Source: Faecalibacterium hattorii (GTDB lineage: Bacteria; Bacillota; Clostridia; Oscillospirales; Ruminococcaceae). From it: a stretch of 64,000 bases of DNA. The position numbers and the translations under genes were made by a program. The notes below the pieces were generated by a model. That model searched no databases and was not told where the DNA came from. It saw only the letters and a program-made list of their open reading frames with translations. Of the stretch, positions 1-64,000 are shown piece after piece. The stretch covers positions 62,001-126,000 of the forward strand of contig NZ_PRLC01000002.1 of assembly GCF_003287455.1 (NCBI RefSeq). Direction: 5' to 3'. Positions within the stretch are counted from its first letter, which is position 1; each line of letters opens with the position of its first letter.

Positions 1-819
1 TTCCACCGTGCAGAATGCAAATCCCTGATCCTTGTACCATTGGATGATATCCGGCAGCGCCTCAGCGGTGGTGCGGGTCGTGGCGGAATCGTGCATCAGA
101 ACGATGCACTGGGTCTGCTCGCCGGTCTCCCGCACAACATTGCGGTAGATGGTGTTGGCGCTGGGCTTGCCGCCCACGGCATCCTCGGCACAGACATTCC
201 AATCCACATACGTATAGCCTTTTTCCTCCGCCTGTGCTTTCAACTCCGACATGATCCCCTTTCCGCCGTAGCGTCGGCTGACGGTATTGGTGCTGCCGCC
301 CGGAAAGCGGAGATAGTGGATGCCGTCGGTCAGGATATAGGGCGAAATGCGTTCTTGCAGCAGCGCGATGTCCTCCCAGTAGGCGTCCGGGCTCTGGTAG
401 ATGTCACTGTACTCGTGGGAGGCGGAGTGGAACGCGATCTGGTGCCCCGCCGCCGCAGCCTCCGCGATGAGGGGCAGATACTTTTCGTTGTAGCCCGTCG
501 CCACCACAAAGAAGGTCGCCTTGACCCCGGCAGCATTCAGCGCCGCCAGCACATCCGGTGTCGTTTTGCTGGGCCCATCGTCGAAGGTCAGGCAGACCCA
601 TTTTTCCGGCGGCGCAGGGAGTTTTTCCGGCACCGAGGCCGCCGGGGCCTCACTTTCAGTCGGTGTCAGGAATTCCGTGTCCGGAACCGGGGTCAGATCG
701 CTCTCCCGGCAGCCGATGACCGGCGCGGCCGCATAGAAACTCCCCAGCAGAAAACCGGCGGCCAGCCCCAACATCAAGAGAATTCCACTACGAAATAAAA
801 TCTTTTTCTCCACCTTCAC
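1..819 (-). CDS. Polysaccharide deacetylase (NodB domain), C-terminus cut by window edge
   Basis: The product is a predicted extracytoplasmic carbohydrate esterase that removes N- or O-acetyl groups from peptidoglycan or another polysaccharide. The frame is open from a GTG at 819 to base 1, so the C-terminus lies outside. The GTG is chosen because AAGGAGG sits 8 bases upstream and no ATG fits. The N-terminus has a basic start, then one hydrophobic segment at about residues 8-30 (signal anchor), a Pro/Thr/Glu-rich linker, and the NodB domain from about residue 70. Two family motifs are visible: CLTFDDGPS, supplying the catalytic Asp and metal Asp, and AFHSASH, the H-x3-H metal motif. Later the RFPGGS and ADAVGG segments match motifs 3 and 4. 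The natural substrate cannot be told from the sequence. Confidence 0.9.
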   Translation of the reverse strand, partial: MKVEKKILFRSGILLMLGLAAGFLLGSFYAAAPVIGCRESDLTPVPDTEFLTPTESEAPAASVPEKLPAPPEKWVCLTFDDGPSKTTPDVLAALNAAGVKATFFVVATGYNEKYLPLIAEAAAAGHQIAFHSASHEYSDIYQSPDAYWEDIALLQERISPYILTDGIHYLRFPGGSTNTVSRRYGGKGIMSELKAQAEEKGYTYVDWNVCAEDAVGGKPSANTIYRNVVRETGEQTQCIVLMHDSATTRTTAEALPDIIQWYKDQGFAFCTVE

Positions 820-902
820 GCCAAAAACCTCCTTGTACGGTAATTTTATGAAAAAGCGGCTCTGTACAGGATATGACGGGCGAAAAAATCTATGAAAAAC
901 GC

Positions 903-931
903 TTGACTTTCGCGGGGGTTTATGGTACTAT
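903..931 (+). promoter_or_regulatory. Sigma-A promoter for tRNA-Leu
   Basis: TTGACT and TACTAT are separated by 17 bases and lie about 64 bases before the tRNA. It is the only good promoter-like sequence upstream of the tRNA on this strand. Confidence 0.65.
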
Positions 932-994
932 ACTGGAGCAGTCCGCACGACGGTTTCAAACCTCAGGAACTTAGGATTGCACACAACAGAATAT

Positions 995-1078
995 GCGAAG
1001 GTGGCGGAACTGGCAGACGCGCACGTTTGAGGTGCGTGTGGTTTATCCTTGGGGGTTCAAATCCCCTCCTTCGCACCA
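995..1078 (+). tRNA. tRNA-Leu, anticodon GAG
   Basis: The 84-base cloverleaf has a 7-bp acceptor stem (GCGAAGG with CCTTCGC), discriminator A and an encoded CCA end. The anticodon stem is CACGT/GCGTG with loop TTGAGGT, which places GAG at positions 34-36, reading CUC and CUU. A short class II-type variable arm is followed by a TTCAAAT T-loop. The GGCGGAACTGGCAGACGCG core is typical of bacterial tRNA-Leu. Confidence 0.95.
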
Positions 1079-1083
1079 TGACG

Positions 1084-1127
1084 AAAACCCGCATGAATGC
1101 TGAAAATTTAGTGTTCATGCGGGTTTT
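1084..1127 (+). terminator. Terminator after tRNA-Leu
   Basis: A perfect 14-bp inverted repeat (AAAACCCGCATGAA and its complement) with a 16-base loop ends in a T-rich tract, six bases after the tRNA CCA. Confidence 0.8.
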
Positions 1128-1218
1128 CTTTGTTTTGTTCGCTTGCAGATACTCGCAGATAGTAACGGTTATTTGCGGCTTTTGCACTCCCAAAGTCGTC
1201 AAAATATGGTCACTCACT

Positions 1219-1335
1219 TCAGCCGCCCGCGATAGTCTCCCAGTACTCCACGATCTTGCCGGGCGCGGCGTCCTTGTCCGTCAGAAAGGCGGCGTCGAGG
1301 TCTGCGTAAAAGTTCGCGGTGTCTGGATCAGGGGT
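1219..1335 (-). pseudogene. In-frame coding continuation after the MerR stop codon
   Basis: After the TGA that ends the MerR gene (1336-1338), the same frame stays open for 38 codons to a second TGA at 1219-1221. About 30 of the 38 codons end in G or C, and the composition (Asp/Ala-rich, then KIVEYWETIAGG) looks like protein. This stretch has no start codon or Shine-Dalgarno site of its own. The simplest reading is that it is the original C-terminus of the MerR protein, cut off by a nonsense mutation. A readthrough product is possible but has no support here. Confidence 0.5.
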
Positions 1336-2106
1336 TCACATTCTGCCGCGTAGAACAAGTGCTCCCAGCACTATAACGGCGACTGCCACAGGGAGCAGCC
1401 GCCGCAACCAACGCAGCAGGCGTTCCCGCCTTGGCGGGAGTCCCGTTTGGAGAGATTCCGGGAAGAATGCTTCGCAGCAAACAGAATCGCAATAACGTCC
1501 CTGCCCGCGCCATGCCTTATATCGGATGCCGTTCCACTCAAACTCCGGGTACATTCCCCCTTTTGTGATGCGGATGGGGCTTCCCTGAGCTTCCCCATAG
1601 CGCAGCAGTACGGCAGCAAAATCCTCCGGGGTGTTGATGGACTGTTCCGATACGATGGAAAAGCGCTTTTTCTGCTCGTTTTCTGCCACGGTACGGTAAT
1701 CCCTGAGCCAGCCGGAGAAAAATCCACCCGGCTCCTGCGGGTCCTGCATCCGTTTCAGACAATCGTCCACATCCAGCTGATCCACCTGAGGAGCCTGTTG
1801 GGTCAGCTCTGCGCAAAAGCGGATCGAACCCGCCAGCTGCGCTGCCTGCTGCTCCAGTACCGTCTGCTGCGCCCGAAGCGCTTCGGTCAGCGGCTGTTCC
1901 CCGTTGAGGACCCTCTGTATTACGGGCAGCGGCATATCCAGCATCCGAAGCATCCGAATCAGTTTCAGGGTCCGGATATCCTCGGCGGTGTAATCCCGGT
2001 AGGCGTTGCCACGGTTACGGGCAGGGGTCATCAGCCCTTCTTTTTCGTAGAAGCGGATGTTGGGGCTGGAAACTCCACTCTGTTCCGCAGCCTGTTTGAT
2101 GTTCAT
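1336..2106 (-). CDS. MerR-family regulator with C-terminal membrane segment
   Basis: The product is a DNA-binding regulator of 256 residues. The ATG at 2106 is preferred over the longer open frame because GGAGGTGAAG precedes it and MNIKQAAEQSGVS is the usual start of the family. Residues 1-70 form the winged helix-turn-helix (IRFYEKEGLM, YRDYTAEDI), and about 75-115 is the dimerisation coiled coil. From about residue 150 there is an effector-like domain I do not recognise. An Arg-rich stretch (PPRRERLLRWLRRLL) leads into a hydrophobic helix of about 17 residues at the end, so the protein may be tethered to the membrane. The frame continues past the stop (see 1219-1335). The nearest neighbours give no clear target. 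Confidence 0.85.
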   Translation of the reverse strand: MNIKQAAEQSGVSSPNIRFYEKEGLMTPARNRGNAYRDYTAEDIRTLKLIRMLRMLDMPLPVIQRVLNGEQPLTEALRAQQTVLEQQAAQLAGSIRFCAELTQQAPQVDQLDVDDCLKRMQDPQEPGGFFSGWLRDYRTVAENEQKKRFSIVSEQSINTPEDFAAVLLRYGEAQGSPIRITKGGMYPEFEWNGIRYKAWRGQGRYCDSVCCEAFFPESLQTGLPPRRERLLRWLRRLLPVAVAVIVLGALVLRGRM

Positions 2107-2127
2107 TTGCTTCACCTCCGCCCTTAC

Positions 2128-2156
2128 ACTACACCATAAAGTCGGTTGAAGGTCAA
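2128..2156 (-). promoter_or_regulatory. Candidate promoter of the MerR gene
   Basis: TTGACC and TGTAGT are separated by 17 bases just upstream of the gene's Shine-Dalgarno site. A 19-base spacing, as used by MerR activators, would give a poorer -10 (TAGTGT). Autoregulation is plausible but not shown. Confidence 0.4.
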
Positions 2157-2175
2157 GCATTTTTCAAAAAATAGC

Positions 2176-2215
2176 GCAAAAATGCCCCGGCGGGCACAAA
2201 ACCTGCCGGGGCATT
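2176..2215 (-). terminator. Terminator after M18 aminopeptidase gene
   Basis: An 11-bp GC-rich stem, AATGCCCCGGC with its complement, is followed on the minus strand by TTTTT. It lies 11 bases beyond the aminopeptidase stop codon. Confidence 0.8.
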
Positions 2216-2226
2216 CCTTGTTTTGC

Positions 2227-3627
2227 TTACTGAGCGTTGTTGAACAGGGTGAAGGCGCGGTAAGCCATGTACAGGTCGCTCTTGTGGATGACCTCGAACG
2301 GAGAGTGCATGGATAGCACGGGCACACCGATATCCAGCACGGGGATGCCGCGGTTGGCGACATACTTGGCGATGGTGCCGCCGCCGCCCAGATCCAAACG
2401 GCCCAGTTCACCGATCTGCCATGCCACGTTGCCCTTGTCCAGCATCCGGGTGATGTCGCTGACCAGCTCGGCACAGGCATCGCTTGCGGAGCCCTTGCTG
2501 CCGCTGCCGGTATACTTGAAGATGGCAATGCCGCGGCCCGCATAGGTGCCATTCATCGGCTCGAAGGCGCTGGCCCAAGAGGGATCGTAAGCAGCGGTGA
2601 CGTCAGCAGACAGGCAGACGCTGTTGCGGAAGGCGATGATATCGTCCTGACCGGCAGCGCGGCACAGCTCCTGCATGAAGTGGAAGGCATACATGCTCTG
2701 CATACCGGTCACGCCGTCGGAGCCGATCTCTTCCTTATCCGTGAGGACGCAGACGGTGGTGTAGGCCGGGTTCTTGGTCTCGATCTCAGCCACCAGTGCG
2801 GGGTAAGCGTCCACACGGTCATCGTGGCCATAGCTGCCGACCATGGAGCGGTCGAAGCCGACATCGCGGCTCTTGTAAGCCGGGGTGATCTCGATCTCAG
2901 CACGCATGAACTCCTTCTCGGTGATGCCGTACTTCTCGTTGAGGAGGATCATGGTGTTCAGCTTGACGGCTTCCTTCACTTCCTCATCCTCAACAGCGTC
3001 GGAACCGATCAGGATGTTCAGCTCCTCGGCCTTGATGCCGTCCTTCAGGGTGCGGGCATTCTGCTCGGCACCCAGATGGGGCAGCAGGTCGGTGATGCAG
3101 AAGACGGGGTCGTTCTCGTCCTCGCCGACGCGGACGGTCACCGTGGAGCCGTCGTCGCGGGTGAAGACACCGTGGATGGACAGCGGCATGGTGCCCCACT
3201 GATACTTGCGGACGCCGCCGTAGTAGTGGGTCTTGAAGTAGCTCAGGTGGTCGGACTCGTACAGCGGGGTCGGGCGCAGGTCCAGACGGGGGCTGTCGGT
3301 GTGGGCGATGACCAGACGGAAGCCGTCCTCAAAGCTGCGAGTGCCGATGGTGGCGGCCACGACCGCCTTCTTGAACTGGACGAAGTAGACCTTGTCGCCG
3401 GGCTTGTAGGTCTTCTTGGGGTCGAACTCGACGTAGCCGGCATCTTTGAGCATCTGCTCGCTTTCTGCGGCGACCTCGCGCTCGGTCTTGCCATTGTCGA
3501 GGAACTTCTTGTAGCCCTCGGCAAAGTCGTGGGCCTTCTGCTTGACGTCTGCATCCTTGTCGGTGACGTAAGCGGGCTTATAGAGCAGCTTTTCAGCAAG
3601 CTGCTGATTCGGAGTCTTTTCTGCCAT
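2227..3627 (-). CDS. M18-family zinc aminopeptidase (aminopeptidase I type)
   Basis: This cytosolic, dinuclear-zinc exopeptidase removes N-terminal residues, often acidic ones, from peptides. It has 466 residues, normal for the family. Metal and catalytic motifs are in the expected order: VIAHTDSPRLDL (His/Asp ligand) near residue 95, TDKEEIGSDG (catalytic Glu) near 295, DVTAAYDPSW near 345, and VLSMHSPFEVIHKSD (C-terminal His) near 435. The ATG at 3627 has GGCAGGAG seven bases upstream; the longer open frame starts before any ribosome site. It is the last gene of a minus-strand run from 7302, separated from the lytic transglycosylase by a short hairpin and followed by a strong terminator. 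Confidence 0.95.
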   Translation of the reverse strand: MAEKTPNQQLAEKLLYKPAYVTDKDADVKQKAHDFAEGYKKFLDNGKTEREVAAESEQMLKDAGYVEFDPKKTYKPGDKVYFVQFKKAVVAATIGTRSFEDGFRLVIAHTDSPRLDLRPTPLYESDHLSYFKTHYYGGVRKYQWGTMPLSIHGVFTRDDGSTVTVRVGEDENDPVFCITDLLPHLGAEQNARTLKDGIKAEELNILIGSDAVEDEEVKEAVKLNTMILLNEKYGITEKEFMRAEIEITPAYKSRDVGFDRSMVGSYGHDDRVDAYPALVAEIETKNPAYTTVCVLTDKEEIGSDGVTGMQSMYAFHFMQELCRAAGQDDIIAFRNSVCLSADVTAAYDPSWASAFEPMNGTYAGRGIAIFKYTGSGSKGSASDACAELVSDITRMLDKGNVAWQIGELGRLDLGGGGTIAKYVANRGIPVLDIGVPVLSMHSPFEVIHKSDLYMAYRAFTLFNNAQ

Positions 3628-3670
3628 AGAATTTCTCCTGCCTTTCTGTTTCCTTATTCCTAAATATTTT

Positions 3671-3689
3671 AAAGGGTCCATTGCCCTTT
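3671..3689 (-). terminator. Weak hairpin between lytic transglycosylase and aminopeptidase genes
   Basis: An AAAGGG/CCCTTT stem with a 7-base loop overlaps the transglycosylase stop codon and is followed by an AT-rich tract. At six base pairs it is likely a partial terminator or processing site. Confidence 0.35.
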
Positions 3690-4260
3690 AATCTTGGTTC
3701 GTGCCATACAGGCGAGTGTAGACCGCGTAGCACGCGGTGATCTTTTCGACGTAGTGGTGCATCTGGTTATAGGGAAATCCCTGCAATGTAACGCCGTCGG
3801 CGGAGTGTTCTTCCATCTGCAAAAGGGTGTCCACCGTACCCCAGCCGCTGTGGTAAGCCGCCGCTGCCGTAGCCACATCGCCGTTGTAGCGTTGCAGACA
3901 GAGATGCAGATAATAGCAGCCGTATCGGAGGCTGACGGCGGGGTCGTAGAGGTCGTCAAAGGTGACCTTCTCCCCTGCCGCAAGCTTGCTGCGCATCCAG
4001 AGGAAGGTCTCCTCGGTCATCTGCATCAAGCCACGGGCGTTGACGCTGGAAGTCGCTGCCGGGTCAAACCCGCTCTCGGTCCGGATGAAGGAATAGACCA
4101 GCAGCGGGTCAAGGTCATACTCGGCGGCGTACTGCTCCACGAGGGCGGAATATTTGCAGGGGTAGAATGCCTTTTCCATTTGCGTGCGCACCGGAGGCAG
4201 ACACAACACGCCAAGCACCAGCAAAAACACCAGCACAAGGCTGTTCAGCAATTTCTTCAC
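3688..4260 (-). CDS. Membrane-anchored lytic transglycosylase (SLT/goose-lysozyme-like)
   Basis: The product cleaves the MurNAc-GlcNAc bond of peptidoglycan to give 1,6-anhydro ends, outside the membrane. It has 190 residues: a signal anchor at about 5-24 (LLNSLVLVFLLVLGVLCL) and then the SLT domain. RTESGFDPAATSSVNARGLM carries the catalytic Glu, and QMT, YNGDVATAAAAYHSGW and the terminal YVEKITACYAVY are the other SLT motifs. The GTG at 4260 is chosen because it starts two bases after the coaE stop, which suggests translational coupling, and directly precedes KKLLN. A coaE-transglycosylase pair is common in Clostridia. Confidence 0.9.
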   Translation of the reverse strand: MKKLLNSLVLVFLLVLGVLCLPPVRTQMEKAFYPCKYSALVEQYAAEYDLDPLLVYSFIRTESGFDPAATSSVNARGLMQMTEETFLWMRSKLAAGEKVTFDDLYDPAVSLRYGCYYLHLCLQRYNGDVATAAAAYHSGWGTVDTLLQMEEHSADGVTLQGFPYNQMHHYVEKITACYAVYTRLYGTNQD

Positions 4261-4262
4261 GT

Positions 4263-4892
4263 TCAAACCGAAGCTTCGGCACCACCTTTCCTGCGGCCCT
4301 CGGCCAGCAGCTGTTCGCAGAGCGCCGACGCGGCAGCTTCCAGCGAGGCAAGGTCGGCGTCGTTGCACAGCACATAATCCGCGCGGGCCAGCAGAACGCT
4401 TTCCGGCGTCTGAGCGTTCAGGCGGCGGGCTGCCATATCAGGCGCGATGCCGTCCCGCTGGGCGATGCGGGCCACGCTCGTTTCAAAGGGAGCTGTGACC
4501 ACTGCCAGACGGTCGCATTCCGCTTCCGCCGCAGTCCCGACGATGACTGCGCCATCCAACACGAAGAGCGGTGCCCCGGCTTCCTGCGCGGCCTGTTTGG
4601 CCAGCCGGATGCGGCGGACGATCTCCGGGTGGGTGATGAGATCCAGCGCCGCCTTTCCTTCCGGCGTTGCGAAGGCGCGGTCGGCCAGAAGCCGACGGTC
4701 CAGCGAACCGTCCGGGCGGAGGATCTCTTCCCCGAACCGCTCCGCCAGCACCGGCAGCAACGGCGAAGACGGGAGCAGGATCTCCCGCGAGAGCTGGTCG
4801 GCATCGGCCAGCGGAACACCGTGGGCAGAAAAGACCGCCGTCACGGTGGATTTGCCGCAGCCGCTGCGGCCTGTAATGCCCAGCGTGATCAT
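4263..4892 (-). CDS. coaE: Dephospho-CoA kinase
   Basis: CoaE phosphorylates the 3'-OH of dephospho-CoA with ATP, the last step of coenzyme A synthesis, in the cytosol. Its 209 residues are typical. The P-loop GITGRSGCGKST is at residues 5-16; DADQLSREIL and the LITHPEIVRRI segment match the CoA-binding and lid regions. The start overlaps the tsaC stop by four bases (ATGA), so the two are translationally coupled. CoaD, the preceding enzyme of the pathway, is encoded separately at 28609-29112. Confidence 0.95.
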   Translation of the reverse strand: MITLGITGRSGCGKSTVTAVFSAHGVPLADADQLSREILLPSSPLLPVLAERFGEEILRPDGSLDRRLLADRAFATPEGKAALDLITHPEIVRRIRLAKQAAQEAGAPLFVLDGAVIVGTAAEAECDRLAVVTAPFETSVARIAQRDGIAPDMAARRLNAQTPESVLLARADYVLCNDADLASLEAAASALCEQLLAEGRRKGGAEASV

Positions 4893-5923
4893 AGGGCGAT
4901 CACCCGGAACGCGGCTGCGCGGATCAAGCGGTTGTACACGGCCATGCTCAGGCCGTCCTTCTTCGGGCAGCGGGCGTACACGATGCCGTCGCCCTGCTCA
5001 TCCAGCGCACGGAGGCTGCGGAAGATGTGCTTTGCCTGATCGGCACCGTCCCCCTCGCGGCCATATTCCACGCAGGGCACGCCGAGCTTTTCCGCTTCGC
5101 CCGTAAAGCAAAGGCAGCTGGGGTTCTGGTCCATGTGGGCCTCCACATAGGCTTTGAACTGTTCAAAGGTGCCGTCCAGCAGGGTGACGTCCGCCTTGGG
5201 CGCGTAGTGTTTGTACTTCATGCCGGGGCTGCGGACCACTGCGCCCTCCGGCAGCTTTTCGAGGATGGCCTTCGAGACCTCGACTTCCTCGCCGAGGGCA
5301 CGTTCCAAGTCCTCCAATGTAATGTGGCCGGGGCGGAACAGAGTCGGCTTCTCGCCCACCACCGAGATGACCGTAGACTCCACGCCCACATCGCACTCGC
5401 CGCCGTCCAGAATGAGGGGCAGCCGGCCGTTCATATCGGTAAAGACATCCTGCGCGTTGGTGGGGCTGGGTTTGCCGGAAAGGTTTGCCGACGGGGCCGC
5501 AAAGGCACAGCCGCTCTGCTCGATGACCGCGCGGGCCACCGGGTGGCTGGGCATCCGAATGCCGACGGTATCCAGCCCGGCGCAGCACTCCGCCGCCACT
5601 TCCGGGCCGCGGGGCATGATGATGGTCAGGGGGCCGGGGCAGAACGCTGCCATCAGCAGCTGGGCACGCTCCGGCACCTCGCTGACGAGGCCGGGCAGCA
5701 TCTCCGGGCCGGTGACGTGGACGATCAGGGGGTTATCCTGCGGGCGGCCCTTTGCCACGAAGATCTTGGCCACCGCTTCGCCGTTGCGGGCGTCCGCCGC
5801 AATGCCGTAGACCGTCTCAGTCGGCAGGGCGACCAGCTCACCTTTGCGCAGAAGTTCCGCTGCTTTGGCGATGGCGTCGCCTTCAGCGCGTAGGATCTCA
5901 GTTTTCATTTCCATGCGATTCAT
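4889..5923 (-). CDS. L-threonylcarbamoyladenylate synthase (Sua5 type)
   Basis: The enzyme makes threonylcarbamoyl-AMP from Thr, bicarbonate and ATP, the first step of t6A formation on ANN-decoding tRNAs. At 344 residues it is the long Sua5 form: an N-terminal YrdC domain (about 12-205, with ALPTETVYGIAADA and KGRPQDNPLIVH, then SAPSANLSGKPSPT) plus a C-terminal Sua5 domain after the linker RSPGMKYKHYAP. The start may also be Met4 or Met6; a weak AGAAAG precedes Met1. It lies between prfA and coaE. The methyltransferase gene prmC, often found between prfA and this gene, is absent. Confidence 0.94.
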   Translation of the reverse strand: MNRMEMKTEILRAEGDAIAKAAELLRKGELVALPTETVYGIAADARNGEAVAKIFVAKGRPQDNPLIVHVTGPEMLPGLVSEVPERAQLLMAAFCPGPLTIIMPRGPEVAAECCAGLDTVGIRMPSHPVARAVIEQSGCAFAAPSANLSGKPSPTNAQDVFTDMNGRLPLILDGGECDVGVESTVISVVGEKPTLFRPGHITLEDLERALGEEVEVSKAILEKLPEGAVVRSPGMKYKHYAPKADVTLLDGTFEQFKAYVEAHMDQNPSCLCFTGEAEKLGVPCVEYGREGDGADQAKHIFRSLRALDEQGDGIVYARCPKKDGLSMAVYNRLIRAAAFRVIAL

Positions 5924-5972
5924 CGTTCTTTCTATCTGTAAAGTATATGTTCTTTACGCCATTTCAGGCGCA

Positions 5973-7067
5973 TTATTTGTCGGTTTGTGCGTTGAGCTGC
6001 TGGAGCTTTTCCGCTTGCTCATGGGTGGCGAGGGCATCGATGATCTCGTCCAGATTGCCGTCCATGATCTTATCCAGATTGTGCACGGTCAGGCCGATGC
6101 GATGGTCGGTGCAGCGATCCTGCGGGAAATTGTAGGTGCGGATCTTCTCGCTGCGGTCGCCGGTGCCCACCTGCCCTTGGCGGTTGGCGTTGATGGCGTC
6201 CTGCTGCTCCTTCTGCTTCTGGGCCAGCAAGCGGCTGCGGAGGATCTCCAGCGCCTTATCCTTGTTCTGGAACTGGCTGCGCTCGTTCTGGCACTCGACC
6301 ACCGTGCCGGTGGGGATGTGGGTCACCCGGATGGCACTGGACGTCTTGTTGATGTGCTGGCCGCCCGCGCCGGAGGAGCGGAAGGTGTCGATGCGCAGGT
6401 CCTTGGGGTCCAGCTCAAAGTCCACTTCCTCCGCCTGCGGCATCACGGCCACGGTGGCGGTAGAGGTGTGGATACGGCCCTGCGTCTCGGTCTCCGGCAC
6501 CCGCTGGACCCGGTGGACGCCGCTCTCATACTTGAGGCGGTTGTAGGCCCCCGCGCCGTTCACCGCGACGATGGCTTCCTTCACGCCGCCCAGCTCAGTT
6601 TCGTTGAGGTTCAGTGTTTCCAGCTCCCAGCCGCGGCTCTGGACGTACATCGTGTACATCCGAAGCAGACTGTGGGCGAACAGGGCCGCTTCCTCGCCGC
6701 CCGCGCCGCCGCGGATCTCCATGATGACGCTTTTGCCGTCATTGACATCCTTGGGCAGTAGCAGAATTTTGAGAGAATTTTCCAGTTCTTCCACATCGTG
6801 ACTTTTTTCGCTGATTTCCTGCTGTACCATCTCCTTAAAGTCCGGGTCGAGGGTTTCGCCTTCGAGCAGGGCTTTTGCCTGAGCAAGATGATCCTGCGCC
6901 GTTGTCAAGGCCTGATAGGCCTGCACCACTGGCTCGGCTTCGTGGTATTCCTGCATCAGGCGGCGAAACAGAGGGGGATCCGCCGCGGTTTCGGGCTGGT
7001 TCAGGCGGATCGAAAGCTCCTCGAACCGGTGGCAGACCGCTTCCATCTGAGAAAACAGTTTTGACAT
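5973..7067 (-). CDS. prfA: Peptide chain release factor 1
   Basis: RF1 recognises UAA and UAG in the ribosomal A site and triggers peptide release. The 364-residue protein shows the peptidyl-hydrolysis motif SGAGGQHINKTSSAIRVTH near residue 230 and the codon-recognition region around residue 185-195 (VQRVPETETQGRIHTST). Domain 1 is the helical N-terminus. The ATG is preceded by AGGAGA. It follows the DUF951 gene by 25 bases and is followed by tsaC after 49 bases, so it is the second gene of an operon read from the promoter at 7383-7411. Confidence 0.97.
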   Translation of the reverse strand: MSKLFSQMEAVCHRFEELSIRLNQPETAADPPLFRRLMQEYHEAEPVVQAYQALTTAQDHLAQAKALLEGETLDPDFKEMVQQEISEKSHDVEELENSLKILLLPKDVNDGKSVIMEIRGGAGGEEAALFAHSLLRMYTMYVQSRGWELETLNLNETELGGVKEAIVAVNGAGAYNRLKYESGVHRVQRVPETETQGRIHTSTATVAVMPQAEEVDFELDPKDLRIDTFRSSGAGGQHINKTSSAIRVTHIPTGTVVECQNERSQFQNKDKALEILRSRLLAQKQKEQQDAINANRQGQVGTGDRSEKIRTYNFPQDRCTDHRIGLTVHNLDKIMDGNLDEIIDALATHEQAEKLQQLNAQTDK

Positions 7068-7092
7068 ACTTGTGCAGTTCTCCTTATCGTTC

Positions 7093-7302
7093 TCAATGGA
7101 TGGGGCCGGTTTGCGCGGCAGGGTCAGGTCTCACGACCTTTTTGATGTTCTTTTCGATCTTCGCGCGGGGCAGCATGACCTCGCGGCCACAGCCCGTGCA
7201 GCGGATCTTGAAGTCCATGCCCACCCGCAGCACCTCGAAGCTGGAAGCTCCGCAGGGATGCTTCTTGCGGGTCAGGATGGTATCTCCCACTGCGATATCC
7301 AT
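7093..7302 (-). CDS. DUF951 family small protein
   Basis: This 69-residue protein belongs to DUF951, a family of unknown function conserved in Firmicutes. It begins MDIAVGDTILTRKKHPCG and has HPCG, CTGCG and a basic C-terminal half (KIEKNIKK), so three cysteines could bind a metal or RNA. The ATG at 7302 has GGAGGGAGAG in front of it, itself abutting a 9-bp hairpin. As the first gene of the operon with prfA it may have a translation-related role; that is inferred from position only. Confidence 0.85.
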   Translation of the reverse strand: MDIAVGDTILTRKKHPCGASSFEVLRVGMDFKIRCTGCGREVMLPRAKIEKNIKKVVRPDPAAQTGPIH

Positions 7303-7318
7303 AGACACTCTCCCTCCT

Positions 7319-7341
7319 GCCTGTGCCCTCCCGGCACAGGC
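7319..7341 (-). promoter_or_regulatory. Leader hairpin abutting the DUF951 ribosome site
   Basis: A perfect 9-bp stem (GCCTGTGCC/GGCACAGGC) with loop GGGAG ends directly before the Shine-Dalgarno sequence AGGAGGGAGAG. It lies in the roughly 75-base leader downstream of the promoter at 7383-7411. It could set translation efficiency or protect the mRNA 5' region. Confidence 0.5.
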
Positions 7342-7382
7342 GCTGCGGCCAGCGGTTTGTTCCGGCTGCCGCATACAGATAT

Positions 7383-7411
7383 AGTATAAACCAAACTCGT
7401 ATAAAATGCAA
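7383..7411 (-). promoter_or_regulatory. Promoter of the DUF951-prfA-tsaC-coaE operon
   Basis: TTGCAT and TATACT are separated by exactly 17 bases, close to the sigma-A consensus, about 75 bases before the DUF951 start. Confidence 0.75.
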
Positions 7412-7495
7412 TTGTCCGCGCATATGGTTTTACTGCCGCCGCACCCAACGCGGCGGTGCGCACGACAAAAAACAGCACAGAAAGAGGAATGAACA

Positions 7496-8431
7496 ATGAT
7501 GCAGACATTTCGTACCGAAGGAAATTACCGCAGTGCCGACCGGCTTTCGGCTGCGGAGCTGCGGGCGGCGATGGCCAGCCGCGAAATTTTGCAGAGCACG
7601 GCACTGGCGTTCGATACCGCCCGCCAGCTGCGGTTTGAGTTTGGCGGGCTGCGGGCCGTGATGCCCTTTGAACAGTGTGCCGACGGAGCCGAGACCGGCA
7701 GCGTGCGGGACATTGCGATCCTGACGCGGGTCGGGCGGCCCACCTGCTTTGTCATCGAGGGAATGGACACCGACGAGACCGGTCAGCCGGTCTACCGCCT
7801 CTCCCGCGCCGAAGCACAGCGGATGTGCAAGGCCGATTACCTCGACACGCTCCAGCCCGGCGATATCCTCCCCTGCACCGTGACCCACATCGAACCCTTC
7901 GGGGCCTTCTGCGACGTGGGATGCGGCATCAGCGCTCTGCTGCCCATCGACTGCATGTCGGTCAGCCGCATCTCTTCCCCCGCCGACCGGGTCAGCGTCG
8001 GGCAGCAGATCCTCTGCGCCATCAAGAACCGGGACGTACAGGGCCGGTTCGTTCTGACCATCCGGGAACTGCTGGGCACATGGGCCGAGAACGCCGCCGC
8101 TTTTACGGTCGGTGAGACCGTGGTAGGCATCGTGCGGAGCGTGGAGGATTATGGCACCTTCATCGAGATCGCGCCCAACCTCGCGGGCCTTGCCGAGAGC
8201 TGCCCTGACCTCCGCCCCGGACAGGCGGTCAGCGTCTACATCAAGAACATCCTGCCCGAAAAGATGAAGATCAAGCTGGTCATCGTGAACCACAGCCTTG
8301 GGCAGAGCCATCGGTTCGAGCTGCATTATTTTATCACCGAGGGCCATATCGACCACTGGCTCTACTCCACGCCGGAAAGCCACAAGCGGATCGAGACGGA
8401 TTTTGCGGTTGCGGCTTGCAATCCGGCGTAA
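7496..8431 (+). CDS. S1-domain RNA-binding protein
   Basis: The 311-residue protein contains at least two S1/OB-fold repeats and probably binds RNA. The first is at about 118-185 (GDILPCTVTHIEPFGAFCDV, then GRFVLTIRELLGTW) and the second at about 200-260 (GETVVGIVRSVEDYGTFIEI). The N-terminal 110 residues form a separate domain typical of S1-like proteins of Clostridia, not of ribosomal protein S1, which has four to six repeats. AGAAAGAGG lies upstream of an ATG-ATG pair, and either can be the start. It is divergent from the DUF951 operon. The exact cellular role is unknown. Confidence 0.85.
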   Translation: MMQTFRTEGNYRSADRLSAAELRAAMASREILQSTALAFDTARQLRFEFGGLRAVMPFEQCADGAETGSVRDIAILTRVGRPTCFVIEGMDTDETGQPVYRLSRAEAQRMCKADYLDTLQPGDILPCTVTHIEPFGAFCDVGCGISALLPIDCMSVSRISSPADRVSVGQQILCAIKNRDVQGRFVLTIRELLGTWAENAAAFTVGETVVGIVRSVEDYGTFIEIAPNLAGLAESCPDLRPGQAVSVYIKNILPEKMKIKLVIVNHSLGQSHRFELHYFITEGHIDHWLYSTPESHKRIETDFAVAACNPA

Positions 8432-8444
8432 AAGCCTTTATACT
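8416..8444 (+). promoter_or_regulatory. Promoter of the DUF4364 gene
   Basis: TTGCAA and TATACT are separated by 17 bases; the -35 lies inside the last codons of the S1-domain gene. The DUF4364 gene can therefore be transcribed on its own. Confidence 0.7.
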
Positions 8445-8499
8445 ATAGGTGAACGATTCCAAATCAGCCATTTGAAAATTGAAGGGGATGTGCAGAACG

Positions 8500-9051
8500 A
8501 TGGCCGCCAACGATGCTTTTACCGCCGGTGTCCGCCCCGGCGGGCTGACCGACAGCACCGAGATCCGGTTGCTGTTGTGTTATCTCGTGAAAAACGCCGG
8601 GCCGATCACCCGCACCGAGATCGAAAATGCCTTGATGGAGGAAGCGCTGGTCAATTATTTTGAGATCGGCTCCTGCCTTGATGACATCACCCAGCAAAAG
8701 CTGGTCACGCTGAGCGATGGACGCTATTCCATCACGGAAAAAGGACGCAAGGTCGCGCAGGAACTGGCCTTTGACCTGCCCCGCAGCGTGCGGGAACGCG
8801 CCGTGGCCGCCGTGCTGCGCAGCCAGACATGGGCCCGCAAGGAGGCCCAATACGCCGCCCGCATCACCGAAAAGCCGGACGGCCACTGCTCCATCCGCTG
8901 CACCATCAAGGCGCTGGATCAGGAGCTGTTCTGCCTCGACATCGGCACGCCCGACCGGCTGAGCGCCGACCTCGTGAAAAAGCAATTCATCCTCAAAGGC
9001 AACGAGATCTACCAGATGCTCATCACCAAGCTGACGGAGGAGACCGAATAA
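8500..9051 (+). CDS. DUF4364 family protein (winged-helix fold)
   Basis: The 183-residue protein belongs to DUF4364, a Firmicutes family with a PadR/winged-helix-like N-terminus. Residues about 15-85 (LTDSTEIRLLLCYLVKNAGPI to GRYSITEKGRKVAQEL) form the helix-turn-helix with a wing, and the rest is an alpha/beta domain. It may be a transcription regulator, but no ligand or target can be named. AAGGGG lies 12 bases before the ATG at 8500; starts at TTG 8479 or ATG 8488 are possible in the same frame. A strong two-way terminator follows. Confidence 0.8.
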   Translation: MAANDAFTAGVRPGGLTDSTEIRLLLCYLVKNAGPITRTEIENALMEEALVNYFEIGSCLDDITQQKLVTLSDGRYSITEKGRKVAQELAFDLPRSVRERAVAAVLRSQTWARKEAQYAARITEKPDGHCSIRCTIKALDQELFCLDIGTPDRLSADLVKKQFILKGNEIYQMLITKLTEETE

Positions 9052-9061
9052 CCCAAGCGAT

Positions 9062-9108
9062 AAAAATGCCGCTGTTCCGGAAAGAAAAACCGGACAGCGG
9101 CATTTTTT
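9062..9108. terminator. Bidirectional terminator between DUF4364 and yqeB
   Basis: A 17-bp stem with one bulge, starting AAAATGCCGCTGT, has T runs on both strands. It ends the plus-strand DUF4364 gene and the minus-strand ten-gene molybdenum hydroxylase operon. Confidence 0.85.
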
Positions 9109-9923
9109 CATTTCCAGAGCTGGGCGGCCACCAGTTCGAGCACACTGCCCGCGATGCATCGGGCCTTGTCCGAAATGAGAAAGCAGTTTTCCAGTTCCTC
9201 GCGCCGGGGGTCCACATCGGCCACCTTGAAGCCCTTCGTCACCGGATAGCCGTCCCGCAAAAGCCCCCGCAGGATGCCGGAGATCTGCGTTTTCACAGGG
9301 ATGCGCCCCCCCTCCGACGTTTCCAGCTCCGCGATGGTCTCCCCTGCCTCGACAAAATCGGCGATGGCGTGACAATTTCGGAATATTCCCGCAGCCGGGG
9401 AATGGATGACCCGCTCGGCCCCGTAGCCGCCGATGATGCCCGGCACGCCGGAGTTCGGGGCCGCCGCCCCCTCCCGGATGATCCGGCCAAGCTTGTGGCC
9501 GCGCTTGGTCTCCACCACCACATCCACATCCCGCCCGGCCACGAAGCCGGGGCCGAGGGCGATGGTCAGCGGGGCCATCGCCCTCGTGGTGCCGAGGTTT
9601 TTCTTCGCGATGATGGCGTCGATCAGCACGGCGGGCTTTGCTTTTGGCAGACAGGCCCCCTTCGGGTCCACGAGGACGGGCACGGCGTTCTCGGCCCAGA
9701 CGGCCTCCGCCTCGGCCAGCGATGCCGCCCGCACGGCCCGCAGACCTTCCACGGTCGTTTCGCCCTCGTAGACTGCTTCGCAGAGGGAGACTTGGCGGCG
9801 GATGGCGGCGGGGTGTTCGGCTTCCAGTACCAGCACCCGCAGCCCCGCCGACCACAGCCGGTGGATGGTGCCGGTGGCAAGGTCGCCGCCGCCGCGCACC
9901 ACGATCAGTTCCTCACGCTTCAT
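9108..9923 (-). CDS. yqeB: YqeB, selenium-dependent molybdenum hydroxylase system protein
   Basis: YqeB proteins occur with SelD, YqeC and molybdenum hydroxylases in genomes where selenium is used as a labile Mo cofactor rather than as selenocysteine; the biochemical step is not established. This 271-residue protein opens with a Rossmann-like VVRGGGDLATGTIHRLW, then PVLVDPKGA, GPGFVAGRDVDVVVET and the GGYGAERVIHSPAAG segment, the family pattern. It ends at the terminator and overlaps the XdhC-like gene upstream by 11 bases, so it is the last gene of the operon. Confidence 0.92.
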   Translation of the reverse strand: MKREELIVVRGGGDLATGTIHRLWSAGLRVLVLEAEHPAAIRRQVSLCEAVYEGETTVEGLRAVRAASLAEAEAVWAENAVPVLVDPKGACLPKAKPAVLIDAIIAKKNLGTTRAMAPLTIALGPGFVAGRDVDVVVETKRGHKLGRIIREGAAAPNSGVPGIIGGYGAERVIHSPAAGIFRNCHAIADFVEAGETIAELETSEGGRIPVKTQISGILRGLLRDGYPVTKGFKVADVDPRREELENCFLISDKARCIAGSVLELVAAQLWK

Positions 9924-10959
9924 CGCTGTTTTCCTCCGGCTCCATGCGTTGCAGCAGCACGTTCATCGAGCCGCCGCAGGCTGCAATGGCGGCGTCCTCG
10001 CCGGTGCCGTCCGTGGTAAAGGCGGCAAGCTTCGTGGGCGGTTCCTCCCACGCCAGCATTTTTGCAGCAAGCTGCTGCACCCGGTATTCCATGATGCCGC
10101 CGCCCACGCTGCCGACGGTCCGGCCATCGGGCAGAAGCAGCATTTTGGAGCCGACTTCGCGGGGGGTCGAGCCGTGGCGCGAAACGATGGTGGCAAGGAC
10201 GGCGGGCGTATCCAGCGCCCCCAGCGCTGCCAAAATCGCCGGGGAAAAGCCCTCGGTCAGCGGGCGGGCACTCTTGATCTGAACGATCTCGGCCAGAATG
10301 GACAGCGCAATCTCCTCCGCCGTCTTAGCCCCAATGGCAAGGCCGATGGGCGCGTGGAGCGCTTCCACCCGCGCGGGGTCGAGTCCGGCCTCGGTCAATT
10401 GGCGGCACACCAGCGCGGTACGGCCCCGGCTGCCCATCATACCGACATACGCGGCGGGCTTTTGCAGAATAGCGGTCAGGCACTCCAAGTCGCAGTTGTG
10501 CGCGCGGGTGACGACCACAAAATAGCATTCCGCACCGCCGGAAATTTTGGCAAGGCTCTCCGAAAAGGGGGCGCAAAGCACTTCCTCCGCCCCGGCGTCC
10601 CGCAGATCGTCGGCAAAATCCGGCCGGTCCTCCAGCGCACAAACGGGCAGCCCCAGAAGCCTTGCCAGCCGCACCACCGAAGCGCCCACATGGCCGCCGC
10701 CGCAGACCACGAGCCGCGGGGAAGCGCCGAACCGCTCCGCAAACACGCGGAGCCCCTCCAGCTCCTGCACGCCGCTGGACGTGATCTGCCGCAGCGCAGG
10801 CAGCCGCCCGCTCAGGCACGGTGCCGGATGTTCCGGCCAGAGCGGCACACCGCCGCGCAGCAAAAGCTGCGCACCCGGCGCTTCACCTTCCAGCACGGTG
10901 GCCAGCAAGGTATCACCCGCCGCATGGTGTAACGCATCCAAAAAAGTTCGGGGTTCCAT
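9913..10959 (-). CDS. XdhC/CoxI-family Mo-cofactor maturation protein
   Basis: XdhC-family proteins bind Mo cofactor, mediate its sulfuration and insert it into hydroxylases of the xanthine dehydrogenase type. In this 348-residue protein the NAD-like Rossmann domain (VVCGGGHVG near residue 88, then TRAHNCDLECL and GMMGSRGR) precedes an intact XdhC_CoxI domain at about 255-345 (TIVSRHGSTPREVGSKMLL, GSVGGGIMEY). The usual order is the reverse. The N-terminal 60 residues (ATVLEGEAPGAQLLL) look like a worn XdhC_CoxI copy. AAGGAG stands seven bases before ATG 10959, which is preferred to the open-frame start at 10980. Confidence 0.9.
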   Translation of the reverse strand: MEPRTFLDALHHAAGDTLLATVLEGEAPGAQLLLRGGVPLWPEHPAPCLSGRLPALRQITSSGVQELEGLRVFAERFGASPRLVVCGGGHVGASVVRLARLLGLPVCALEDRPDFADDLRDAGAEEVLCAPFSESLAKISGGAECYFVVVTRAHNCDLECLTAILQKPAAYVGMMGSRGRTALVCRQLTEAGLDPARVEALHAPIGLAIGAKTAEEIALSILAEIVQIKSARPLTEGFSPAILAALGALDTPAVLATIVSRHGSTPREVGSKMLLLPDGRTVGSVGGGIMEYRVQQLAAKMLAWEEPPTKLAAFTTDGTGEDAAIAACGGSMNVLLQRMEPEENSDEA

Positions 10960-10976
10960 TCGGGTCTCCTTTTGAT

Positions 10977-11207
10977 TCATTGTTCTACCTGCGCGGCGGC
11001 GGCGTATTCGGCGGGATCAAATCGTTCCCGCCAGCACTCCCAGTCCTCCGGAAGCATCCGCCACGCAAGGCCGCACCCGGCGGACAGCTCCCGCGGCAGC
11101 GGAATGAGCCGGCCGGGGATCTGTTCCGCGATGCAGCGTTTTTCCCACGCCATCGCATCCACGGTGGCCCGGAACGAAAGAACGATATACGGTCGTTTTG
11201 CTCGCAT
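10977..11207 (-). CDS. DUF3343, putative Se/S carrier protein
   Basis: This 76-residue protein belongs to DUF3343, proposed as a selenium/sulfur carrier because it travels with selD, yedF and cysteine desulfurase. MRAKRPYIVLSFRATVDAMA begins the ferredoxin-like fold, and IPLPRELSAGCGLAWR carries the conserved Cys after the SAGCG motif, the expected chalcogen acceptor. The ATG at 11207 follows GGAGGAG, which overlaps the end of the desulfurase gene, so the two are coupled. A longer open frame upstream lacks family sequence. Confidence 0.9.
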   Translation of the reverse strand: MRAKRPYIVLSFRATVDAMAWEKRCIAEQIPGRLIPLPRELSAGCGLAWRMLPEDWECWRERFDPAEYAAAAQVEQ

Positions 11208-11208
11208 C

Positions 11209-12345
11209 TTACTCCTCCAGCGCCAAGGCACGCAGAGCCTGTGCCGCCGCAAGGGCCTCGGCCTCGGTGTTTTGGTGCGAAAAGCTGAACCGCACCATGC
11301 CCTGCTCTACGGTGCCCAGCGCCTTGTGCATGAGCGGGGCGCAGTGGGCCCCGGCCCGCACGCAGATGCCGAACTCCTCCCAGAGGGCGTCCGCCACGCG
11401 GGCGGAGTCCTCCCCGGCAAGGTTCAGCGAAACGATGGGTGCACGGGGTTCCGCAAAGCTGCCGTAGACCACCACACCGGGGATTTCCCGGACGGCCTCA
11501 TAAAACAGCCGTGCCAGCGCAGTTTCCTTTGCTTGGAGCGTTTCCACGCCCTGTTCCAAGATCCACCGCACCCCGGCCCCAAGGCCCGCGATGCCGGGGA
11601 CGTTCAGCGTCCCGGCTTCCAGCGCAGTGGGCATTTCGGCGGGGTGGCGCTCGTCGAAGCTGTGGACGCCGCTGCCGCCTACCACCAGAGGTGCCGCCCG
11701 CAAGCCGGGGCGGACGTACAGCCCGCCGGTGCCCTGCGGACCCAGCAGCCCCTTGTGGCCGGTAAAGCAGAGCACATCGATGCCCAGCTTTTGCACCGGG
11801 ATAGGGCAAGCCCCCGCTGTCTGCGCCGCGTCCACGATCAACAGCAGACCGTGTTTTTTTGCAAATTGGGCAACAAACGCGAGGTCGGTGGTGTTGCCGG
11901 TGACGTTGGACGCCCCGGTGACGACCACTGCCTTGGTGTTGGGCCGCAGCAGCTCCTCGAACTGCTCATAGCGCAGCACGGCGCGGTCATCCACCCCCAC
12001 AAAGCTGAGCTGTGTTCCCTGCTCCCGCAAGCGGTATAGGGGCCGCAGGACCGAGTTGTGCTCACAGACCGTGGTAATGACATGATCCGCCGGGCCGATC
12101 AGCCCGCCGATGGCCGTGTTCAGCGCTTGGGTCGCGTTGGAGGCAAAGGCGATGCACGCCGGACTCTCCGCGCCGAACAGTTCGGCCAGCCCGGCGCGGG
12201 CGTCGTAGACCAGCCGCGCCGCATGAAGGGTCGGCTCGTGGGCACCGCGGCCGGGGTTGCCCGCTGTTTGCAGCGCTTCCAGCATCGCTTCGCCTACCAC
12301 GGGCGGTTTTTGCAGCGTGGTAGCCGCATTGTCGAGGTAGATCAC
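11209..12345 (-). CDS. Cysteine desulfurase family aminotransferase V, selenium cluster type
   Basis: This PLP enzyme takes sulfur (or selenium from selenocysteine) as an enzyme persulfide. The 378 residues begin MIYLDNAATTLQKP. Conserved sites are ASNATQALN (PLP phosphate), CEHNSVLRPL (His stacking PLP), VDAAQTAG (Asp) and FTGHKGLLGPQGTG (Schiff-base Lys). ICVRAGAHCAPLMHK near residue 325 contains the active Cys loop. It resembles the subfamily always found beside yedF and selD. Its start overlaps the yedF stop by four bases. Probable job: mobilising Se or S for the Mo hydroxylase cofactor. Confidence 0.92.
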   Translation of the reverse strand: MIYLDNAATTLQKPPVVGEAMLEALQTAGNPGRGAHEPTLHAARLVYDARAGLAELFGAESPACIAFASNATQALNTAIGGLIGPADHVITTVCEHNSVLRPLYRLREQGTQLSFVGVDDRAVLRYEQFEELLRPNTKAVVVTGASNVTGNTTDLAFVAQFAKKHGLLLIVDAAQTAGACPIPVQKLGIDVLCFTGHKGLLGPQGTGGLYVRPGLRAAPLVVGGSGVHSFDERHPAEMPTALEAGTLNVPGIAGLGAGVRWILEQGVETLQAKETALARLFYEAVREIPGVVVYGSFAEPRAPIVSLNLAGEDSARVADALWEEFGICVRAGAHCAPLMHKALGTVEQGMVRFSFSHQNTEAEALAAAQALRALALEE

Positions 12346-12944
12346 GGCTTGACCACGTTCCCGGCGTTCAGCATTTTTTCCGCAATGACGTACATATTCG
12401 TCACAGTGCCGACCTGCAGCTTCTCCGTCAGACCGTAGAAATTCAGGCAGGTGCCGCAGGTCACGATCTCCACGCCCTCGGCTTCCAGCGCCTTGAGATC
12501 TTCCAGCATGGGCGAACCCTCACAGGTCAGGTGAGCACCGCCGTTGTAGAAGAGGATGGTCTTGGGCAGCTTGTCCTGCTGGGTCAGCGAGAAGACGAAG
12601 GCCTTGAGCAGGGTCTTGCCCAGCTCCTCGGCTCCATCGCCCATCTGATCGGACGCAATGACCACCACCGTATCGGTGCGGGCGTCCGGTGCGCAGACCG
12701 GGGCCTCCTCGGCCTCGGCGGGGGCGTCGCCCACCGTGAACAAAACGCGGTACTCCCGCTCCGCCAATTTCTCGGCCTTGGACGCATAGCCCTTCTGCTG
12801 GGCCATCTTGGTCAGGTTTTGGACGGCGATCTCGTTATCCACAAGGACCTCCACTTCACCGGCACCGTTTAATTCGGCAATGGCCTTCTTGGCTTTGACA
12901 ACAGGAAGCGGGCAAGCATCCCCGCGTGCATCAACTTTCAGCAT
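12342..12944 (-). CDS. yedF: Selenium metabolism protein YedF (TusA-DsrE fusion)
   Basis: The 200-residue protein has an N-terminal TusA-like domain (residues 1-72, with DARGDACPLPVVKAKKA and the CPxP sulfur-carrier motif) and a C-terminal DsrE/F-like domain (about 95-200, with FYNGGAHLTCEG and TCGTCLNFYGL). This fusion is the selenium-metabolism YedF, found where SelD is present. The Cys of CPLP and the C-terminal Cys pair are candidates for carrying persulfide or perselenide. It lies 15 bases after selD and overlaps the desulfurase gene by four. Confidence 0.93.
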   Translation of the reverse strand: MLKVDARGDACPLPVVKAKKAIAELNGAGEVEVLVDNEIAVQNLTKMAQQKGYASKAEKLAEREYRVLFTVGDAPAEAEEAPVCAPDARTDTVVVIASDQMGDGAEELGKTLLKAFVFSLTQQDKLPKTILFYNGGAHLTCEGSPMLEDLKALEAEGVEIVTCGTCLNFYGLTEKLQVGTVTNMYVIAEKMLNAGNVVKP

Positions 12945-12959
12945 CGTTCATATCTCCAT

Positions 12960-13994
12960 TTAATAATTCACTGTGATCTCCGTGGTTTGCTTCTCCAAAA
13001 TCTCGCCCACGATGGCGGCGGGCAGACCTGCCGCCCGGAGTTCCTGCTCCAGCGCGGCGGCGTCCTGCGGCGCAGCGGCCAACAGCAGCCCGCCGGAGGT
13101 CTGCGGGTCGAACAGAATTTCTTCCATCGGAAATGGGACATTTTCAAACCGGACGAAGGGCCCGGTGTGGTTGCGGTTCCGCTGGCCCGCCGCCGTGTAC
13201 AGGCACGCATCGGCGGCTTCCCACGCGCCGGGCAGCACCGGCACCGCATGGGCATCGATGACGCAGGAGAGTTTGTCTCCCATCATCTCGTGCAGATGGC
13301 CCAGAAAGCTGAACCCGGTCACGTCGGTAGCGGCGTGGACCTCATACTTGTGCGCGATCTCTGCCGCCGTCTTATTCAGGGTGGTCATGGAGCGGATGGC
13401 ACCTTCCATCTGGTCCGGGGCGGCTTCGCCTACCCGGTTGGCCGTGCAGATGAGCCCGACGCCCAGCGCCTTGGTCAAGAGCAGCTTGTCGCCGGGGCGG
13501 CCGGTATCGTTGGCCGTCATCCGGCGCGGATCCACAAGGCCCGTCACCGAAAGGCCGTACTTCACGCCGGTGTCGGCGATGGAATGCCCGCCCGCGAGGC
13601 TGCCCCCCGCTTCGGCGACCTTTTCGGCCCCGCCGCGCAGGATCTCGCCCAGAACATTCAGATCCATGCTTTCCGGAAAGCAAACGAGATTCAGCGCCGT
13701 CTTCACTTCGCCGCCCATGGCGTAGATATCGCTCAGGGCGTTGGCAGCAGCGATCTGCCCGAAGGTATAGGGGTCGTCCACCATGGGTGGGAAAAAGTCC
13801 ACCGTCTGCACGAAGGCCAGTTCATCGGTGATGCGGTAAACGGCAGCGTCATCCTTGCTGTCGTAGCCGACCAAAAGGTTCGGATCCTGTTCGCCGCGCG
13901 GCAGCTTTTCGAGGATGCGGCTCAGCACCCCCGCGCCGAGCTTGGCCGTGCAGCCGCCGCCCGTGCAGAACACGATCTTTTCCGATCCTGCCAT
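12960..13994 (-). CDS. selD: Selenophosphate synthase (Cys form)
   Basis: SelD makes monoselenophosphate, the selenium donor, from selenide and ATP. The 344-residue protein starts at ATG 13994, one base into the yqeC stop (TAATG). The N-terminal GGGCTAKLG has Cys where many SelD proteins carry selenocysteine, and the Lys needed for catalysis follows. ATP-site residues lie in [30 protein letters not shown] and LAGGHSIAD, the last two ending the AIRS-type N-domain. No selA, selB or selC is visible in the window; with the neighbours this suggests use for the Mo hydroxylase, not selenoproteins. Confidence 0.95.
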
Positions 13995-14698
13995 TACGCT
14001 CGTTCTCCTTCTGAAAATCGTGTCAGAACGCTTCGCACCCGGAAGCGCTCCCATAAAAGTTTCTGTGTCTCTTCGCCCAGCGCCCGGCGGACAGCATCGT
14101 CCGCTTGGTTGAGGACGGCGTAAAACTGCCGCTCCCCCACCCGCTTGCGTCCCCCGGCCTCGCTGGCCAGAAGCCGTGCCAGCAGTTCCGGCGTCAGCAG
14201 GGTCTCCGGTGCCGCGCCCAGCAGCGCACAGGCGGTTTCCAGCCGGAAGCAGACGGTTTCCAGCGGTTTTCCCACCGCCGAAAGCCCGGCCACGGCCAGC
14301 ACGATATCACTTTCCGGCAGGATCACCGGCTCGTGCGCCGCCGGGGCCTTGCAGGGCAAGCGCTTGGCCCCGTCCGCTTCCAGAAAAACGGCGTCGGCCT
14401 GTTCCATCCAGTGTTCCAACTGCCGGGGCGGCGGGGCGGTCAGCTTGCCGCTGCCGTCCGGCGTGCCGAGGACGGCAAACGCTCCTGCCGCCCAAAGGGC
14501 TTTTACGTCCGCGTCGGCGGCGGCGAAGTTCTGCTTCGGCTGCCGGATGTGGGTGGTCGTCCCGGCCAGCACACGCCAGCCCCTGCGGGCGCAATGCTCA
14601 CTCAGGGCATAGAGCAGGGTGGTCTTTCCCCCACCGCCCACCAGCGAGACGACATGCCCCTTCTCAGCCAGAAACGGGAACTGCGCTTCCGTGACCAT
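13994..14698 (-). CDS. yqeC: YqeC, selenium-dependent Mo cofactor protein
   Basis: YqeC is a putative nucleotide-binding protein of unknown activity, known only from genomes with the selenium-dependent Mo hydroxylase system. The 234 residues begin with a P-loop, [19 protein letters not shown] (residues 16-34), followed by [14 protein letters not shown] and [15 protein letters not shown], the family signature. NQADDAVRR is near the end. The gene directly follows the Mo subunit gene (next base after its stop) and overlaps selD by one base. Confidence 0.9.
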
Positions 14699-16987
14699 TC
14701 AGCGGTTCTCCTCCACGGCCATGGCAATCTGCTCCGGGGTGATGGGCAGCTCGTAGAACCGGGTGCCGATGGCGTTGTACACCGCATCCGCAATGGCGGG
14801 CAGCGGCGTGTTGATGACCACTTCGCCGATGGACTTTGCACCAAAGGGGCCGTTGGGCTCGTAGCTGTTTTCAAACTCCACCCGGATCTTTCCGATGTCC
14901 ACGCGGGCGGGGATCTTATACTGCATGAACGAATTTTCCATGGGGCAGCCCTTGGAATCGTAGGTGATGTTCTCGGTCAGCGCCATGCCGATGCCCTGCA
15001 ACAAGCCGCCCTCGGCCTGCACGCGGGTCAGGTTCGGGTTGATGGGGGTACCGCAGTCCACACAGGCGGCATAATCCACCACCTTGACTTCACCGGTCTC
15101 CTTGTCCAGCTCAATTTCAGCCGCGCCCACCATGTACGGCGGGGGCGACAAGGGCGAAGTATGGGTCTCGGTGACTTCCAGCGGCACCATATGGCCGAAC
15201 TGAGAGGCCGAGGCGACCTCGCTGAGGGAGACTTTCTGCTCCGGGTCGGCATCCACAAAGACATTTTTGCCGTCAAAGGCAACGTCCGCTTCCTCGCAGT
15301 GGAGCAGTTCCGCGCCCAGTTTGCAGATCTGTGCCCGCAGCTTCATGGCGCACTTTTCAACGGCCTTGCCGGTAACGTAGGTCGTGCTGGAGGCATAGGA
15401 GCCGGAATCGTAGGGCGAAACATCGGTATCCGCACCGAAGACGGTGATGTCGTCCAGCCCGCAGTCCAGTACCTCGGCGGCGATCTGCGCTAGGGTGGTG
15501 TCGCAGCCGGTACCCATATCCGCCGCGCCGATGATGAGGGAGTAGAACCCTTCATCGTTGACCTTGAGGGTCGCGCTGCCGACGTCCATGCCGGAAATGC
15601 CGGAGCCCTGCATCGCCATGCCCATGCCCACGGCGCGGACTTTCCCGTTGCCGAGGTCCCGGACGGGATACTTGTGATCCCAGTCGATCATCTCGTGGAC
15701 CTTTTTCAGGCAGCGATCCAGCGCACAGCTGGTGTTCACCGCGCCGTAGTAGGCGGGCATCACGTCGCCCTCCTTAACGATGTTCATCTCACGGATCTTG
15801 AAGGGGTCCATGTGGAGCTTGGCGGCCAGCTCGTTCACGGCGGATTCCACCGCAAACAGGCCCTGCGTTGCACCGTAGCCGCGGTAAGCGCCGGCAGACA
15901 TATGGTTGGTATAGACCACGTCGCTGACGAAGCGGAACGCCTCGGCCTTGCCGTACAGCGGGATGGACTTGTGGCCCGACAGGCCCACCGTCGTGGGGCC
16001 GTGCTCGCCGTAGGCGCCCGTATTGGACAGGGTGTAGAGGTCGATGCCCTTCACGATGCCCTCTTTGGTGGCACCGAGGCGGACGTGCATCTCCATCTCG
16101 TGCCGGGGCGAGGAAGCGGTCTGGCTCTCCTCGCGGGTGAAGAGGAGTTTGCAGGGCTTTTTGGTCTTCCACGTCACAAAGGCCGGGTAGATGGCGGAGA
16201 CGGCCGTCTGCTTGGCACCGAAGCCGCCGCCGACGCGGGGCTTGATGACGCGGATCATGGATTTGGGGATGTGCAAAGCATTCGCCACGTTGCGGCGGGT
16301 GTGGAAGACGATCTGGGTGGAGCTGAGGATGTTCAGCCGCCCGTACAGATCCATATAGCAGCAGGTGCGGAAGGTCTCCATCATGGCCTGTTGGCACGCC
16401 TTGGTGTGGTAGACATGGTCGATGACCACATCGCAGTTCGCCAGCACGGCGTCGATATCGCCGCTGCCGCACTCGTCGTGGGCGCAGAGGTTCCGCTTGT
16501 TGTCCGCGCCCACCGGGCACAGGCTCTCCCAGTTATCCTCCGGGTGGACGAGGATGGGGTTATCCTTGGCGGTATGGAAGTCCAGCACCGGTTCCAGCAC
16601 CTCGTACTCCACCTTGATGAGCTTCATGGCCTTGTCCACGCACCGATCGTCCACACCGGCCACGATGGCGACCACATCGCCCACAAAGCGAACATGGCGG
16701 TCAATGACCAGCCGGTCGTAGGGGCTGGCTTCGGGGTAGGTCTGGCCCGCTTGGGTGTAGCGGCGGCCATTCTGATCCACATCCTCCCACGTGAAGATGG
16801 CCTCGATGCCGGGCACCTTCTTGGCGACGGTGGTGTTGATGGTCTTGACGATGGCATTGGGGTGGGGCGAGCGCAGAAGCTTTACAATGAGGCAGTCGGC
16901 GGGGGCAAGGTCGTCCATGTAGACGGGCTTGCCGGTGACCAGCTGCATCGCGTCCTTTTTGCGGAACGGTTGGTTGACGTTTTTCAT
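14699..16987 (-). CDS. Molybdenum hydroxylase, Mo-binding subunit (XdhA-like)
   Basis: This is the catalytic subunit of a xanthine dehydrogenase-family hydroxylase, 762 residues. It hydroxylates a heterocycle using water at the Mo centre. Visible motifs: GGGFGAKQTAVSA (Mo-cofactor site), AYRGYGATQG, AADMGTGCDTTLAQIAAEVL (pyranopterin contact), and NGPFGAKSIGEVVINTP near the end with the catalytic Glu. The ATG at 16987 follows AAGGAGG and overlaps the Fe-S subunit stop (ATGA). The unusual partners selD, yqeB and yqeC suggest a selenium ligand on Mo. The substrate is likely a purine given the adjacent NCS2 permease, but nicotinate or another heterocycle is possible. Confidence 0.93.
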   Translation of the reverse strand: MKNVNQPFRKKDAMQLVTGKPVYMDDLAPADCLIVKLLRSPHPNAIVKTINTTVAKKVPGIEAIFTWEDVDQNGRRYTQAGQTYPEASPYDRLVIDRHVRFVGDVVAIVAGVDDRCVDKAMKLIKVEYEVLEPVLDFHTAKDNPILVHPEDNWESLCPVGADNKRNLCAHDECGSGDIDAVLANCDVVIDHVYHTKACQQAMMETFRTCCYMDLYGRLNILSSTQIVFHTRRNVANALHIPKSMIRVIKPRVGGGFGAKQTAVSAIYPAFVTWKTKKPCKLLFTREESQTASSPRHEMEMHVRLGATKEGIVKGIDLYTLSNTGAYGEHGPTTVGLSGHKSIPLYGKAEAFRFVSDVVYTNHMSAGAYRGYGATQGLFAVESAVNELAAKLHMDPFKIREMNIVKEGDVMPAYYGAVNTSCALDRCLKKVHEMIDWDHKYPVRDLGNGKVRAVGMGMAMQGSGISGMDVGSATLKVNDEGFYSLIIGAADMGTGCDTTLAQIAAEVLDCGLDDITVFGADTDVSPYDSGSYASSTTYVTGKAVEKCAMKLRAQICKLGAELLHCEEADVAFDGKNVFVDADPEQKVSLSEVASASQFGHMVPLEVTETHTSPLSPPPYMVGAAEIELDKETGEVKVVDYAACVDCGTPINPNLTRVQAEGGLLQGIGMALTENITYDSKGCPMENSFMQYKIPARVDIGKIRVEFENSYEPNGPFGAKSIGEVVINTPLPAIADAVYNAIGTRFYELPITPEQIAMAVEENR

Positions 16988-17454
16988 TCGGCTGCCTCCT
17001 TCGATTTTTTCCATGCGAGGAACGCCTGAATGCCCCGCAGCTGGCCCTCGTAGCCGGAGCAGCGGCAGAGGTTGCCCGCGAGATATTCCTTGATCTCCTC
17101 CTCGGAGGGGTACGGATTCTCGCGGAAAAGGGCCAGCGCGTTCATGATAAAGCCGGGGTTGCAGAAGCCGCACTGCTCCGCGCCCTGATCGGCGATGAAG
17201 CCGCCGAACTCAGCGGCCTCCTCCTGCAAGCCTTCCAGCGTGGTGACACGGTGGCCGTCGGCGCGGGCCGCCAGCACCGAGCAGGACAGCACCGGCTTTT
17301 CATCCAGAAAGACCGTGCACAGCCCACAGTTGGAGGTCTCACAGCCGCGCTTGACGCTGTAGCAGCCGTGGCTGCGGACAAAGTCGATGAGCAGGGCGTC
17401 CGGCGCAACATCGGCGGACACCTTTTTCCCGTTCAATGTGATCGTGATCTGCAT
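16984..17454 (-). CDS. Molybdenum hydroxylase, (2Fe-2S) subunit
   Basis: The electron-transfer subunit, 156 residues, carries two 2Fe-2S clusters. The N-terminal plant-ferredoxin cluster uses CETSNCGLC and the Cys of VLSCSV; the C-terminal helical cluster uses QCGFCNPG and NLCRCSGY. Electrons pass from the Mo site through these to the FAD subunit. It lies 14 bases after the FAD subunit gene and overlaps the Mo subunit gene by four bases, giving the gene order FAD, Fe-S, Mo. Confidence 0.95.
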   Translation of the reverse strand: MQITITLNGKKVSADVAPDALLIDFVRSHGCYSVKRGCETSNCGLCTVFLDEKPVLSCSVLAARADGHRVTTLEGLQEEAAEFGGFIADQGAEQCGFCNPGFIMNALALFRENPYPSEEEIKEYLAGNLCRCSGYEGQLRGIQAFLAWKKSKEAAE

Positions 17455-17468
17455 CGTATTCCCCTCCC

Positions 17469-18248
17469 TCAGGCTTCCAGCCGGCGCACGGCGCGCTTGA
17501 CCAGCACGCCCGCCAGATGGTTGCGGTATTCGGCGCTGCCGCGCAGATTGCTCTCGGTCTTGATCTGAGCCCGCACTTCGGCGGCGAAGCGATCCGCCGT
17601 CAGCTCCGGCGTCTCAGCCCCATTGGGCTTGAGGGCAAAGAGCATTGCCTTGCCCGGCCGGGCCCCGATGACAAACCGGTAGCCCTCCGCCGTTTTGGCG
17701 GCGGCGCAGGTCAGCACCGGGAAGTCCGTCTGGCTGTTCCGCACCGACTGGTAGCAGAACGAGGCCGCTTCCTTCGGCACCAGCACCCGCACAAGGATGT
17801 CCCGGTCATAGGGGCGGGCGGCGTACTCGGCCAGCGGCACGATGCCGCCCTTGTACAGCTCCACCGAGGCGTTCAGTGCAAGGAACATGGTCAGCACGTC
17901 GGAGAAGCCGAAGCGGCTGTAGATGCTGCCGCCCACGGTGGCAAGGTTCCGCAGCTGGACGCCCACGATATGCCGCACCGATTCCCGCACGGCACCGCCG
18001 GTGTAAGCAGCCAGCCCCTCGTGCAGCTCCAATTGGCGCAACGTGACCATCGCGCCGATGGAAAAGCCCTCGTCCGTCTCTTCCACGGTGTCCAGCCCCA
18101 GACCCGACAGGTCGATGGCGGTGCCGACATTGAGCTTCTCCATTTTGAGCCAGATCATGCCGCCGAGGACCCGATTGTTCTTTTTCTGGTTGAGCTGCCA
18201 AGCTTCTTCCAGACTTTCCGCGCGCTTGTATTCCCGGATCGTCATCAT
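17469..18248 (-). CDS. Molybdenum hydroxylase, FAD-binding subunit
   Basis: The 259-residue subunit belongs to the CO dehydrogenase/xanthine dehydrogenase FAD-binding family and passes electrons to NAD or another acceptor. NNRVLGGMIWL near residue 25 and NLATVGGSIYSRFGFSDVL near 100 are the FAD pyrophosphate and isoalloxazine loops. SVRNSQTDFPVLTCAAA and ESNLRGSAEYRNHLAGVL are the C-terminal domain motifs. GAGAGG lies upstream; Met1 or Met2 can be the start. It is the first gene of the ten-gene operon that runs to 9108. Confidence 0.92.
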   Translation of the reverse strand: MMTIREYKRAESLEEAWQLNQKKNNRVLGGMIWLKMEKLNVGTAIDLSGLGLDTVEETDEGFSIGAMVTLRQLELHEGLAAYTGGAVRESVRHIVGVQLRNLATVGGSIYSRFGFSDVLTMFLALNASVELYKGGIVPLAEYAARPYDRDILVRVLVPKEAASFCYQSVRNSQTDFPVLTCAAAKTAEGYRFVIGARPGKAMLFALKPNGAETPELTADRFAAEVRAQIKTESNLRGSAEYRNHLAGVLVKRAVRRLEA

Positions 18249-18362
18249 ACGCAGTACCTCTCTTTTTCCCTGATTACTTTTATTTTAACATATTTTCTGC
18301 TAAAATACCACTAAAAGAGCCCCCTGCCAAGGGGCCGTCATTTTGTGCGAGGTGTTCAAAAG
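18249..18362. promoter_or_regulatory. Divergent control region, hydroxylase operon and mocA
   Basis: This AT-rich stretch (about 18270-18315) must hold both promoters. TAAAAT-like -10 elements occur on both strands, but no -35 is convincing. A short hairpin, GCCCC/GGGGC at 18319-18335, lies in the mocA leader and resembles part of the repeats at 48261 and 54612. Shared control of enzyme and cofactor gene is plausible. Confidence 0.4.
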
Positions 18363-19019
18363 ATGGAGCAGCAGCTTCTTCCCGTTGGGTGTGTCATCAT
18401 GGCGTCGGGGCTGGCCCGGCGGTTCGGTTCCAATAAGCTCTTGGCCGATTTCGGCGGGCGTCCCCTGCTCTGCCGCGCATTGGACGCCACCAACACGCCC
18501 CAACTTGCTGCCCGCATCGTCGTGACCCGCTCGGCGGAGGTGGAAGCACTCTGCAAAGCGGAGGGCGTCCCCTGCCTCGTCCACGCACTGCCGGGCCGGA
18601 ACGACACGGTGCGGCTTGGGCTGGACGCCCTGCTGGCGGCGCGGCCCGACCTTGCGGGCTGTATGTTCCTGCCCGGCGACCAGCCCCTGCTTCAGCGGGA
18701 GACCGTGGAGAGCATGGTGGGCATCTTCGGCTGGGATACGAAGACCCGCATCGAACGGCAAAAAGAAACAGAACGGGAGATCTTCCGGCTGGCTCATCGG
18801 TTCATAAATGACCCGAACCCGCTGGTCGGAAGCCCCGTTCTGTTCAGCAAACGTTATTTTTCGGAGCTGCGCATCCTGCCCGAAGGCAAAGGCGGCAGCG
18901 TATTGCTCCGGAAATACCCGGAGCGGGTCCACAACATTTTCATTGGGGACCGGAACGAGCTATTAGATGCGGACACACCCGAAGCGCTGGCGGAATTACT
19001 CCGCATCCTTCGGCAGTAA
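18363..19019 (+). CDS. MocA-like molybdenum cofactor nucleotidyltransferase
   Basis: The protein belongs to the MobA/MocA nucleotidyltransferases that add CMP (MocA) or GMP (MobA) to molybdopterin. Of 218 residues, the N-terminal CVIMASGLARRFGSNKLLA is the NTP-binding loop, GRNDTVRLGL follows, and PGDQPLLQ carries the metal-binding Asp. The position next to a xanthine dehydrogenase-type enzyme favours the cytidylyl form. The ATG at 18363 has GAGGTG eight bases upstream; an in-frame GTG at 18345 is less likely. Its 3' end overlaps the convergent permease gene by 24 bases. Confidence 0.85.
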   Translation: MEQQLLPVGCVIMASGLARRFGSNKLLADFGGRPLLCRALDATNTPQLAARIVVTRSAEVEALCKAEGVPCLVHALPGRNDTVRLGLDALLAARPDLAGCMFLPGDQPLLQRETVESMVGIFGWDTKTRIERQKETEREIFRLAHRFINDPNPLVGSPVLFSKRYFSELRILPEGKGGSVLLRKYPERVHNIFIGDRNELLDADTPEALAELLRILRQ

Positions 19020-20390
19020 CACATTCAGCACGATGGCCACAAAGGCGGCGGGCACGATGCCGGACTCACCGCAGACGAGCTGGAACAACTGCGGGGTCTT
19101 GGCCAGAATGCTGGCGTTTGCGCCCATGCCGTAGCCCACGCCCAGAGCCACCGAAACGATGGTCAGGGTGCGCGGGGTCATCTTTTCCTTGGTGATGAGC
19201 TGGATGCCCGACACAACGATGGAGGAGAACATCATGACAGCGGCACCGCCCAGAACGGCCTGCGGCATGATGGAGACCAGTGCGCCCAGCTTGGGGATGA
19301 GGCCGCAGAGGATCAGGAAGATGGCACCGGTGGCCAATGCGCCGCGGTTGACAACCTTGGTCATCGCCACCAGACCGACGTTCTGGCTGAAGGAAGTGTT
19401 GGGCAGGACGCCGAAGCAAGCGGCGAAGGAAGAGCCCAGACCGTCGCAGATGACGCCGCCGGACAGCTCCTTATCGGTGGCCTCGCGGCCCATGCCGCCC
19501 TCCATGACGCCGGAGATGTCGCCCACCGTCTCGACGGCGGTGACGATGAACATGATCAGCACCGGCAGGATGGCGCGCATATCAAAGACGATCTTGACCG
19601 GGACGAGCTTGGGGATGGCAAACCAACTGGCCTGTGCCACCTTATCCCAGTTCAGCACCCATGCCTTCGTGAACTCCACACCGTCGGCCGTGACGCCGGT
19701 GGTGGGCAGGACAAAGCCCATGATGAACGCGGCGATGTAACCGGCCACGATGCCGATGAGGATGGCGGAAGAACTCAAAAAGCCCTTGGTCCAGTGCTTG
19801 AAGAAGAGGATGACCACCAGCACGAAGACGGCCAGCAGCAGGTTCTCCATGGAGCCGAAGTCCTTGGCCGCATTGCCACCGCCAAAGGAGTTGACGCCCA
19901 CCGAGATCAACGACAGACCGATGGACAGCACCACCGTGCCTGTGACCACCGAGGGGAAGAACTTGCGCAGGGGCTTGAGGAAGAAGCCCAGCACCGTTTC
20001 GAACAGGCCTCCCAGAATGGACGCGCCCATAATGGCGCCGTAGGCCAGCACGCCGCCGCCCATGGAAGCCGCCACGCTGTTGAAGACGCCGAGGAAGCCG
20101 GACGAGGTGCCCATGATGATGGGGACCTGACCGCCCACGGGGCCGATGGAAAACAGCTGCACCAGCGTGACCACACCGGCCACGAACATGGCGTTCTGCA
20201 GCAGACTGACCTGAAGGTCGGCGAATTCACCACCCGCCAGACCGCATGCGCTCGTGATGATGAGCAGCGGGGTCAAGTTGCCGACGAACATGGCAAATAC
20301 ATGCTGCAAGCCCAGCGGAATGGCCTGTCGAAGGGGCATCTTCGCGTCAAACTCGTACGCACCCTTCTCCAAATCGATAGTTTTGATCAT
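18996..20390 (-). CDS. NCS2 xanthine/uracil permease family transporter
   Basis: This integral membrane symporter of 464 residues has about 14 hydrophobic helices and takes up a purine or pyrimidine base with a cation. The N-terminus IPLGLQHVFAMFVGNLTPLL and the motif GLGSSFAACFGVLPNTSFSQNVG are NCS2 signatures; the latter holds the substrate-contact region. Position beside the hydroxylase operon favours xanthine or another purine. AAAGGAG precedes the ATG, and a TATAAT -10 lies at 20433-20438, so it has its own promoter. The end overlaps mocA by 24 bases. Confidence 0.92.
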   Translation of the reverse strand: MIKTIDLEKGAYEFDAKMPLRQAIPLGLQHVFAMFVGNLTPLLIITSACGLAGGEFADLQVSLLQNAMFVAGVVTLVQLFSIGPVGGQVPIIMGTSSGFLGVFNSVAASMGGGVLAYGAIMGASILGGLFETVLGFFLKPLRKFFPSVVTGTVVLSIGLSLISVGVNSFGGGNAAKDFGSMENLLLAVFVLVVILFFKHWTKGFLSSSAILIGIVAGYIAAFIMGFVLPTTGVTADGVEFTKAWVLNWDKVAQASWFAIPKLVPVKIVFDMRAILPVLIMFIVTAVETVGDISGVMEGGMGREATDKELSGGVICDGLGSSFAACFGVLPNTSFSQNVGLVAMTKVVNRGALATGAIFLILCGLIPKLGALVSIMPQAVLGGAAVMMFSSIVVSGIQLITKEKMTPRTLTIVSVALGVGYGMGANASILAKTPQLFQLVCGESGIVPAAFVAIVLNVLLPKDAE

Positions 20391-20432
20391 ACCCTTCTCC
20401 TTTAACGAATAGGTTTTTTAACGACACGAAAA

Positions 20433-20438
20433 ATTATA
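20433..20438 (-). promoter_or_regulatory. -10 element of the NCS2 permease gene
   Basis: A consensus TATAAT lies about 43 bases upstream of the permease start. The sequence 17 bases further up has no good -35, which suggests activator dependence or a weak promoter. No purine riboswitch fold is seen in the short leader. Confidence 0.5.
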
Positions 20439-20513
20439 GCAAAGGACGTGTGGAATTGGGAGAGGTTTAGACCGACTTTTGTTCATTTTTCGTTCATAAG
20501 TCATACTTCATCA

Positions 20514-20556
20514 GCAAAAATGTCCGCGTATGGGATACAAGTGCGGACATTTTTGC
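20514..20556 (-). terminator. Terminator after sipL-like gene
   Basis: A perfect 14-bp stem, GCAAAAATGTCCGC and its complement, with a 15-base loop, begins a few bases after the stop codon. Confidence 0.75.
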
Positions 20557-20559
20557 CTG

Positions 20560-22080
20560 TTATGCACCCGGCACCAGCAGACGCCGGGCTTTGTCGATGG
20601 TGGTCGTCCCCTCGGCGAGGTCGTTGGCTGCGAGCATCTGCCCCGGCGAAACATGGTAGTGCTTCGCGATGGCGAACAGTTCCTCCCCCGCTTGGGCGTA
20701 GTAGATGCGGAGGGAGATCTCCGGGTCGGCGGGGGCCAGCTTCTCCCCCAGCGCAAGGTTGCCCACGCAGCTGCTCACACTGCGGCGGAGCACAGCACCT
20801 TCCACCCGCACGGTCACCGAGACATCCAGTGCCCCGCCCGTGCATCTGCATTGCAGGTTCTCTGTGCTCAGCCAGCACTCCGGGTAGAGCACGGCCTCCT
20901 CCGGCGCATCCGTCGGCAGCGGCAGCGCAAGCTCCAAAGTCTTCTCGTAGCTTTCCAACTCGGCAAGGCTGTTCTCCCCAAAGGCCGTCACCACGACCCG
21001 CGCCGTCAGCGCCCAAGATTTCCCCTGCCAGAGAAGCTGCGCCGGGCCGATGGAGGCAAAGCACGCAAGGATCTTTGCCCCGGCATCCGGCAGCGGGCCG
21101 GAACCGGTCAGGGTCGTTGTTTCGTTCAGGGCGCAGAGCAGCGATTCGGTGGGCACCGTCTGGGGAACCGGGTCTGTTTCGTACTGGGTCGAAAAGGCAT
21201 CCGCCACGCATTGCAGCTGGTAGGGCCGCCACGCCCGCAGCCGGAGCATGACCGTTGCGCTGAGGGCACTGGGCGCATCCCCCTCCCCCTGCGTGACCGT
21301 AAAGCCCACCGGCTCGGCCACGCAAAGGCAGCGGCAGTCCTCGCTGAGGCCCTCCACATCCAGCACCTGATTGAACGGCAGCTCCACACTCTGACTCTGC
21401 AAGGTGTTGTCCCCCTCGGCCCGCCACGCACAGAGAACGGAGAGCGTTCCCTTGGCCACGGCCTTGGCGTTGAGCACCTTCAGGTCATGGACGGACACGG
21501 TCCCCGCAAGGTCCAGAATCGCGGCGGGCAGCGACGGAAAGGCCAGCTCCCCTTCCACCGTGACCAGCTTATCCAGCACGGCGGTGCGGCGGACTCCTTC
21601 CAGCGTGGTCAGCCGCTGCTCGATGCCGCCGTCCGACAGGGCCGTGATGACCTCGGTTTTCAGTTGGGTGTAGACCGACGCCACCAGCCCGAAAGCTCCC
21701 CGCACCTCTACACGGCGGGGCGTGACCGAACGGCAGTTCAGATATTCCGTCTGCCCTTCCACCTGCGCCGTCCATGCCGTAAAGGTGAACTCCGGCAGCT
21801 CCAGCACCTTATTGAAGGGCAGCTTCTGCTCGGTCTGGCAAAGGCCCGCATCCTCCTCGCCCTGATAATAAACGATGCAGCGCAGATAGCCCTCCAGCGT
21901 CAGCTTGCCGGTCTGCAATTGCTTTTGCAGCACCACCGGCTTCGCAAAGCATTTGACCAGCTTGAACACCGGCGGCAGATAATCGGAAATCAGAATTTCT
22001 GTTTCCAGCGGGAGCTCCGCTTTGACGGTGCAGTCTGCCCCCGCCGCCGGCAGCGCGTCCCGAAAGATCTTCAGTTCCAT
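20560..22080 (-). CDS. SipL-like DUF3794 (SPOCS) and LysM protein
   Basis: SipL of Clostridia binds the coat ATPase SpoIVA and is needed for spore coat assembly round the forespore. This 506-residue protein has repeated SPOCS/DUF3794 domains (for example LPFNKVLELPEF near residue 90 and LPFNQVLDVEGL near 240) and a C-terminal LysM domain from about residue 455 (YYAQAGEELFAIAKHYHVS, then LAANDLAEG). There is no signal peptide, fitting a mother-cell cytosolic protein. The ATG at 22080 follows AAAGGAG; the longer frame start has no ribosome site. The gene is alone between two terminators. With the spoVM gene at 53794 it hints at a spore programme, active or relict. Confidence 0.85.
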   Translation of the reverse strand: MELKIFRDALPAAGADCTVKAELPLETEILISDYLPPVFKLVKCFAKPVVLQKQLQTGKLTLEGYLRCIVYYQGEEDAGLCQTEQKLPFNKVLELPEFTFTAWTAQVEGQTEYLNCRSVTPRRVEVRGAFGLVASVYTQLKTEVITALSDGGIEQRLTTLEGVRRTAVLDKLVTVEGELAFPSLPAAILDLAGTVSVHDLKVLNAKAVAKGTLSVLCAWRAEGDNTLQSQSVELPFNQVLDVEGLSEDCRCLCVAEPVGFTVTQGEGDAPSALSATVMLRLRAWRPYQLQCVADAFSTQYETDPVPQTVPTESLLCALNETTTLTGSGPLPDAGAKILACFASIGPAQLLWQGKSWALTARVVVTAFGENSLAELESYEKTLELALPLPTDAPEEAVLYPECWLSTENLQCRCTGGALDVSVTVRVEGAVLRRSVSSCVGNLALGEKLAPADPEISLRIYYAQAGEELFAIAKHYHVSPGQMLAANDLAEGTTTIDKARRLLVPGA

Positions 22081-22156
22081 CCTGTGCGCTCCTTTCCTGT
22101 CCGTTTGGCATAGCACATACCAGAGCATATGCGCGTTTCCCCGCCGCTATGCGCAA

Positions 22157-22196
22157 AAACGCCGCCGCACAGCGTTTCCACTGCGCGGCGGCGTTT
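22157..22196 (-). terminator. Terminator of the butyrate operon after etfA
   Basis: A 12-bp stem (AAACGCCGCCGC and complement) is followed on the minus strand by TTTTT. It lies about 30 bases after the etfA stop. Confidence 0.8.
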
Positions 22197-22224
22197 CACA
22201 AATCAGGAAATGAGAAACCCTGAA

Positions 22225-23319
22225 TTATTCAGCGGCCTTTGCTGCCTCGACCTGCTTGATCAGCTCAGGCACGACCTTGAACAGATCGCCGACGATGCCG
22301 TAGTCAGCCACACCGAAGATGGGAGCGGACTCGTTCTTGTTGACGGCGATGATGCACTCGGAATCCTGCATACCAGCAGTGTGCTGGATGGCACCGGAAA
22401 TACCCAGAGCAACGTAGATCTTGGGGTGGACGGTCTTACCGGTCTGACCAACCTGATGGTCAGCGCTCATCCAGCCAGCATCGGTGACGGCACGGGATGC
22501 GCCGACAACACCGCCGCCCAGAGCGGCAGCCAGCTGCTCAGCCAGCTCGATGCCCTTGTTGACGTCCTTGCTGATGCCACGGCCAACGGAGACGATGACA
22601 TCTGCACCGATCAGATCGACCAGCTTCTCAGCAGCCTTCTCGACGCTCAGGACCTCGGTCTTGATGTCGGAAGCGGCCAGCTCGAAGGCGGGCTTCACGA
22701 TCTGGCAAGCGTCTGCCTTGGCCTGATCGAAGGGAGCCTTCTTCATGACACCGGGACGGACGGTGGACATCTGGGGACGGAAACGGGGGCAGATGATGGT
22801 AGCCATCAGGTGACCGCCGAATGCAGGACGGGTCATCTTCAGGTTGCGATCCTCATAATCGAATTTCTGCTTGGACAGGTCGATGGTGGAGCTCTCCTTC
22901 AGGAACTCGACATACTTTGCGGTGTCGATGTCCAGATGGGTGGCATCCGCAGTCAGGCCGGTGTGCAGACGAGCTGCGCAACGGGGGCCCAGATCACGGC
23001 CAATGTTGGTCGCACCGATCAGCAGGACCTCAGGCTTGTACTCGTTGACCATGTCGCAGACGACCTTGGCGTATGCGTCAGTGGTGTAGTCCTTCAGCAG
23101 CGGGCTGTCGCAGACCATGACCTTATCGGCACCATAGCCGCCCAGCTCTTTTGCAATGCCGTCCACGTTGTCGCCCAGCAGCAGACCGGTGACTTCGCAG
23201 CCCAGCTCGTCAGCCAGCTTGCGAGCCTCGCTGACCAGCTCAAAATCGGTGGACATCAGTTTGCCTTGGCGCTGCTCACAGAATACCCACACGCCCTTGT
23301 AATCGTTAAAATCAGCCAT
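22225..23319 (-). CDS. etfA: Electron transfer flavoprotein, alpha subunit
   Basis: EtfA pairs with EtfB and works with butyryl-CoA dehydrogenase. In clostridial butyrate producers the complex bifurcates electrons from NADH to crotonyl-CoA and ferredoxin. The 364 residues have the N-terminal Rossmann-like domain and the C-terminal FAD domain near 235-345 (VGRGISKDVNKGIELAEQLA, ASRAVTDAGWM, HQVGQTGKTVHP, ALGISGAIQHTAGM). No ferredoxin extension is present at the N-terminus. It lies 21 bases after etfB, is the last gene of the operon, and is followed by a terminator. Confidence 0.97.
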   Translation of the reverse strand: MADFNDYKGVWVFCEQRQGKLMSTDFELVSEARKLADELGCEVTGLLLGDNVDGIAKELGGYGADKVMVCDSPLLKDYTTDAYAKVVCDMVNEYKPEVLLIGATNIGRDLGPRCAARLHTGLTADATHLDIDTAKYVEFLKESSTIDLSKQKFDYEDRNLKMTRPAFGGHLMATIICPRFRPQMSTVRPGVMKKAPFDQAKADACQIVKPAFELAASDIKTEVLSVEKAAEKLVDLIGADVIVSVGRGISKDVNKGIELAEQLAAALGGGVVGASRAVTDAGWMSADHQVGQTGKTVHPKIYVALGISGAIQHTAGMQDSECIIAVNKNESAPIFGVADYGIVGDLFKVVPELIKQVEAAKAAE

Positions 23320-23340
23320 TGTATTCCTATGCTCCTTTCA

Positions 23341-24135
23341 TCAGATCAGGTGCTTCTTGGCCAGAATACCAGCCAGCTGTGCGGCGGTGTCGTCGCCCGT
23401 CAGCATGGTGCCTGCGCCCTTCTGCGGAGGAGTGAAGGACTTAAAGACGTTCGTCGGCGAGCCCTTCAGGCCGATGGTATCGACCTCGATCAGCGGATCG
23501 TCCTTCAGAGCGTTGTAATCAAACACTTCCATGGGCTTGTCGTAGCAGGTGAAGATGCCGTTGACGCTCATGTAACGGGGCTGGTTCAGCTCCTTGATGC
23601 AGGTCAGCAGGCAGGGAGTCTGGACCTTGACCATCATGTAGCCGTCTTCCAGCATACGCTTCACGGTCAGGGTGTTGCCATCCTTCTGGATGTCGGCAAC
23701 GTAGGTGACCTGCGGCAGATGCAGCTTTTCAGCGATCTGGGGGCCGACCTGTGCGGTATCGCCATCGATTGCCTGACGGCCGCAGAAGACGACATCCTCC
23801 GGGCCAACGCCGATCTTGTTGACAGCCGCAGCAAGGATCTGGCTGGTTGCGAAGGTATCGGAACCGCCGAACTCACGGCCGGAGACCAGAACAGCCTTGT
23901 CCGCACCGCGGGCCAGCAGCTCACGCAGCATGCCTTCGGCCGGAGGAGGACCCATGGTAACAACAACGACTTCGCAGCCGGTGGCGTCCTTGAGCTTCAG
24001 GGCAGCCTCCAGAGCGTTCAGGTCATCGGGGTTGGTAATAGTGGCCATAGAGGCACGATCCAGCGTGCCATCCGCCTTGACGGCCACCTTACCGGAGGTA
24101 TCAGGAACCTGCTTTACACAAACGATTGCTTTCAT
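23341..24135 (-). CDS. etfB: Electron transfer flavoprotein, beta subunit
   Basis: EtfB carries the second FAD in bifurcating complexes. The 264-residue protein starts MKAIVCVKQVPDTSGKV and has the family motif at about 120-140 (VFCGRQAIDGDTAQVGPQIAE). The DVVFCGRQ and DTAQVGP segments match bifurcating EtfB of butyrate formers. GGGAGG lies upstream. It follows bcd by 17 bases. Confidence 0.97.
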   Translation of the reverse strand: MKAIVCVKQVPDTSGKVAVKADGTLDRASMATITNPDDLNALEAALKLKDATGCEVVVVTMGPPPAEGMLRELLARGADKAVLVSGREFGGSDTFATSQILAAAVNKIGVGPEDVVFCGRQAIDGDTAQVGPQIAEKLHLPQVTYVADIQKDGNTLTVKRMLEDGYMMVKVQTPCLLTCIKELNQPRYMSVNGIFTCYDKPMEVFDYNALKDDPLIEVDTIGLKGSPTNVFKSFTPPQKGAGTMLTGDDTAAQLAGILAKKHLI

Positions 24136-24152
24136 TGTAAATCTTACCTCCC

Positions 24153-25322
24153 TTACTTCAGCAGCGCGCCGGAAATGACCATCATCTGCACTTCGCTGGT
24201 GCCCTCGTAGATCTCCGTGATCTTGGCATCACGCATCATGCGCTCGATGGGATAGTCACGGGTGTAGCCGTAACCACCGAACAGCTGCAGGCAGCGGCGG
24301 GTCACGTCGCTTGCGGTGCGGGCGGCGATCAGCTTTGCCTGAGCAGCCTCGACGCTGTAGCGGACCTTCTTGCCGTCCATGGCCTCCTGCTTCTTCAGAG
24401 CGGCAGCGTAGACCAGATACTTGGCAGCCTCGACGCGGGCCTTCATCTCAGCCAGCTCGAACTGGGTGTTCTGGAAAGCGGAGATGCTGCGGCCGAACTG
24501 CTTGCGCTCCTTGACGTAAGCAACGGTCTCTTCCAGAGCGCCCTCGGCGATGCCCAGAGCCTGAGAAGCGATGCCGATACGGCCGCCGTCCAGCGTAGCC
24601 ATAGCCAGCTGGAAGCCCTTGCCGCGCACGCCCAGCATACGATCCTTCGGGATCTTGCAGTCCTCGAAGATCAGCTCACAGGTGGAAGAACCGCGGATGC
24701 CCATCTTGTCCTCAGCCTTGCCGACGGAGAAGCCCGGATCGGTGCGCTCCACGATGAAGGCGGAGCACAGCTTGGTGGGACGGCCCTTCTTGTCGAGCAC
24801 GTGGTCGGTGACAGCGATGACGATGAAGACATCAGCGAAACCTGCATTGGTGATGAAGATCTTGGAGCCGTTCAGCACCCAGCAATCGTCCTCTTCCTTT
24901 GCAATGGTCTGCTGGCCCTGTGCATCGGTGCCGGCACCCGGCTCGGTCAGGCCGAAAGCGCCCAGCCACTCGCCGCTGCAGAGCTTGGGCAGGTACTTAG
25001 CCTTCTGCTCCGGGGTACCATTCTCATAAATGGGAGCAGCACACAGGCTGGTGTGAGCAGAGACGATGACACCGGTGGTGCCGCAGACCTTGCTCAGCTC
25101 TTCCACTGCCATGACGTAGGACAGCACATCGCCGCCGGCGCCGCCGACAGAGGTGGGGAAATAAATACCCATCATGCCCAGCTTGCCCATCTTCTCGACG
25201 GTCTCTTTGGGGAAGTACTCTTCTGCATCAACTTTCTTAGCCAGAGGCTTGACTTCGTTCTCAGCAAACTCGCGGTACATTTTCTGCACCATCTGCTGCT
25301 GCTTGGACAGAGTAAAATCCAT
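24153..25322 (-). CDS. bcd: Butyryl-CoA dehydrogenase
   Basis: This FAD enzyme reduces crotonyl-CoA to butyryl-CoA, coupled through EtfAB. The 389 residues show the acyl-CoA dehydrogenase signatures GAFGLTEPGAGTDAQGQ (about 120-136) and RCLQLFGGYGYTRDYPIERMMRD, and the catalytic Glu in ITEIYEGTSEVQ near residue 365. The N-terminus MDFTLSKQQQMVQKMYREFA is that of short-chain Bcd proteins. TAGGAGG lies ahead of the start. A 120-base gap with a hairpin separates it from hbd. Confidence 0.97.
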   Translation of the reverse strand: MDFTLSKQQQMVQKMYREFAENEVKPLAKKVDAEEYFPKETVEKMGKLGMMGIYFPTSVGGAGGDVLSYVMAVEELSKVCGTTGVIVSAHTSLCAAPIYENGTPEQKAKYLPKLCSGEWLGAFGLTEPGAGTDAQGQQTIAKEEDDCWVLNGSKIFITNAGFADVFIVIAVTDHVLDKKGRPTKLCSAFIVERTDPGFSVGKAEDKMGIRGSSTCELIFEDCKIPKDRMLGVRGKGFQLAMATLDGGRIGIASQALGIAEGALEETVAYVKERKQFGRSISAFQNTQFELAEMKARVEAAKYLVYAAALKKQEAMDGKKVRYSVEAAQAKLIAARTASDVTRRCLQLFGGYGYTRDYPIERMMRDAKITEIYEGTSEVQMMVISGALLK

Positions 25323-25398
25323 CGCTATATCCTCCTAACGGGTCTATTTTTCATAGGCCGGGCGCTTTTTATGGCGAACCCGGTTTGCAAACAAATTC

Positions 25399-25427
25399 CT
25401 CCCGACCGCTTTCCCCGCAGCCGGGAG
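25399..25427 (-). repeat. Intercistronic hairpin between hbd and bcd
   Basis: A CTCCCG/CGGGAG stem encloses a GC-rich loop that can extend pairing. No T tract follows, so it is more likely an mRNA processing or stability element than a terminator. Confidence 0.45.
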
Positions 25428-25442
25428 AAATGTTTTCAAAGA

Positions 25443-26315
25443 TTACAGCTGATCGACCGGGGTCTTGGTGCGGTCTGCGTTATAAACGTAGAAGCCCTTG
25501 CCGGTCTTGCAGCCCAGATTGCCGCCGCGGACCATCTTGCGGATCAGCGGGCAAGCACGATACTTGCTGTCGCCGGTCTCGTGGTACAGAACGTCCATGA
25601 TGGCGAGGCAGATGTCCAGACCGATGAAGTCGCCCAGCTCCAGCGGGCCCATGGGGTGATTTGCACCCAGCTTCATGGCGGTGTCGATGCCAGCGATATC
25701 GGAAACGCCCTCCATCTTGATGAAGGCTGCTTCGTTGATCATCGGGATCAGGATGCGGTTGACGACGAAGCCGGCAGCCTCGTTGACCTGAACAGGGTTC
25801 TTGCCGATAGCGACGGAGATCTCCTTGATCTTCTCGACGGTCTCAGCGGGAGTGTTGCAGCCAGCGATGACCTCGATCAGCTTCATGCGGTCAGCGGGGT
25901 TGAAGAAGTGCATACCGACCAGCGGGCGGCTCAGGCCCTTGCCGATCTCGGTGATGGACAGAGAAGAAGTGTTGGAAGCGAAGACGCACTCCGGCTTGCA
26001 GATCTTATCCAGCTCACCGAACGTGGTCTGCTTGACCTTCATATCCTCGAACGCAGCCTCAACGACCAGATCGCAGTCTGCGCACAGGTCTTCCTTCAGG
26101 CCCGGAGTGATGGCAGCGACGATCGCGTCTGCCTTCTCCTGCGGGATCTTGCCCTTCGCAACCAGCTTGTCGTAGCCAGCCTTGATCTTAGCGAGGCCCT
26201 TCTCGGCCCACTCCTGCTTGATGTCGCACAGAGCAACGGTGTTGCCCTCGACCTGAGCGAATGCCTTTGCAATGCCCTGACCCATCGTGCCAGCGCCAAT
26301 AACACCGATCTTCAT
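25443..26315 (-). CDS. hbd: 3-hydroxybutyryl-CoA dehydrogenase
   Basis: The enzyme reduces acetoacetyl-CoA to (S)-3-hydroxybutyryl-CoA with NAD(P)H. The 290 residues have the Rossmann motif GVIGAGTMGQGIAKAFAQ (4-21), then FASNTSSLSITEI, the catalytic VGMHFFNPADRMKLIEVI with His/Asn-Pro, GFVVNRILIPMINEA and NHPMGPLELGDFIGLD. Length and motifs match clostridial Hbd. AAAGGAG precedes the ATG. Confidence 0.97.
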   Translation of the reverse strand: MKIGVIGAGTMGQGIAKAFAQVEGNTVALCDIKQEWAEKGLAKIKAGYDKLVAKGKIPQEKADAIVAAITPGLKEDLCADCDLVVEAAFEDMKVKQTTFGELDKICKPECVFASNTSSLSITEIGKGLSRPLVGMHFFNPADRMKLIEVIAGCNTPAETVEKIKEISVAIGKNPVQVNEAAGFVVNRILIPMINEAAFIKMEGVSDIAGIDTAMKLGANHPMGPLELGDFIGLDICLAIMDVLYHETGDSKYRACPLIRKMVRGGNLGCKTGKGFYVYNADRTKTPVDQL

Positions 26316-26347
26316 AGGATATCTCTCCTTTATTTCATTGAACTTCC

Positions 26348-26375
26348 GTTCCCCGGCTCCCTCTCCGGCAGGAAC
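26348..26375 (-). repeat. Intercistronic hairpin between crt and hbd
   Basis: GTTCC plus CCGG pair with CCGG and GGAAC across a 10-base loop region, with a two-base bulge. There is no T tract after it on the transcribed strand. Confidence 0.45.
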
Positions 26376-26408
26376 CGGGCAGCAGAAGCTTAAAATTACA
26401 AATTCAAA

Positions 26409-27194
26409 TTAGTTGTTGGTAAAAACAGCCTTGGGCTTCGGTTTCTCACGGGAAAGGAAGCATGCCATGCCTTCCTTCTGGTCGTGGGTCTCGAAGCAGT
26501 CGCCGAACAGCTTTTCCTCAACTTCGACTGCCTTCTCGATGGGGAGGCTGATGCCGCCGTTGATGGCCTTCTTGCAGTTACGCACTGCAATGGGTGCGTT
26601 CTTTGCGATCTTGCCCGCCAGCTTCAGGACGTTCTCCATCAGCTCAGCCTGAGGATACACGGCGTTGACCAGACCGATGCGGTAAGCCTCATCCGCCTTG
26701 ATGTTCAGAGCGGAGTAGACCAGCTGCTTTGCCATGCCCATGCCGACCAGACGAGCCAGACGCTGGGTGCCGCCGAAGCCCGGCGTGATGCCGAGGCCGA
26801 CTTCCGGCTGGCCGAACACAGCGTTATCGGAGCAGATGCGGATGTCGCAGCTCATAGCCAGCTCGTTGCCGCCGCCCAGTGCGAAGCCGTTGACGGCTGC
26901 AATGACGGGGATCGGGAAGCTCTCGATCATCAGGAACACATCGTTGCCCAGCTTGCCGAAGGCCTCGCCTTCTGCCTTGGTCATGGTGCTCATGGAGCCG
27001 ATGTCCGCACCGGCCACGAAACTCTTGTCGCCTTCGCCGGTCAGGACGATGCAGCGGATGGTTTCCTGATCCACTGCCTCAAAAGCAGCCTTCAGGTCAG
27101 CCAGAACTTCGGGGTTCAGCGCATTCAGTGCCTTCGGGCGGTCGATGGTGATGATCTCGACGGCGCCCTGCACCTCGGTTTTAACAAATGCCAT
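26409..27194 (-). CDS. crt: Crotonase (3-hydroxybutyryl-CoA dehydratase)
   Basis: Crt removes water from 3-hydroxybutyryl-CoA to give crotonyl-CoA. The 261 residues show the oxyanion-hole loops FVAGADIGSM near 65 and AVNGFALGGGNELAMSCD near 100, with the catalytic Glu in GGGNELA and the second in FGQPEVGLGITPGFGGTQRL. GGAGG seven bases before the ATG at 27194 fixes the start, which removes five codons from the longer open frame. Confidence 0.97.
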   Translation of the reverse strand: MAFVKTEVQGAVEIITIDRPKALNALNPEVLADLKAAFEAVDQETIRCIVLTGEGDKSFVAGADIGSMSTMTKAEGEAFGKLGNDVFLMIESFPIPVIAAVNGFALGGGNELAMSCDIRICSDNAVFGQPEVGLGITPGFGGTQRLARLVGMGMAKQLVYSALNIKADEAYRIGLVNAVYPQAELMENVLKLAGKIAKNAPIAVRNCKKAINGGISLPIEKAVEVEEKLFGDCFETHDQKEGMACFLSREKPKPKAVFTNN

Positions 27195-27239
27195 TGTGAA
27201 GACCTCCATTCAAAGTCTTATTCTCAGCCAAGAACAGCC

Positions 27240-27269
27240 CCCGTGCAGGAGGAGTTGCTCCTGCACGGG
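27240..27269 (-). repeat. Intercistronic hairpin between thl and crt
   Basis: A perfect 12-bp stem (CCCGTGCAGGAG and complement) has a 6-base loop, with flanking AGAAC/GTTCT pairs extending it. No T tract follows, and crt starts 45 bases later, so it probably does not fully terminate transcription. Confidence 0.55.
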
Positions 27270-27299
27270 CCGTTCTGAAATCTGGAGTGCCTCCAGTAA

Positions 27300-28517
27300 T
27301 TAGTCCATCTCGACGATGGTAGCGCAGCCCATGCCGCCGCCGATGCACAGGGTAGCCAGACCCTTGTGAGCGCCGCGGTGCTTCATCGCATACAGCAGGG
27401 TGACGAGGATACGAGCGCCGGAAGCGCCGACCGGGTGGCCCAGAGCGATTGCGCCGCCGTTGACGTTCACCTTGCTCATGTCGAAGTTCAGTGCCTGACT
27501 GACGGCCACAGACTGAGCAGCGAAGGCCTCATTGGCCTCGATCAGATCCATATCAGCAACGGTCAGGCCGGTCTTCTTCATGACCTTCTTGGTAGCAGCG
27601 ATGGGGCCCAGACCCATGACTTCGGGCTCGACGCCAGCCAAAGCACCAGCGACCCAAGTTGCCAGCGGGGTGACACCCAGCTCCTTAGCCTTCTCCTCGC
27701 TCATGACGACCAGAGCAGCAGCGCCATCGTTGATAGCGGAAGAGTTGCCGGCGGTCACGATGCCGTCCTTGGTGAAAGCGGGCTTCAGGGTACCCAGCTT
27801 CTCGACCGGGGTCAGACGGGGGCCTTCATCGGTATCGAACACGGTGTCGCCCTTCTTGCCCTTGATGACGACAGGAACGATCTCGTCCTTGAAAGCGCCG
27901 TCCTTGATGGCCTTGTCAGCCTTGACCTGACTGTTGTAGGAGAACTGATCCAGCTCCTCACGGGTGATGGGGTTGTAGCCGTACTTTTTCTGATAGGTCT
28001 CGTTGGTGCAGACGTTCTCAGCGGTCATGCCCATGTGCTTGTTGAAACCGGTTGCATCCCACAGTGCATCGTTGACCATGGTATCGACCAGCTCGCTCTT
28101 ACCCATGGGGGCGCCCATGCGGTAGCCGTAGCGGCCCTTCATCATTGCGAAGGGAGCCATGTCCATGTTCTCCATACCACCGGCGACCACGATATCCGCA
28201 TCGCCAGCCTCGATCATCTGGGCAGCCATGTTGACGCAGTTCAGACCGGAGCCGCAGACCACGTTGACGGTGACGGCAGGAGTCTCGATGGGCAGACCAG
28301 CCTTCAGGGAAGCCTGACGTGCAACGTTCTGGCCCAGACCAGCCTGAATGACGCAGCCCATGTAAACATGATCCACCTGCTCCGGTGCGACATGTGCACG
28401 CTCCAGTGCCTCCTTGATAACGATGGAGCCCAGCTCTGCTGCGGGGACGTTGGCAAGAGTGCCGCCGAATTTACCGATCGCGGTACGGCATGCAGATGCG
28501 ATAACAACTTTCTTCAT
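27300..28517 (-). CDS. thl: Acetyl-CoA acetyltransferase (thiolase)
   Basis: Thiolase condenses two acetyl-CoA to acetoacetyl-CoA, the first step towards butyrate. The 405 residues have the acyl-enzyme Cys in [17 protein letters not shown] (about residue 88), His in [20 protein letters not shown] (about 360) and the second Cys in [13 protein letters not shown] (about 390). AGGAGG precedes the ATG. It follows coaD on the same strand by 91 bases, and no strong promoter is visible in that gap. Confidence 0.97.
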
Positions 28518-28608
28518 GTTAGTAGCCTCCTGATTTGTGTATGTTGGTGAATTTTAGGAACCTAGTTTATCGAAACGCCCGAAGCGTTTGCACATAAGGA
28601 TCAAGCCT

Positions 28609-29112
28609 TCAAGGCTCTTCCCCGTTCGCCCGGCGCTCGGCCATCTTCTTGATGACGGCGGCCTCGACATTCGGGGTGACGAACTTGGAGATGCTGCTGC
28701 CGTAGCGGGCAGCTTCTTTCACGATCGTCGAGGAAAGATAGCTCCATTTGATGCTGGTCGCAAGGAACATCGTCTCGATGCCGGGCATCAATGCGTGATT
28801 GGTCTGAGCAAGCTGGATCTCGTCTTCGAAATCCGTGACCGCCCGCAGCCCCCGCACCATAACCGAAGCGTGGCGCTTTTTTGCGAACTCCACGGTCAGG
28901 CCGTCGAAGCTCTCCACGGAGACGTTCGGGATGTCCTTGCAGCACTCCTGCAACAGCACCACCCGCTCCTCTACGGTAAACAGAGGATGCTTCGCGCTGT
29001 TGATGAGCACCGCCACGATCAGGTGATCGTTGATCTTCGCGGCACGCTTGATGATATCGAGATGTCCTTTGGTGACCGGATCAAAGGATCCGGGATAAAC
29101 TGCTGTTGCCAT
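28609..29112 (-). CDS. coaD: Phosphopantetheine adenylyltransferase
   Basis: CoaD joins AMP to 4'-phosphopantetheine, giving dephospho-CoA. The 167 residues start [20 protein letters not shown], with the nucleotidyltransferase TxGH-type motif; [14 protein letters not shown] and the ISST-like YLSSTIVKE are the other active-site loops. AAGGAGG seven bases ahead fixes the ATG at 29112, so the longer frame is not used. The consensus promoter at 29162-29190 may serve coaD and, by readthrough, the butyrate genes, linking CoA supply with CoA-dependent fermentation. Confidence 0.95.
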
Positions 29113-29161
29113 CGTGTCCTCCTTGATGCGCTCTCGTATGAAAAGCGCGTTTGGTTTTGTC

Positions 29162-29190
29162 ATGATAGCACTTTCCAGTTCCGGGTGCAA
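29162..29190 (-). promoter_or_regulatory. Promoter of coaD and perhaps the butyrate genes
   Basis: TTGCAC and TATCAT are separated by 17 bases. The distance from the -10 to the coaD start is about 50 bases. Confidence 0.7.
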
Positions 29191-29216
29191 GGGGCGCTTT
29201 CCTGCGGCACACATCA

Positions 29217-29234
29217 TCGTTAATTTTTAAACGA
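29217..29234. promoter_or_regulatory. 18-bp near-palindrome upstream of coaD promoter
   Basis: TCGTTAATTTTTAAACGA has 7-base arms round TTTT with one mismatch. Its 7+4+7 layout is that of Rex sites (TTGTTAA-N4-TTAACAA), with C for T at the second position. It lies 27 bases upstream of the -35. Confidence 0.4.
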
Positions 29235-29428
29235 TTCATGCCGTGCGTCCGCACTGCGCCCTGCTACGCTATAAGTAAACCATATCGTCAAAATTTTATC
29301 AAGTCATTTTTCAAAAAATTTGTTTCCCCTGTACCAAAGAATCCGGTTGAATCGCTAAGAATTTTAGTTATGTTGCCATCCAGCTACTTTTTTGCACCGA
29401 ATTGGCGCGAAAGTATTGATTCTCCTTT

Positions 29429-29446
29429 TTGTTAATGTTATAACTA
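29429..29446 (+). promoter_or_regulatory. Rex-like box upstream of CoA-transferase promoter
   Basis: TTGTTAATGTTATAACTA matches 12 of the 14 fixed positions of the clostridial Rex pattern TTGTTAA-N4-TTAACAA. Rex is an NADH/NAD-sensing repressor that often controls fermentation genes. Assignment is by pattern only. Confidence 0.45.
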
Positions 29447-29456
29447 AGTTATCGGA

Positions 29457-29484
29457 TTGTAAGAGTTTACAATTCCTTTATGTT
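29457..29484 (+). promoter_or_regulatory. CoA-transferase promoter with overlapping inverted repeat
   Basis: TTGTAA, 16 bases, then TATGTT forms a plausible promoter 24 bases before the start codon. The -35 is the left arm of a perfect inverted repeat TTGTAA-GAGT-TTACAA (29457-29472), a good position for a repressor. It is the second Rex-like element, 27 bases from the first. Confidence 0.5.
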
Positions 29485-29507
29485 ATTGTAGGAGAGGATG
29501 GTTTATA

Positions 29508-30854
29508 ATGGATTACACGGAATTGTATGCGCAGAAGAAAATGACCGCCGAGCAGGCCGCTGCTTTGGTCAAGAGCGGCGACTGGGTGGATTATGGCTGG
29601 GCCGTGAACACCCCGGTGGCTGTGGATGCTGCCATCGCAAAGCGTCTGCCTGAATTGGAGAACGTCAACTTCCGCGGCGGCATCCTGATGTGGGTGCCGG
29701 AGATCTTCCAGATCGACGACCCCGCTGCCCATATGACATGGAACAGCTGGCACATGAGCGGCATCGAGCGCAAGGCCATTGCGCAGGGCTTCTCCTTCTA
29801 CTCCCCCATCCGCTATTCCGAGCTGCCCCGCTACTACCGCGACAGCACGGACCCCGTGGATGTGGCGGTCTTTCAGGTGACCCCGATGGACGAGCACGGC
29901 TATTTCAACTTCGGCCCCAGTGCTTCCCATCTGGGTGCCGTCTGCGAAAAGGCCAAGAAGATCATCGTGGAAATCAACACCAATATGCCGCGCTGCCTCG
30001 GCGGCACCGAGAACTGGGTGCACATCTCGCAGGTGGCCGGTGTGGTGGAGGGCAATAACCCGCCGCTGGGCCAGATGGCCGCTCCCGGTGCAGCCACCGA
30101 GGTCGATCTCGCCGTGGCAAACCTCATCGTCCCGCAGATCCCCAACGGCGCTTGCTTGCAGCTGGGCATCGGCGGTATGCCCAACGCCATCGGCAACCTG
30201 ATCGCTCAGAGTGACCTGAAGGACCTCGGCGTGCACACCGAAATGTATGTGGACGCCTTTGTGGATATCGCCAAGGCGGGCAAGATCACCGGCCGCCACA
30301 AGAATCTGGACAAGGGCCGTCAGGTCTACGCCTTCGGTGCCGGCACCCAGAAGATGTACGATTACCTCGACAACAACCCGGAGTGCATGGCCGCTCCCGT
30401 GGAGTACACCAACGACATCCGCAGCATCTCTGCCCTCGACAACTTCATCTCCATCAACAACGCCGTCGATATCGACCTGTTCGGTCAGGTTAACGCCGAG
30501 AGCGCGGGCATCAAGCACATCTCCGGCGCAGGCGGCCAGTTGGACTTCGTTCTGGGCGCATACCTTTCCAACGGCGGCAAGAGCTTCATCTGCCTGTCCT
30601 CTACCTTTATGAACAAGAAGACCGGCAAGGTCGAGAGCCGCATCCGCCCCACGCTGGAAAACGGCAGCATCGTCACCGATACCCGTGCCAACATCCACTA
30701 TCTGTGCACCGAGTACGGCTGCGTAAACCTGAAGGGTCTGACCAGTTGGGAAAAGGCAGAAGCTCTGATCAGTGTTGCACACCCCGATTTCCGGGATGAG
30801 CTGATCGCCGAAGCTGAAAAAATGCACATTTGGCGCCGGAGCAACAAGCGCTGA
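29508..30854 (+). CDS. but: Butyryl-CoA:acetate CoA-transferase
   Basis: The enzyme moves CoA from butyryl-CoA to acetate, releasing butyrate and acetyl-CoA; it is the terminal step in most gut butyrate producers. The 448 residues are the usual length. The acetyl-CoA hydrolase/transferase fold is clear from [15 protein letters not shown] and the catalytic-Glu segment [12 protein letters not shown] near residue 243. AGGAGAGG lies ahead of the ATG. It is divergent from the thl-crt-hbd-bcd-etfBA operon, and the AI-2E family permease gene follows it after about 50 bases, probably in the same transcript. Confidence 0.93.
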
Positions 30855-30905
30855 GCGACGCCGCGGGAGTTCCTGCTGCCCGCGGCAGGAATGGAGTTTG
30901 CAAAC

Positions 30906-32117
30906 ATGATGGACAAAAAGCCACACATCAAGCCATACCTTTACGGGATGCTCGCGGGGTTCGGTGCCATTGCACTGAGCATCATCTTCTTCTTCCTGAT
31001 CTACCGTTTTCAGGGCTTTGGGAACGCGATCTCCAAGGTGACGGGCATCCTGATGCCCTTCATCTACGGCGCGGTGATCGCCTACCTGCTCAAGCCGGTC
31101 TGCAACACGGTGGAGAATTTTCTCCGCCGCTTGCTGCCGGAGAAGATGGGCAGCACAGCCAATATGCTGGCCGTGGCGTTCTCGCTGCTGTTCGGCATCC
31201 TCGTTGTCTACGCCCTGTTCATGATGATCGTGCCGCAGCTCGTTACCAGCGTGACCACGCTGTATTACACCGCGCGGAACAACATCCGGGACTTTGTGGA
31301 CTGGGCCTCCAAGCAGGAGATCATCGCCAGCAACGAACAGCTGCTGGACTTCATTGAGACCTCCTACGACAAATTGCAGGCCAATCTGGACACATGGGTG
31401 AAGGAGACCGTTCTCCCCTCCATGCAGAGCATCCTGAGCGGTGCAGCCGTCGGCGTGATGAGCTTCGTGGCCTTCCTGAAGAACCTTGTCATCGGCCTGA
31501 TTGTCTCGGTCTATCTGCTGGCCAGCCGGAAGAAGTTCGGCCAGCAGGGCAAGCTGATCCTCTACAGCCTTGTCAAGCGCCGCTGGGCCGACCTCTTTCT
31601 GGACGAGATCTGCTACGCCGATAAGATGTTCGGCGGCTTCATCAATGGCAAGATCTTGGATTCCGCGATCATCGGCGTGCTGTGCTACATCGCCTGTCTG
31701 ATCTTCAAGTTCCCCAGTGCCCTGCTCGTCTCCGTCATCATCGGTGTGACGAATGTCATCCCCTTCTTCGGTCCCTTCATCGGTGCCATTCCTGCCACCC
31801 TGCTCATCCTGATCCAGAATCCCATCAAGGCGCTCTGGTTCGTTCTCTTCGTGCTGGTTCTGCAGCAGGTGGACGGCAACATCATCGGACCCAAGATCCT
31901 CGGCAACACCACCGGCCTTTCGAGCTTCTGGGTGCTCTTCGCCATCCTGCTGTTCGGCGGCCTGTGGGGCTTTGTGGGCATGATCATCGGCGTGCCGCTC
32001 TTTGCCGTCATCTATGACGTCATCAAGAAACTGGTCCTCCACGGCCTGAAACGCAACGAAGAGCTGGAAATGGTCACCACCTACCACGACCACTTCGGCG
32101 ACCCCGAAGACGAATAA
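30906..32117 (+). CDS. AI-2E family permease (TqsA/PerM-like)
   Basis: The 403-residue polytopic membrane protein has about eight hydrophobic helices. The family is named for autoinducer-2 export, but members also act as Na+(Li+)/H+ antiporters, so the substrate is open. Family motifs: IYGAVIAYLLKPV near residue 50, VTNVIPFFGPFIGAIPA near 285 and QQVDGNIIGPKILG near 315. GGAG nine bases upstream supports ATG 30906; an in-frame ATG at 30891 is possible. A strong terminator follows. Confidence 0.88.
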   Translation: MMDKKPHIKPYLYGMLAGFGAIALSIIFFFLIYRFQGFGNAISKVTGILMPFIYGAVIAYLLKPVCNTVENFLRRLLPEKMGSTANMLAVAFSLLFGILVVYALFMMIVPQLVTSVTTLYYTARNNIRDFVDWASKQEIIASNEQLLDFIETSYDKLQANLDTWVKETVLPSMQSILSGAAVGVMSFVAFLKNLVIGLIVSVYLLASRKKFGQQGKLILYSLVKRRWADLFLDEICYADKMFGGFINGKILDSAIIGVLCYIACLIFKFPSALLVSVIIGVTNVIPFFGPFIGAIPATLLILIQNPIKALWFVLFVLVLQQVDGNIIGPKILGNTTGLSSFWVLFAILLFGGLWGFVGMIIGVPLFAVIYDVIKKLVLHGLKRNEELEMVTTYHDHFGDPEDE

Positions 32118-32131
32118 CACGGTTTTCTTTC

Positions 32132-32167
32132 AACGCTCTGCCGCCCACCCGACGGCAGAGCGTTTTT
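32132..32167 (+). terminator. Terminator after the AI-2E family permease
   Basis: A 12-bp stem, AACGCTCTGCCG and complement, with a 9-base loop, is followed by TTTTT. Confidence 0.85.
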
Positions 32168-32175
32168 GACGCAAA

Positions 32176-32211
32176 AATGCCCCGCCATCCCATATAGGAC
32201 GGCGGGGCATT
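32176..32211 (-). terminator. Terminator after the radical SAM gene
   Basis: An 11-bp stem, AATGCCCCGCC and complement, is followed by TTTTT on the minus strand. It lies 17 bases past the radical SAM stop. Confidence 0.85.
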
Positions 32212-32227
32212 GCAGTTTCCGGTGAAC

Positions 32228-33652
32228 TTACTGCTGATTGGGCTTCCAATCTTTATAGTTCTCGTAGCGGCTCTCGCGGATCTTGGTGTGAGACCAGATC
32301 TCGTCTGCCATGGGCTGCCAGTTGTCGGCGTAGGCCTTGCACTTGTCACACAGGTGATCCACCGTCTCCGGGCTCTGGAGGTCGGTGCTGTGGGCACCGG
32401 TCTCGTGGACCATCTTCTTCAGCAGTTCGGGGTTTTCCAGCATGGGGCAGGGACGCAGGTGGTTCTTGTTGAAGGGCTGGCCGTTGTGGTAAGCCATGAA
32501 CAGCGGGCTCTGCAGGATCTCCAGAATGCTGCTGTCGTGGATATTGGCATTGGAGTAGTGGATGAAGACGCAGGGCTCTGCATCACCGGCCGAGTTGATG
32601 TGGAAGTAGTTGCGGCCGCCCGCGATGCAGCCGCCGACGAACTCGCCGTCGTTCTGGAAGTCCATCGGGTAGAACGGGATGTCGCATGCCTCGCTGCGCA
32701 GGTAACGGATGCGGTCGATCATGTACTTGCGCTGCTCCGGGGTGGGCATCAGTTCAGGGGCGGCCTCGTTGCCCACGGGCATGTAGTGGAAGTAGAAGCC
32801 GAAGTGGGCACCCTTGTCGCAGAGGAAGCGCATGAAGTCATCATTGGTGACAGCCTCAATGTTGGCGCTGGTGTAGCAGATGGAGGTGCCGAACAGGATA
32901 CCGTACTGCTTGAGCAGATCCATGGCGTGCATGACGGCAGCGTAGTGGCCCTCCCCACGGCGGGCATCGTTGGTCTCCGGGGTGCCCTCAATGGACAGCA
33001 TGAAGGCGATGTTGCCCAGACGGACGACTTCTTTGCAGAAGGGCTCGTCGATCAGGGTGGAGTTGGTGTAGATGGCGAACTGGACGTCGTTGTGCTTCTC
33101 GGCCAGCTTCAGGATATCAGCCTTGCGCACCAGCGGCTCGCCGCCGGTCAGCATATAGAGGTACACCCCCAGCTCCTTGCCCTGCGAAACGATCTTGTCC
33201 ATATCGTCAAAGCTCAGGTTGTTCTTGTTGCCGTACTCACCGGCCCAGCAGCCGACACAGTGCATGTTGCAGGCAGAGGTGGGGTCAAACAGGATCAGCC
33301 AAGGTACATTGCATTGGTACTTGACGCGGTTCTCGCGGATGGTCTTGGTGCCGCGGAAGAAAGCCTCGTAGCCGAGGTTCAGGGCCGTGGTGCGGGCCAC
33401 ATTGGGGTTCAGCTGGTTCAGCACACAGTTGATGAGCTTAGACCACTTGCTGTCCGGGTCCGTCAGGGTCTGCTTGGCGTGTGCGTAGGTCTCGTCGCTG
33501 AAGGAATTGCCGTAGAACTGCTTGGAGAGATCGACGATCTGACCAACGGTCTTAGCGGGGTCTTTCTCGGCGTGGGAAAGCACGAGATCTACAGTCTTGC
33601 CCAGTGCAGCACGCTGCATCTTGTGCGTCAACGAATCAAATGCGGTATTCAT
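32228..33652 (-). CDS. Radical SAM protein with SPASM-like C-terminus
   Basis: This is a radical S-adenosylmethionine enzyme of 474 residues; the substrate is unknown. An N-terminal helical region of about 100 residues precedes the core, which has SACNMHCVGCW (the CxxxCxxC 4Fe-4S motif) near residue 115, YMLTGGEPLV (the GGEP motif) near 150 and IAFMLSIEGTPETND. The C-terminal half has further Cys (VGGCIAGG, DAEPCVF, LRPCPM, LCDKCKAY), suggesting an auxiliary cluster as in SPASM/twitch proteins. TTGGAGGAA fixes the ATG at 33652. It lies 65 bases after the oleate hydratase gene without a terminator between, so the two are probably co-transcribed. Confidence 0.85.
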   Translation of the reverse strand: MNTAFDSLTHKMQRAALGKTVDLVLSHAEKDPAKTVGQIVDLSKQFYGNSFSDETYAHAKQTLTDPDSKWSKLINCVLNQLNPNVARTTALNLGYEAFFRGTKTIRENRVKYQCNVPWLILFDPTSACNMHCVGCWAGEYGNKNNLSFDDMDKIVSQGKELGVYLYMLTGGEPLVRKADILKLAEKHNDVQFAIYTNSTLIDEPFCKEVVRLGNIAFMLSIEGTPETNDARRGEGHYAAVMHAMDLLKQYGILFGTSICYTSANIEAVTNDDFMRFLCDKGAHFGFYFHYMPVGNEAAPELMPTPEQRKYMIDRIRYLRSEACDIPFYPMDFQNDGEFVGGCIAGGRNYFHINSAGDAEPCVFIHYSNANIHDSSILEILQSPLFMAYHNGQPFNKNHLRPCPMLENPELLKKMVHETGAHSTDLQSPETVDHLCDKCKAYADNWQPMADEIWSHTKIRESRYENYKDWKPNQQ

Positions 33653-33717
33653 TCCAATTTCCTCCAATGCTTTTGATACGGGGAAGAGTCTCCCCTGCCG
33701 GAATCCAAATCCGGCGG

Positions 33718-35493
33718 TCAAATGATCTTATATTCCTGCAGCAAGCGGCCGAGGTCGGTCTCCTGCAGTTTGTCGAGCACTTTGTCCAGCGCGAACCGCT
33801 TGGCCCAGCTCATTTTCAGGTCACTCAGCGGGCGGCCGTCCCGGAGCTGGACAGCGGCGTTCAGCAGGTCGCGGACGTCGTAGGTGCTGCCCCAGACTTC
33901 CGGCACGCCGCGGTCGATGTCCAGCAGCGTATAGACCGCTTCCATGCCGGTGCGCATCGAATACTCGGTGGTGAAGATGGTATCCCGCGGCGTTTCGGCG
34001 AACTGGCCGAGGAAGGCAAAGTTGACCGCACCCTCCGGCACCACCGCCGGGCGGTCCCCCGCCTTGCGCGGCATGAAGAACGCCGTGATGTAGGGCATCA
34101 TCACCGGCACAGTGTTGGCGCTGTGCTCTGCCAGATCCTCGATCTGGGATTCCGGCACGCCGAGGTGATACAGCCACTCCATGCAGATCTCCTTGCCGGT
34201 GCAGTCCCGCATGGGCTTTTTGACGTAGTTGCCGGGCTTATCGCTGAACAGGCCGTAGAGCCAGCCCACGAGCTGCCCTTTCGGCTGATCGCGGAACTGG
34301 GGCTGGCGGTTGAAGGTCCAGCTGAGCAGCCAGTTCGAGTCCCGCGCGGTCACGATGCCGCCGGTGACGACACCGCCGCTGAAGGGGTCGCGCTGGCAGA
34401 TGTTCTGGATGTAGGGCACGATCCGCTCGTCCAGCGTGGTGATCGTAGCGCTCATCCAGTTGGTCTGCTCCGGGTCGGAGCAGAAGACCTCCGGATGGCC
34501 GAAGGCTTCATCCTGCGCGGCGATCTTCTTCCACAGGTCCCAGCCGCTGCCGGGGCGCAGAGCAGGGTCGAAGTCTGCGGGCTGATCCTGCGCACCGATG
34601 GAGGTGCTCTCGACGCAGCCGCCGTTGGTGATGAAGACCAGATCGTTTTCGGTCAGGTCCACCCGCTCCTCGTGCTCGTCCACCAACAGGCAGATGGTCT
34701 TGGCCTGTTTGCGGCCCTCCGCGATCTCGAACTCAATGTTCGTGACCTTGGTGTTGTAATGGAACCGGACGCCGTACCCTTCCAGATAGCGGATCATGGG
34801 CAGGATCATCGACTCGTACTGGTTGTACTTGGTGAACCGAAGCGCCCGGAGATCCGGAAGCCCTCCGACATGGTGGATGTAGCGCTTGAGGTAGAGCTTC
34901 ATCTCCAAGGCGCTGTGCCAGTTTTCAAAGGCGAACATGGTGCGCCAGTAGAGCCAGAAGTTCGAGGAAAACACCTCATCGTCGAACACATCGGTGATGC
35001 GCTTTTCGTACAGTTGCTCGTCCGGGGTGAAGAAGAGCTTCATGATCTCCATGCAGCCCCTGTCCGACAGGCCGAACCTGCCGTCGGTGTGGGCGTCCTG
35101 CCCCTGCTTTTCCGTCACGCGGCAGAGCGAGTAATTCGGGTCCTTTTTGTTCAGCCAATAATACTCATCCAGCACGCTCACGCCATCGGTCTCGATGGAC
35201 GGGATGGAGCGCAGCAGATCCCACATCACCTCGAAATGGTTGTCCATCTCCCGCCCGCCGCGCATCACATAGCCGATGCCGGGGTATTGATAACCGTCGC
35301 ATGCGCCGCCGGGGATGGGCCCTTTTTCAAAGATGTGGACATGTTCGCCCTTCATCTGGCCGTCCCGCACCAGATAGCACGCCGCAGTCAACGCGGCCAG
35401 CCCGGTGCCGACGAGGTAGGCCGACTTGCGGTCTACATCTTTTGGTTTCAGCGGACGCGCAAATGCTTCGTAGTTACCACTGGAATAATACAT
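33718..35493 (-). CDS. ohyA: Oleate hydratase (myosin-cross-reactive antigen family)
   Basis: This FAD-dependent enzyme adds water to the cis-9 double bond of oleate and related free fatty acids, giving 10-hydroxy acids; in gut bacteria it detoxifies unsaturated fatty acids. The 591 residues show the FAD loop YLVGTGLAALTAACYLVRDG near 26-45, IFEKGPIPGGACDG, MRGGREMDNHFEVMWDLL with the conserved catalytic Glu, and TGGIVTARDSNWLLSWTFNR near 430. GGAGGG lies before the ATG at 35493. A TetR gene lies upstream on the same strand, and the gene has its own promoter with a palindrome. Confidence 0.95.
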   Translation of the reverse strand: MYYSSGNYEAFARPLKPKDVDRKSAYLVGTGLAALTAACYLVRDGQMKGEHVHIFEKGPIPGGACDGYQYPGIGYVMRGGREMDNHFEVMWDLLRSIPSIETDGVSVLDEYYWLNKKDPNYSLCRVTEKQGQDAHTDGRFGLSDRGCMEIMKLFFTPDEQLYEKRITDVFDDEVFSSNFWLYWRTMFAFENWHSALEMKLYLKRYIHHVGGLPDLRALRFTKYNQYESMILPMIRYLEGYGVRFHYNTKVTNIEFEIAEGRKQAKTICLLVDEHEERVDLTENDLVFITNGGCVESTSIGAQDQPADFDPALRPGSGWDLWKKIAAQDEAFGHPEVFCSDPEQTNWMSATITTLDERIVPYIQNICQRDPFSGGVVTGGIVTARDSNWLLSWTFNRQPQFRDQPKGQLVGWLYGLFSDKPGNYVKKPMRDCTGKEICMEWLYHLGVPESQIEDLAEHSANTVPVMMPYITAFFMPRKAGDRPAVVPEGAVNFAFLGQFAETPRDTIFTTEYSMRTGMEAVYTLLDIDRGVPEVWGSTYDVRDLLNAAVQLRDGRPLSDLKMSWAKRFALDKVLDKLQETDLGRLLQEYKII

Positions 35494-35538
35494 GTTATTC
35501 CCTCCGTTTGTTGTGGTTTCGTTGGGTATAGTTTGCGC

Positions 35539-35562
35539 TGATAACACTGTATCATTTTATCA
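35539..35562 (-). promoter_or_regulatory. ohyA extended -10 and candidate TetR operator
   Basis: On the minus strand TGATAAAAT (an extended -10) is followed at once by TGATACAGTGTTATCA, an inverted repeat with TGATA/TATCA arms. A repressor bound there would block the start site. The TetR protein encoded next door is the obvious candidate. Confidence 0.45.
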
Positions 35563-35584
35563 AAAAAGGTTCCATAAACAGAAA

Positions 35585-35617
35585 AAGCACCGTGATGGAA
35601 AACCCATCACAATGCTT
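35585..35617 (-). terminator. Terminator after the TetR gene
   Basis: A two-part stem (AAGCA, then GTGATGG with its complement, loop of about 4) is followed by TTTTT on the minus strand. It separates tetR from ohyA. Confidence 0.75.
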
Positions 35618-35635
35618 CTTCTGCTCAAATTTTCA

Positions 35636-36217
35636 TCAATCGTCCAGATCCGACGGACTGCGGTCCGTGCGGAACCGGCGCAGCGCCCGCTGGAATTCGC
35701 CGTGGAGAAGGATGTTCAGCCGTTCCGTCATCCGGACGGGGTCCTCCTTCATGTCCCTGCGGATCCATTCCAGCGTCATGCCCACCAAGGCGTACTTATA
35801 GAAGTCTACGATGAACTGTTCGTCGGCGTCCTGCACCGTGATGCCCTGCATCCCCCGGTCCAGAAACTCCCGCAGCATGGGGTCCAGTATCCTATATAAG
35901 TACTGTTCCACCTGCTCCCGGCTCATCGAGCGGTAGACGTTCATGACCAGAACCTTGTTCTCCTGCACCTGACGCAGGAGATCGAGGTAAGCCTCCGACC
36001 ACGTATCGAACGTGGGCTTTTCCTCCAGCGCCTTCGCAGCATCCTCGACCATGATCCAATCCACAAGGTCGTAGATATCCTTGAAGTGGTAATAGAACGT
36101 CATCCGGTTGACACCGCAATCCTCGGTGATATCGTTGATCGTGATCTTGTTCAGCGGTTTCTGGAGCAGCAGCTTTTTCAGCGATGCCTCCAGCGCTCTC
36201 TTTGTCGTCTGTGACAC
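35636..36217 (-). CDS. TetR/AcrR-family regulator (DhaS/TetR_C_8-like)
   Basis: The 193-residue DNA-binding protein has the TetR helix-turn-helix at about 18-45 (ITINDITEDCGVNRMTFYYH) and a C-terminal ligand domain ending in a TLEWIRRDMKED segment, as in the DhaS-like group. A GTG start at 36217 (VSQTTKRALEASL) is preferred because related proteins begin there and AAGGA lies eight bases ahead; an ATG at 36226 would sit directly on the ribosome site. Two inverted repeats flank its promoter, suggesting self-repression. Likely targets are itself and ohyA. Confidence 0.88.
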   Translation of the reverse strand: MSQTTKRALEASLKKLLLQKPLNKITINDITEDCGVNRMTFYYHFKDIYDLVDWIMVEDAAKALEEKPTFDTWSEAYLDLLRQVQENKVLVMNVYRSMSREQVEQYLYRILDPMLREFLDRGMQGITVQDADEQFIVDFYKYALVGMTLEWIRRDMKEDPVRMTERLNILLHGEFQRALRRFRTDRSPSDLDD

Positions 36218-36283
36218 AAATTCCATCCTTTCCCAGCAGCGCCGCGCGCACCGCTGTCCGTGGTGGCTGGCCGTTCGGCCAGA

Positions 36284-36350
36284 GAAGTGAGAACACTTCC
36301 TTTATAATATACCGCCTCCGGGGGGCTTTTGGCAAGTGAAAGTTTCACTT
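36284..36350 (-). promoter_or_regulatory. tetR promoter flanked by two palindromes
   Basis: TTGCCA (36330-36335) and TATATT (36306-36311) are 18 bases apart. AAGTGAAAGTTTCACTT (36334-36350) overlaps the -35, and GAAGTG-AGAA-CACTTC (36284-36299) lies after the -10. Both are perfect inverted repeats with an AAGTG/CACTT core, typical of TetR autoregulation. Confidence 0.6.
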
Positions 36351-36461
36351 TTTAGGCAAATTTTCTGTTGCAAAGTCTCCCTTCTGCGAAATTTTCACCA
36401 TTCTGCTCGCTTTTTCGTCCCGTTTCCGGAGCATTCTTCCTGCAGAATCCGCCCTTCCCTC

Positions 36462-36490
36462 TTGATTTTCGGCCCCGGTGTGCATACAAT
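36462..36490 (+). promoter_or_regulatory. Promoter of the proCBA operon
   Basis: TTGATT and TACAAT are separated by 17 bases, about 65 bases before the proC start. Confidence 0.75.
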
Positions 36491-36495
36491 GGAGA

Positions 36496-36518
36496 CGGGA
36501 GACGAATGGTGTCTCCCG
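36496..36518 (+). promoter_or_regulatory. Hairpin at the proC mRNA 5' end
   Basis: CGGGAGAC and GTCTCCCG form a perfect 8-bp stem with a 7-base loop. By distance from the -10 it begins at about the first transcribed base, where it could protect the mRNA from 5' decay. Confidence 0.5.
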
Positions 36519-36552
36519 CGATAGAGCGGAACACGGAAAGAAGGTTTTTGAT

Positions 36553-37359
36553 ATGATCAGGACCATTGGATTTTTAGGCTGTGGGAATATGGGCGGTGCC
36601 ATCGCGCGCGCCGTCTGCAAAGCGACCGACCCGCAGAACGTTTATCTGGCCAACCGCACTGCCGCCAAGGCCGAGGCACTGGCCGAGGAACTGGGCTGCA
36701 AGACCACCGTCAACGACGAGGTCGCCGGGCGGTGCGACCTGATCTTCCTCGCGGTCAAGCCGCAGATGATGGAAGCCCTGCTGGCCCCGCTGAAGTTCAC
36801 GCTGAACGAGCGGCCCGGCCGGTTCATTTTATGCAGCATGGCAGCTGGCCTTTCCATCCCACGGATTCAGGAGATGGCGGGCGAAGATTACCCGGTCATC
36901 CGCATCATGCCCAACACCCCGGCCTCCGTGGGCGAAGGGATGATCCAGTATTGTTCCAGCCATGTCACCGCCGAGGAAGAGGCTGAATTCTGCAAGCTGA
37001 TGGCCCCCGCCGGCCGGCTGGACCCGGTACCGGAAGCCCTCATCGACGCGGCCAGCTGTGTTTCCGGCTGCGGCCCGGCATGGGTGTATCAATTCATCGA
37101 AGCGCTGGCAGACGGCGGCGTAGCCTGTGGGCTGCCCCGCGCCAAGGCGCAGGAATACGCCGCCCAGATGGTGCTGGGCAGCGCAAAGCTGGTGCTGGAA
37201 AGCGGCAAGCACCCCGGCGAGCTGAAGGACGCCGTGTGCAGCCCCGGCGGCAGCACCATTCAGGGCGTCCGGGTGCTGGAAGAGCGCGGGTTCCGCGGCG
37301 CGGTGACGGACGCCGTCCTCGCGGCCTACGACAAGACAAAAGAGATGGGAAAGGGTTAA
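36553..37359 (+). CDS. proC: Pyrroline-5-carboxylate reductase
   Basis: ProC reduces pyrroline-5-carboxylate to proline with NAD(P)H. The 268-residue protein starts MIRTIGFLGCGNMGGAIARA, a Rossmann loop. LAVKPQMMEALL, VIRIMPNTPASVGEGM and the C-terminal signature around CSPGGSTIQGVRVLEERGFR with the substrate Ser/Thr are present. AAGAAGG eight bases upstream fixes ATG 36553. It is first in proC-proB-proA, spaced by 4 and 3 bases. Confidence 0.96.
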   Translation: MIRTIGFLGCGNMGGAIARAVCKATDPQNVYLANRTAAKAEALAEELGCKTTVNDEVAGRCDLIFLAVKPQMMEALLAPLKFTLNERPGRFILCSMAAGLSIPRIQEMAGEDYPVIRIMPNTPASVGEGMIQYCSSHVTAEEEAEFCKLMAPAGRLDPVPEALIDAASCVSGCGPAWVYQFIEALADGGVACGLPRAKAQEYAAQMVLGSAKLVLESGKHPGELKDAVCSPGGSTIQGVRVLEERGFRGAVTDAVLAAYDKTKEMGKG

Positions 37360-37363
37360 GTTT

Positions 37364-38140
37364 ATGCGAATCGTCGTCAAAATCGGCACATCCACCCTCG
37401 CATACCCCACCGGGCGGCTGAACATCCGGCTGACCGAAACCCTCGTCAAGGTCCTGAGCGACCTGAAGAACGCCGGGCACGAGATCATCCTCGTCTCCTC
37501 CGGTGCCATCGCAGTGGGGTTCGGCAAGCTGCTGCTCCCCTCCCGCCCCACCGAGATGTCGGTGAAACAGGCGTGCGCCGCTGTGGGCCAGTGTGAGCTG
37601 ATGTACACCTACGACCGGCTGTTCACGGTCTACAACCACACCGTTGCGCAGATCCTGCTGACCGGCGCGGACATGGAAACGCCCGACCGGCGGCAGAATT
37701 TCCAGAACACCCTGACCCGGCTGCTGGAAATGGGGGCCCTGCCCATCATCAACGAAAACGACACCGTGTCCACCGATGAGATCACCTCCATCGGCGACAA
37801 CGACACGCTGGCCGCCATCGTCAGCCACTGCATCCACGCCGACCTGCTGGTCCTGCTGAGCGACATCGACGGCCTTTACACCGCGAACCCCCACACTCAC
37901 CCGGAGGCCCAGCTCGTCCCGCTGGTGGAGGAGATCACGCCGGAGATCCTCGCGCTGGCCGATGGGGCTGGTTCGGCGCTGGGCACCGGCGGCATGTCCA
38001 CCAAGCTCCGCGCCGCAAAGCTCGTGACGGCAGACGGGGCCGATATGGTCATCGCCAACGGCTCCCACCCGGAGCTGCTGTACGATATTGCCGAGGGCAA
38101 ACCTGCGGGCACCCGCTTTGCGGGCCATAAGGAGGGCTGA
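37364..38140 (+). CDS. proB: Glutamate 5-kinase (without PUA domain)
   Basis: ProB phosphorylates glutamate to gamma-glutamyl phosphate, the first proline step. At 258 residues it consists of the amino acid kinase domain only; the C-terminal PUA domain of E. coli ProB is missing, as in many Clostridia. MRIVVKIGTSTLAYPTG, SSGAIAVGFGKL, INENDTVSTDEITSIGDND and GTGGMSTKLRAAKL are the family motifs. AAAGGG precedes the ATG. Feedback inhibition by proline is known for the family. Confidence 0.95.
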   Translation: MRIVVKIGTSTLAYPTGRLNIRLTETLVKVLSDLKNAGHEIILVSSGAIAVGFGKLLLPSRPTEMSVKQACAAVGQCELMYTYDRLFTVYNHTVAQILLTGADMETPDRRQNFQNTLTRLLEMGALPIINENDTVSTDEITSIGDNDTLAAIVSHCIHADLLVLLSDIDGLYTANPHTHPEAQLVPLVEEITPEILALADGAGSALGTGGMSTKLRAAKLVTADGADMVIANGSHPELLYDIAEGKPAGTRFAGHKEG

Positions 38141-38143
38141 ACC

Positions 38144-39406
38144 ATGACGACACAGGAAATTCTGGAAGCTGCCCGCGCAGCAAGATCCGCACTGGCGCTG
38201 GCGGACGGCCAGACCCGGACACAGGCGCTCTGGGGCATGGCGGACTGGCTCTGCCACCCTGACCAGATGGACGCCATCCTCGCCGCCAACGCGGAGGACA
38301 TGGCCGCCGCCAAGGGGCACATTTCCGACGTGATGCTGGACCGCTTGGCCCTGACGCCGGAGCGCATCGGCGCCATGGCGCGGGGCATTCTGGACGTTGC
38401 CGCCCTGCCCGACCCGGTGGGAGCCGTGCTGAACCGCATCCAGCGCCCCAACGGGCTGCTGATCGAAAAGATCGCCGTGCCCATGGGCGTCATTGCCATC
38501 ATCTACGAGAGCCGCCCCAACGTGACCAGCGACGCCGCCGCCCTTGCCATCAAGAGCGGCAACGCCTGTGTGCTGCGCTGCGGCAAGGAGGCTTGGCGCT
38601 CGGCCCACGCCATCGTGGAGGCGCTGCGGAAGGGGCTGCAGGAGAATGGTCTGCCCGAAACCGCCGTCTCCCTCATCGAGGACACCACCCACGCCTCCGC
38701 CAACGCCCTGATGACGGCGGTGGGCTATGTGGATCTGCTCATCCCCCGCGGCGGGGCCGGGCTGATCCGCGCCTGTGTGGAAAACGCCAAGGTTCCCTGT
38801 ATCCAGACCGGCACCGGCATCTGCCACATCTTCGTGGACGATTCCGCCGATCAGGACAAGGCGCTGAACATCATTGAGAACGCCAAGGCCAGCCGCCCCA
38901 GCGTCTGCAACGCCGAGGAAGTCTGCCTTGTGCATTCCGCCATCGCCGCCCAGTTCCTGCCCAAGCTCGCCAAGCGTCTGGGCGAGGAGCGCACGGCCAA
39001 AGGGCTGCACCCGGTGGAGCTGCGGTTGGACCAGCGGGCAGCGGCCCTTATCCCCGGCACCCCCGCCGGGCCGCAGGACTTCGACACCGAATTCCTCGAC
39101 TACATTCTGGCCGTCAAGGTCGTGGACAGTGTGGAGGAAGCCATTGGCCACATCGCCGAGCACTCCACCGGCCACAGCGAAGCCATCCTGACCCAGAACG
39201 AGGCCCACGCTTCCCTCTTCACGGCGGCCGTGGACAGCGCGGCGGTCTATGTCAACTGCTCCACCCGCTTCACCGACGGCGGCGAGTTCGGCCTTGGCTG
39301 TGAGATGGGCATCTCCACCCAGAAACTCCACGCCCGCGGCCCCATGGGCTTGCAGGAGCTGTGCAGCTATAAGTATGTCATCCATGGAGATGGACAGATC
39401 CGGTGA
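38144..39406 (+). CDS. proA: Glutamate-5-semialdehyde dehydrogenase
   Basis: ProA reduces gamma-glutamyl phosphate to the semialdehyde, which cyclises to the ProC substrate. The 420 residues show [20 protein letters not shown] near 123, [20 protein letters not shown] near 200, the catalytic Cys in [17 protein letters not shown] near 260, and [20 protein letters not shown] near 365. The gene starts three bases after proB and is followed by a terminator. Confidence 0.96.
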
Positions 39407-39414
39407 TCGATCTT

Positions 39415-39454
39415 ACTCCCCCAGCCACCGCAAAGCAGTGGCCGGGGGAGTTTT
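39415..39454 (+). terminator. Terminator after proA
   Basis: ACTCCCCC and CCAC pair with GTGG and GGGGGAGT, with a mismatch between, and a T-rich tract follows. Confidence 0.8.
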
Positions 39455-39631
39455 GTTGTTTTGCACTTTTGTTTTGTCCCATGGACTGTTTTTTCATCGA
39501 AAACAGTTTCGCTCGATGCTTCAAAAGTATTTTTCGTATTTATGGATGGTTGCATCCAAGTTTTCTCTATTCTCCACAAAAACAAAGTCATACTTTCGGG
39601 ATATAAACCATCAAAAAAGACGATTTTTCTC

Positions 39632-39661
39632 TTGACAAGGCCTATTTTGGCGCGGTAAAAC
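39632..39661 (+). promoter_or_regulatory. Promoter of the MGS-like gene
   Basis: A perfect -35 TTGACA is followed after 18 bases by TAAAAC (or GTAAAA after 17). It lies about 125 bases before the start codon, leaving a long leader that contains two palindromes. Confidence 0.55.
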
Positions 39662-39701
39662 TATATTGGAACATATGGAATCAGTTTTATAGGTTGAATT
39701 G

Positions 39702-39739
39702 TTCAAATTTGAAATTGTTCTTCCCTGAACTTCAGTTCA
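39702..39739 (+). repeat. Two palindromes in the MGS-like gene leader
   Basis: TTCAAATTTGAA (39702-39713) is a perfect 12-bp palindrome, and TGAAC-TTCA-GTTCA (39726-39739) is a 5+4+5 inverted repeat. Both share a TTCAA/GTTCA-like half site and may be operators or a small RNA fold. Confidence 0.4.
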
Positions 39740-39785
39740 AAAAAGCATATCCGCCTTCAGACATTAGGAAAGGGAGAGAGTGAAT

Positions 39786-40226
39786 ATGACGATCGCAATC
39801 CTCGCACACGATTCCCGCAAAGAACTCGCGCTTCAGTTCTGTACCGCCTACAGTGGGATCCTTTCCCGCAACACGGTCATCGCCACCGGCACCACCGGCC
39901 GGATGCTGAATCAGACCACCGGCCTCCCGGTCCATTGCTACCTCTCCGGCCGTCTGGGCGGTATCCAGCAGATCGCCGCCCGCGTCGCCTGTGATGAAGT
40001 GGATCTGGTCCTCTTCTTCCGCGACCCGCTCAAGGCGGACAGCGGCAGCTCCATCGAGCAGAATCTGCTCCGCCTGTGCGATATGCACAGCGTGCCCATC
40101 GCCACCAACATCGCAACCGCCGAAGTGCTGCTGCGCGGCTTGGATCAGGGCGACCTCGACTACCGCGAAGGGATGCACCCCGCTATTGTCGAGCCGCTGG
40201 CCCCGGTCACCCGCGCCGTGTGCTGA
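39786..40226 (+). CDS. Methylglyoxal synthase-fold protein, catalytic residues lost
   Basis: The 146-residue protein has the length and fold pattern of methylglyoxal synthase, which converts dihydroxyacetone phosphate to methylglyoxal. ILAHDSRK (His19 of E. coli MgsA), ATGTTGRMLNQTTGL (phosphate loop) and ATNIATAEVLL are conserved. However, the catalytic base Asp71 is Ile (LGGIQQIA for GGDQQVG), and in the loop after FFRDPL the PHDPD residues His98 and Asp101 are replaced by Gly and Ile. Only Asp91 of these acidic and His sites remains. It may bind a phosphometabolite without catalysis, as the MGS-like domains of CarB and PurH do. GGGAG precedes ATG 39786; GTG 39780 is also possible. Confidence 0.8.
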   Translation: MTIAILAHDSRKELALQFCTAYSGILSRNTVIATGTTGRMLNQTTGLPVHCYLSGRLGGIQQIAARVACDEVDLVLFFRDPLKADSGSSIEQNLLRLCDMHSVPIATNIATAEVLLRGLDQGDLDYREGMHPAIVEPLAPVTRAVC

Positions 40227-40270
40227 AAAGCCGCTTGCCTTTGATTTTTGTGTATAGAGGGAAAAGAAAC

Positions 40271-40312
40271 AGCGCCGCAGAAGGTTTTTGGTCTTCTGCG
40301 GCGCTGCGTTTT
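40271..40312. terminator. Terminator after the MGS-like gene
   Basis: A perfect 13-bp stem, AGCGCCGCAGAAG and complement, is followed by a T tract on the plus strand. It may also serve the convergent reductase gene, although the minus-strand tail is poorer in T. Confidence 0.8.
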
Positions 40313-40334
40313 TATGCGGTTTTGGAGAGAATGC

Positions 40335-42371
40335 TTACTCCAGACCAGCCATCTGCTTGACGGCCTTCATGGCGAAGGTCAGGGTGCGGCCCATGGCCAC
40401 GCCTGCCATGAGGCAGGGGTAGTTGTTGGCGAAGAAGGAGCCGGACATATCGCCGGTGACATACAGGCCGGGCATGGGCTTATTGTCGCTGTCCAGTGCC
40501 TGACCCTTCTCGTTGATGGCAATGCCCTGCTCGGTAGTCAGCAGAGAGGCGCCCAGCCAGCAGCCATAGAAGGGTGCGGTGCGGATGGCGCTCAGGCGGT
40601 AAGCGGGCTTGCCGAAATCCTCGTCGTTCTGCTGGTCGTACAGCTCGTTGTAGCGGTCCACGGTGGCAAGGAAGGTCTCCTTAGCCTCACCCGTGAAGCC
40701 AAGCTTGTCCGCCAGCTCCTCGATGGTGTCCGCCTTGAAGAAGCAGCCCTCTTTTTCTGCATTCTCCATCTGGCTCTTGATGTAGTCCTCACCGGCGTTG
40801 CGGGTCTGTGCGGAGCAGCCGATGGTGTGGAAGCGCTTGACGTCTTCCAGAATGTTGGCGTCGCAGATCTGTGCGTAGACGTGGCCCGGCTGGTGGGCAG
40901 CGGCGTAGACGATATCGTTGTAGGGGCAGCTCTCATTGGCAAAACGCTCGCCGTCCCGGTTGACCTTCAGGAAGGGCTGGGTACCGGGGTTGTACTGGCG
41001 GATCTTGCCGGGGAAGGCCTTGCCTCCAAAAGCGTTCTCGCTGTCCACATAGCCAGCATCCACGCCGGGGGCCACGATGCCGCGGTCGAACAGCATGGGA
41101 GCGGCTTCCTTGTCGAGGTTTGCACCGGCCCAGACGGCGGCACGGATGCCGTAGCCCTTATCGGCCGGAGAGTAGGAACAAGCGGTGGTGACGGAGGTAC
41201 CCAGCGGGTCCAGCTGCTCCATCATGTAGGGGTTGCCGGGGAAGCCGCCGCAGGCCAGCAGCACACCCTGATTGGCGTTGTAGCGGATGAAGTGGTCGTC
41301 CTCAGTGCTCTGGGCGATGACACCGGTGATGCGGCCGGAGGAATCCTTCTCCAGCTTGGCAAGGCTGGTCTTGAAGTCGATGCCGTAGCCCAGCTCCTCA
41401 ATGTACTGCTGCAGGGCTTCGTTGCGCTGCAGCCCGGCAGCAGACTCGCTGGCGCGGTAGTTGTGCTCCTGCACGGGGTAGAGATAATCGGTGTTGTGCT
41501 CGGCGTTCTCGGCGGGCCAAGCAGCCTCAGCACCAGAAGTAAACTCGCACTCCCAGCCGAACTTATCTTCCAGAATGCTGCGCATGAAATCGTGCATGGC
41601 AGCAGACTCGTTGATCCAAGTCTTGACAACGCGCTGGTCACACTTGCCGGAAGCATAGCGGGAGATCTCGCTCAGCAGCTTGGCCTTATCGGTCGCGGGG
41701 GCACCGGCGGCTTTGGCAGCAGCGGAGTCGATGGCGCCGTACCAGTGGCGGGTGTCCTGCACTACAGCATTCTGCTCGATGATGCGGAAGTTCAGGCCGT
41801 TGGCGGCTGCATAAGCGGCAGCAAACATACCGCCGTTGCCTGCGCCCACGATGAGGATGTCGGTGTCCACGGTCTCGGTGATGGCGGCCTCGTCGATATC
41901 AGGCTCCTTGCCCAGCCAATCGGTCTCGTCGCCGGTGGGCAGTTGGACGCTGGACACGGTAGCTTCGCCCTTGGCCTGTGCAAAGCAGCTCTTGGCGGCC
42001 TTCATGACAGCCTCGGAGGTCACGGTGGAGCCGGACACGCCGTCGATCTCGGCAGAACCGGCAGCCAGCAGCTGCTCCTTGAGCTGGTCTGCAGCGGCAG
42101 CGCCGTAGGAAGCGGTCTCGCCGGAGGTATCGACCACCACATTGGTCACAGCGCTGTCGGAGAAGGTCATGGTGACCTTGACGGTGGAGGAAATGCCCTC
42201 TGCGGTGCCCTCATAGGTGCCGGGGATGTAGGTGCCGGCGGGGGCCGCTGCGCTGGAAGCGGCGGTGGAGGAGCTGGCGGAGTTGCAGGCAGCCAGTGCA
42301 CCGGCGGTAACACCGGACATGGCCGCAGCGGCCGCGATCTTCAGAAAACCTTTGCGCGAGATCTTGTTCAT
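40335..42371 (-). CDS. Lipid-anchored FMN-binding/FAD reductase (flavocytochrome c-like)
   Basis: This is a predicted extracytoplasmic reductase of 678 residues. The N-terminus (SRKGFLKIAAAAAMSG then GALAAC) is a Tat-like signal with a lipobox, so Cys29 is probably lipidated. An FMN-binding domain follows (about 45-135); its DGVSGSTVTSEAV has the Ser-Gly-Ser-Thr motif where ApbE attaches FMN through the Thr. The FAD_binding_2 domain runs from about 168 (ILIVGAGNGGMFAAAYAA) to the end (MPGLYVTGDMSGSFF). Relatives reduce fumarate, urocanate or other enoates using membrane-derived electrons; the substrate here is unknown. No heme motif (CxxCH) and no apbE gene are present. A direct repeat upstream may be a response-regulator site. 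Confidence 0.9.
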   Translation of the reverse strand: MNKISRKGFLKIAAAAAMSGVTAGALAACNSASSSTAASSAAAPAGTYIPGTYEGTAEGISSTVKVTMTFSDSAVTNVVVDTSGETASYGAAAADQLKEQLLAAGSAEIDGVSGSTVTSEAVMKAAKSCFAQAKGEATVSSVQLPTGDETDWLGKEPDIDEAAITETVDTDILIVGAGNGGMFAAAYAAANGLNFRIIEQNAVVQDTRHWYGAIDSAAAKAAGAPATDKAKLLSEISRYASGKCDQRVVKTWINESAAMHDFMRSILEDKFGWECEFTSGAEAAWPAENAEHNTDYLYPVQEHNYRASESAAGLQRNEALQQYIEELGYGIDFKTSLAKLEKDSSGRITGVIAQSTEDDHFIRYNANQGVLLACGGFPGNPYMMEQLDPLGTSVTTACSYSPADKGYGIRAAVWAGANLDKEAAPMLFDRGIVAPGVDAGYVDSENAFGGKAFPGKIRQYNPGTQPFLKVNRDGERFANESCPYNDIVYAAAHQPGHVYAQICDANILEDVKRFHTIGCSAQTRNAGEDYIKSQMENAEKEGCFFKADTIEELADKLGFTGEAKETFLATVDRYNELYDQQNDEDFGKPAYRLSAIRTAPFYGCWLGASLLTTEQGIAINEKGQALDSDNKPMPGLYVTGDMSGSFFANNYPCLMAGVAMGRTLTFAMKAVKQMAGLE

Positions 42372-42509
42372 TGCGGGAGTTCCTTTCTTCTCTTCTTCGT
42401 GTGTTCTTCTTGTGTTCTTCGTTTACCTTCTACTTCAATCGAATCGCGCGGCATCTGGGGCCGCGCGCACTTCGTTCGATAATAATTTAACACAAAGTTT
42501 ACCCCATGT

Positions 42510-42526
42510 CCTTTAAGAATCTTTAA
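42510..42526 (-). promoter_or_regulatory. Direct repeat at the reductase promoter
   Basis: CTTAAAG occurs twice with a 10-base period on the minus strand, directly before AGGACA, 17 bases and TAAATT, a weak promoter. Tandem half sites one helical turn apart at the -35 are typical of OmpR/PhoB-type activators. Confidence 0.4.
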
Positions 42527-42604
42527 GGTTCTCAGCCGCTTCCTTGCCATAAAATGCTGCTTTTGCTCTTCGTTTGTCAAATAACAGTCAAATTCATGGA
42601 AAGC

Positions 42605-42647
42605 AAAGCGCCCACCGCTTAAATTTCTTTAAGAAGTGGGCGCTTTT
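42605..42647 (-). terminator. Hairpin terminator after the DUF2442 gene
   Basis: An 11-bp stem, AAAGCGCCCAC and complement, has an inner CTTAAA/TTTAAG stem. The T tract on the minus strand is weak; that on the plus strand is better. Confidence 0.6.
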
Positions 42648-42701
42648 CAGTTAACGATTTTTTGGCCTTGGAAATCAAGCTCTTTCCTTTTTCCGAATTT
42701 A

Positions 42702-42959
42702 TCAGGCAGTTTTTTTCACTGCGATACTATTTTCATAAAGTTCATGCGGGGCAATATCTTGTCCTTCCGGCCATTCGATTCCAATTCCGCCGGGCAGCAT
42801 CTGAACCGTTTTGAAGTAGTTATCATCCTTCAGTTTGCTAAACCACGAACCCATCGCATAGGGTTCCACATCAAACACCTTTATTTCCCCGGTTTCATAT
42901 GACAGGCGCAGTTTCATTTGAGGAAGCGGTTCCACTTTTACCAGTCTCGGTTGCAGCAT
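42702..42959 (-). CDS. DUF2442 domain protein
   Basis: This 85-residue protein of unknown function matches DUF2442: LSYETGEIKVFDVEPYA near the start and GIGIEWPEGQDIAPHELYEN near the end. The family is often found beside DUF4160, as here, in an arrangement resembling toxin-antitoxin modules; which protein would act as which is not clear. The Met3 codon at 42959 is preferred because AAGGAGGG then has a 6-base spacing. The gene begins 12 bases after the DUF4160 stop. Confidence 0.85.
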   Translation of the reverse strand: MLQPRLVKVEPLPQMKLRLSYETGEIKVFDVEPYAMGSWFSKLKDDNYFKTVQMLPGGIGIEWPEGQDIAPHELYENSIAVKKTA

Positions 42960-42971
42960 TTCCATCCCTCC

Positions 42972-43238
42972 TTACTTCAGCGGGTCAATGCGAAAAAACT
43001 GTTCGCCGTTGGACAACAGTGTCCAGTTCGCAGCCAAGTCATCTTTATGGATTTCCATCCAAGCATCCACAAGCTTCATCTGGGCTTTCGGAAGTTTTCC
43101 TTCCAGCACGGTTCCATCCAATGCAATCACGGCTTCCTGCCCCGAATATTCGACATGAATATGCGGCATGTTGTGTTTTCCGCCTATTTCTTTATACATT
43201 CGCACAATGATCCCATAAAACATGCACAGCACCGGCAT
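42972..43238 (-). CDS. DUF4160 domain protein
   Basis: This 88-residue protein of unknown function matches DUF4160: MPVLCMFYGIIVRMY at the start, then HNMPHIHVEYSGQEAVIAL with the conserved His-rich strand, and LVDAWMEIHKDDLAANW near the end. AGGAGG precedes ATG 43238; the longer open frame is unsupported. With DUF2442 it forms a two-gene unit with its own TATAAT promoter and a terminator, as expected for an accessory cassette. Confidence 0.85.
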   Translation of the reverse strand: MPVLCMFYGIIVRMYKEIGGKHNMPHIHVEYSGQEAVIALDGTVLEGKLPKAQMKLVDAWMEIHKDDLAANWTLLSNGEQFFRIDPLK

Positions 43239-43271
43239 TTTCAAACACCTCCTGCCATTTCTTCCAATTGC

Positions 43272-43300
43272 ATTATACCAAATATCCCTGCAAAAAGAAA
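43272..43300 (-). promoter_or_regulatory. Promoter of the DUF4160-DUF2442 pair
   Basis: A perfect TATAAT -10 lies 33 bases before the DUF4160 start; 17 bases upstream the -35 is poor (TTTCTT). Confidence 0.5.
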
Positions 43301-43309
43301 GAGCCCGCG

Positions 43310-44008
43310 TCATTCTTCCCGCCCATCCGGGCGGAAGACATAGCCTTTGCCCCAGACATTTTTCAGGTAGATGGGTTTGGCCGGGTCCGGCTCGATCTTG
43401 CTGCGCAGATTGTGGATGTGCACCTGCACCGTGCGCACATCGCCGAGGCTGTCCTTGCCCCAGATCTTCTGGTACAGCTCGTTGGCTGTGAAGAAATTGT
43501 TCGGGTACCGGACAAAAAGCGACAGGATGCGGAACTCCATATCCGCCAGATGGATGCTCTGGCCGTCCTTTTCGACACAGTGGCTGTTGGAATCCAGCGT
43601 AAAAGCCGCGCAGTGGTAGCCGTTGACGCTGGGTTCGGCGGCATCCATCTGCACCCGGCGGATGTTCGCCATGATGCGGGCCAGCAGGACCTTGTTGTTA
43701 TAAGGTTTGGTCAGAAAATCGTCGCCGCCCAATTCCAGCGCACGTACCACAGTATCCGTGTCATCAAGGCAGGAAGTAAAGATGATGGGGCAGTGGTGCC
43801 AGCTTCGCAGCCGCTGGCATAGGTCCATGCCATTGGTATCCGGCAGCAGGATGTCCATCAGGATCACATCGAAGTTTTCGCGGGCATGGCTCAGCGCCTC
43901 GCCGCCCGTCTCGGCACAGACGACCTCAAAATTCTGCCGGCTTTTCAAAAAGTAGCAGGTCGTATCCCGGATCACCGGGTCATCCTCCACCAAAAGCACA
44001 CGGATCAT
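43310..44008 (-). CDS. OmpR/PhoB-family response regulator
   Basis: The 232-residue regulator has a receiver domain (1-120: LLVEDDPVIRD acidic pocket, VILMDILLPDTNG with the phospho-Asp near 51, Lys in FLTKPYNN near 103) and a winged-helix DNA-binding domain (about 135-228: FRILSLFVRYPNNFFTANEL, VRTVQVHIHNLRSKIE, VWGKGYVF). It is divergent from the sensor kinase gene, with a 127-base region between. One candidate target is the direct repeat before the reductase gene 0.8 kb away. Confidence 0.93.
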   Translation of the reverse strand: MIRVLLVEDDPVIRDTTCYFLKSRQNFEVVCAETGGEALSHARENFDVILMDILLPDTNGMDLCQRLRSWHHCPIIFTSCLDDTDTVVRALELGGDDFLTKPYNNKVLLARIMANIRRVQMDAAEPSVNGYHCAAFTLDSNSHCVEKDGQSIHLADMEFRILSLFVRYPNNFFTANELYQKIWGKDSLGDVRTVQVHIHNLRSKIEPDPAKPIYLKNVWGKGYVFRPDGREE

Positions 44009-44135
44009 CCTTTTGCTCTCCCCTTTTTCACGAAAATCTGATATACTGATTTTAGTATACCTTATTTCGCACTCTTTCTCAACCGTTTTGGCTCAACTGG
44101 TTCGGGGAAGTTTGCGGCTTTTCGGGAGGACGATC

Positions 44136-45674
44136 ATGACAAGAAAAAAGGTTCTGGTAATGCTGGGGGCCATCGTGTTGGCCGTGGGCATCGCGCTGGC
44201 GGGCATCTGGTACAATGCACAGCTGCCGCCGCTGGCCTATCCGGGTGCCCCGGCCCAAGACGCTGAGATCCTGTTCACCACATGGGCCGACCGTTACCCG
44301 GCAGAGGGGCAGACTGCGCTCACCCTGCGCACCACATTGCAATGGCTGGCCGTCACGGTCTTCTGCACCCTCGCGGCGGTGGTGCTGGCGCTCTATTATT
44401 ATAAGCACCAGCGGGAGCTGGGGTATTTCCTGCTCTATCTCGCGGTGCTCATCGCATGGGGCGCGGCGATCATCCTCTCCCCCATCAGCCTTGACCCTGT
44501 GGCTGCGGCATTGAAGCGCTGTTTTTTCCCGCTGACCGTGCTGGCCCCCATCCTGCTGAGCTCCGCGCTCACCGGCGTCGCCCCCGTCAGCCGAACCCAA
44601 AAGCTGCTGGTGCTGGTATTGACCATGGGCTATTTCCCGATCGCGCTCCACTCCGACGCCCGTGTGCGTGCTGCGGCCCTGTTCGGCGGCATGATCTACT
44701 GCATGGGACTGCTCCTTCTTGCTTACGCCAAAGGCTCCGCTTCCGTTTTGCTGCTGCTCTTCCCCTACGCGGTAACCGCCGGGCTGCGGATATGGGTCAT
44801 CCTGCCGGGGCTGGATCTTCCCTTCTTTTCGGAGAGTATCCAGTTTTATCTGGTGCGCTGCGCCCGCATCTACGACATTCCCTTCACGCTGGGCTGCATG
44901 ACCTTCGTCTGCCGCCGGTTCGCATTGCAGTTCGACCGCACCGAGCATCTGGCGCGGGAGCTAGATGAGCGGGTGGTCCAGCGCACCCGCGCCCTGACCG
45001 AGGAGAGTGAAGCCCGCAAGAGCATGATGCTGAACATCTTCCACGACCTGCGCAGCCCGCTGTTCGCGGTGTCCAGCGGGCTTGACACGCTGGAAGCTGC
45101 CCCTGACGCCCTGCCCGCCCTTCTGCCCGCCATGCAGCAGCGGATGAGCTTTCTGCGGCGGCTGACGGAGGACCTGTTCCTCGCCGCTAAGCTGGAGCAG
45201 AAGCAGGTGATGCTCAACGAAGACCGCGTCTCCCTCAGCGAGGCTGCTGCGGCCGTCTGTGAGAGCTGCCAAAACGAGGCCGCGAAAAAAGGCGTCACGC
45301 TGACGACCCGGTTCGACGCCGAGCTGCCCATCTGGGGCGACGCCATGCGGCTGCAGCAGATCGTCCAGAACCTCGTAACCAACGCCATCCACTACACCCC
45401 CGCCGGCGGCACCATCACGGTCCACAGCTTCGCTGCGGAGGGCCGCGCCCTCGTCCTTGTGCAGGACACCGGCTGCGGCATCGCTCCCGAAGACCAAGCC
45501 GCCGTCTTTGACCGCTACTTCCACACCACCGCTGACACCAAGCACGATTCCACCGGCCTTGGCCTGACCATCGCGCAGGAGCTGGCCCACCTGCACCACG
45601 GCGAGATCACGCTGGAAAGCGAAGTGGGCAAAGGGAGCTGTTTTACCTTGGCGCTGCCCCTGCTGGAAGATTGA
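44136..45674 (+). CDS. Sensor histidine kinase with multi-span membrane sensor
   Basis: The 512-residue kinase has TM1 at about 7-25, an outside loop to about 70, and six further hydrophobic helices to about 275, resembling the 7TMR-DISM type of sensor. After a short coiled coil, HisKA has the phospho-accepting His in MLNIFHDLRSPL near residue 303. The ATPase domain shows LVTNAIHYTPAGG (N box), VQDTGCGIAPEDQ (G1) and STGLGLTIAQELA (G2). GGGAGG fixes ATG 44136. It pairs with the divergent response regulator. The signal is unknown; the small outside loop suggests a membrane or lipophilic cue. Confidence 0.92.
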   Translation: MTRKKVLVMLGAIVLAVGIALAGIWYNAQLPPLAYPGAPAQDAEILFTTWADRYPAEGQTALTLRTTLQWLAVTVFCTLAAVVLALYYYKHQRELGYFLLYLAVLIAWGAAIILSPISLDPVAAALKRCFFPLTVLAPILLSSALTGVAPVSRTQKLLVLVLTMGYFPIALHSDARVRAAALFGGMIYCMGLLLLAYAKGSASVLLLLFPYAVTAGLRIWVILPGLDLPFFSESIQFYLVRCARIYDIPFTLGCMTFVCRRFALQFDRTEHLARELDERVVQRTRALTEESEARKSMMLNIFHDLRSPLFAVSSGLDTLEAAPDALPALLPAMQQRMSFLRRLTEDLFLAAKLEQKQVMLNEDRVSLSEAAAAVCESCQNEAAKKGVTLTTRFDAELPIWGDAMRLQQIVQNLVTNAIHYTPAGGTITVHSFAAEGRALVLVQDTGCGIAPEDQAAVFDRYFHTTADTKHDSTGLGLTIAQELAHLHHGEITLESEVGKGSCFTLALPLLED

Positions 45675-45680
45675 GGACAC

Positions 45681-45720
45681 AAAAAATGCTCTGCCACGCA
45701 GAAATGGCAGAGCATTTTTT
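45681..45720. terminator. Bidirectional terminator between kinase and pepC
   Basis: A perfect 16-bp inverted repeat starting AAAAAATGCTCTGCCA has an 8-base loop and T runs on both strands. Confidence 0.9.
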
Positions 45721-45731
45721 CATACGTAAGT

Positions 45732-47072
45732 TTATGCCAGCGGGTCCCACAGCTTCATGGGCAGAGGCTCCTGATCCAGCAGGGCGCGCTGGGCATCGCT
45801 CAGCAGGCTCTTGCGGACCGTGACCTGATAGACGTTGGCCTTGAACCACTTCTCGCTGCCGATGAAGTAGCCCTTCTGGCCGGAGGCATCGCCCCAGCTG
45901 TTCTCGATCTTCCAGCGGTTCGCGGTGCCGTTCTCCTCCAGATTGACGCCGCAGAACATCATGCAGTGGTTCATGGTGCTGTCGCGGGTGAGCAGCCGCT
46001 CGGCCTTGGTCATATGGAAGGTCAGGCCGCCCAGCACTTCGCCGTACTGGAAGCAGTCGGGGTCCCAATAGCCGTTGGCACGGTCGCCGTCCGGGTGGCA
46101 GTCGCAGCTGAACATGACGCCCTCCCCGGCCTGAAGCTGGCGGATGGTCAGGTCTTCCAGCTCTTCCTGCGACAGGTTGAGCCAGAACATATTGTCCTCC
46201 ACCACGTCGCCCATGAACGGCTGGCAGTAGGTGCGGTTGATCTCGTGGATGGGCGAAGAGATGATGACGACGTAATCGTCAAAATCGTTGCCCACGTACT
46301 TTTCAAGGAAGCTCTTCGGGGTCAGGCCGCGGTCGCAGTGGTAAACTTTGTCGGTATCGGTGTACTCAAAGTCGAAGGTCTTGGGCGGCTGACCGTAGAG
46401 GATGCGCAGGGCGTTGTAGATCTCCGCCAGCATCTCCTCGCGGCGGGCGGCGGGGTCCTTGCCCGCGCGGACGAGGGCGCGCAGTTCCAGCGCATCCTCC
46501 CGCATCTTGCGGGTCAGGATAGGCAGATACTTGGCCGTGCCGGTGGAGTGGACCGTTTCCGGCATGACCCAAGAGGGCACGACGCCGTACTTTTTAATCA
46601 GGCTGATGGCCATATCCCACTGGCCGCCGTCCGGCAGCGGATTGCCCATCAGGGTAAAGGTCTCGCGGTCGTCCAGTTCCTGACCGGCGAAGTGGATGAT
46701 GTTCTCAAAGAAGAGGTTTGCCTTTTCCAGCTTGTCATAGAAGGCCAGATAGGTGGGCGAGATGGAGAAATCCTCCAGCTTGCACTTCTCGATGACCCGC
46801 TGACGCAGGACGTTCAGGGTGGAGAACATCCAGCAGCGGCCGCTCTGCTTCTGGTTGGTGATGTTGTTGGTCTTGACCAGAACGGAGAAGTCCATCTGGA
46901 GCTTGGCCGCAGCGGCGGGCACAAAGGCGGCATCCGGCAGGGCGGTGCGGGAGATGGCGTTGGACATCACCTGCAGCCCGGGGCGTGCTTCGTAGCCCTG
47001 CTCAAAACGGGCCAGCATTTCAGAGTCAATGGGAGTTACCTTGTTCATTGTTTTCACACTTTCTGTCTTCAT
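45732..47072 (-). CDS. pepC: Aminopeptidase C (C1B, bleomycin hydrolase family)
   Basis: This cytosolic papain-like cysteine aminopeptidase of 446 residues completes peptide breakdown. The catalytic Cys is in QKQSGRCWMFSTLNVLR near residue 81, His in TMNHCMMFCGV near 367 and Asn in WKIENSWGDASG near 390. The start overlaps the aminotransferase stop (ATGA at 47069-47072); a second in-frame ATG at 47048 is possible. The run with the aminotransferase and methionine lyase-like genes suggests amino acid and peptide use. Confidence 0.95.
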   Translation of the reverse strand: MKTESVKTMNKVTPIDSEMLARFEQGYEARPGLQVMSNAISRTALPDAAFVPAAAAKLQMDFSVLVKTNNITNQKQSGRCWMFSTLNVLRQRVIEKCKLEDFSISPTYLAFYDKLEKANLFFENIIHFAGQELDDRETFTLMGNPLPDGGQWDMAISLIKKYGVVPSWVMPETVHSTGTAKYLPILTRKMREDALELRALVRAGKDPAARREEMLAEIYNALRILYGQPPKTFDFEYTDTDKVYHCDRGLTPKSFLEKYVGNDFDDYVVIISSPIHEINRTYCQPFMGDVVEDNMFWLNLSQEELEDLTIRQLQAGEGVMFSCDCHPDGDRANGYWDPDCFQYGEVLGGLTFHMTKAERLLTRDSTMNHCMMFCGVNLEENGTANRWKIENSWGDASGQKGYFIGSEKWFKANVYQVTVRKSLLSDAQRALLDQEPLPMKLWDPLA

Positions 47073-48247
47073 TTCAAAAGCGCTGTCAACTTTTCCATGC
47101 GGCGAACCGCTTCATCGAGGACGTCCGTTCCTCTTGCAAAGTGCATCCGAATGAGGTGGTTCACCGGCTCCCGGAAGAAGCTGGAACCGGGCACGGCGGC
47201 TACGCCGACCTCGCGGATCATCCACTCGCAGAACTGCAAGTCCGTCCAACCCGCAAACTGCGGCAGGGCGAGGAAGTCCGAGATGTCGATCATCACGAAA
47301 TATGTGCCCTGCGGGACATTGTGCTTCAGGCCGATGCGGTCGAGCCCGGCGAGGAAATGGTCGCGCTTTTCGGTATAAAGCGCACACAAATTCTCGTAGT
47401 AACTCTGCGGCATTTCCAGCCCGGCAACGGCAGCTTCCTGCAAGGGAGCCGCCGCGCCCACCGTGAGGAAATCGTGGACCTTGCGAGCCCCTTCGATGAC
47501 CTCGGCCGGGCCGATGAGGTAGCCCAGACGCCAGCCGGTGATGGAGTAGGTCTTGGAGAGCGAATTGCAGGTGATGGTGTGCTCGAACATACCGGGCAGA
47601 CTGGCCATGCAGATATGCTCGTTGGGGGCGTAGACGATGTGCTCATACACCTCGTCGGTGACGACAAAGGCATCGTACTTCAGCGCGAGCTTTGCGATGG
47701 CCTCCAGCTCATCACGGCGGAAGACCTTGCCGCAGGGGTTCGAGGGGTTGCAGAGGATCAGCGCCTTGGCCCCCTCTGCAAAGCCCTTTTCAATGAGGCT
47801 GAGGTCAAACTCATAAGTCGGCGGGACCAGCGGGATATAGATGGGTTCCGCCCCGGAGAGGATGGCATCTGCGCCGTAGTTTTCGTAAAACGGCGAGAAG
47901 ATCATGACCTTATCACCGGGGTTGCAGATGGTCATCATCGCGGCCATCATGGCCTCGGTGCCGCCGCAGGTGACGCAGACCTCGGTGTTGGGGTCCACTT
48001 CATGATGGAGGGCGGGGCTCGTCTTTTTCGCCAGTGCTTCGCGGAAATTCTGGGCGCCGAAGGTCACGGCGTACTGGTGCGGGCCTTTGTAAGCCGTTTG
48101 AGCCAGTGTGTCCAGCAGTTCCTTCGGCGGGTCAAAATCCGGGAACCCCTGTGACAAATTGATGGAGTGATATTGGTTGTTGATCCGGGTCATACGGCGG
48201 ATGACGGAGTCGGTAAACGTGCCGACACGATCGCTTAAAACAGGCAT
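47069..48247 (-). CDS. PLP-dependent aminotransferase, class I/II
   Basis: The 392-residue aminotransferase resembles the methionine/kynurenine and aspartate aminotransferase-like group. INLSQGFPDFDPP is the N-terminal substrate loop; CGGTEAMMAAMM holds the phosphate contact, LILCNPSNPCGKVF the Asn, VTDEVYEHIVY the Asp, and SLSKTYSITGWRLGYLIGP the Schiff-base Lys near residue 235. RMHFARG carries the carboxylate Arg. CAGGAG precedes the ATG. The exact amino donor cannot be set from motifs. Confidence 0.92.
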   Translation of the reverse strand: MPVLSDRVGTFTDSVIRRMTRINNQYHSINLSQGFPDFDPPKELLDTLAQTAYKGPHQYAVTFGAQNFREALAKKTSPALHHEVDPNTEVCVTCGGTEAMMAAMMTICNPGDKVMIFSPFYENYGADAILSGAEPIYIPLVPPTYEFDLSLIEKGFAEGAKALILCNPSNPCGKVFRRDELEAIAKLALKYDAFVVTDEVYEHIVYAPNEHICMASLPGMFEHTITCNSLSKTYSITGWRLGYLIGPAEVIEGARKVHDFLTVGAAAPLQEAAVAGLEMPQSYYENLCALYTEKRDHFLAGLDRIGLKHNVPQGTYFVMIDISDFLALPQFAGWTDLQFCEWMIREVGVAAVPGSSFFREPVNHLIRMHFARGTDVLDEAVRRMEKLTALLK

Positions 48248-48260
48248 AACTTTCTCCTGT

Positions 48261-48307
48261 AAACTCTCCCAGTCCGCCTTCGGCGAAAGCCCCCCTCAGA
48301 GGGGGCC
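48261..48307. repeat. Short dispersed hairpin repeat, copy A
   Basis: ACTCTCCCAGTC, a small hairpin with loop TTC, then AGCCCCCCTCAGAGGGGGCC. The end hairpin (CCCCCTC-AGAGGGGG type) has the same frame as copy B at 54612 and the short hairpin at 18317, suggesting a repeat family spread in intergenic gaps. Confidence 0.45.
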
Positions 48308-48334
48308 TTATCACGTGGGCAATGACGGGAAGAG

Positions 48335-49603
48335 TTACTCCTTAAAGTAAGCATTCTGCACAGCCAGCAGCACACCCGCGCGGCTGGCGGCGAAGTTCAG
48401 GCCGCCCTGTAAGTAGCAAGTATAAGGCTCGCGCAGGGGGCCGTCGCAGGAGAGCTCAATGGTGCTGCCCTGTGTAAAGCTGCCGCTGGCCATGATGACT
48501 TCATCGGTATAGCCCGGTTCCGGCGAGGGTTCCGGGGCGGCGTAGCTGTCCACGGGGCTGGCCGCCTGAACGCCGCGGCAGAAGCCGATGAGGGCATCGG
48601 CGGTGCCCGCGTCGAAGCAGGTCACGATGTCGTTGTGATCCTCGCAGTAGCGCGGGATGGGCTTTTTCCCCACCAGCTCCAGCAGACACTGGGCGTAGAT
48701 GGCGGTCTTGATGGCCTCACAGACGACGCCGGGCGCATAGTAAAAGCCCAGATACATGTCGCGCGGGGTGTCCAGTGTACAGCCCAGATCCTTGCCGAGG
48801 CCGGGGGCGTTCAGCCGGTAGGCGCACAGCTCCACGAGGTCGCGGCGGCCCGCGATGTAGCCGCCGGTGGGGGCGATGCCGCCGCCGGGGTTCTTGATGA
48901 GGCTGCCGACCACGAGGTCGGCCCCTGCCTGACAGGGTTCCTCCGTCTGGGTGAACTCGCCGTAGCAGTTATCCACGAAGATGATGATCTCCGGGTTGGC
49001 GGCGCGGGCGGTATCGGCGATCTTTCGGATGGTGGCGAGGTCAAAGGCATTCCGCTGCAGATAGCCGCGGCTGCGCTGGATGTGGCAGACCTTGGCCCCC
49101 GGTGCCTTCTGAGCGATCCGGTCGTAATCCGGGGTGAAGTCGGCCTTGAGGGGGGCTTCGTCGTACTTGACGCCGTAGTCCATCAGGGTGCCGGTGCCCT
49201 TGCCCTTGCCGTCCAACCCGATGACGCCTTCCAGCGTATCGTAGGGGCGGCCGGTGGCAGCCAGCAGGGTGTCCCCTGCCCGCAGCAGACCGAACAGCGC
49301 CACGGCCAGCGTATGCGTGCCGCTCTGGAACTGGCTGCGGACGAGGGCGTCCTCCGCCCCCATCACCTCGGCAAAGATCTGCTCCAGCTTGGCGCGGCCG
49401 GTATCCCACAGGCCGTAGCCGGTGGTGCCCAGCATATCGGTGGAGGACATCTGGGTATCCGCAAAGGCTTTCAGCATCTTGAGCTGGTTGTAATCGCGGA
49501 TCTCTTCCATGTGTCTGAAGTAGGGCTGGCAGAGTTCCATGGCTTTTTCATCGAGGGCCAGCACTTCGGGTTTGAAATCAAAAAAGTGGCTTAACATTGA
49601 CAT
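48335..49603 (-). CDS. Methionine gamma-lyase-like PLP protein (YnbB family)
   Basis: The family is annotated as methionine gamma-lyase or aluminium resistance protein; its true substrate is unsettled. The 422 residues show the PLP fold: SQFQSGTHTLAVALFGLLRA near 90, DTLLAATGRPYDTLEGVIG, IIFVDNCYGEFTQTEEP (Asp near 210) and VVGSLIKNPGGGIAPTGGYI with the Schiff-base Lys near 238. AAGGA precedes Met1. It may be first in a run with the aminotransferase and pepC, although repeat A lies in the 87-base gap. Confidence 0.88.
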   Translation of the reverse strand: MSMLSHFFDFKPEVLALDEKAMELCQPYFRHMEEIRDYNQLKMLKAFADTQMSSTDMLGTTGYGLWDTGRAKLEQIFAEVMGAEDALVRSQFQSGTHTLAVALFGLLRAGDTLLAATGRPYDTLEGVIGLDGKGKGTGTLMDYGVKYDEAPLKADFTPDYDRIAQKAPGAKVCHIQRSRGYLQRNAFDLATIRKIADTARAANPEIIIFVDNCYGEFTQTEEPCQAGADLVVGSLIKNPGGGIAPTGGYIAGRRDLVELCAYRLNAPGLGKDLGCTLDTPRDMYLGFYYAPGVVCEAIKTAIYAQCLLELVGKKPIPRYCEDHNDIVTCFDAGTADALIGFCRGVQAASPVDSYAAPEPSPEPGYTDEVIMASGSFTQGSTIELSCDGPLREPYTCYLQGGLNFAASRAGVLLAVQNAYFKE

Positions 49604-49641
49604 ATCGAATCCTTAGGTTTTCGTTTTATTTTTTACGTAGA

Positions 49642-49804
49642 GTATGTACTCTTTTGCTTGCCAAAAGAGTACCAGAAAAGCACCGCTTTTTCGAGGCGCG
49701 GGCACGAATCAGGGGCTGCTCGCCCCTAATAACCCCAAAGCAGTTGGCTTCACCAGAAAATCGGGCGGTGCGCCAGTCGGCGCAAACGCTTTTCCGATTT
49801 TCTG
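49642..49804. repeat. Noncoding element with several stem-loops
   Basis: Three strong inverted repeats fill a 213-base gap: GTACTCTTTTG-cttgc-CAAAAGAGTAC (49646-49672), AGGGGC/GCCCCT near 49705, and CAGAAAATCGG (49754-49764) with CCGATTTTCTG (49794-49804). Neighbouring genes do not need such structure. It may be one copy of a dispersed repeat or a structured RNA. Confidence 0.5.
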
Positions 49805-49816
49805 ATTCAGCCGATT

Positions 49817-50581
49817 TTAATTTTCTGTTTGCTCATACCGTGCATATTCTCCGAGTTTCTCGAAGCCGAGGCGGGTATAAAAGTGCACACGCTCCGGGCT
49901 GCACAGGAAGACGGGCTGCAAGCCCTCGGCGGAAAGCTCGTTCGCCAATTGGACGATGAGCCGCCCGCCGATGCCTTTGCCGCGCAGTTCCTCTGCCGTC
50001 TGCCCACAGGCCATGTAGGCCTGCCCGTTCGCAATGGCATAGGCTCCCACGGTGCAAGCGATCTCTTCCCCCTGCATCAGGGCCCAGACGCGGGCTTTTC
50101 CCCGGCTGCGCTTGGAGCACAGCTCGGAGTAGAAATCATCCCGCCGGGCGGGGCGGTCCGGGAAAAGCTCCTCCGCCACCGGGTACGCCGACGGCTCCCG
50201 TTCCAAGCGCAGGGAGGCCCAGAGCGTTTCGTCCGCATGGGGCTGCGGCAGCTGCCGCCCCGGTGTGAGGCCGAAGATGCTGTGGGTTCTCGCACGGGTC
50301 CACCCGGCGGGCGGGGCGGCCTCGGCTTCGTCGAGGATGACGGCCCGGCACCCGCAAAAGCGGAGAAATCCAGCCAGCTCTTCGGGGTTTGCATGGCCCG
50401 CCATCCAAGCGGTGCTGCCGCCGATATCCAGCGCCAGCGTCGGCCCGGCAAAGAAGCGGCCCGGCTGGCTTTTGCCGAACAGTTCCAGCGCCAGCGGCAG
50501 GGTCGCCCCCATGCAGAGCTTGCCTCGGCAGACGTTGTAAAAGCGCCGCCGTTCCTTCTGTGTCGTGACCTGTTTGATCAT
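49817..50581 (-). CDS. GNAT-family N-acetyltransferase
   Basis: The 254-residue protein has a C-terminal GNAT domain at about 150-250: ALMQGEEIACTVGAYAIANG, YMACGQTAEELRGKGIGGRL (the acetyl-CoA pyrophosphate loop, Gln/Arg-x2-Gly-x-Gly form) and PVFLCSPERVHFYTRLGFE. The N-terminal 140 residues look like a second, degenerate GNAT-like half. The acceptor is unknown. The start overlaps the murD stop (ATGA), so it is translated with murD. Confidence 0.88.
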   Translation of the reverse strand: MIKQVTTQKERRRFYNVCRGKLCMGATLPLALELFGKSQPGRFFAGPTLALDIGGSTAWMAGHANPEELAGFLRFCGCRAVILDEAEAAPPAGWTRARTHSIFGLTPGRQLPQPHADETLWASLRLEREPSAYPVAEELFPDRPARRDDFYSELCSKRSRGKARVWALMQGEEIACTVGAYAIANGQAYMACGQTAEELRGKGIGGRLIVQLANELSAEGLQPVFLCSPERVHFYTRLGFEKLGEYARYEQTEN

Positions 50582-51975
50582 TTCAGCGCGTTGACGATGC
50601 TCTTGAACTCGCGGCCACGCACCTCAAAGTTGGGGTAAAGGTCGAAGGAAGCGCTGGCCGGGGACAGGATGATGATATCCCCCGGCTGTGCGGCGGCGCG
50701 GGCCAACTCCACGGCGTGCTGCATATTGTCAGCATGCTGGATGGCAAGGCCGGATGCGGCAAAGTCCGGGTGCTCACGGACAGCCTTCTCGATGCGGGGG
50801 CCGGTGGCACCCATCAGCACGAGGTTCTTGACGTGAGCGATGACCTCCGGGGCCAGCGGCTCATAGGGGATGTGCTTATCGTAACCGCCCGCAATGAGGA
50901 TCACCTTCTGGTCAAAGCTGCGCAGACCGGCGATGGTGCGGGTTGGGCTGGTGCCGATGGAGTCGTTGTAGTAGGTCACGCCGTCCAGCACACGGACCGG
51001 CTCGATGCGGTGCTCGACGCCGGTGAAGGTGCTGCCGACCTTCTGGATGACCTCAACGGGCACTTCACCCCAGACGGCGGCGGCAGCGGCCAGCAGGTTT
51101 TCGATGTTGTGCAGACCGCGCAGCTTGACGTCCTTCTGAGCGAGGAAGGGGGTCACCACGCCGTCCTCGGCCATGCAGAGCATCCCGTCTTCCCGCAGGA
51201 AGGCACCGTTGTCGGTGTCGTGCAGACGGGTGAACCAGACCTGCTTGCCCTTGCAGTCGGGCACCATGCCGCGGGTGATGTCGTTCTCAAAGCCCAGCAC
51301 TTCGCGGCAGGGCGGCACCTGATGGAGCAGGATGTTCCGCTTGGCGTCGATGTACTCCTGCATATCCTTGTGGTGGTCGAGGTGGTTGGGGGTCACGTTG
51401 GTGACGACCGCGATCTTCGGGCTCTTGTGCATGCTGATGAGCTGGAAGCTGGACAGCTCCACCACAGCCACATCCTCTGGAGCCACGTCCGGCAGCATGG
51501 GCAGCAGCGCTGCGCCGATGTTGCCGCCGAGGTGCACTTTGCGGCCCGCCGCCTCATAGAACTTGGAGATCAGGGTGGTGGTGGTGGTCTTGCCATCGGA
51601 GCCGGTCACGCCCACGATCTCACAGGGGCAGTAGTCGAAGAAGAGTTCGACTTCGCTGGTGACCATGGTGCCCGCCGCAATGGCATCCTGCAGCGGCTTC
51701 TGATAATACTCGAAGCCGGGGGTGCGCAGGATGATGTCCTGCCCCTTGAAGCCGTCCATGTAGTGCTCGCCAAGGCTCAGGTCGATGCCCAGACGGCGGA
51801 TGGTATCGGCATAGTCGCCGAAGTCCTCCACGCTGTTCTTCTTATCGCAGAGGGTGACCTGTGCGCCCAGACCCACGAACTCTTCGATCAAGGTCTTGTG
51901 GCTGACGCCCGCACCGATGAATGCGACTTTCTTGCCCTTGACCAGCTCTGCAAGCTGCTGCTGTTCTTTCTGCAT
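50578..51975 (-). CDS. murD: UDP-N-acetylmuramoyl-L-alanine:D-glutamate ligase
   Basis: MurD adds D-glutamate to UDP-MurNAc-L-Ala in the cytosol. The 465 residues have an N-terminal UDP-binding domain (VAFIGAGVSHKTLIEEF), the ATP loop VTGSDGKTTTTTLI near 115, VVELSSFQL, NVTPNHLDHH near 190, and the C-terminal YYNDSIGTSPTRTIAGLRSF near 330. GAGGAGG precedes ATG 51975 and removes the unrelated extension of the longer frame. It stands apart from other mur genes. Confidence 0.95.
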   Translation of the reverse strand: MQKEQQQLAELVKGKKVAFIGAGVSHKTLIEEFVGLGAQVTLCDKKNSVEDFGDYADTIRRLGIDLSLGEHYMDGFKGQDIILRTPGFEYYQKPLQDAIAAGTMVTSEVELFFDYCPCEIVGVTGSDGKTTTTTLISKFYEAAGRKVHLGGNIGAALLPMLPDVAPEDVAVVELSSFQLISMHKSPKIAVVTNVTPNHLDHHKDMQEYIDAKRNILLHQVPPCREVLGFENDITRGMVPDCKGKQVWFTRLHDTDNGAFLREDGMLCMAEDGVVTPFLAQKDVKLRGLHNIENLLAAAAAVWGEVPVEVIQKVGSTFTGVEHRIEPVRVLDGVTYYNDSIGTSPTRTIAGLRSFDQKVILIAGGYDKHIPYEPLAPEVIAHVKNLVLMGATGPRIEKAVREHPDFAASGLAIQHADNMQHAVELARAAAQPGDIIILSPASASFDLYPNFEVRGREFKSIVNALK

Positions 51976-52118
51976 AAAAACAGAACCTCCTCTATAAAGT
52001 GTTTCTGTAAAACTTCTTGCCGTTCCCCATTCTACACCATTTCCGCGCAATACGCAACGCCAAACCCGCTCGGTGCACGATTTGCACCGAAAGGTCATCG
52101 AAATTCACAAAAAAATAA

Positions 52119-52147
52119 TTGTCTTTTTCGACGCTTTCCGGTATACT
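52119..52147 (+). promoter_or_regulatory. Promoter of the binding-lipoprotein gene
   Basis: TTGTCT, 17 bases, TATACT: a near-consensus promoter, with AT-rich sequence just upstream. The start codon is about 40 bases downstream. Confidence 0.75.
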
Positions 52148-52185
52148 GGACGTATCCATCAAATTCTGCAAGGAGCGCATGTTTT

Positions 52186-53745
52186 TTGAAGCACCCATTC
52201 CGCTTGACCGCCGCGTTTCTGACGGTCCTTCTGCTGCTTGCCCTGACCGGCTGCGGTTCGGGTTCCAACAGCTTCACATGGTTCGTGGATACCATCCCCG
52301 CGAACCTCGACCCGCAGGTGGCGTCCACGGCGTCGGACGTCATCGCCTGTGAAAATTTATACAGCGGCCTTGTCCGAAAGGACCCGGACGGCGAAATCGA
52401 GCCTGCCCTCTGCGAGCGGTGGGAACGATCCGCCGACGGCAGGACTTACACCTTTTATCTGAAGGACGGCCTGACCTACACCGCCGCCAAGGGCACCGCC
52501 GCCGAGTACGCCATCACCGCCGAAGACTTCGTCTTCGCGTTCCGGCGGATGTTCCGGGCCGACACCAATTCCCCCTACGCGGTGGAGTTCTCGGCCCTTG
52601 AGAACAGCGCCGAAGTGCTGGCCGGGCAGATGCCGGAAAGCGCGCTGGGGGTCTCCGCCAGCGGCCCGCTGACGCTGGTGTTCCGCCTGAACAGTGCGGA
52701 CGAGAACTTTCTCTCCAAGCTGACGCTGCCCGGTGCCATGCCCTGCGATGAGGAGTTCTTCAACTCCACCCGCGGCACCTACGGTCTGACCGCCAAGACC
52801 ACCCTTTCCAGCGGGCCCTTCTACCTTTACAACTGGACGTCCAGCGGCCTGTTCTTGCGGCGGGAACCCTCCGGCACCCTCATCGACAGCCTCCGTCTGG
52901 TTCAGAACACCAACAACGCCGACCAGTCCGCCGTCGAGCTCGTCAACGGGGAAAAGTGCTCTGCCGCGCTGGATGACACCGGCAGCACCACCTCCCTGTC
53001 CTCCATCTCCTACTCCGACACGACGTGGGCGCTGCTCTTCAACTGCAGCACCCTCTTCTCCTCCACCGAGCTGCGGCAGTCGCTGGCCGGGGTAGCGCGG
53101 GAGGCCGCCGTGGTTCCCTCCACCGGACTCTTCGCCGCAGCGGACGGTCTCATCCCGGACGGACTGAACGTGGACGGCATGAACTACCGCAGCACCGTCG
53201 GCAATGTCTCCCCCGCTGCCGTGGATGTCAGAGCCCTCTACCTTTCTGCGCGGCAGGGCATGGCGAACTCCGACTTCAACAAAGTCACCCTGATGATCCC
53301 CGCCGGGTCCGGCCTGACCGAAGCCGCCGAGACCATCAACGGCGCATGGCAGAAGGAACTTTCCCTCTTCTTCTCCATTGAGGAGGTGGACGAGGAGACC
53401 TTCCAGAAGCGCCTTTCCGAGGGCGATTACACCATCGCGCTGGCCCCCATCAGCGCCGAAAGCGACAGCGTGTACAGTATGCTGGCCCAGTTCACCACGG
53501 CGGGCGGGAATTTGACCGGCTACGCCAATGCCCTTTACGCCACCCAGCTGGAGGCCAGCACCCACGCCACCGGCGCGGCCCGCTGCCGGCTGCTGGGCGA
53601 GTGTGAGCGCCAGCTGCTGAGCGATTGCGTGGCCGTTCCCCTCTTCTCCCAGCAAAAGCGGCTGCTGGTGGCCTCCGGCATCAAGGGCCTCATCTTCGAC
53701 CCCTTTGGCCCGGTGCTGGACCTGACCTACACCACCAAAGAATAA
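52186..53745 (+). CDS. Oligopeptide-binding lipoprotein (OppA-like, SBP family 5)
   Basis: The 519-residue protein starts at TTG 52186 with AAGGAG ten bases ahead; the nearby ATG is out of frame. A signal helix (FLTVLLLLALTGC) ends in a lipobox, so the mature protein is a membrane-anchored lipoprotein. FVDTIPANLDPQVASTASDV and LYSGLVRKDPDGEIEPALCERW are typical of SBP family 5, which binds peptides for ABC uptake. FYLKDGLTY and VFAFRRMFRAD follow. No permease or ATPase gene is adjacent, so it is an orphan that may use a transporter encoded elsewhere. Confidence 0.88.
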   Translation: MKHPFRLTAAFLTVLLLLALTGCGSGSNSFTWFVDTIPANLDPQVASTASDVIACENLYSGLVRKDPDGEIEPALCERWERSADGRTYTFYLKDGLTYTAAKGTAAEYAITAEDFVFAFRRMFRADTNSPYAVEFSALENSAEVLAGQMPESALGVSASGPLTLVFRLNSADENFLSKLTLPGAMPCDEEFFNSTRGTYGLTAKTTLSSGPFYLYNWTSSGLFLRREPSGTLIDSLRLVQNTNNADQSAVELVNGEKCSAALDDTGSTTSLSSISYSDTTWALLFNCSTLFSSTELRQSLAGVAREAAVVPSTGLFAAADGLIPDGLNVDGMNYRSTVGNVSPAAVDVRALYLSARQGMANSDFNKVTLMIPAGSGLTEAAETINGAWQKELSLFFSIEEVDEETFQKRLSEGDYTIALAPISAESDSVYSMLAQFTTAGGNLTGYANALYATQLEASTHATGAARCRLLGECERQLLSDCVAVPLFSQQKRLLVASGIKGLIFDPFGPVLDLTYTTKE

Positions 53746-53753
53746 GGAAAACG

Positions 53754-53787
53754 CAAGACCCTCTGTGCTGCGGCACAGAGGGTCTTG
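53754..53787. terminator. Bidirectional terminator between lipoprotein gene and spoVM
   Basis: A perfect 15-bp stem starting CAAGACCCTCTGTGC with loop TGCG. It lies between two convergent genes, with modest T tracts on both sides. Confidence 0.8.
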
Positions 53788-53793
53788 TTCTGC

Positions 53794-53868
53794 CTATTTC
53801 TTGATGCCGAACAACCGGCGCAGGATCCCGCGCAGACACTTCGGGCTTTTGATGACGACCACCTGCAT
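53794..53868 (-). CDS. spoVM: SpoVM-like micro-protein (24 residues)
   Basis: SpoVM is a tiny amphipathic helix that reads the positive curvature of the forespore membrane and anchors SpoIVA for coat assembly. The 24 codons give an opening MQVVVIKSPK and an ending LFGIKK. Against the 26-residue B. subtilis protein, Ile6, Lys7, Pro9, Lys10, Leu12, Gly14, Ile15, Arg17 and Gly21 are identical. Pro9 is important in B. subtilis. AAAGG and GGGAAGAGG precede the ATG. The gene follows thiN on the same strand, exactly the B. subtilis order thiN-spoVM. It is too short for standard gene callers. Confidence 0.88.
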   Translation of the reverse strand: MQVVVIKSPKCLRGILRRLFGIKK

Positions 53869-53942
53869 CCTCTTCCCGCCTTTCGTTCTGTGATACCACA
53901 GTATAAGCGGTTGGAGCACAGAATGTGCAGCCGGTTTGGCTG

Positions 53943-54593
53943 TCAGGTCGTCAGAATGGGCGTATCGGCCACGGTCTCCACCACAACGAGGGTTCCCTTC
54001 CGGGTCGAGACGGTGATACAGTCCGAGCCTTCGGCGTACTCATTGCTGACGCCCAGCGGGTAGCCCGCCGTGAGGGCCGCATCGGTCAGCTCGTAGTAGG
54101 AGCCGCCTTCGCAGACGCCCTCGGCCCTGCCCTCCATGGGGAAGACGGAAAAGTAGAAAAATTCCTCTTTCGGGTAACGGCGTTCCTCACCGGGGCGGAC
54201 GAAGGTGATGCGGCTGCGCTCGTTCTGGAGGGTGACGCGGACGCCCCGCTCTTCCAGCCCAAGGCCGGTGCAGAGGTTCGACAGCGTGTGCTCCAGCCGT
54301 TTGCCGCCCAGCGCCCCCAGCAGCAGTACCTCGGAAAAACCCTTTTCCGAAGCGAGCTTCGCCGCATATTCGGTATCGGTATCGTCCTTGACGTGGGGCA
54401 GGATGATGACATCATCCTCCTGCGCCGGGCAGGGCGCGGTATCGAAGTCGCCGACGATGATGTTCGGCTTGCAGCCCAGCGGCTCGCAGTTGCGGTAGCC
54501 CGCATCGCACGCAATGATGAAGTCCTCGGGGCGGAGCAGACGTTTCAGCTCCGGCGAGACCGGGCACGCGGAAAGGATCACACAGCGTGACAT
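53943..54593 (-). CDS. thiN: Thiamine pyrophosphokinase
   Basis: The enzyme transfers pyrophosphate from ATP to thiamine, giving the active cofactor. The 216 residues show ACDAGYRNCEPLGCKPNIIV, GDFDTAP and HVKDDTDTEYAAKLA, the family motifs of the catalytic domain, and LLGALGGKRLEHTLSN; the C-terminal beta domain ends with EGSDCITVSTRKGTLVVV. AAAGGAG precedes ATG 54593. In B. subtilis rpe lies between rsgA and thiN; here rpe is absent and a short repeat fills the gap. Confidence 0.94.
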   Translation of the reverse strand: MSRCVILSACPVSPELKRLLRPEDFIIACDAGYRNCEPLGCKPNIIVGDFDTAPCPAQEDDVIILPHVKDDTDTEYAAKLASEKGFSEVLLLGALGGKRLEHTLSNLCTGLGLEERGVRVTLQNERSRITFVRPGEERRYPKEEFFYFSVFPMEGRAEGVCEGGSYYELTDAALTAGYPLGVSNEYAEGSDCITVSTRKGTLVVVETVADTPILTT

Positions 54594-54611
54594 AAGAACT
54601 CCTTTATTCTT

Positions 54612-54673
54612 GGCTCCCCTGCTAGGGGAACTCCGCAAGGCGCTGGCGCTGCCAGACCCAGCGGTGAGAGGTT
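54612..54673. repeat. Short dispersed hairpin repeat, copy B
   Basis: Read on the minus strand it opens AACCTCTCACC next to the rsgA stop and closes AGTTCCCCTAGCAGGGGAGCC, with CTGGC/GCCAG stems between. The frame matches copy A at 48261, with a longer central hairpin. It occupies the site where rpe stands in other genomes. Confidence 0.45.
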
Positions 54674-55550
54674 AAACTTTGGGGCGCTGCCAGTCCTTGA
54701 CGTCCTTGACTTCCTCATACATGGCGCAGTAGCTGTCGTACCGGGTCTGAGAGAGCTTGCCCTCGGCCAGCGCGGCACGGACGGCACAGCCCTTCTCCGA
54801 CCGGTGAGAGCAGCCCGTGAACTGACACTCGCCGAGATAAGGCCCGAACTCCGGGAAGACATGCTCCAGATTCTCCTTGGGGATGAACCCGGCGCGGTTG
54901 GCCTCCAAGCTGGCGAAGCCGGGGGTGTCGGCGATGCGCCCGCCAAACGCCTCGAAGATGGTCACTTCGCGGGTGGTGTGGCGGCCGCGGCCAAGCTTCT
55001 GGCTGATGGCGCTGGTCTCCCGCTCGGCCTCCGGCAGCAGCGCGTTCAACAGCGTGGACTTGCCCACGCCGGAGTTGCCGCAGAAGGCGCAGAGCCGCCC
55101 ATCGATCCACTGTTTCACCTCGTCCAGCCCCTCGCCGGTATCGTAGTGGATGGCGATGAAGGGCAGGGTCGATCTTTCGTAAGCGCTGCGGAGGAACTCC
55201 GCCTCGCCGAGGTCGGCCTTGGTGCAGACGATGACCGGCTGCACCCCTTTATCCACCGCAATGGCGGACAGCTTATCCAGCACCAAGGTGCTGGGGGTAG
55301 GCTGGGTGGTGCTGGCCACAAGGAAGAGCACATCGAGGTTCGCCATCGGCGGGCGGACGAAGACATTTTTGCGGGGTGCGATCTCGGCGATGACGGAGGC
55401 ACCGTTCTCGGTCTCCACCGTCACCTCGTCGCCCGCCACGGGGGCGATCTTCTGTTTGCGGAAGATGCCGCGCGGCTTGCACTCGACGATGCCTTCTTCG
55501 GTCTTGACGTAATAGAAGCCGCCGATGCCTTTTACAATATAGCCTTTCAT
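54672..55550 (-). CDS. rsgA: Ribosome small-subunit GTPase RsgA
   Basis: RsgA helps late 30S assembly in a GTP-dependent way. The 292 residues are circularly permuted: an OB fold (about 1-70), then the GTPase with the order G4 (VIVCTKADL), G1 (CGNSGVGKSTLLN near 172), G3 (DTPGFAS), and a C-terminal zinc motif GECQFTGCSHRSEKGC. GGAGGAG before ATG 55550 fixes the start. It lies 11 bases after prkC, as in B. subtilis, where PrkC phosphorylates it. Confidence 0.96.
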   Translation of the reverse strand: MKGYIVKGIGGFYYVKTEEGIVECKPRGIFRKQKIAPVAGDEVTVETENGASVIAEIAPRKNVFVRPPMANLDVLFLVASTTQPTPSTLVLDKLSAIAVDKGVQPVIVCTKADLGEAEFLRSAYERSTLPFIAIHYDTGEGLDEVKQWIDGRLCAFCGNSGVGKSTLLNALLPEAERETSAISQKLGRGRHTTREVTIFEAFGGRIADTPGFASLEANRAGFIPKENLEHVFPEFGPYLGECQFTGCSHRSEKGCAVRAALAEGKLSQTRYDSYCAMYEEVKDVKDWQRPKV

Positions 55551-55561
55551 CTGCTCCTCCG

Positions 55562-57427
55562 TTACGACAGCAGCGAGGTCCACCAGTCGGTCAGGGGCGA
55601 GCTGCCGGTGCTGGAACTCCCGCTGGAAGACGAACCGCCGACGAGGCCGCTCCACCAATCGCCGGAGCTGCTGGCGGAATCGCTGCTCTCCGCCGAGGAT
55701 GCCGGTTCCTCCGGGACTTCCGGTTCGGGTTCGGGGCCTGCGCTGACGGTGACGCTGACGCGGCTGTTGACCTTGACGGTAGAGCCCGCTGCGGGGTTCT
55801 GCCCAATGATGGTACCGGCGGGCTTGTCGCTGTACTGCTCGGTGGTGCTGCCGAGGCCCAGCTTATTCTGCACCAGCAGGGTGCGGGCGTCGTTCACGCT
55901 GGAAAGGCCCACCAGCGACGGCACCTTGGCCGTGGTGCTGACCTGCGGGCGGCTGACGTAGACCACGACCGTGGAGCCCGCCGCCACCTGACTGCCCGCG
56001 GCGGGGTCGGTGCGAATGACTGAGCCGGAGGCCACGGTGGGTTCCACCGCCTGTGTGACCAGCACCGAGACGCCGAGGTTCTTGAGCTGCTGCTCCGCAT
56101 CGGCCTGCAGGTAGTTGGTCACATCCGGCACGGTAACGGACTGGATGCCGAGGCTGACGGTCAGGGTCACGCTCTGGCCCTCACGGACGGTGCGGCCCGC
56201 CACCGGCGACTGCTTGTAGACGTAACCGGCAGCGTAATCGTTGCTGTAGGACTGCTCCCAGTTCACGGTGATCTGGCCGGAGGAGACCTGCGGCTGGGCG
56301 TTCACCTCGTCCTGCGTCATGCCGCTGTAATCGGCCAGCACGACGTCGGCCTTCTCGCTCATCAGGGTGCTGGAGTCGTTGAGGATGGCCCAGCACAGGG
56401 CCAGACAGGCCAGCGCAAAGGCCACCGTGATGCCGAACAGCACCGGCAGGAAGACGGTGCGCTTCTTTTTGCCCTTGCGGGCTTTTTTCGGTTCCGGAGC
56501 ATCTTTTTGGGTTTTCATGGGGCGTTCCACCACCTTTTCAGGAATTTCGTCGGGGAGATAGGTGTAATTGAACACGATGGCTGGGTTTTCGACGTAGGCA
56601 TTCAGGGCGTTCAGCATCTCGGCAGCGCTGGCGTAACGGTTGTCCGGGCGCTTTGCCATGGCCCGCTCGGTGATCTCCACAAGGCCGTGGGGCACATTGG
56701 GGGCCAGCTCCTGCAAGCTCTGGGGCTTGTCCGAGATCTGCTTGATGGCCACTTCCACCACATCGTCCGCATCAAAGGGCAGATGCCCCGAAAGCATCTC
56801 GTACATCATGACACCGACCGAGTAGATGTCGCTGGTGAAGTCGGTCTCGTCGCCCTTGGCCTGTTCGGGGCTGATATAATGGACGCTGCCCATGGCTTTG
56901 CCGCCGGTGAGCTGGTTCTCGGCGCGGGAAATGCGCGCGATGCCGAAATCCATCATCCGAAGCTGGCCGTTGTCCAGCAGCATGATGTTCTGGGGCTTGA
57001 TGTCCCGGTGCACCACGCCGTTGCGGTGGGCGTGATCCAGCGCTTTCAGGATCTGGGAGATGAAGTGCACCGTCTCCCGGCTGGTCAGCTTGCCGCCGCG
57101 CTCGTTCAGATACTCCCGCAGGGTCATACCGTCCACATATTCCATGACGATATACTGTAAATTCTCACTCACCGAGACATCGTACACCTTGACGATGTTG
57201 GGGTGGTTGAGCAGCGAGATGGCCTTGGATTCATTCTTGAAGCGGCGGACGAGGTCGGGGTCGTGCATAAGCTCCTGCCGCAGCACCTTGACGGCCACAA
57301 CCGTGCCCTCCGGCACCGGGCCGCCGGGCCCTACCACCGCCTTGTAGACATTGGCCATGCCGCCGGTGCCGATCAGCTCCCGGACGGTGTACAGGCCATC
57401 GAGGGTCTTGCCGATCAGATTATCCAT
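55562..57427 (-). CDS. prkC: PASTA-domain serine/threonine kinase
   Basis: This membrane kinase senses muropeptides or lipid II. The 621 residues contain a kinase domain (about 10-270: GTGGMANVYKAV, VAVKVL Lys, VVHRDIKPQNIMLLDNG, DFGIAR), a juxtamembrane basic stretch, one TM helix near 333-355 (GITVAFALACLALCWAIL), three PASTA repeats (about 370-570) and a Ser-rich, Trp-containing tail. In spore formers the family triggers germination; elsewhere it controls wall growth. The start overlaps prpC by eight bases. Confidence 0.95.
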   Translation of the reverse strand: MDNLIGKTLDGLYTVRELIGTGGMANVYKAVVGPGGPVPEGTVVAVKVLRQELMHDPDLVRRFKNESKAISLLNHPNIVKVYDVSVSENLQYIVMEYVDGMTLREYLNERGGKLTSRETVHFISQILKALDHAHRNGVVHRDIKPQNIMLLDNGQLRMMDFGIARISRAENQLTGGKAMGSVHYISPEQAKGDETDFTSDIYSVGVMMYEMLSGHLPFDADDVVEVAIKQISDKPQSLQELAPNVPHGLVEITERAMAKRPDNRYASAAEMLNALNAYVENPAIVFNYTYLPDEIPEKVVERPMKTQKDAPEPKKARKGKKKRTVFLPVLFGITVAFALACLALCWAILNDSSTLMSEKADVVLADYSGMTQDEVNAQPQVSSGQITVNWEQSYSNDYAAGYVYKQSPVAGRTVREGQSVTLTVSLGIQSVTVPDVTNYLQADAEQQLKNLGVSVLVTQAVEPTVASGSVIRTDPAAGSQVAAGSTVVVYVSRPQVSTTAKVPSLVGLSSVNDARTLLVQNKLGLGSTTEQYSDKPAGTIIGQNPAAGSTVKVNSRVSVTVSAGPEPEPEVPEEPASSAESSDSASSSGDWWSGLVGGSSSSGSSSTGSSPLTDWWTSLLS

Positions 57428-58169
57428 GCTCCACCTCCGTCGGCTCCACGGCCAGCAGCAGGGCAGTGATGTTGTCCGAACCGCCGTTCGCGTTGGCCGC
57501 TTCGATCAGCCGGTCGGGCGTGTCGTAGAAGGGCCCCTGCACAAGGAGCTTTTCCATCTGATCCACCGGGACCATGTTGGTCAGCCCGTCGGTGCACAGC
57601 AGCAGGACATCCCCCTTCTGGAGCTTTTCGGAGGTGAACTCCGGCTCCAAGCGGTAATCCACGCCCAGCGCCTTGGTGATGATGTTCTTTTGGGGGTGGT
57701 GCTCGGCCTCTTCCACCGTGATGGTGCCGCAGTCCACCAGCTCCTGCACATAGGAGTGGTCATGGGTGAGCTGGGTAAGCTTCCCCGCCCGGAAGAGGTA
57801 GGCGCGGGAGTCGCCCGCATGGCAGAGGTAGACCGTGCCGCCCCGCACCAGTGCGCAGACCGCCGTGGTGCCCATCCCGGCCAGCGATTCCTCGTGGGAA
57901 GCTTTCTGGAACACAAAGCGGTTGGCGTAGATGAGGGCCTTTTTCAGAAAAGCTTCCTCCTGCCCCGCCCCGCACTGGGCGTACTGCTCCTGAAAGACGT
58001 TCTCAATGACGTTGCACGCCCCCTGCGAGGCTTCGCGGCCGCCTCTTGCGCCGCCCATACCGTCACAGACCAGCGCCCATACCGCCCCGCCGGGCAGTTC
58101 CCCGGCCCGGTAATCGTCCTGATTTTCCTGACGGACGCGGCCGACATCCGTTTTTCCTGCAAGTTTCAT
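57420..58169 (-). CDS. prpC: PP2C-type protein phosphatase
   Basis: This Mn-dependent Ser/Thr phosphatase reverses PrkC. The 249 residues start MKLAGKTDVGRVRQENQDD and have the PP2C motifs WALVCDGMGGARGGREAS (metal Asp), GTTAVCALVRGG, LCHAGDSRAYLFR, LTHDHSYVQ, LLLCTDGLTNMV and GGSDNITALLL. It lies 15 bases after rlmN and overlaps prkC. Confidence 0.96.
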   Translation of the reverse strand: MKLAGKTDVGRVRQENQDDYRAGELPGGAVWALVCDGMGGARGGREASQGACNVIENVFQEQYAQCGAGQEEAFLKKALIYANRFVFQKASHEESLAGMGTTAVCALVRGGTVYLCHAGDSRAYLFRAGKLTQLTHDHSYVQELVDCGTITVEEAEHHPQKNIITKALGVDYRLEPEFTSEKLQKGDVLLLCTDGLTNMVPVDQMEKLLVQGPFYDTPDRLIEAANANGGSDNITALLLAVEPTEVEHG

Positions 58170-58184
58170 AGGCTTCTCCTTCTG

Positions 58185-59225
58185 TCAGGCTTTGCCGTTC
58201 ATCTCGTCGCGGCGCAACTGGCCGCAGGCGGCGCTGATCTCGCTGCCCAGACGGCGGCGGACCGTCGCGTTGACGCCGAGGCTCTCCAGCTTCTGCTGGA
58301 ACCGGCGGACGTTGGCGGCATCGGTGGCGGAGTAGGGGCTCCCGTCCACCGGGTTGATGGGGATGAGGTTCACATGCGCCCCCATGCCCCGGATGAGGTT
58401 TGCCAGCTGCTTTGCACAGGCATCGGAATCATTGACGCCGCGCACCATCGAATATTCGAAGCTGACCCGGCGGCCCGTAGTGTCCTGATAACGGCGGACC
58501 GTCTCCATGAGCTGCTCCACGGGGTAGGCATCGTTGACGGGCATCATCCCGCTGCGGATCTCGTTGTTGGGTGCGTGGAGGGAGACGGAAAGGGTAAGCT
58601 GCAGCTTCTTCTCGGCCAATTGGTCGATCTTGGGGACCAGACCGCAGGTGGAAAGGCTGATGTTCCGCATCCCGATATTGACGCCTTCGGGCGAGGTGAT
58701 GTTTTCGAGGAAGCGCATGACCTCGTCGAAATTATCCAGCGGCTCGCCGATGCCCATCAGAACGATATGCGAGATGCGCTCGCCGATATCCTTCTGGGCG
58801 GTATAAATTTCCGAACAGATCTCGCCCGCCTCCAAGTTGCGGACGCGGCCCGCCTGCGTAGAGGCGCAGAACCGGCAGCCCATCCGGCAGCCCACCTGCG
58901 TGGAGACGCAGACCGTGTTGCCGTAGTGGTAGCGCATAACGACCGTTTCGATGCAGTTGCCGTCGGCCATCCGCAGCAGATACTTCACGGTGCCGTCCTT
59001 GGCCTCCTGACGCCGCTCGATCTGCGGGGCGGCAATATAAAAGTGTTCCTCCAGCTTGGCCAGCAGGGTCTTGGGCTGGTCGGTCATGGCGGAAAACTCC
59101 GTGACCAGCTTCTGATGGACCCAGTGGAAGATCTGCTTTGCCCGGAAGCCGGGCTGACCCAGCGCCTTGAGCTCTGCAGAAAGCTCGGCCAGCGTCAGGG
59201 AGGAAATACAGCGTTTTTGTTCCAT
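58185..59225 (-). CDS. rlmN: Dual-specificity 23S rRNA/tRNA methyltransferase RlmN
   Basis: This radical SAM enzyme methylates C2 of A2503 in 23S rRNA and A37 in some tRNAs. The 346 residues have STQVGCRMGCRFCASTQAG (CxxxCxxC) near 107-120, MGIGEPLDNFDEV (GEP motif), and the methyl-carrying Cys in GSEISAACGQLR near the end. KYLLRMADGNCIETV precedes the cluster. The order rsmB-rlmN-prpC is conserved. Confidence 0.96.
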   Translation of the reverse strand: MEQKRCISSLTLAELSAELKALGQPGFRAKQIFHWVHQKLVTEFSAMTDQPKTLLAKLEEHFYIAAPQIERRQEAKDGTVKYLLRMADGNCIETVVMRYHYGNTVCVSTQVGCRMGCRFCASTQAGRVRNLEAGEICSEIYTAQKDIGERISHIVLMGIGEPLDNFDEVMRFLENITSPEGVNIGMRNISLSTCGLVPKIDQLAEKKLQLTLSVSLHAPNNEIRSGMMPVNDAYPVEQLMETVRRYQDTTGRRVSFEYSMVRGVNDSDACAKQLANLIRGMGAHVNLIPINPVDGSPYSATDAANVRRFQQKLESLGVNATVRRRLGSEISAACGQLRRDEMNGKA

Positions 59226-59260
59226 GGTGTTCTCCTATTGATACGATTCGGGCGGCGTTT

Positions 59261-60583
59261 TCATTGCGCTTTCTGCATCGCGCAGAGGAAAAAGCCGTCC
59301 ATACCAGTGCGGGTAGGCACCGAAAGGGCCCCGTGCTCCCCCACCGTCATCCCTGCCGGGAAGGGCACCTCCGGCGTGACGACTGAGAATTCCGGATGGC
59401 GGGCAAGGAACGCCGCCACTTGATCCTCGTTCTCAGCCGGGTCGATGGTGCAGGTGGAGTAGACCAGCCGTCCGCCGGCTTTCAGCAGCGAAGCCGCTGT
59501 GTCCAGAATGGCCGACTGGGTGGCCAATAATTCATCGTGGCGGTCTTTCGGCAGAGTTTTGTAACGGATATCCGGCTTTTTTGCCAGAATGCCGAGGCCG
59601 CTGCAGGGGGCATCCACCAAGATGCGGTCCGCTGCGGGAAGCTTCGGATTCGGCCTCGTCGCGTCGTTGCAAAGGGCTTCGACGTTTGCAAAGCCCATCC
59701 GCTCCACCGCCGTCCGAATCAGCCGGACGCGGTTTTCCGCCGCGTCGCAGCTGATGAGTCTGCCGGTACCCTGCATCTCCTCGGCCAGCAGGATGGTCTT
59801 GCCGCCGGGAGCCGCGCAGAGGTCCAGCACCGTTTCGCCGGGCTTTGCCTCCACGCAGAGGGCGGCCAGCTGGCTGGCCTGACCTTCCACGTGGTAGCAC
59901 CCCGCCCGGAACAGGTCGTTGTCGGCGGGGCTGCCCTCGAATTTTGCGAGGACGCTGCCCCGCACGACGCCCGGCTGGGCTGCAGCGCCCAGCGCGTTCA
60001 GCTTTTCGCAGAGGGTGGGCACATCGGCCTTGAGGGGGTTCGCCCGGAGGCTCGTTCTGCCGCCGTCTGCCGCGTAGGTCAGGATGCCCAGCGCTTCGTC
60101 CGGGTAGCGGCTGCGGAGAAACTCCGCTACGTCCTGCCCTGCCGAACCCAGCACCATGAGCCGTTCGGTCTCATTTTGGAACCGGGCCTTGCTCAGGTCG
60201 TAGACACACGCGCGGCGCAGCACCGCATTGACCAGCCCCGACGCGCTGGATTTTTTGAAGGCGCGGGTCAGCTTGACGGCCTCGTTGACCGCCGCCGACA
60301 CCGGCACCTGCATATAGCGGGCCTGTGCCAGCGCCGAACGCAGGATCTCCCGGACCGGCGCATCCAGCTTGGCAAGGCCCTTGGGCAGGAACTGTGCTAG
60401 GATATAGTCCAGCGTGCCCCGGTGTTCCAGCACGGTGTAAAAGATCGCGCTGGCAAAAGCTTTGTCGCGGCCTTCCAGCTTCTGCCGCTTGAGCTCGGCA
60501 TCCAGAACGAGGTTTGAGAACCCGTCCTGCTCCTGCCGCACCAGCGCCGAAACTGCCGCCGCGCGGGGGTTCGGCCCGCTCAC
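59261..60583 (-). CDS. rsmB: 16S rRNA cytosine-967 C5-methyltransferase
   Basis: RsmB methylates C967 of 16S rRNA. The 440-residue protein starts at GTG 60583, overlapping the fmt stop (GTGA); the longer open frame upstream is unrelated sequence. An N-terminal NusB-like domain (NPRAAAVSALVRQEQDGFSN) is followed by the methyltransferase: VLDLCAAPGGKTILLAEEM near 245, ISCDAAENR, DRILVDAPCSGLGILAKKPD with the Pro-Cys motif, and VYSTCTIDPAENEDQV with the catalytic Cys. Confidence 0.95.
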   Translation of the reverse strand: MSGPNPRAAAVSALVRQEQDGFSNLVLDAELKRQKLEGRDKAFASAIFYTVLEHRGTLDYILAQFLPKGLAKLDAPVREILRSALAQARYMQVPVSAAVNEAVKLTRAFKKSSASGLVNAVLRRACVYDLSKARFQNETERLMVLGSAGQDVAEFLRSRYPDEALGILTYAADGGRTSLRANPLKADVPTLCEKLNALGAAAQPGVVRGSVLAKFEGSPADNDLFRAGCYHVEGQASQLAALCVEAKPGETVLDLCAAPGGKTILLAEEMQGTGRLISCDAAENRVRLIRTAVERMGFANVEALCNDATRPNPKLPAADRILVDAPCSGLGILAKKPDIRYKTLPKDRHDELLATQSAILDTAASLLKAGGRLVYSTCTIDPAENEDQVAAFLARHPEFSVVTPEVPFPAGMTVGEHGALSVPTRTGMDGFFLCAMQKAQ

Positions 60584-61497
60584 AGGGTATCCCCCGCTTT
60601 GAGCCGCAGACCCGCTGCGAACGAGGTGCCGTCCATGGGTTTTTTGCCTTCCGGCACCACATGCAGCAGTTGGATGGCCCCATCCGCGCACGCCACGGTC
60701 AGGGGCTTGGTGGCCAGCACAGTGCCGGGGGCTTCCCCGTTGGAAGCCACAGCGCGGCACTCCGTCACCTTGACCTTCTTGCCGCCCGTCGTGAACCATG
60801 CCATCGGCCACGGATTCATGCCCCGCACCCAGTTGTGGATGTGGGCGGCGCTGTCGGTCAGGTGGAACTCAGCCAGCTCCTTATCGAGCATAGGCGCGAG
60901 GGTGGCGTTTGCGTGATCCTGCGGCTGGGGCTTCAGGGTCCCTGCCGCGATCTGGGGAATGGTCTCGCACAGAACGCGGGCACCGGCAGCCGTCACCCGG
61001 TCAAACAGCTCACCGCTGGTCTCTTCTGGGTCGATGGCCATCTTCTCGCAGACGAGGACATCTCCGGTGTCCAGCCCTTCGTCCATCTGCATGATGGAGA
61101 CGCCGGTCTCGGCATCGCCGTTTAGCACGGCCCACTGCACCGGGGCGCTGCCGCGGTACTTGGGCAGCAGTGAGACGTGGAGGTTGATGCAGCCGTACTT
61201 GGGTGCTTCCAGCACCGATCTCGGCAGAATGCAGCCATAGGCCACCACCACGATCAGTTCCGGCGCAAGGGCCTGAATGTTGGCGTCCTCGCTGCCGTCC
61301 CGCAGGGTGCGGGGCTGGAAGACCGGGGTGCCGTGCTCCAAAGCCACTTCCTTCACCGGCGGCGCGGTGAGCACCTGCTTGCGGCCCACCGGCTTATCCC
61401 GGCGGGTATACACGCCGCAGATCTCATGCCCGGCGGCATAGAGGGCTTTCAGGCACTCGGCAGCGATATCCGGGGTCCCCATGAACAAAATGCGCAT
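60580..61497 (-). CDS. fmt: Methionyl-tRNA formyltransferase
   Basis: Fmt formylates initiator Met-tRNA with 10-formyl-THF. The 305 residues show RILFMGTPDIAAECLKAL at the start, the active site NLHVSLLPKYRGSAPVQWAV near 110 with His and Arg, and SIMQMDEGLDTGDVL. The C-terminal OB-like domain ends GLRLKAGDTL. It overlaps def by one base and rsmB by four, in the usual def-fmt-rsmB order. Confidence 0.96.
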   Translation of the reverse strand: MRILFMGTPDIAAECLKALYAAGHEICGVYTRRDKPVGRKQVLTAPPVKEVALEHGTPVFQPRTLRDGSEDANIQALAPELIVVVAYGCILPRSVLEAPKYGCINLHVSLLPKYRGSAPVQWAVLNGDAETGVSIMQMDEGLDTGDVLVCEKMAIDPEETSGELFDRVTAAGARVLCETIPQIAAGTLKPQPQDHANATLAPMLDKELAEFHLTDSAAHIHNWVRGMNPWPMAWFTTGGKKVKVTECRAVASNGEAPGTVLATKPLTVACADGAIQLLHVVPEGKKPMDGTSFAAGLRLKAGDTL

Positions 61498-62033
61498 TAC
61501 TTGTTTCCTTTCGCTTCGCGGGCAGCCTTCTTGCCCTCCTCGGTGTCCTCATAGAAATACTCGCTGGACTGCATGATGGTGATGCCATCCAGATGGTCAT
61601 TCTCGTGCTGGATGCAGCGGGCCAGCAGACCTTCGGCCTCCAGCTCGAACCAGTTGCCGTTGCGATCCTGTGCGCGGACCTTGACGGCCTCCGGGCGGGT
61701 CACAGCGCCGTTGTGGCCGGGGAAGGACAGGCAACCCTCGTAGGCGGTCTCCTCCTCCTCGGACACTGCGAGGATCTCCGGGTTCACGAAGTCGATGAAC
61801 TTGTACTCGTAATCTTCGGGGATCTCCTCTGGAGCGTCGGTGGTGTCCCACACGACAAACAGGCGGCGGAGCATGCCCACCTGCGGGCCGGCCAGACCCA
61901 CGCCGTCGGCGTCGATCATCGTCTCGCGCATATCGTCCAGCAGGGTAGCCAGACGGTCGTCAAAGTTGGTCACGGGGCGGCAGACCTTGTTCAGGATGGG
62001 GTCGCCCTCTTTTACAATGTTACGGATAGCCAT
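61497..62033 (-). CDS. def: Peptide deformylase
   Basis: Def removes the formyl group from new proteins. The 178 residues have the three metal motifs in order: GVGLAGPQVGM near 45, YEGCLSFPG near 100 (Cys ligand) and QHENDHLDG near 142 (HExxH). GGGAGG precedes ATG 62033, five codons into the longer frame. A Lys/Glu-rich tail closes the protein. Confidence 0.96.
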   Translation of the reverse strand: MAIRNIVKEGDPILNKVCRPVTNFDDRLATLLDDMRETMIDADGVGLAGPQVGMLRRLFVVWDTTDAPEEIPEDYEYKFIDFVNPEILAVSEEEETAYEGCLSFPGHNGAVTRPEAVKVRAQDRNGNWFELEAEGLLARCIQHENDHLDGITIMQSSEYFYEDTEEGKKAAREAKGNK

Positions 62034-62066
62034 TATGGTACCTCCCAAATCAGTTGTTGTGGTATA

Positions 62067-64000
62067 TCAGATATCTCCGTCCGAGTGCAGATCGACAACG
62101 ACGGTGGCCTTACCGGGCAGTTTTTCCTGCTCATAGAGGCCGAGGGTCTCCCGCATCAGGTCGCGGAAGCGGCGGTCGTTGCGGCACTTGACGGTGAGCT
62201 TATAGCGATAGGCTTCGTTGATCTTTTCGATGTTGCCGGGGGTGGGGCCGAGAACGCGGAGGGGCAGGTCCGGCTGCTTGGCCGCCTGCTGCCCCAGCAA
62301 GGCGGCGAACCGGGCGGCGGCGCGGGCCACCTCGATCTCCTTCGGGCCCGCAAACCCCACGACGCACAGCCCGCAGAAGGGCGGGTAAAGCCCCAGCTTC
62401 CGGTAGGCGATCTCCTGCTCGAAGAAAGCGTCGTAGTCCTGCGCGGCGGCAAGGTTCAACACCGGGTTGTTGGGGTCGGTGGTCTGGATGATGGCAAAAC
62501 CGGGATCCTTGGCCCGGCCGCTCCGGCCCACCACCTGCGTCACAAGGCTGAACACGGTCTCGTAGGCGCGGAATCCCTGCGCAAACAGGAGCGAATCGAT
62601 GCCGAGGACGCCCACAAGGGTCACATCCTCAAAATCCAGCCCCTTGGCGACCATCTGGGTGCCCACCATGATGTCGTATTCGTGGCGGGCAAACTTTGCC
62701 AGCAGCTTTTCGTGGGCATCCTTGGCGGCAGTGGAGTCCTGATCCATCCGCAGGATGCGGGCTTCCGGGAAGAGCTTGGCCAGCTCCTCCTCGGCCTTCT
62801 GGGTGCCGAACCCGCGGTATTGCAGTTTTCCGCCGCAGGTGGGGCACTTCTGGGGCGGCGGGTCCATCTGGCTGCCGCAGTAATGGCAGAGCAGCTTGTG
62901 GGCCGACTTATGGTAGACCATCGGAACGCTGCACTTTTGGCACTTGAGTACCTCGCGGCAGTCTTCGCACTGGGCGATGGTCTGGTAGCCCCGGCGGTTG
63001 AGCAGCAGGATGGTCTGCTTCCCTGCATCCAGATTGCGGCGGATGGCGTCTTCCAGCGCGAGACTGATCTCCCGCGGGTTGCCGGAAGCCAGTTCCGCCC
63101 GCATATCCACGATCTCCACATGGGGCAGCGGGTTGCCGCCGTACCGCTGGGTCAGCCGCACGAGCTGGGTGCGGCCATGCTGGGCGGCAAAATAGCTCTC
63201 GGTGCTGGGGGTCGCGCTGGCCAGCAGCAGCAGGGCTCCGTTCTCCGCCGCGCGCTGCCGGGCGACCTCGTGGGCCGAGTAGCGGGGCGCGGATTCAGAG
63301 CGGTAGGTGTGCTCCTGCTCCTCGTCGATGATGACGAGGCCGATGTTTTCCAGCGGCGAGAAGATCGCGCTGCGGGTGCCCACCACGATATCGGCACCGC
63401 CGTCTTGGATCATCTGCCACTGCAAAAGCCGCTCGGTATGGTTGAGGGCTGAATGCTGCACGGCCACCCGCTTGCCGAACCGGCTCTTCAGCCGCAGGAT
63501 CATCTGGGGCGTCAGGCTGATCTCCGGCACCAGCACCAGTGCCCGCCTGCCCAGCTGCAAGCACCGCTCGATGAGCTTCAAGAACACCAGCGTTTTGCCG
63601 CTGCCGGTCACGCCGTAGAGCAGGGCCCCATGGGGGGCGGCATCTTCGAGATGAGGCAGCAGTGCCTCATAGGCCGCTTGCTGCTCCGCCGTCAGCCGGA
63701 TCGGCTCGTTTTTCAGCGGGATGCTCGAATACAGGTCGATGGATTTGTTCACCTTGCTGCATTCCAGCACGCCCTTGGCGCAAAGGTTATCGAGCACGGC
63801 CCGGCTGATTCCCTTTTCTTCCAGTTCCGTCTGGGTCCGCTCTCCCCCGCCCAGCAGCGCCACGGCGGCCAATTGCTTTGCCGTCGGCTTGGGCTTGGCC
63901 GGGAGGGTGCCCGCCAGCTTATAAGAATTTTCGGTGTGGCGGGTGAGCTGCTTCTGGAGTACCGGCGTCACCCCATCGGCCGCGACGGCGGGCTTGTACT
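62067..64000 (-). CDS. priA: Primosomal protein N', N-terminus cut by window edge
   Basis: PriA is a 3'-5' helicase that reloads the replisome at stalled forks. About 644 codons are in the window; the frame is open through base 64000, so the DNA-binding N-terminus lies outside. The Walker A GVTGSGKTLVFLKLIE, the DEEx box VIIDEEQEHTYRS (Gln where His is usual), the zinc cluster CEDCREVLKCQKC with LLCHYCG and CPTCGG, and GTQMVAKGLDFEDVTLVGVL are clear. It is first in the conserved cluster priA-def-fmt-rsmB. Confidence 0.95.
   Translation of the reverse strand, partial: YKPAVAADGVTPVLQKQLTRHTENSYKLAGTLPAKPKPTAKQLAAVALLGGGERTQTELEEKGISRAVLDNLCAKGVLECSKVNKSIDLYSSIPLKNEPIRLTAEQQAAYEALLPHLEDAAPHGALLYGVTGSGKTLVFLKLIERCLQLGRRALVLVPEISLTPQMILRLKSRFGKRVAVQHSALNHTERLLQWQMIQDGGADIVVGTRSAIFSPLENIGLVIIDEEQEHTYRSESAPRYSAHEVARQRAAENGALLLLASATPSTESYFAAQHGRTQLVRLTQRYGGNPLPHVEIVDMRAELASGNPREISLALEDAIRRNLDAGKQTILLLNRRGYQTIAQCEDCREVLKCQKCSVPMVYHKSAHKLLCHYCGSQMDPPPQKCPTCGGKLQYRGFGTQKAEEELAKLFPEARILRMDQDSTAAKDAHEKLLAKFARHEYDIMVGTQMVAKGLDFEDVTLVGVLGIDSLLFAQGFRAYETVFSLVTQVVGRSGRAKDPGFAIIQTTDPNNPVLNLAAAQDYDAFFEQEIAYRKLGLYPPFCGLCVVGFAGPKEIEVARAAARFAALLGQQAAKQPDLPLRVLGPTPGNIEKINEAYRYKLTVKCRNDRRFRDLMRETLGLYEQEKLPGKATVVVDLHSDGDI

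Follow-up and report, generated by a model that had tools for sequence, protein, structure and literature searches.

A conserved spoVM gene in Faecalibacterium, a gut genus described as non-spore-forming

Does a frame of 24 codons behind thiN in Faecalibacterium hattorii encode SpoVM, and what would such a protein do in a genus described as non-spore-forming? The frame lies in a stretch of 64,000 nucleotides, here called the window, and had been proposed as spoVM in an initial annotation, whose frame, strand, coordinates, codon count, ribosome site and proline at position 9 all proved correct. The gene and the signals around it are the following:

53794..53868, minus strand: spoVM, 24 codons followed by a TAG stop, encoding the peptide MQVVVIKSPKCLRGILRRLFGIKK
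53875..53884, minus strand: ribosome site GAAAGGCGGG, 6 bases 5' of the ATG
53899..53928, minus strand: promoter-like block GCACATTC-N12-GCTTATACTG, conserved in an alignment of 29 distinct upstream regions
53754..53787, minus strand: intrinsic terminator hairpin with a 15 bp stem, just 3' of spoVM and before a convergent solute-binding-protein gene

An in-frame GTG 17 codons before the ATG would extend the frame to 41 codons, whereas the match to the NCBIfam profile NF033436 (SpoVM_broad) begins at the ATG. With hmmscan this match covers positions 1-24 of the 26 in the model (E 1.9e-6) and scores 27.7 bits, below the curated cut-off of 31 bits. In a search of the 2.79 Mb genome, spoVM is the sole match at E ≤ 1 (E 5.9e-5), a threshold at which 5 of 14 control genomes also match, only B. 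subtilis being above the cut-off. The Pfam model SpoV (PF08183) found no match in the peptide at E ≤ 1 or in the whole genome at E ≤ 10, a level that yields matches in 9 of the 14 controls, above the cut-off in only one, and PHROGs gave no match. The NF033436 search at E ≤ 1 detects SpoVM in all 31 genomes of the genus, and since 19 of them are above the cut-off, with orthologues in the same place, we judge the low score of the window copy to be a matter of model calibration.

For comparison we used the B. subtilis SpoVM sequence and gene order. The two proteins have in common the start, a near-equal length and the place after thiN, as well as Ile6, Lys7, Pro9, Lys10, Leu12, Gly14, Ile15, Arg17 and Gly21; these are only nine identities out of 23, and the net charge over 24 residues is +7 in the window against +5 in B. 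subtilis. The initial annotation had leaned on these nine identities. Its count is right, and is the highest among the 82,490 stop-free 24-mers of the window, but mononucleotide shuffling of the whole stretch, repeated five times, gives maxima of 8, 8, 8, 8 and 10, and we therefore rejected the identity count as evidence on its own. The predicted helix has a hydrophobic moment of 0.573, which is not significant, as 17% of the peptide's own shuffles reach it (P 0.17). Pro9 is the sole fully conserved residue in the SpoVM alignment of PMC5607322.

Conservation across the genus is what settles the reality of the gene. The frame is unbroken in all 29 congeners with a complete copy, the outcome on which the initial annotation had staked the gene, while in the 30th (G017) the contig ends within the gene. 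Pro9 is present in each of the 30 complete copies of the genus, and position 6 is always Ile, Val or Leu. Among 30 genomes holding 27 distinct sequences (G017 dropped), the differences fall on the three codon positions of the gene's own frame as 32/15/53%, with a pN/pS of 0.30; uncorrected values over 16 shared genomes are 0.26 for spoVM, 0.25 for spoIVA, 0.18 for rsgA and 0.37 for thiN, and the uncorrected synonymous divergence of spoVM from the window copy runs from 0.14 to 0.84. Purifying selection acts on spoVM and spoIVA much as it does on the housekeeping genes next to them. An open frame alone means little here, because the five other frames of the 72-base block are open in 9, 25, 26, 25 and 3 of the 27 distinct sequences. 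In Gemmiger and Fournierella, a peptide-pattern search places spoVM 740-805 bases after rsgA in four of four loci, two of which (L121 and L128) encode an identical SpoVM peptide and seem to come from a single species. The frame of 24 codons is very probably a real spoVM, encoding the tiny protein that anchors the spore coat to the membrane. As a gene it is an expected orthologue and an unremarkable representative of its known family; what is uncommon is the host setting.

The position of the gene can be judged against the following neighbours and partner:

53943..54596, minus strand: thiN, thiamine diphosphokinase (TIGR01378 E 9.4e-36, 123 bits, above cut-off), immediately 5' of spoVM
54672..55658, minus strand: rsgA (TIGR00157 E 3.5e-59, above cut-off); these are open-reading-frame bounds and the true start may be further in
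farther upstream, beyond two frames 5' of rsgA that we take for prkC and prpC from their sequence and known synteny: rlmN
52252..53745, plus strand: family-5 solute-binding-protein gene (PF00496 E 7.4e-28), convergent with spoVM, putative start
20560..22128, minus strand: sipL, with a SPOCS domain (PF12673 E 3.7e-17) and a C-terminus that is LysM-like by eye

RsgA assigns the window to Faecalibacterium. The place after thiN, as originally claimed, recurs in 30 of the 31 genus genomes; in the 31st (G017) the contig stops inside spoVM. The SipL-like gene reported alongside is also real, and lies about 32 kb from spoVM, while spoIVA is on another contig. The solute-binding-protein gene occupies the site where many other Faecalibacterium carry sipL, and it likewise adjoins spoVM in the near relatives L066 and L070. 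In 22 of the 31 genomes sipL is encoded no more than 5 kb 3' of spoVM and in the same direction (in L092 partially, where the contig ends); spoVM, sipL and spoIVA are adjacent in 14 (in L082 with the start of spoIVA only). This adjacency in relatives is a stronger link than the presence of two SpoIVA-linked factors in one window, to which the annotation had pointed. The arrangement in these relatives, with sipL and spoIVA after spoVM, differs from that of B. subtilis.

Outside the genus, 21 loci from 30 genomes were examined, some of them identified by weak profile matches; the match of L141 has a stop inside the aligned segment. Seven of the 21 (L096, L098, L100, L137, L138, L140 and L141), from six families including the window's own, have sipL within about 2 kb of spoVM, head to head in L098, L138 and L141, and nine have thiN or rsgA just 5' of spoVM. 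Because of its spread, we infer that rsgA-thiN-spoVM-sipL-spoIVA is probably the older order in the genus, broken in the clade of the window and in some others.

In the window's genome, where the spoVM-sipL-spoIVA order is broken, sipL now adjoins butyrate genes. These form a cluster at 22228-28517 (minus strand) with two ETF subunits, acyl-CoA dehydrogenase, 3-hydroxyacyl-CoA dehydrogenase, enoyl-CoA hydratase and thiolase. The window also holds a molybdenum hydroxylase cluster at 9916-20390 (minus strand), with XdhC, AIR-synthase-like, TusA-like, class V aminotransferase and xanthine/uracil permease genes, which may serve selenium-dependent purine use. A gene of the MCRA family, which we take to be oleate hydratase, lies at 33721-35547 (minus strand, 733 bits), and an open frame of 880 codons at 29481-32120 (minus strand) has no Pfam match at 1e-5.

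The signals around spoVM are conserved with it. In the alignment of 29 distinct upstream regions, the ribosome site reads GAAAGGC(A/G)GG or close to it in most congeners, and the genus consensus before the gene runs GGaACaTTttg, then Gc.TATAaTGG, then the ribosome site. We scored candidate sites against the sigma-E consensus as printed in PMC3416734, with a maximum of 15. The promoter-like block of the window scores 11, which 2.4% of random windows equal, and the 30 spoVM sites of the genus have a mean of 10.4 (background 8.2), although six of them score only 9, a level reached by 34% of random windows. The sipL sites score from 9 to 13; for that of the window (10) and the spoIVA site of the same genome (11), the sequence searched was somewhat longer than that used for the background. 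The block therefore fits sigma-E control in a suggestive way only, and a sigma-A-like -10 element would be an equally good reading of it. Downstream, the terminator fold of 53735-53800 has a free energy of -33.7 kcal/mol (z -7.07), and none of 200 shuffles is as stable.

The partner gene spoIVA, whose presence in the genome the annotation had named as a test, is there: SpoIVA scores 679.5 bits, above the cut-off, and is found in all 31 genomes of the genus. The protein of the window's genome has an intact Walker A motif (GPVRTGKST) near the N-terminus and, counted from the C-terminus, a Gly that corresponds to Gly486 of B. subtilis, if position 486 of the model equals B. subtilis 486; C. difficile has Asn at this place (PMC5607322). 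SpoVM of B. subtilis senses the curvature of the forespore membrane, brings SpoIVA to it and stimulates SpoIVA polymerisation (PMC7549369), and binding of the two is reported to need Ile6 of SpoVM and Gly486 of SpoIVA (PMC5607322). The window's SpoVM is most likely a membrane anchor of SpoIVA as well. The mother cell would express the gene from a separate promoter, probably a sigma-E-dependent one. The protein would insert a short helix with a kink at Pro9 into the outer membrane of a presumed forespore and hold SpoIVA there during polymerisation, while SipL would join via SpoIVA.

C. difficile, like the host of the window, has both SipL and SpoIVA, and there the LysM part of SipL binds SpoIVA (PMC5607322). 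Control of spoVM by sigma-E is reported in C. difficile and is possible in Faecalibacterium; in the former the gene is co-transcribed after one for an unrelated protein of 50 residues (PMC5607322), and in the latter it follows thiN. As SpoVM is described as largely dispensable in C. difficile (PMC5607322), a strong spoVM phenotype is not assured.

The host retains a large part of the regulatory cascade for sporulation, and for this reason the suggestion that the gene would be of interest even if the host does not sporulate understated the case. In the window's genome Spo0A (259 bits), SpoVAD, GPR and SpoIIP are above a curated cut-off, as are SigE (341 bits, NF006158) and SigG (386 bits, NF006071), although these two are under the cut-offs of TIGR02835 and TIGR02850. 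A sigma-F-like factor (191-198 bits) is under its cut-offs, as are SpoIIAA, SpoVAC, SpoIIE, SpoIIR and a weak SpoIIGA (55.8 bits), and we read SpoIIAB and SpoVAE by eye from translations. The low SpoIIE score says little, since none of 61 genomes passes that cut-off. Across the genus, Spo0A is above the cut-off in 30 of 31 genomes, sigma-G reaches at least 333 bits in 29 (none of the 61 genomes passes the cut-off of its model), SpoIIR is found in 29 and SpoVAD in 27.

Alpha/beta SASPs (PF00269) were detected in 27 of 30 genomes outside the genus and in none of the 31 within it, several of which are incomplete drafts, nor in any of the eight single-contig genomes among these. None was above the cut-off in the four Gemmiger and Fournierella genomes (G061-G064, completeness unstated). 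CwlD gives 95 to 225 bits in all 30 genomes outside the genus, against a weak 26-89 bits in 22 of the 31 within it (26 in the window's genome) and no match in nine, on a model whose cut-off only one of the 61 genomes passes; the copies of G009, G017, G018 and G027 (80-89 bits) may be a diverged CwlD or only a general amidase. GPR, the protease of SASPs, persists in 26 of 31 genus genomes although alpha/beta SASPs are undetected; its scores there are low, at 148-169 bits, whereas 26 of the 30 other genomes reach 222-337 bits.

The literature is split on whether the host makes spores. Species descriptions call Faecalibacterium non-spore-forming (PMC11261667, PMC8166934, PMC6295017), while the review PMC8953710 places F. 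prausnitzii among spore-formers. PMC7924749 describes a cluster that includes Faecalibacterium and whose phenotype is largely unknown; it has kept the spoIIIA operon but has neither SpoIID nor SpoIIB and almost nothing of the DMP complex for engulfment. PMC3533761 lists Spo0A-positive non-spore-formers in which it records no SASP gene, and the absence of SASPs is in this way compatible with sporulation having been lost. The offspring programme of Epulopiscium sp. type B resembles Faecalibacterium in combining sporulation regulators and spoIVA with the absence of ordinary spores, but SASP genes and cwlD are kept there and eight of nine DPA genes are lost (PMC3416734). For SASP, CwlD and SpoVAC/SpoVAD, Faecalibacterium is the reverse. 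In the open-access literature, to which this weak absence is confined, we found no work joining spoVM with Faecalibacterium sporulation genes, and none on F. prausnitzii with spo0A and spoIVA; PMC8340488 and PMC4890681 name Faecalibacterium only among their references.

How, then, is the gene best explained? A chance open frame within a conserved non-coding promoter-terminator stretch would account for an identity count that alone lies within chance and for the frequent openness of the block's other frames; the codon-position bias, a pN/pS of 0.26-0.30 and a SpoVM profile match in the genomic place of SpoVM largely refute it, leaving it hardly any probability. That the gene is a relic, a true former spoVM kept in a non-sporulating lineage only through recent ancestry, we regard as quite improbable. 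The description of the genus as non-spore-forming, the undetected SASPs, the weak or undetected CwlD and the low scores of SpoIIE, SpoIIR, SpoIIGA, the sigma-F-like factor and GPR all fit a relic, as does the reported absence of engulfment proteins in the Faecalibacterium cluster (PMC7924749). Against it, selection on spoVM and spoIVA matches that on their housekeeping neighbours, and not one of the 29 complete congener copies is broken; their synonymous divergence from the window copy would have allowed time for decay.

It is also unlikely that SpoVM, SipL and SpoIVA have been co-opted to coat a membrane other than that of a spore, or a non-dormant forespore-like cell. The loss does look selective, with SASPs and CwlD missing or weak and SpoIVA, SpoVM, SipL and SpoVAD retained, but the retained set includes SpoVAC, SpoVAD and GPR, which in characterised systems work in spores, and a second role has left no sign here. 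We consider it highly probable that the window holds a genuine spoVM orthologue under selection, with its own mother-cell promoter, whose product would anchor SpoIVA, with SipL attached via SpoIVA. Counted against this explanation are the weak sigma-E assignment of the site, a helix no more amphipathic than its own shuffles, and the sub-cut-off NF033436 score together with the lack of a Pfam SpoV match; to these are added the non-spore-forming descriptions, the loss of SpoIID, SpoIIB and the DMP complex and the dispensable SpoVM of C. difficile reported in the sources cited above.

The gene gains its weight from the setting, a gut genus described as non-spore-forming that has spoVM, sipL, spoIVA and sporulation sigma factors, and it turns this setting into a testable question, namely what the retained sporulation programme builds. 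Our own tentative proposal, which we hold to be doubtful though conceivable, is that Faecalibacterium, Gemmiger and Fournierella run a live endospore-type programme, in which a SpoVM-SpoIVA-SipL shell would surround an internal cell free of SASPs and of a CwlD-type cortex, the product being atypical or non-dormant. The spoVM-sipL-spoIVA neighbourhood also bears on the job of SpoVM in clostridia as against bacilli, which PMC3533761 leaves open. If the proposal is true, one of the commonest human gut bacteria would form an atypical or non-dormant internal cell, and if atypical spores form, ideas of how Faecalibacterium is transmitted and stored would have to be revised.
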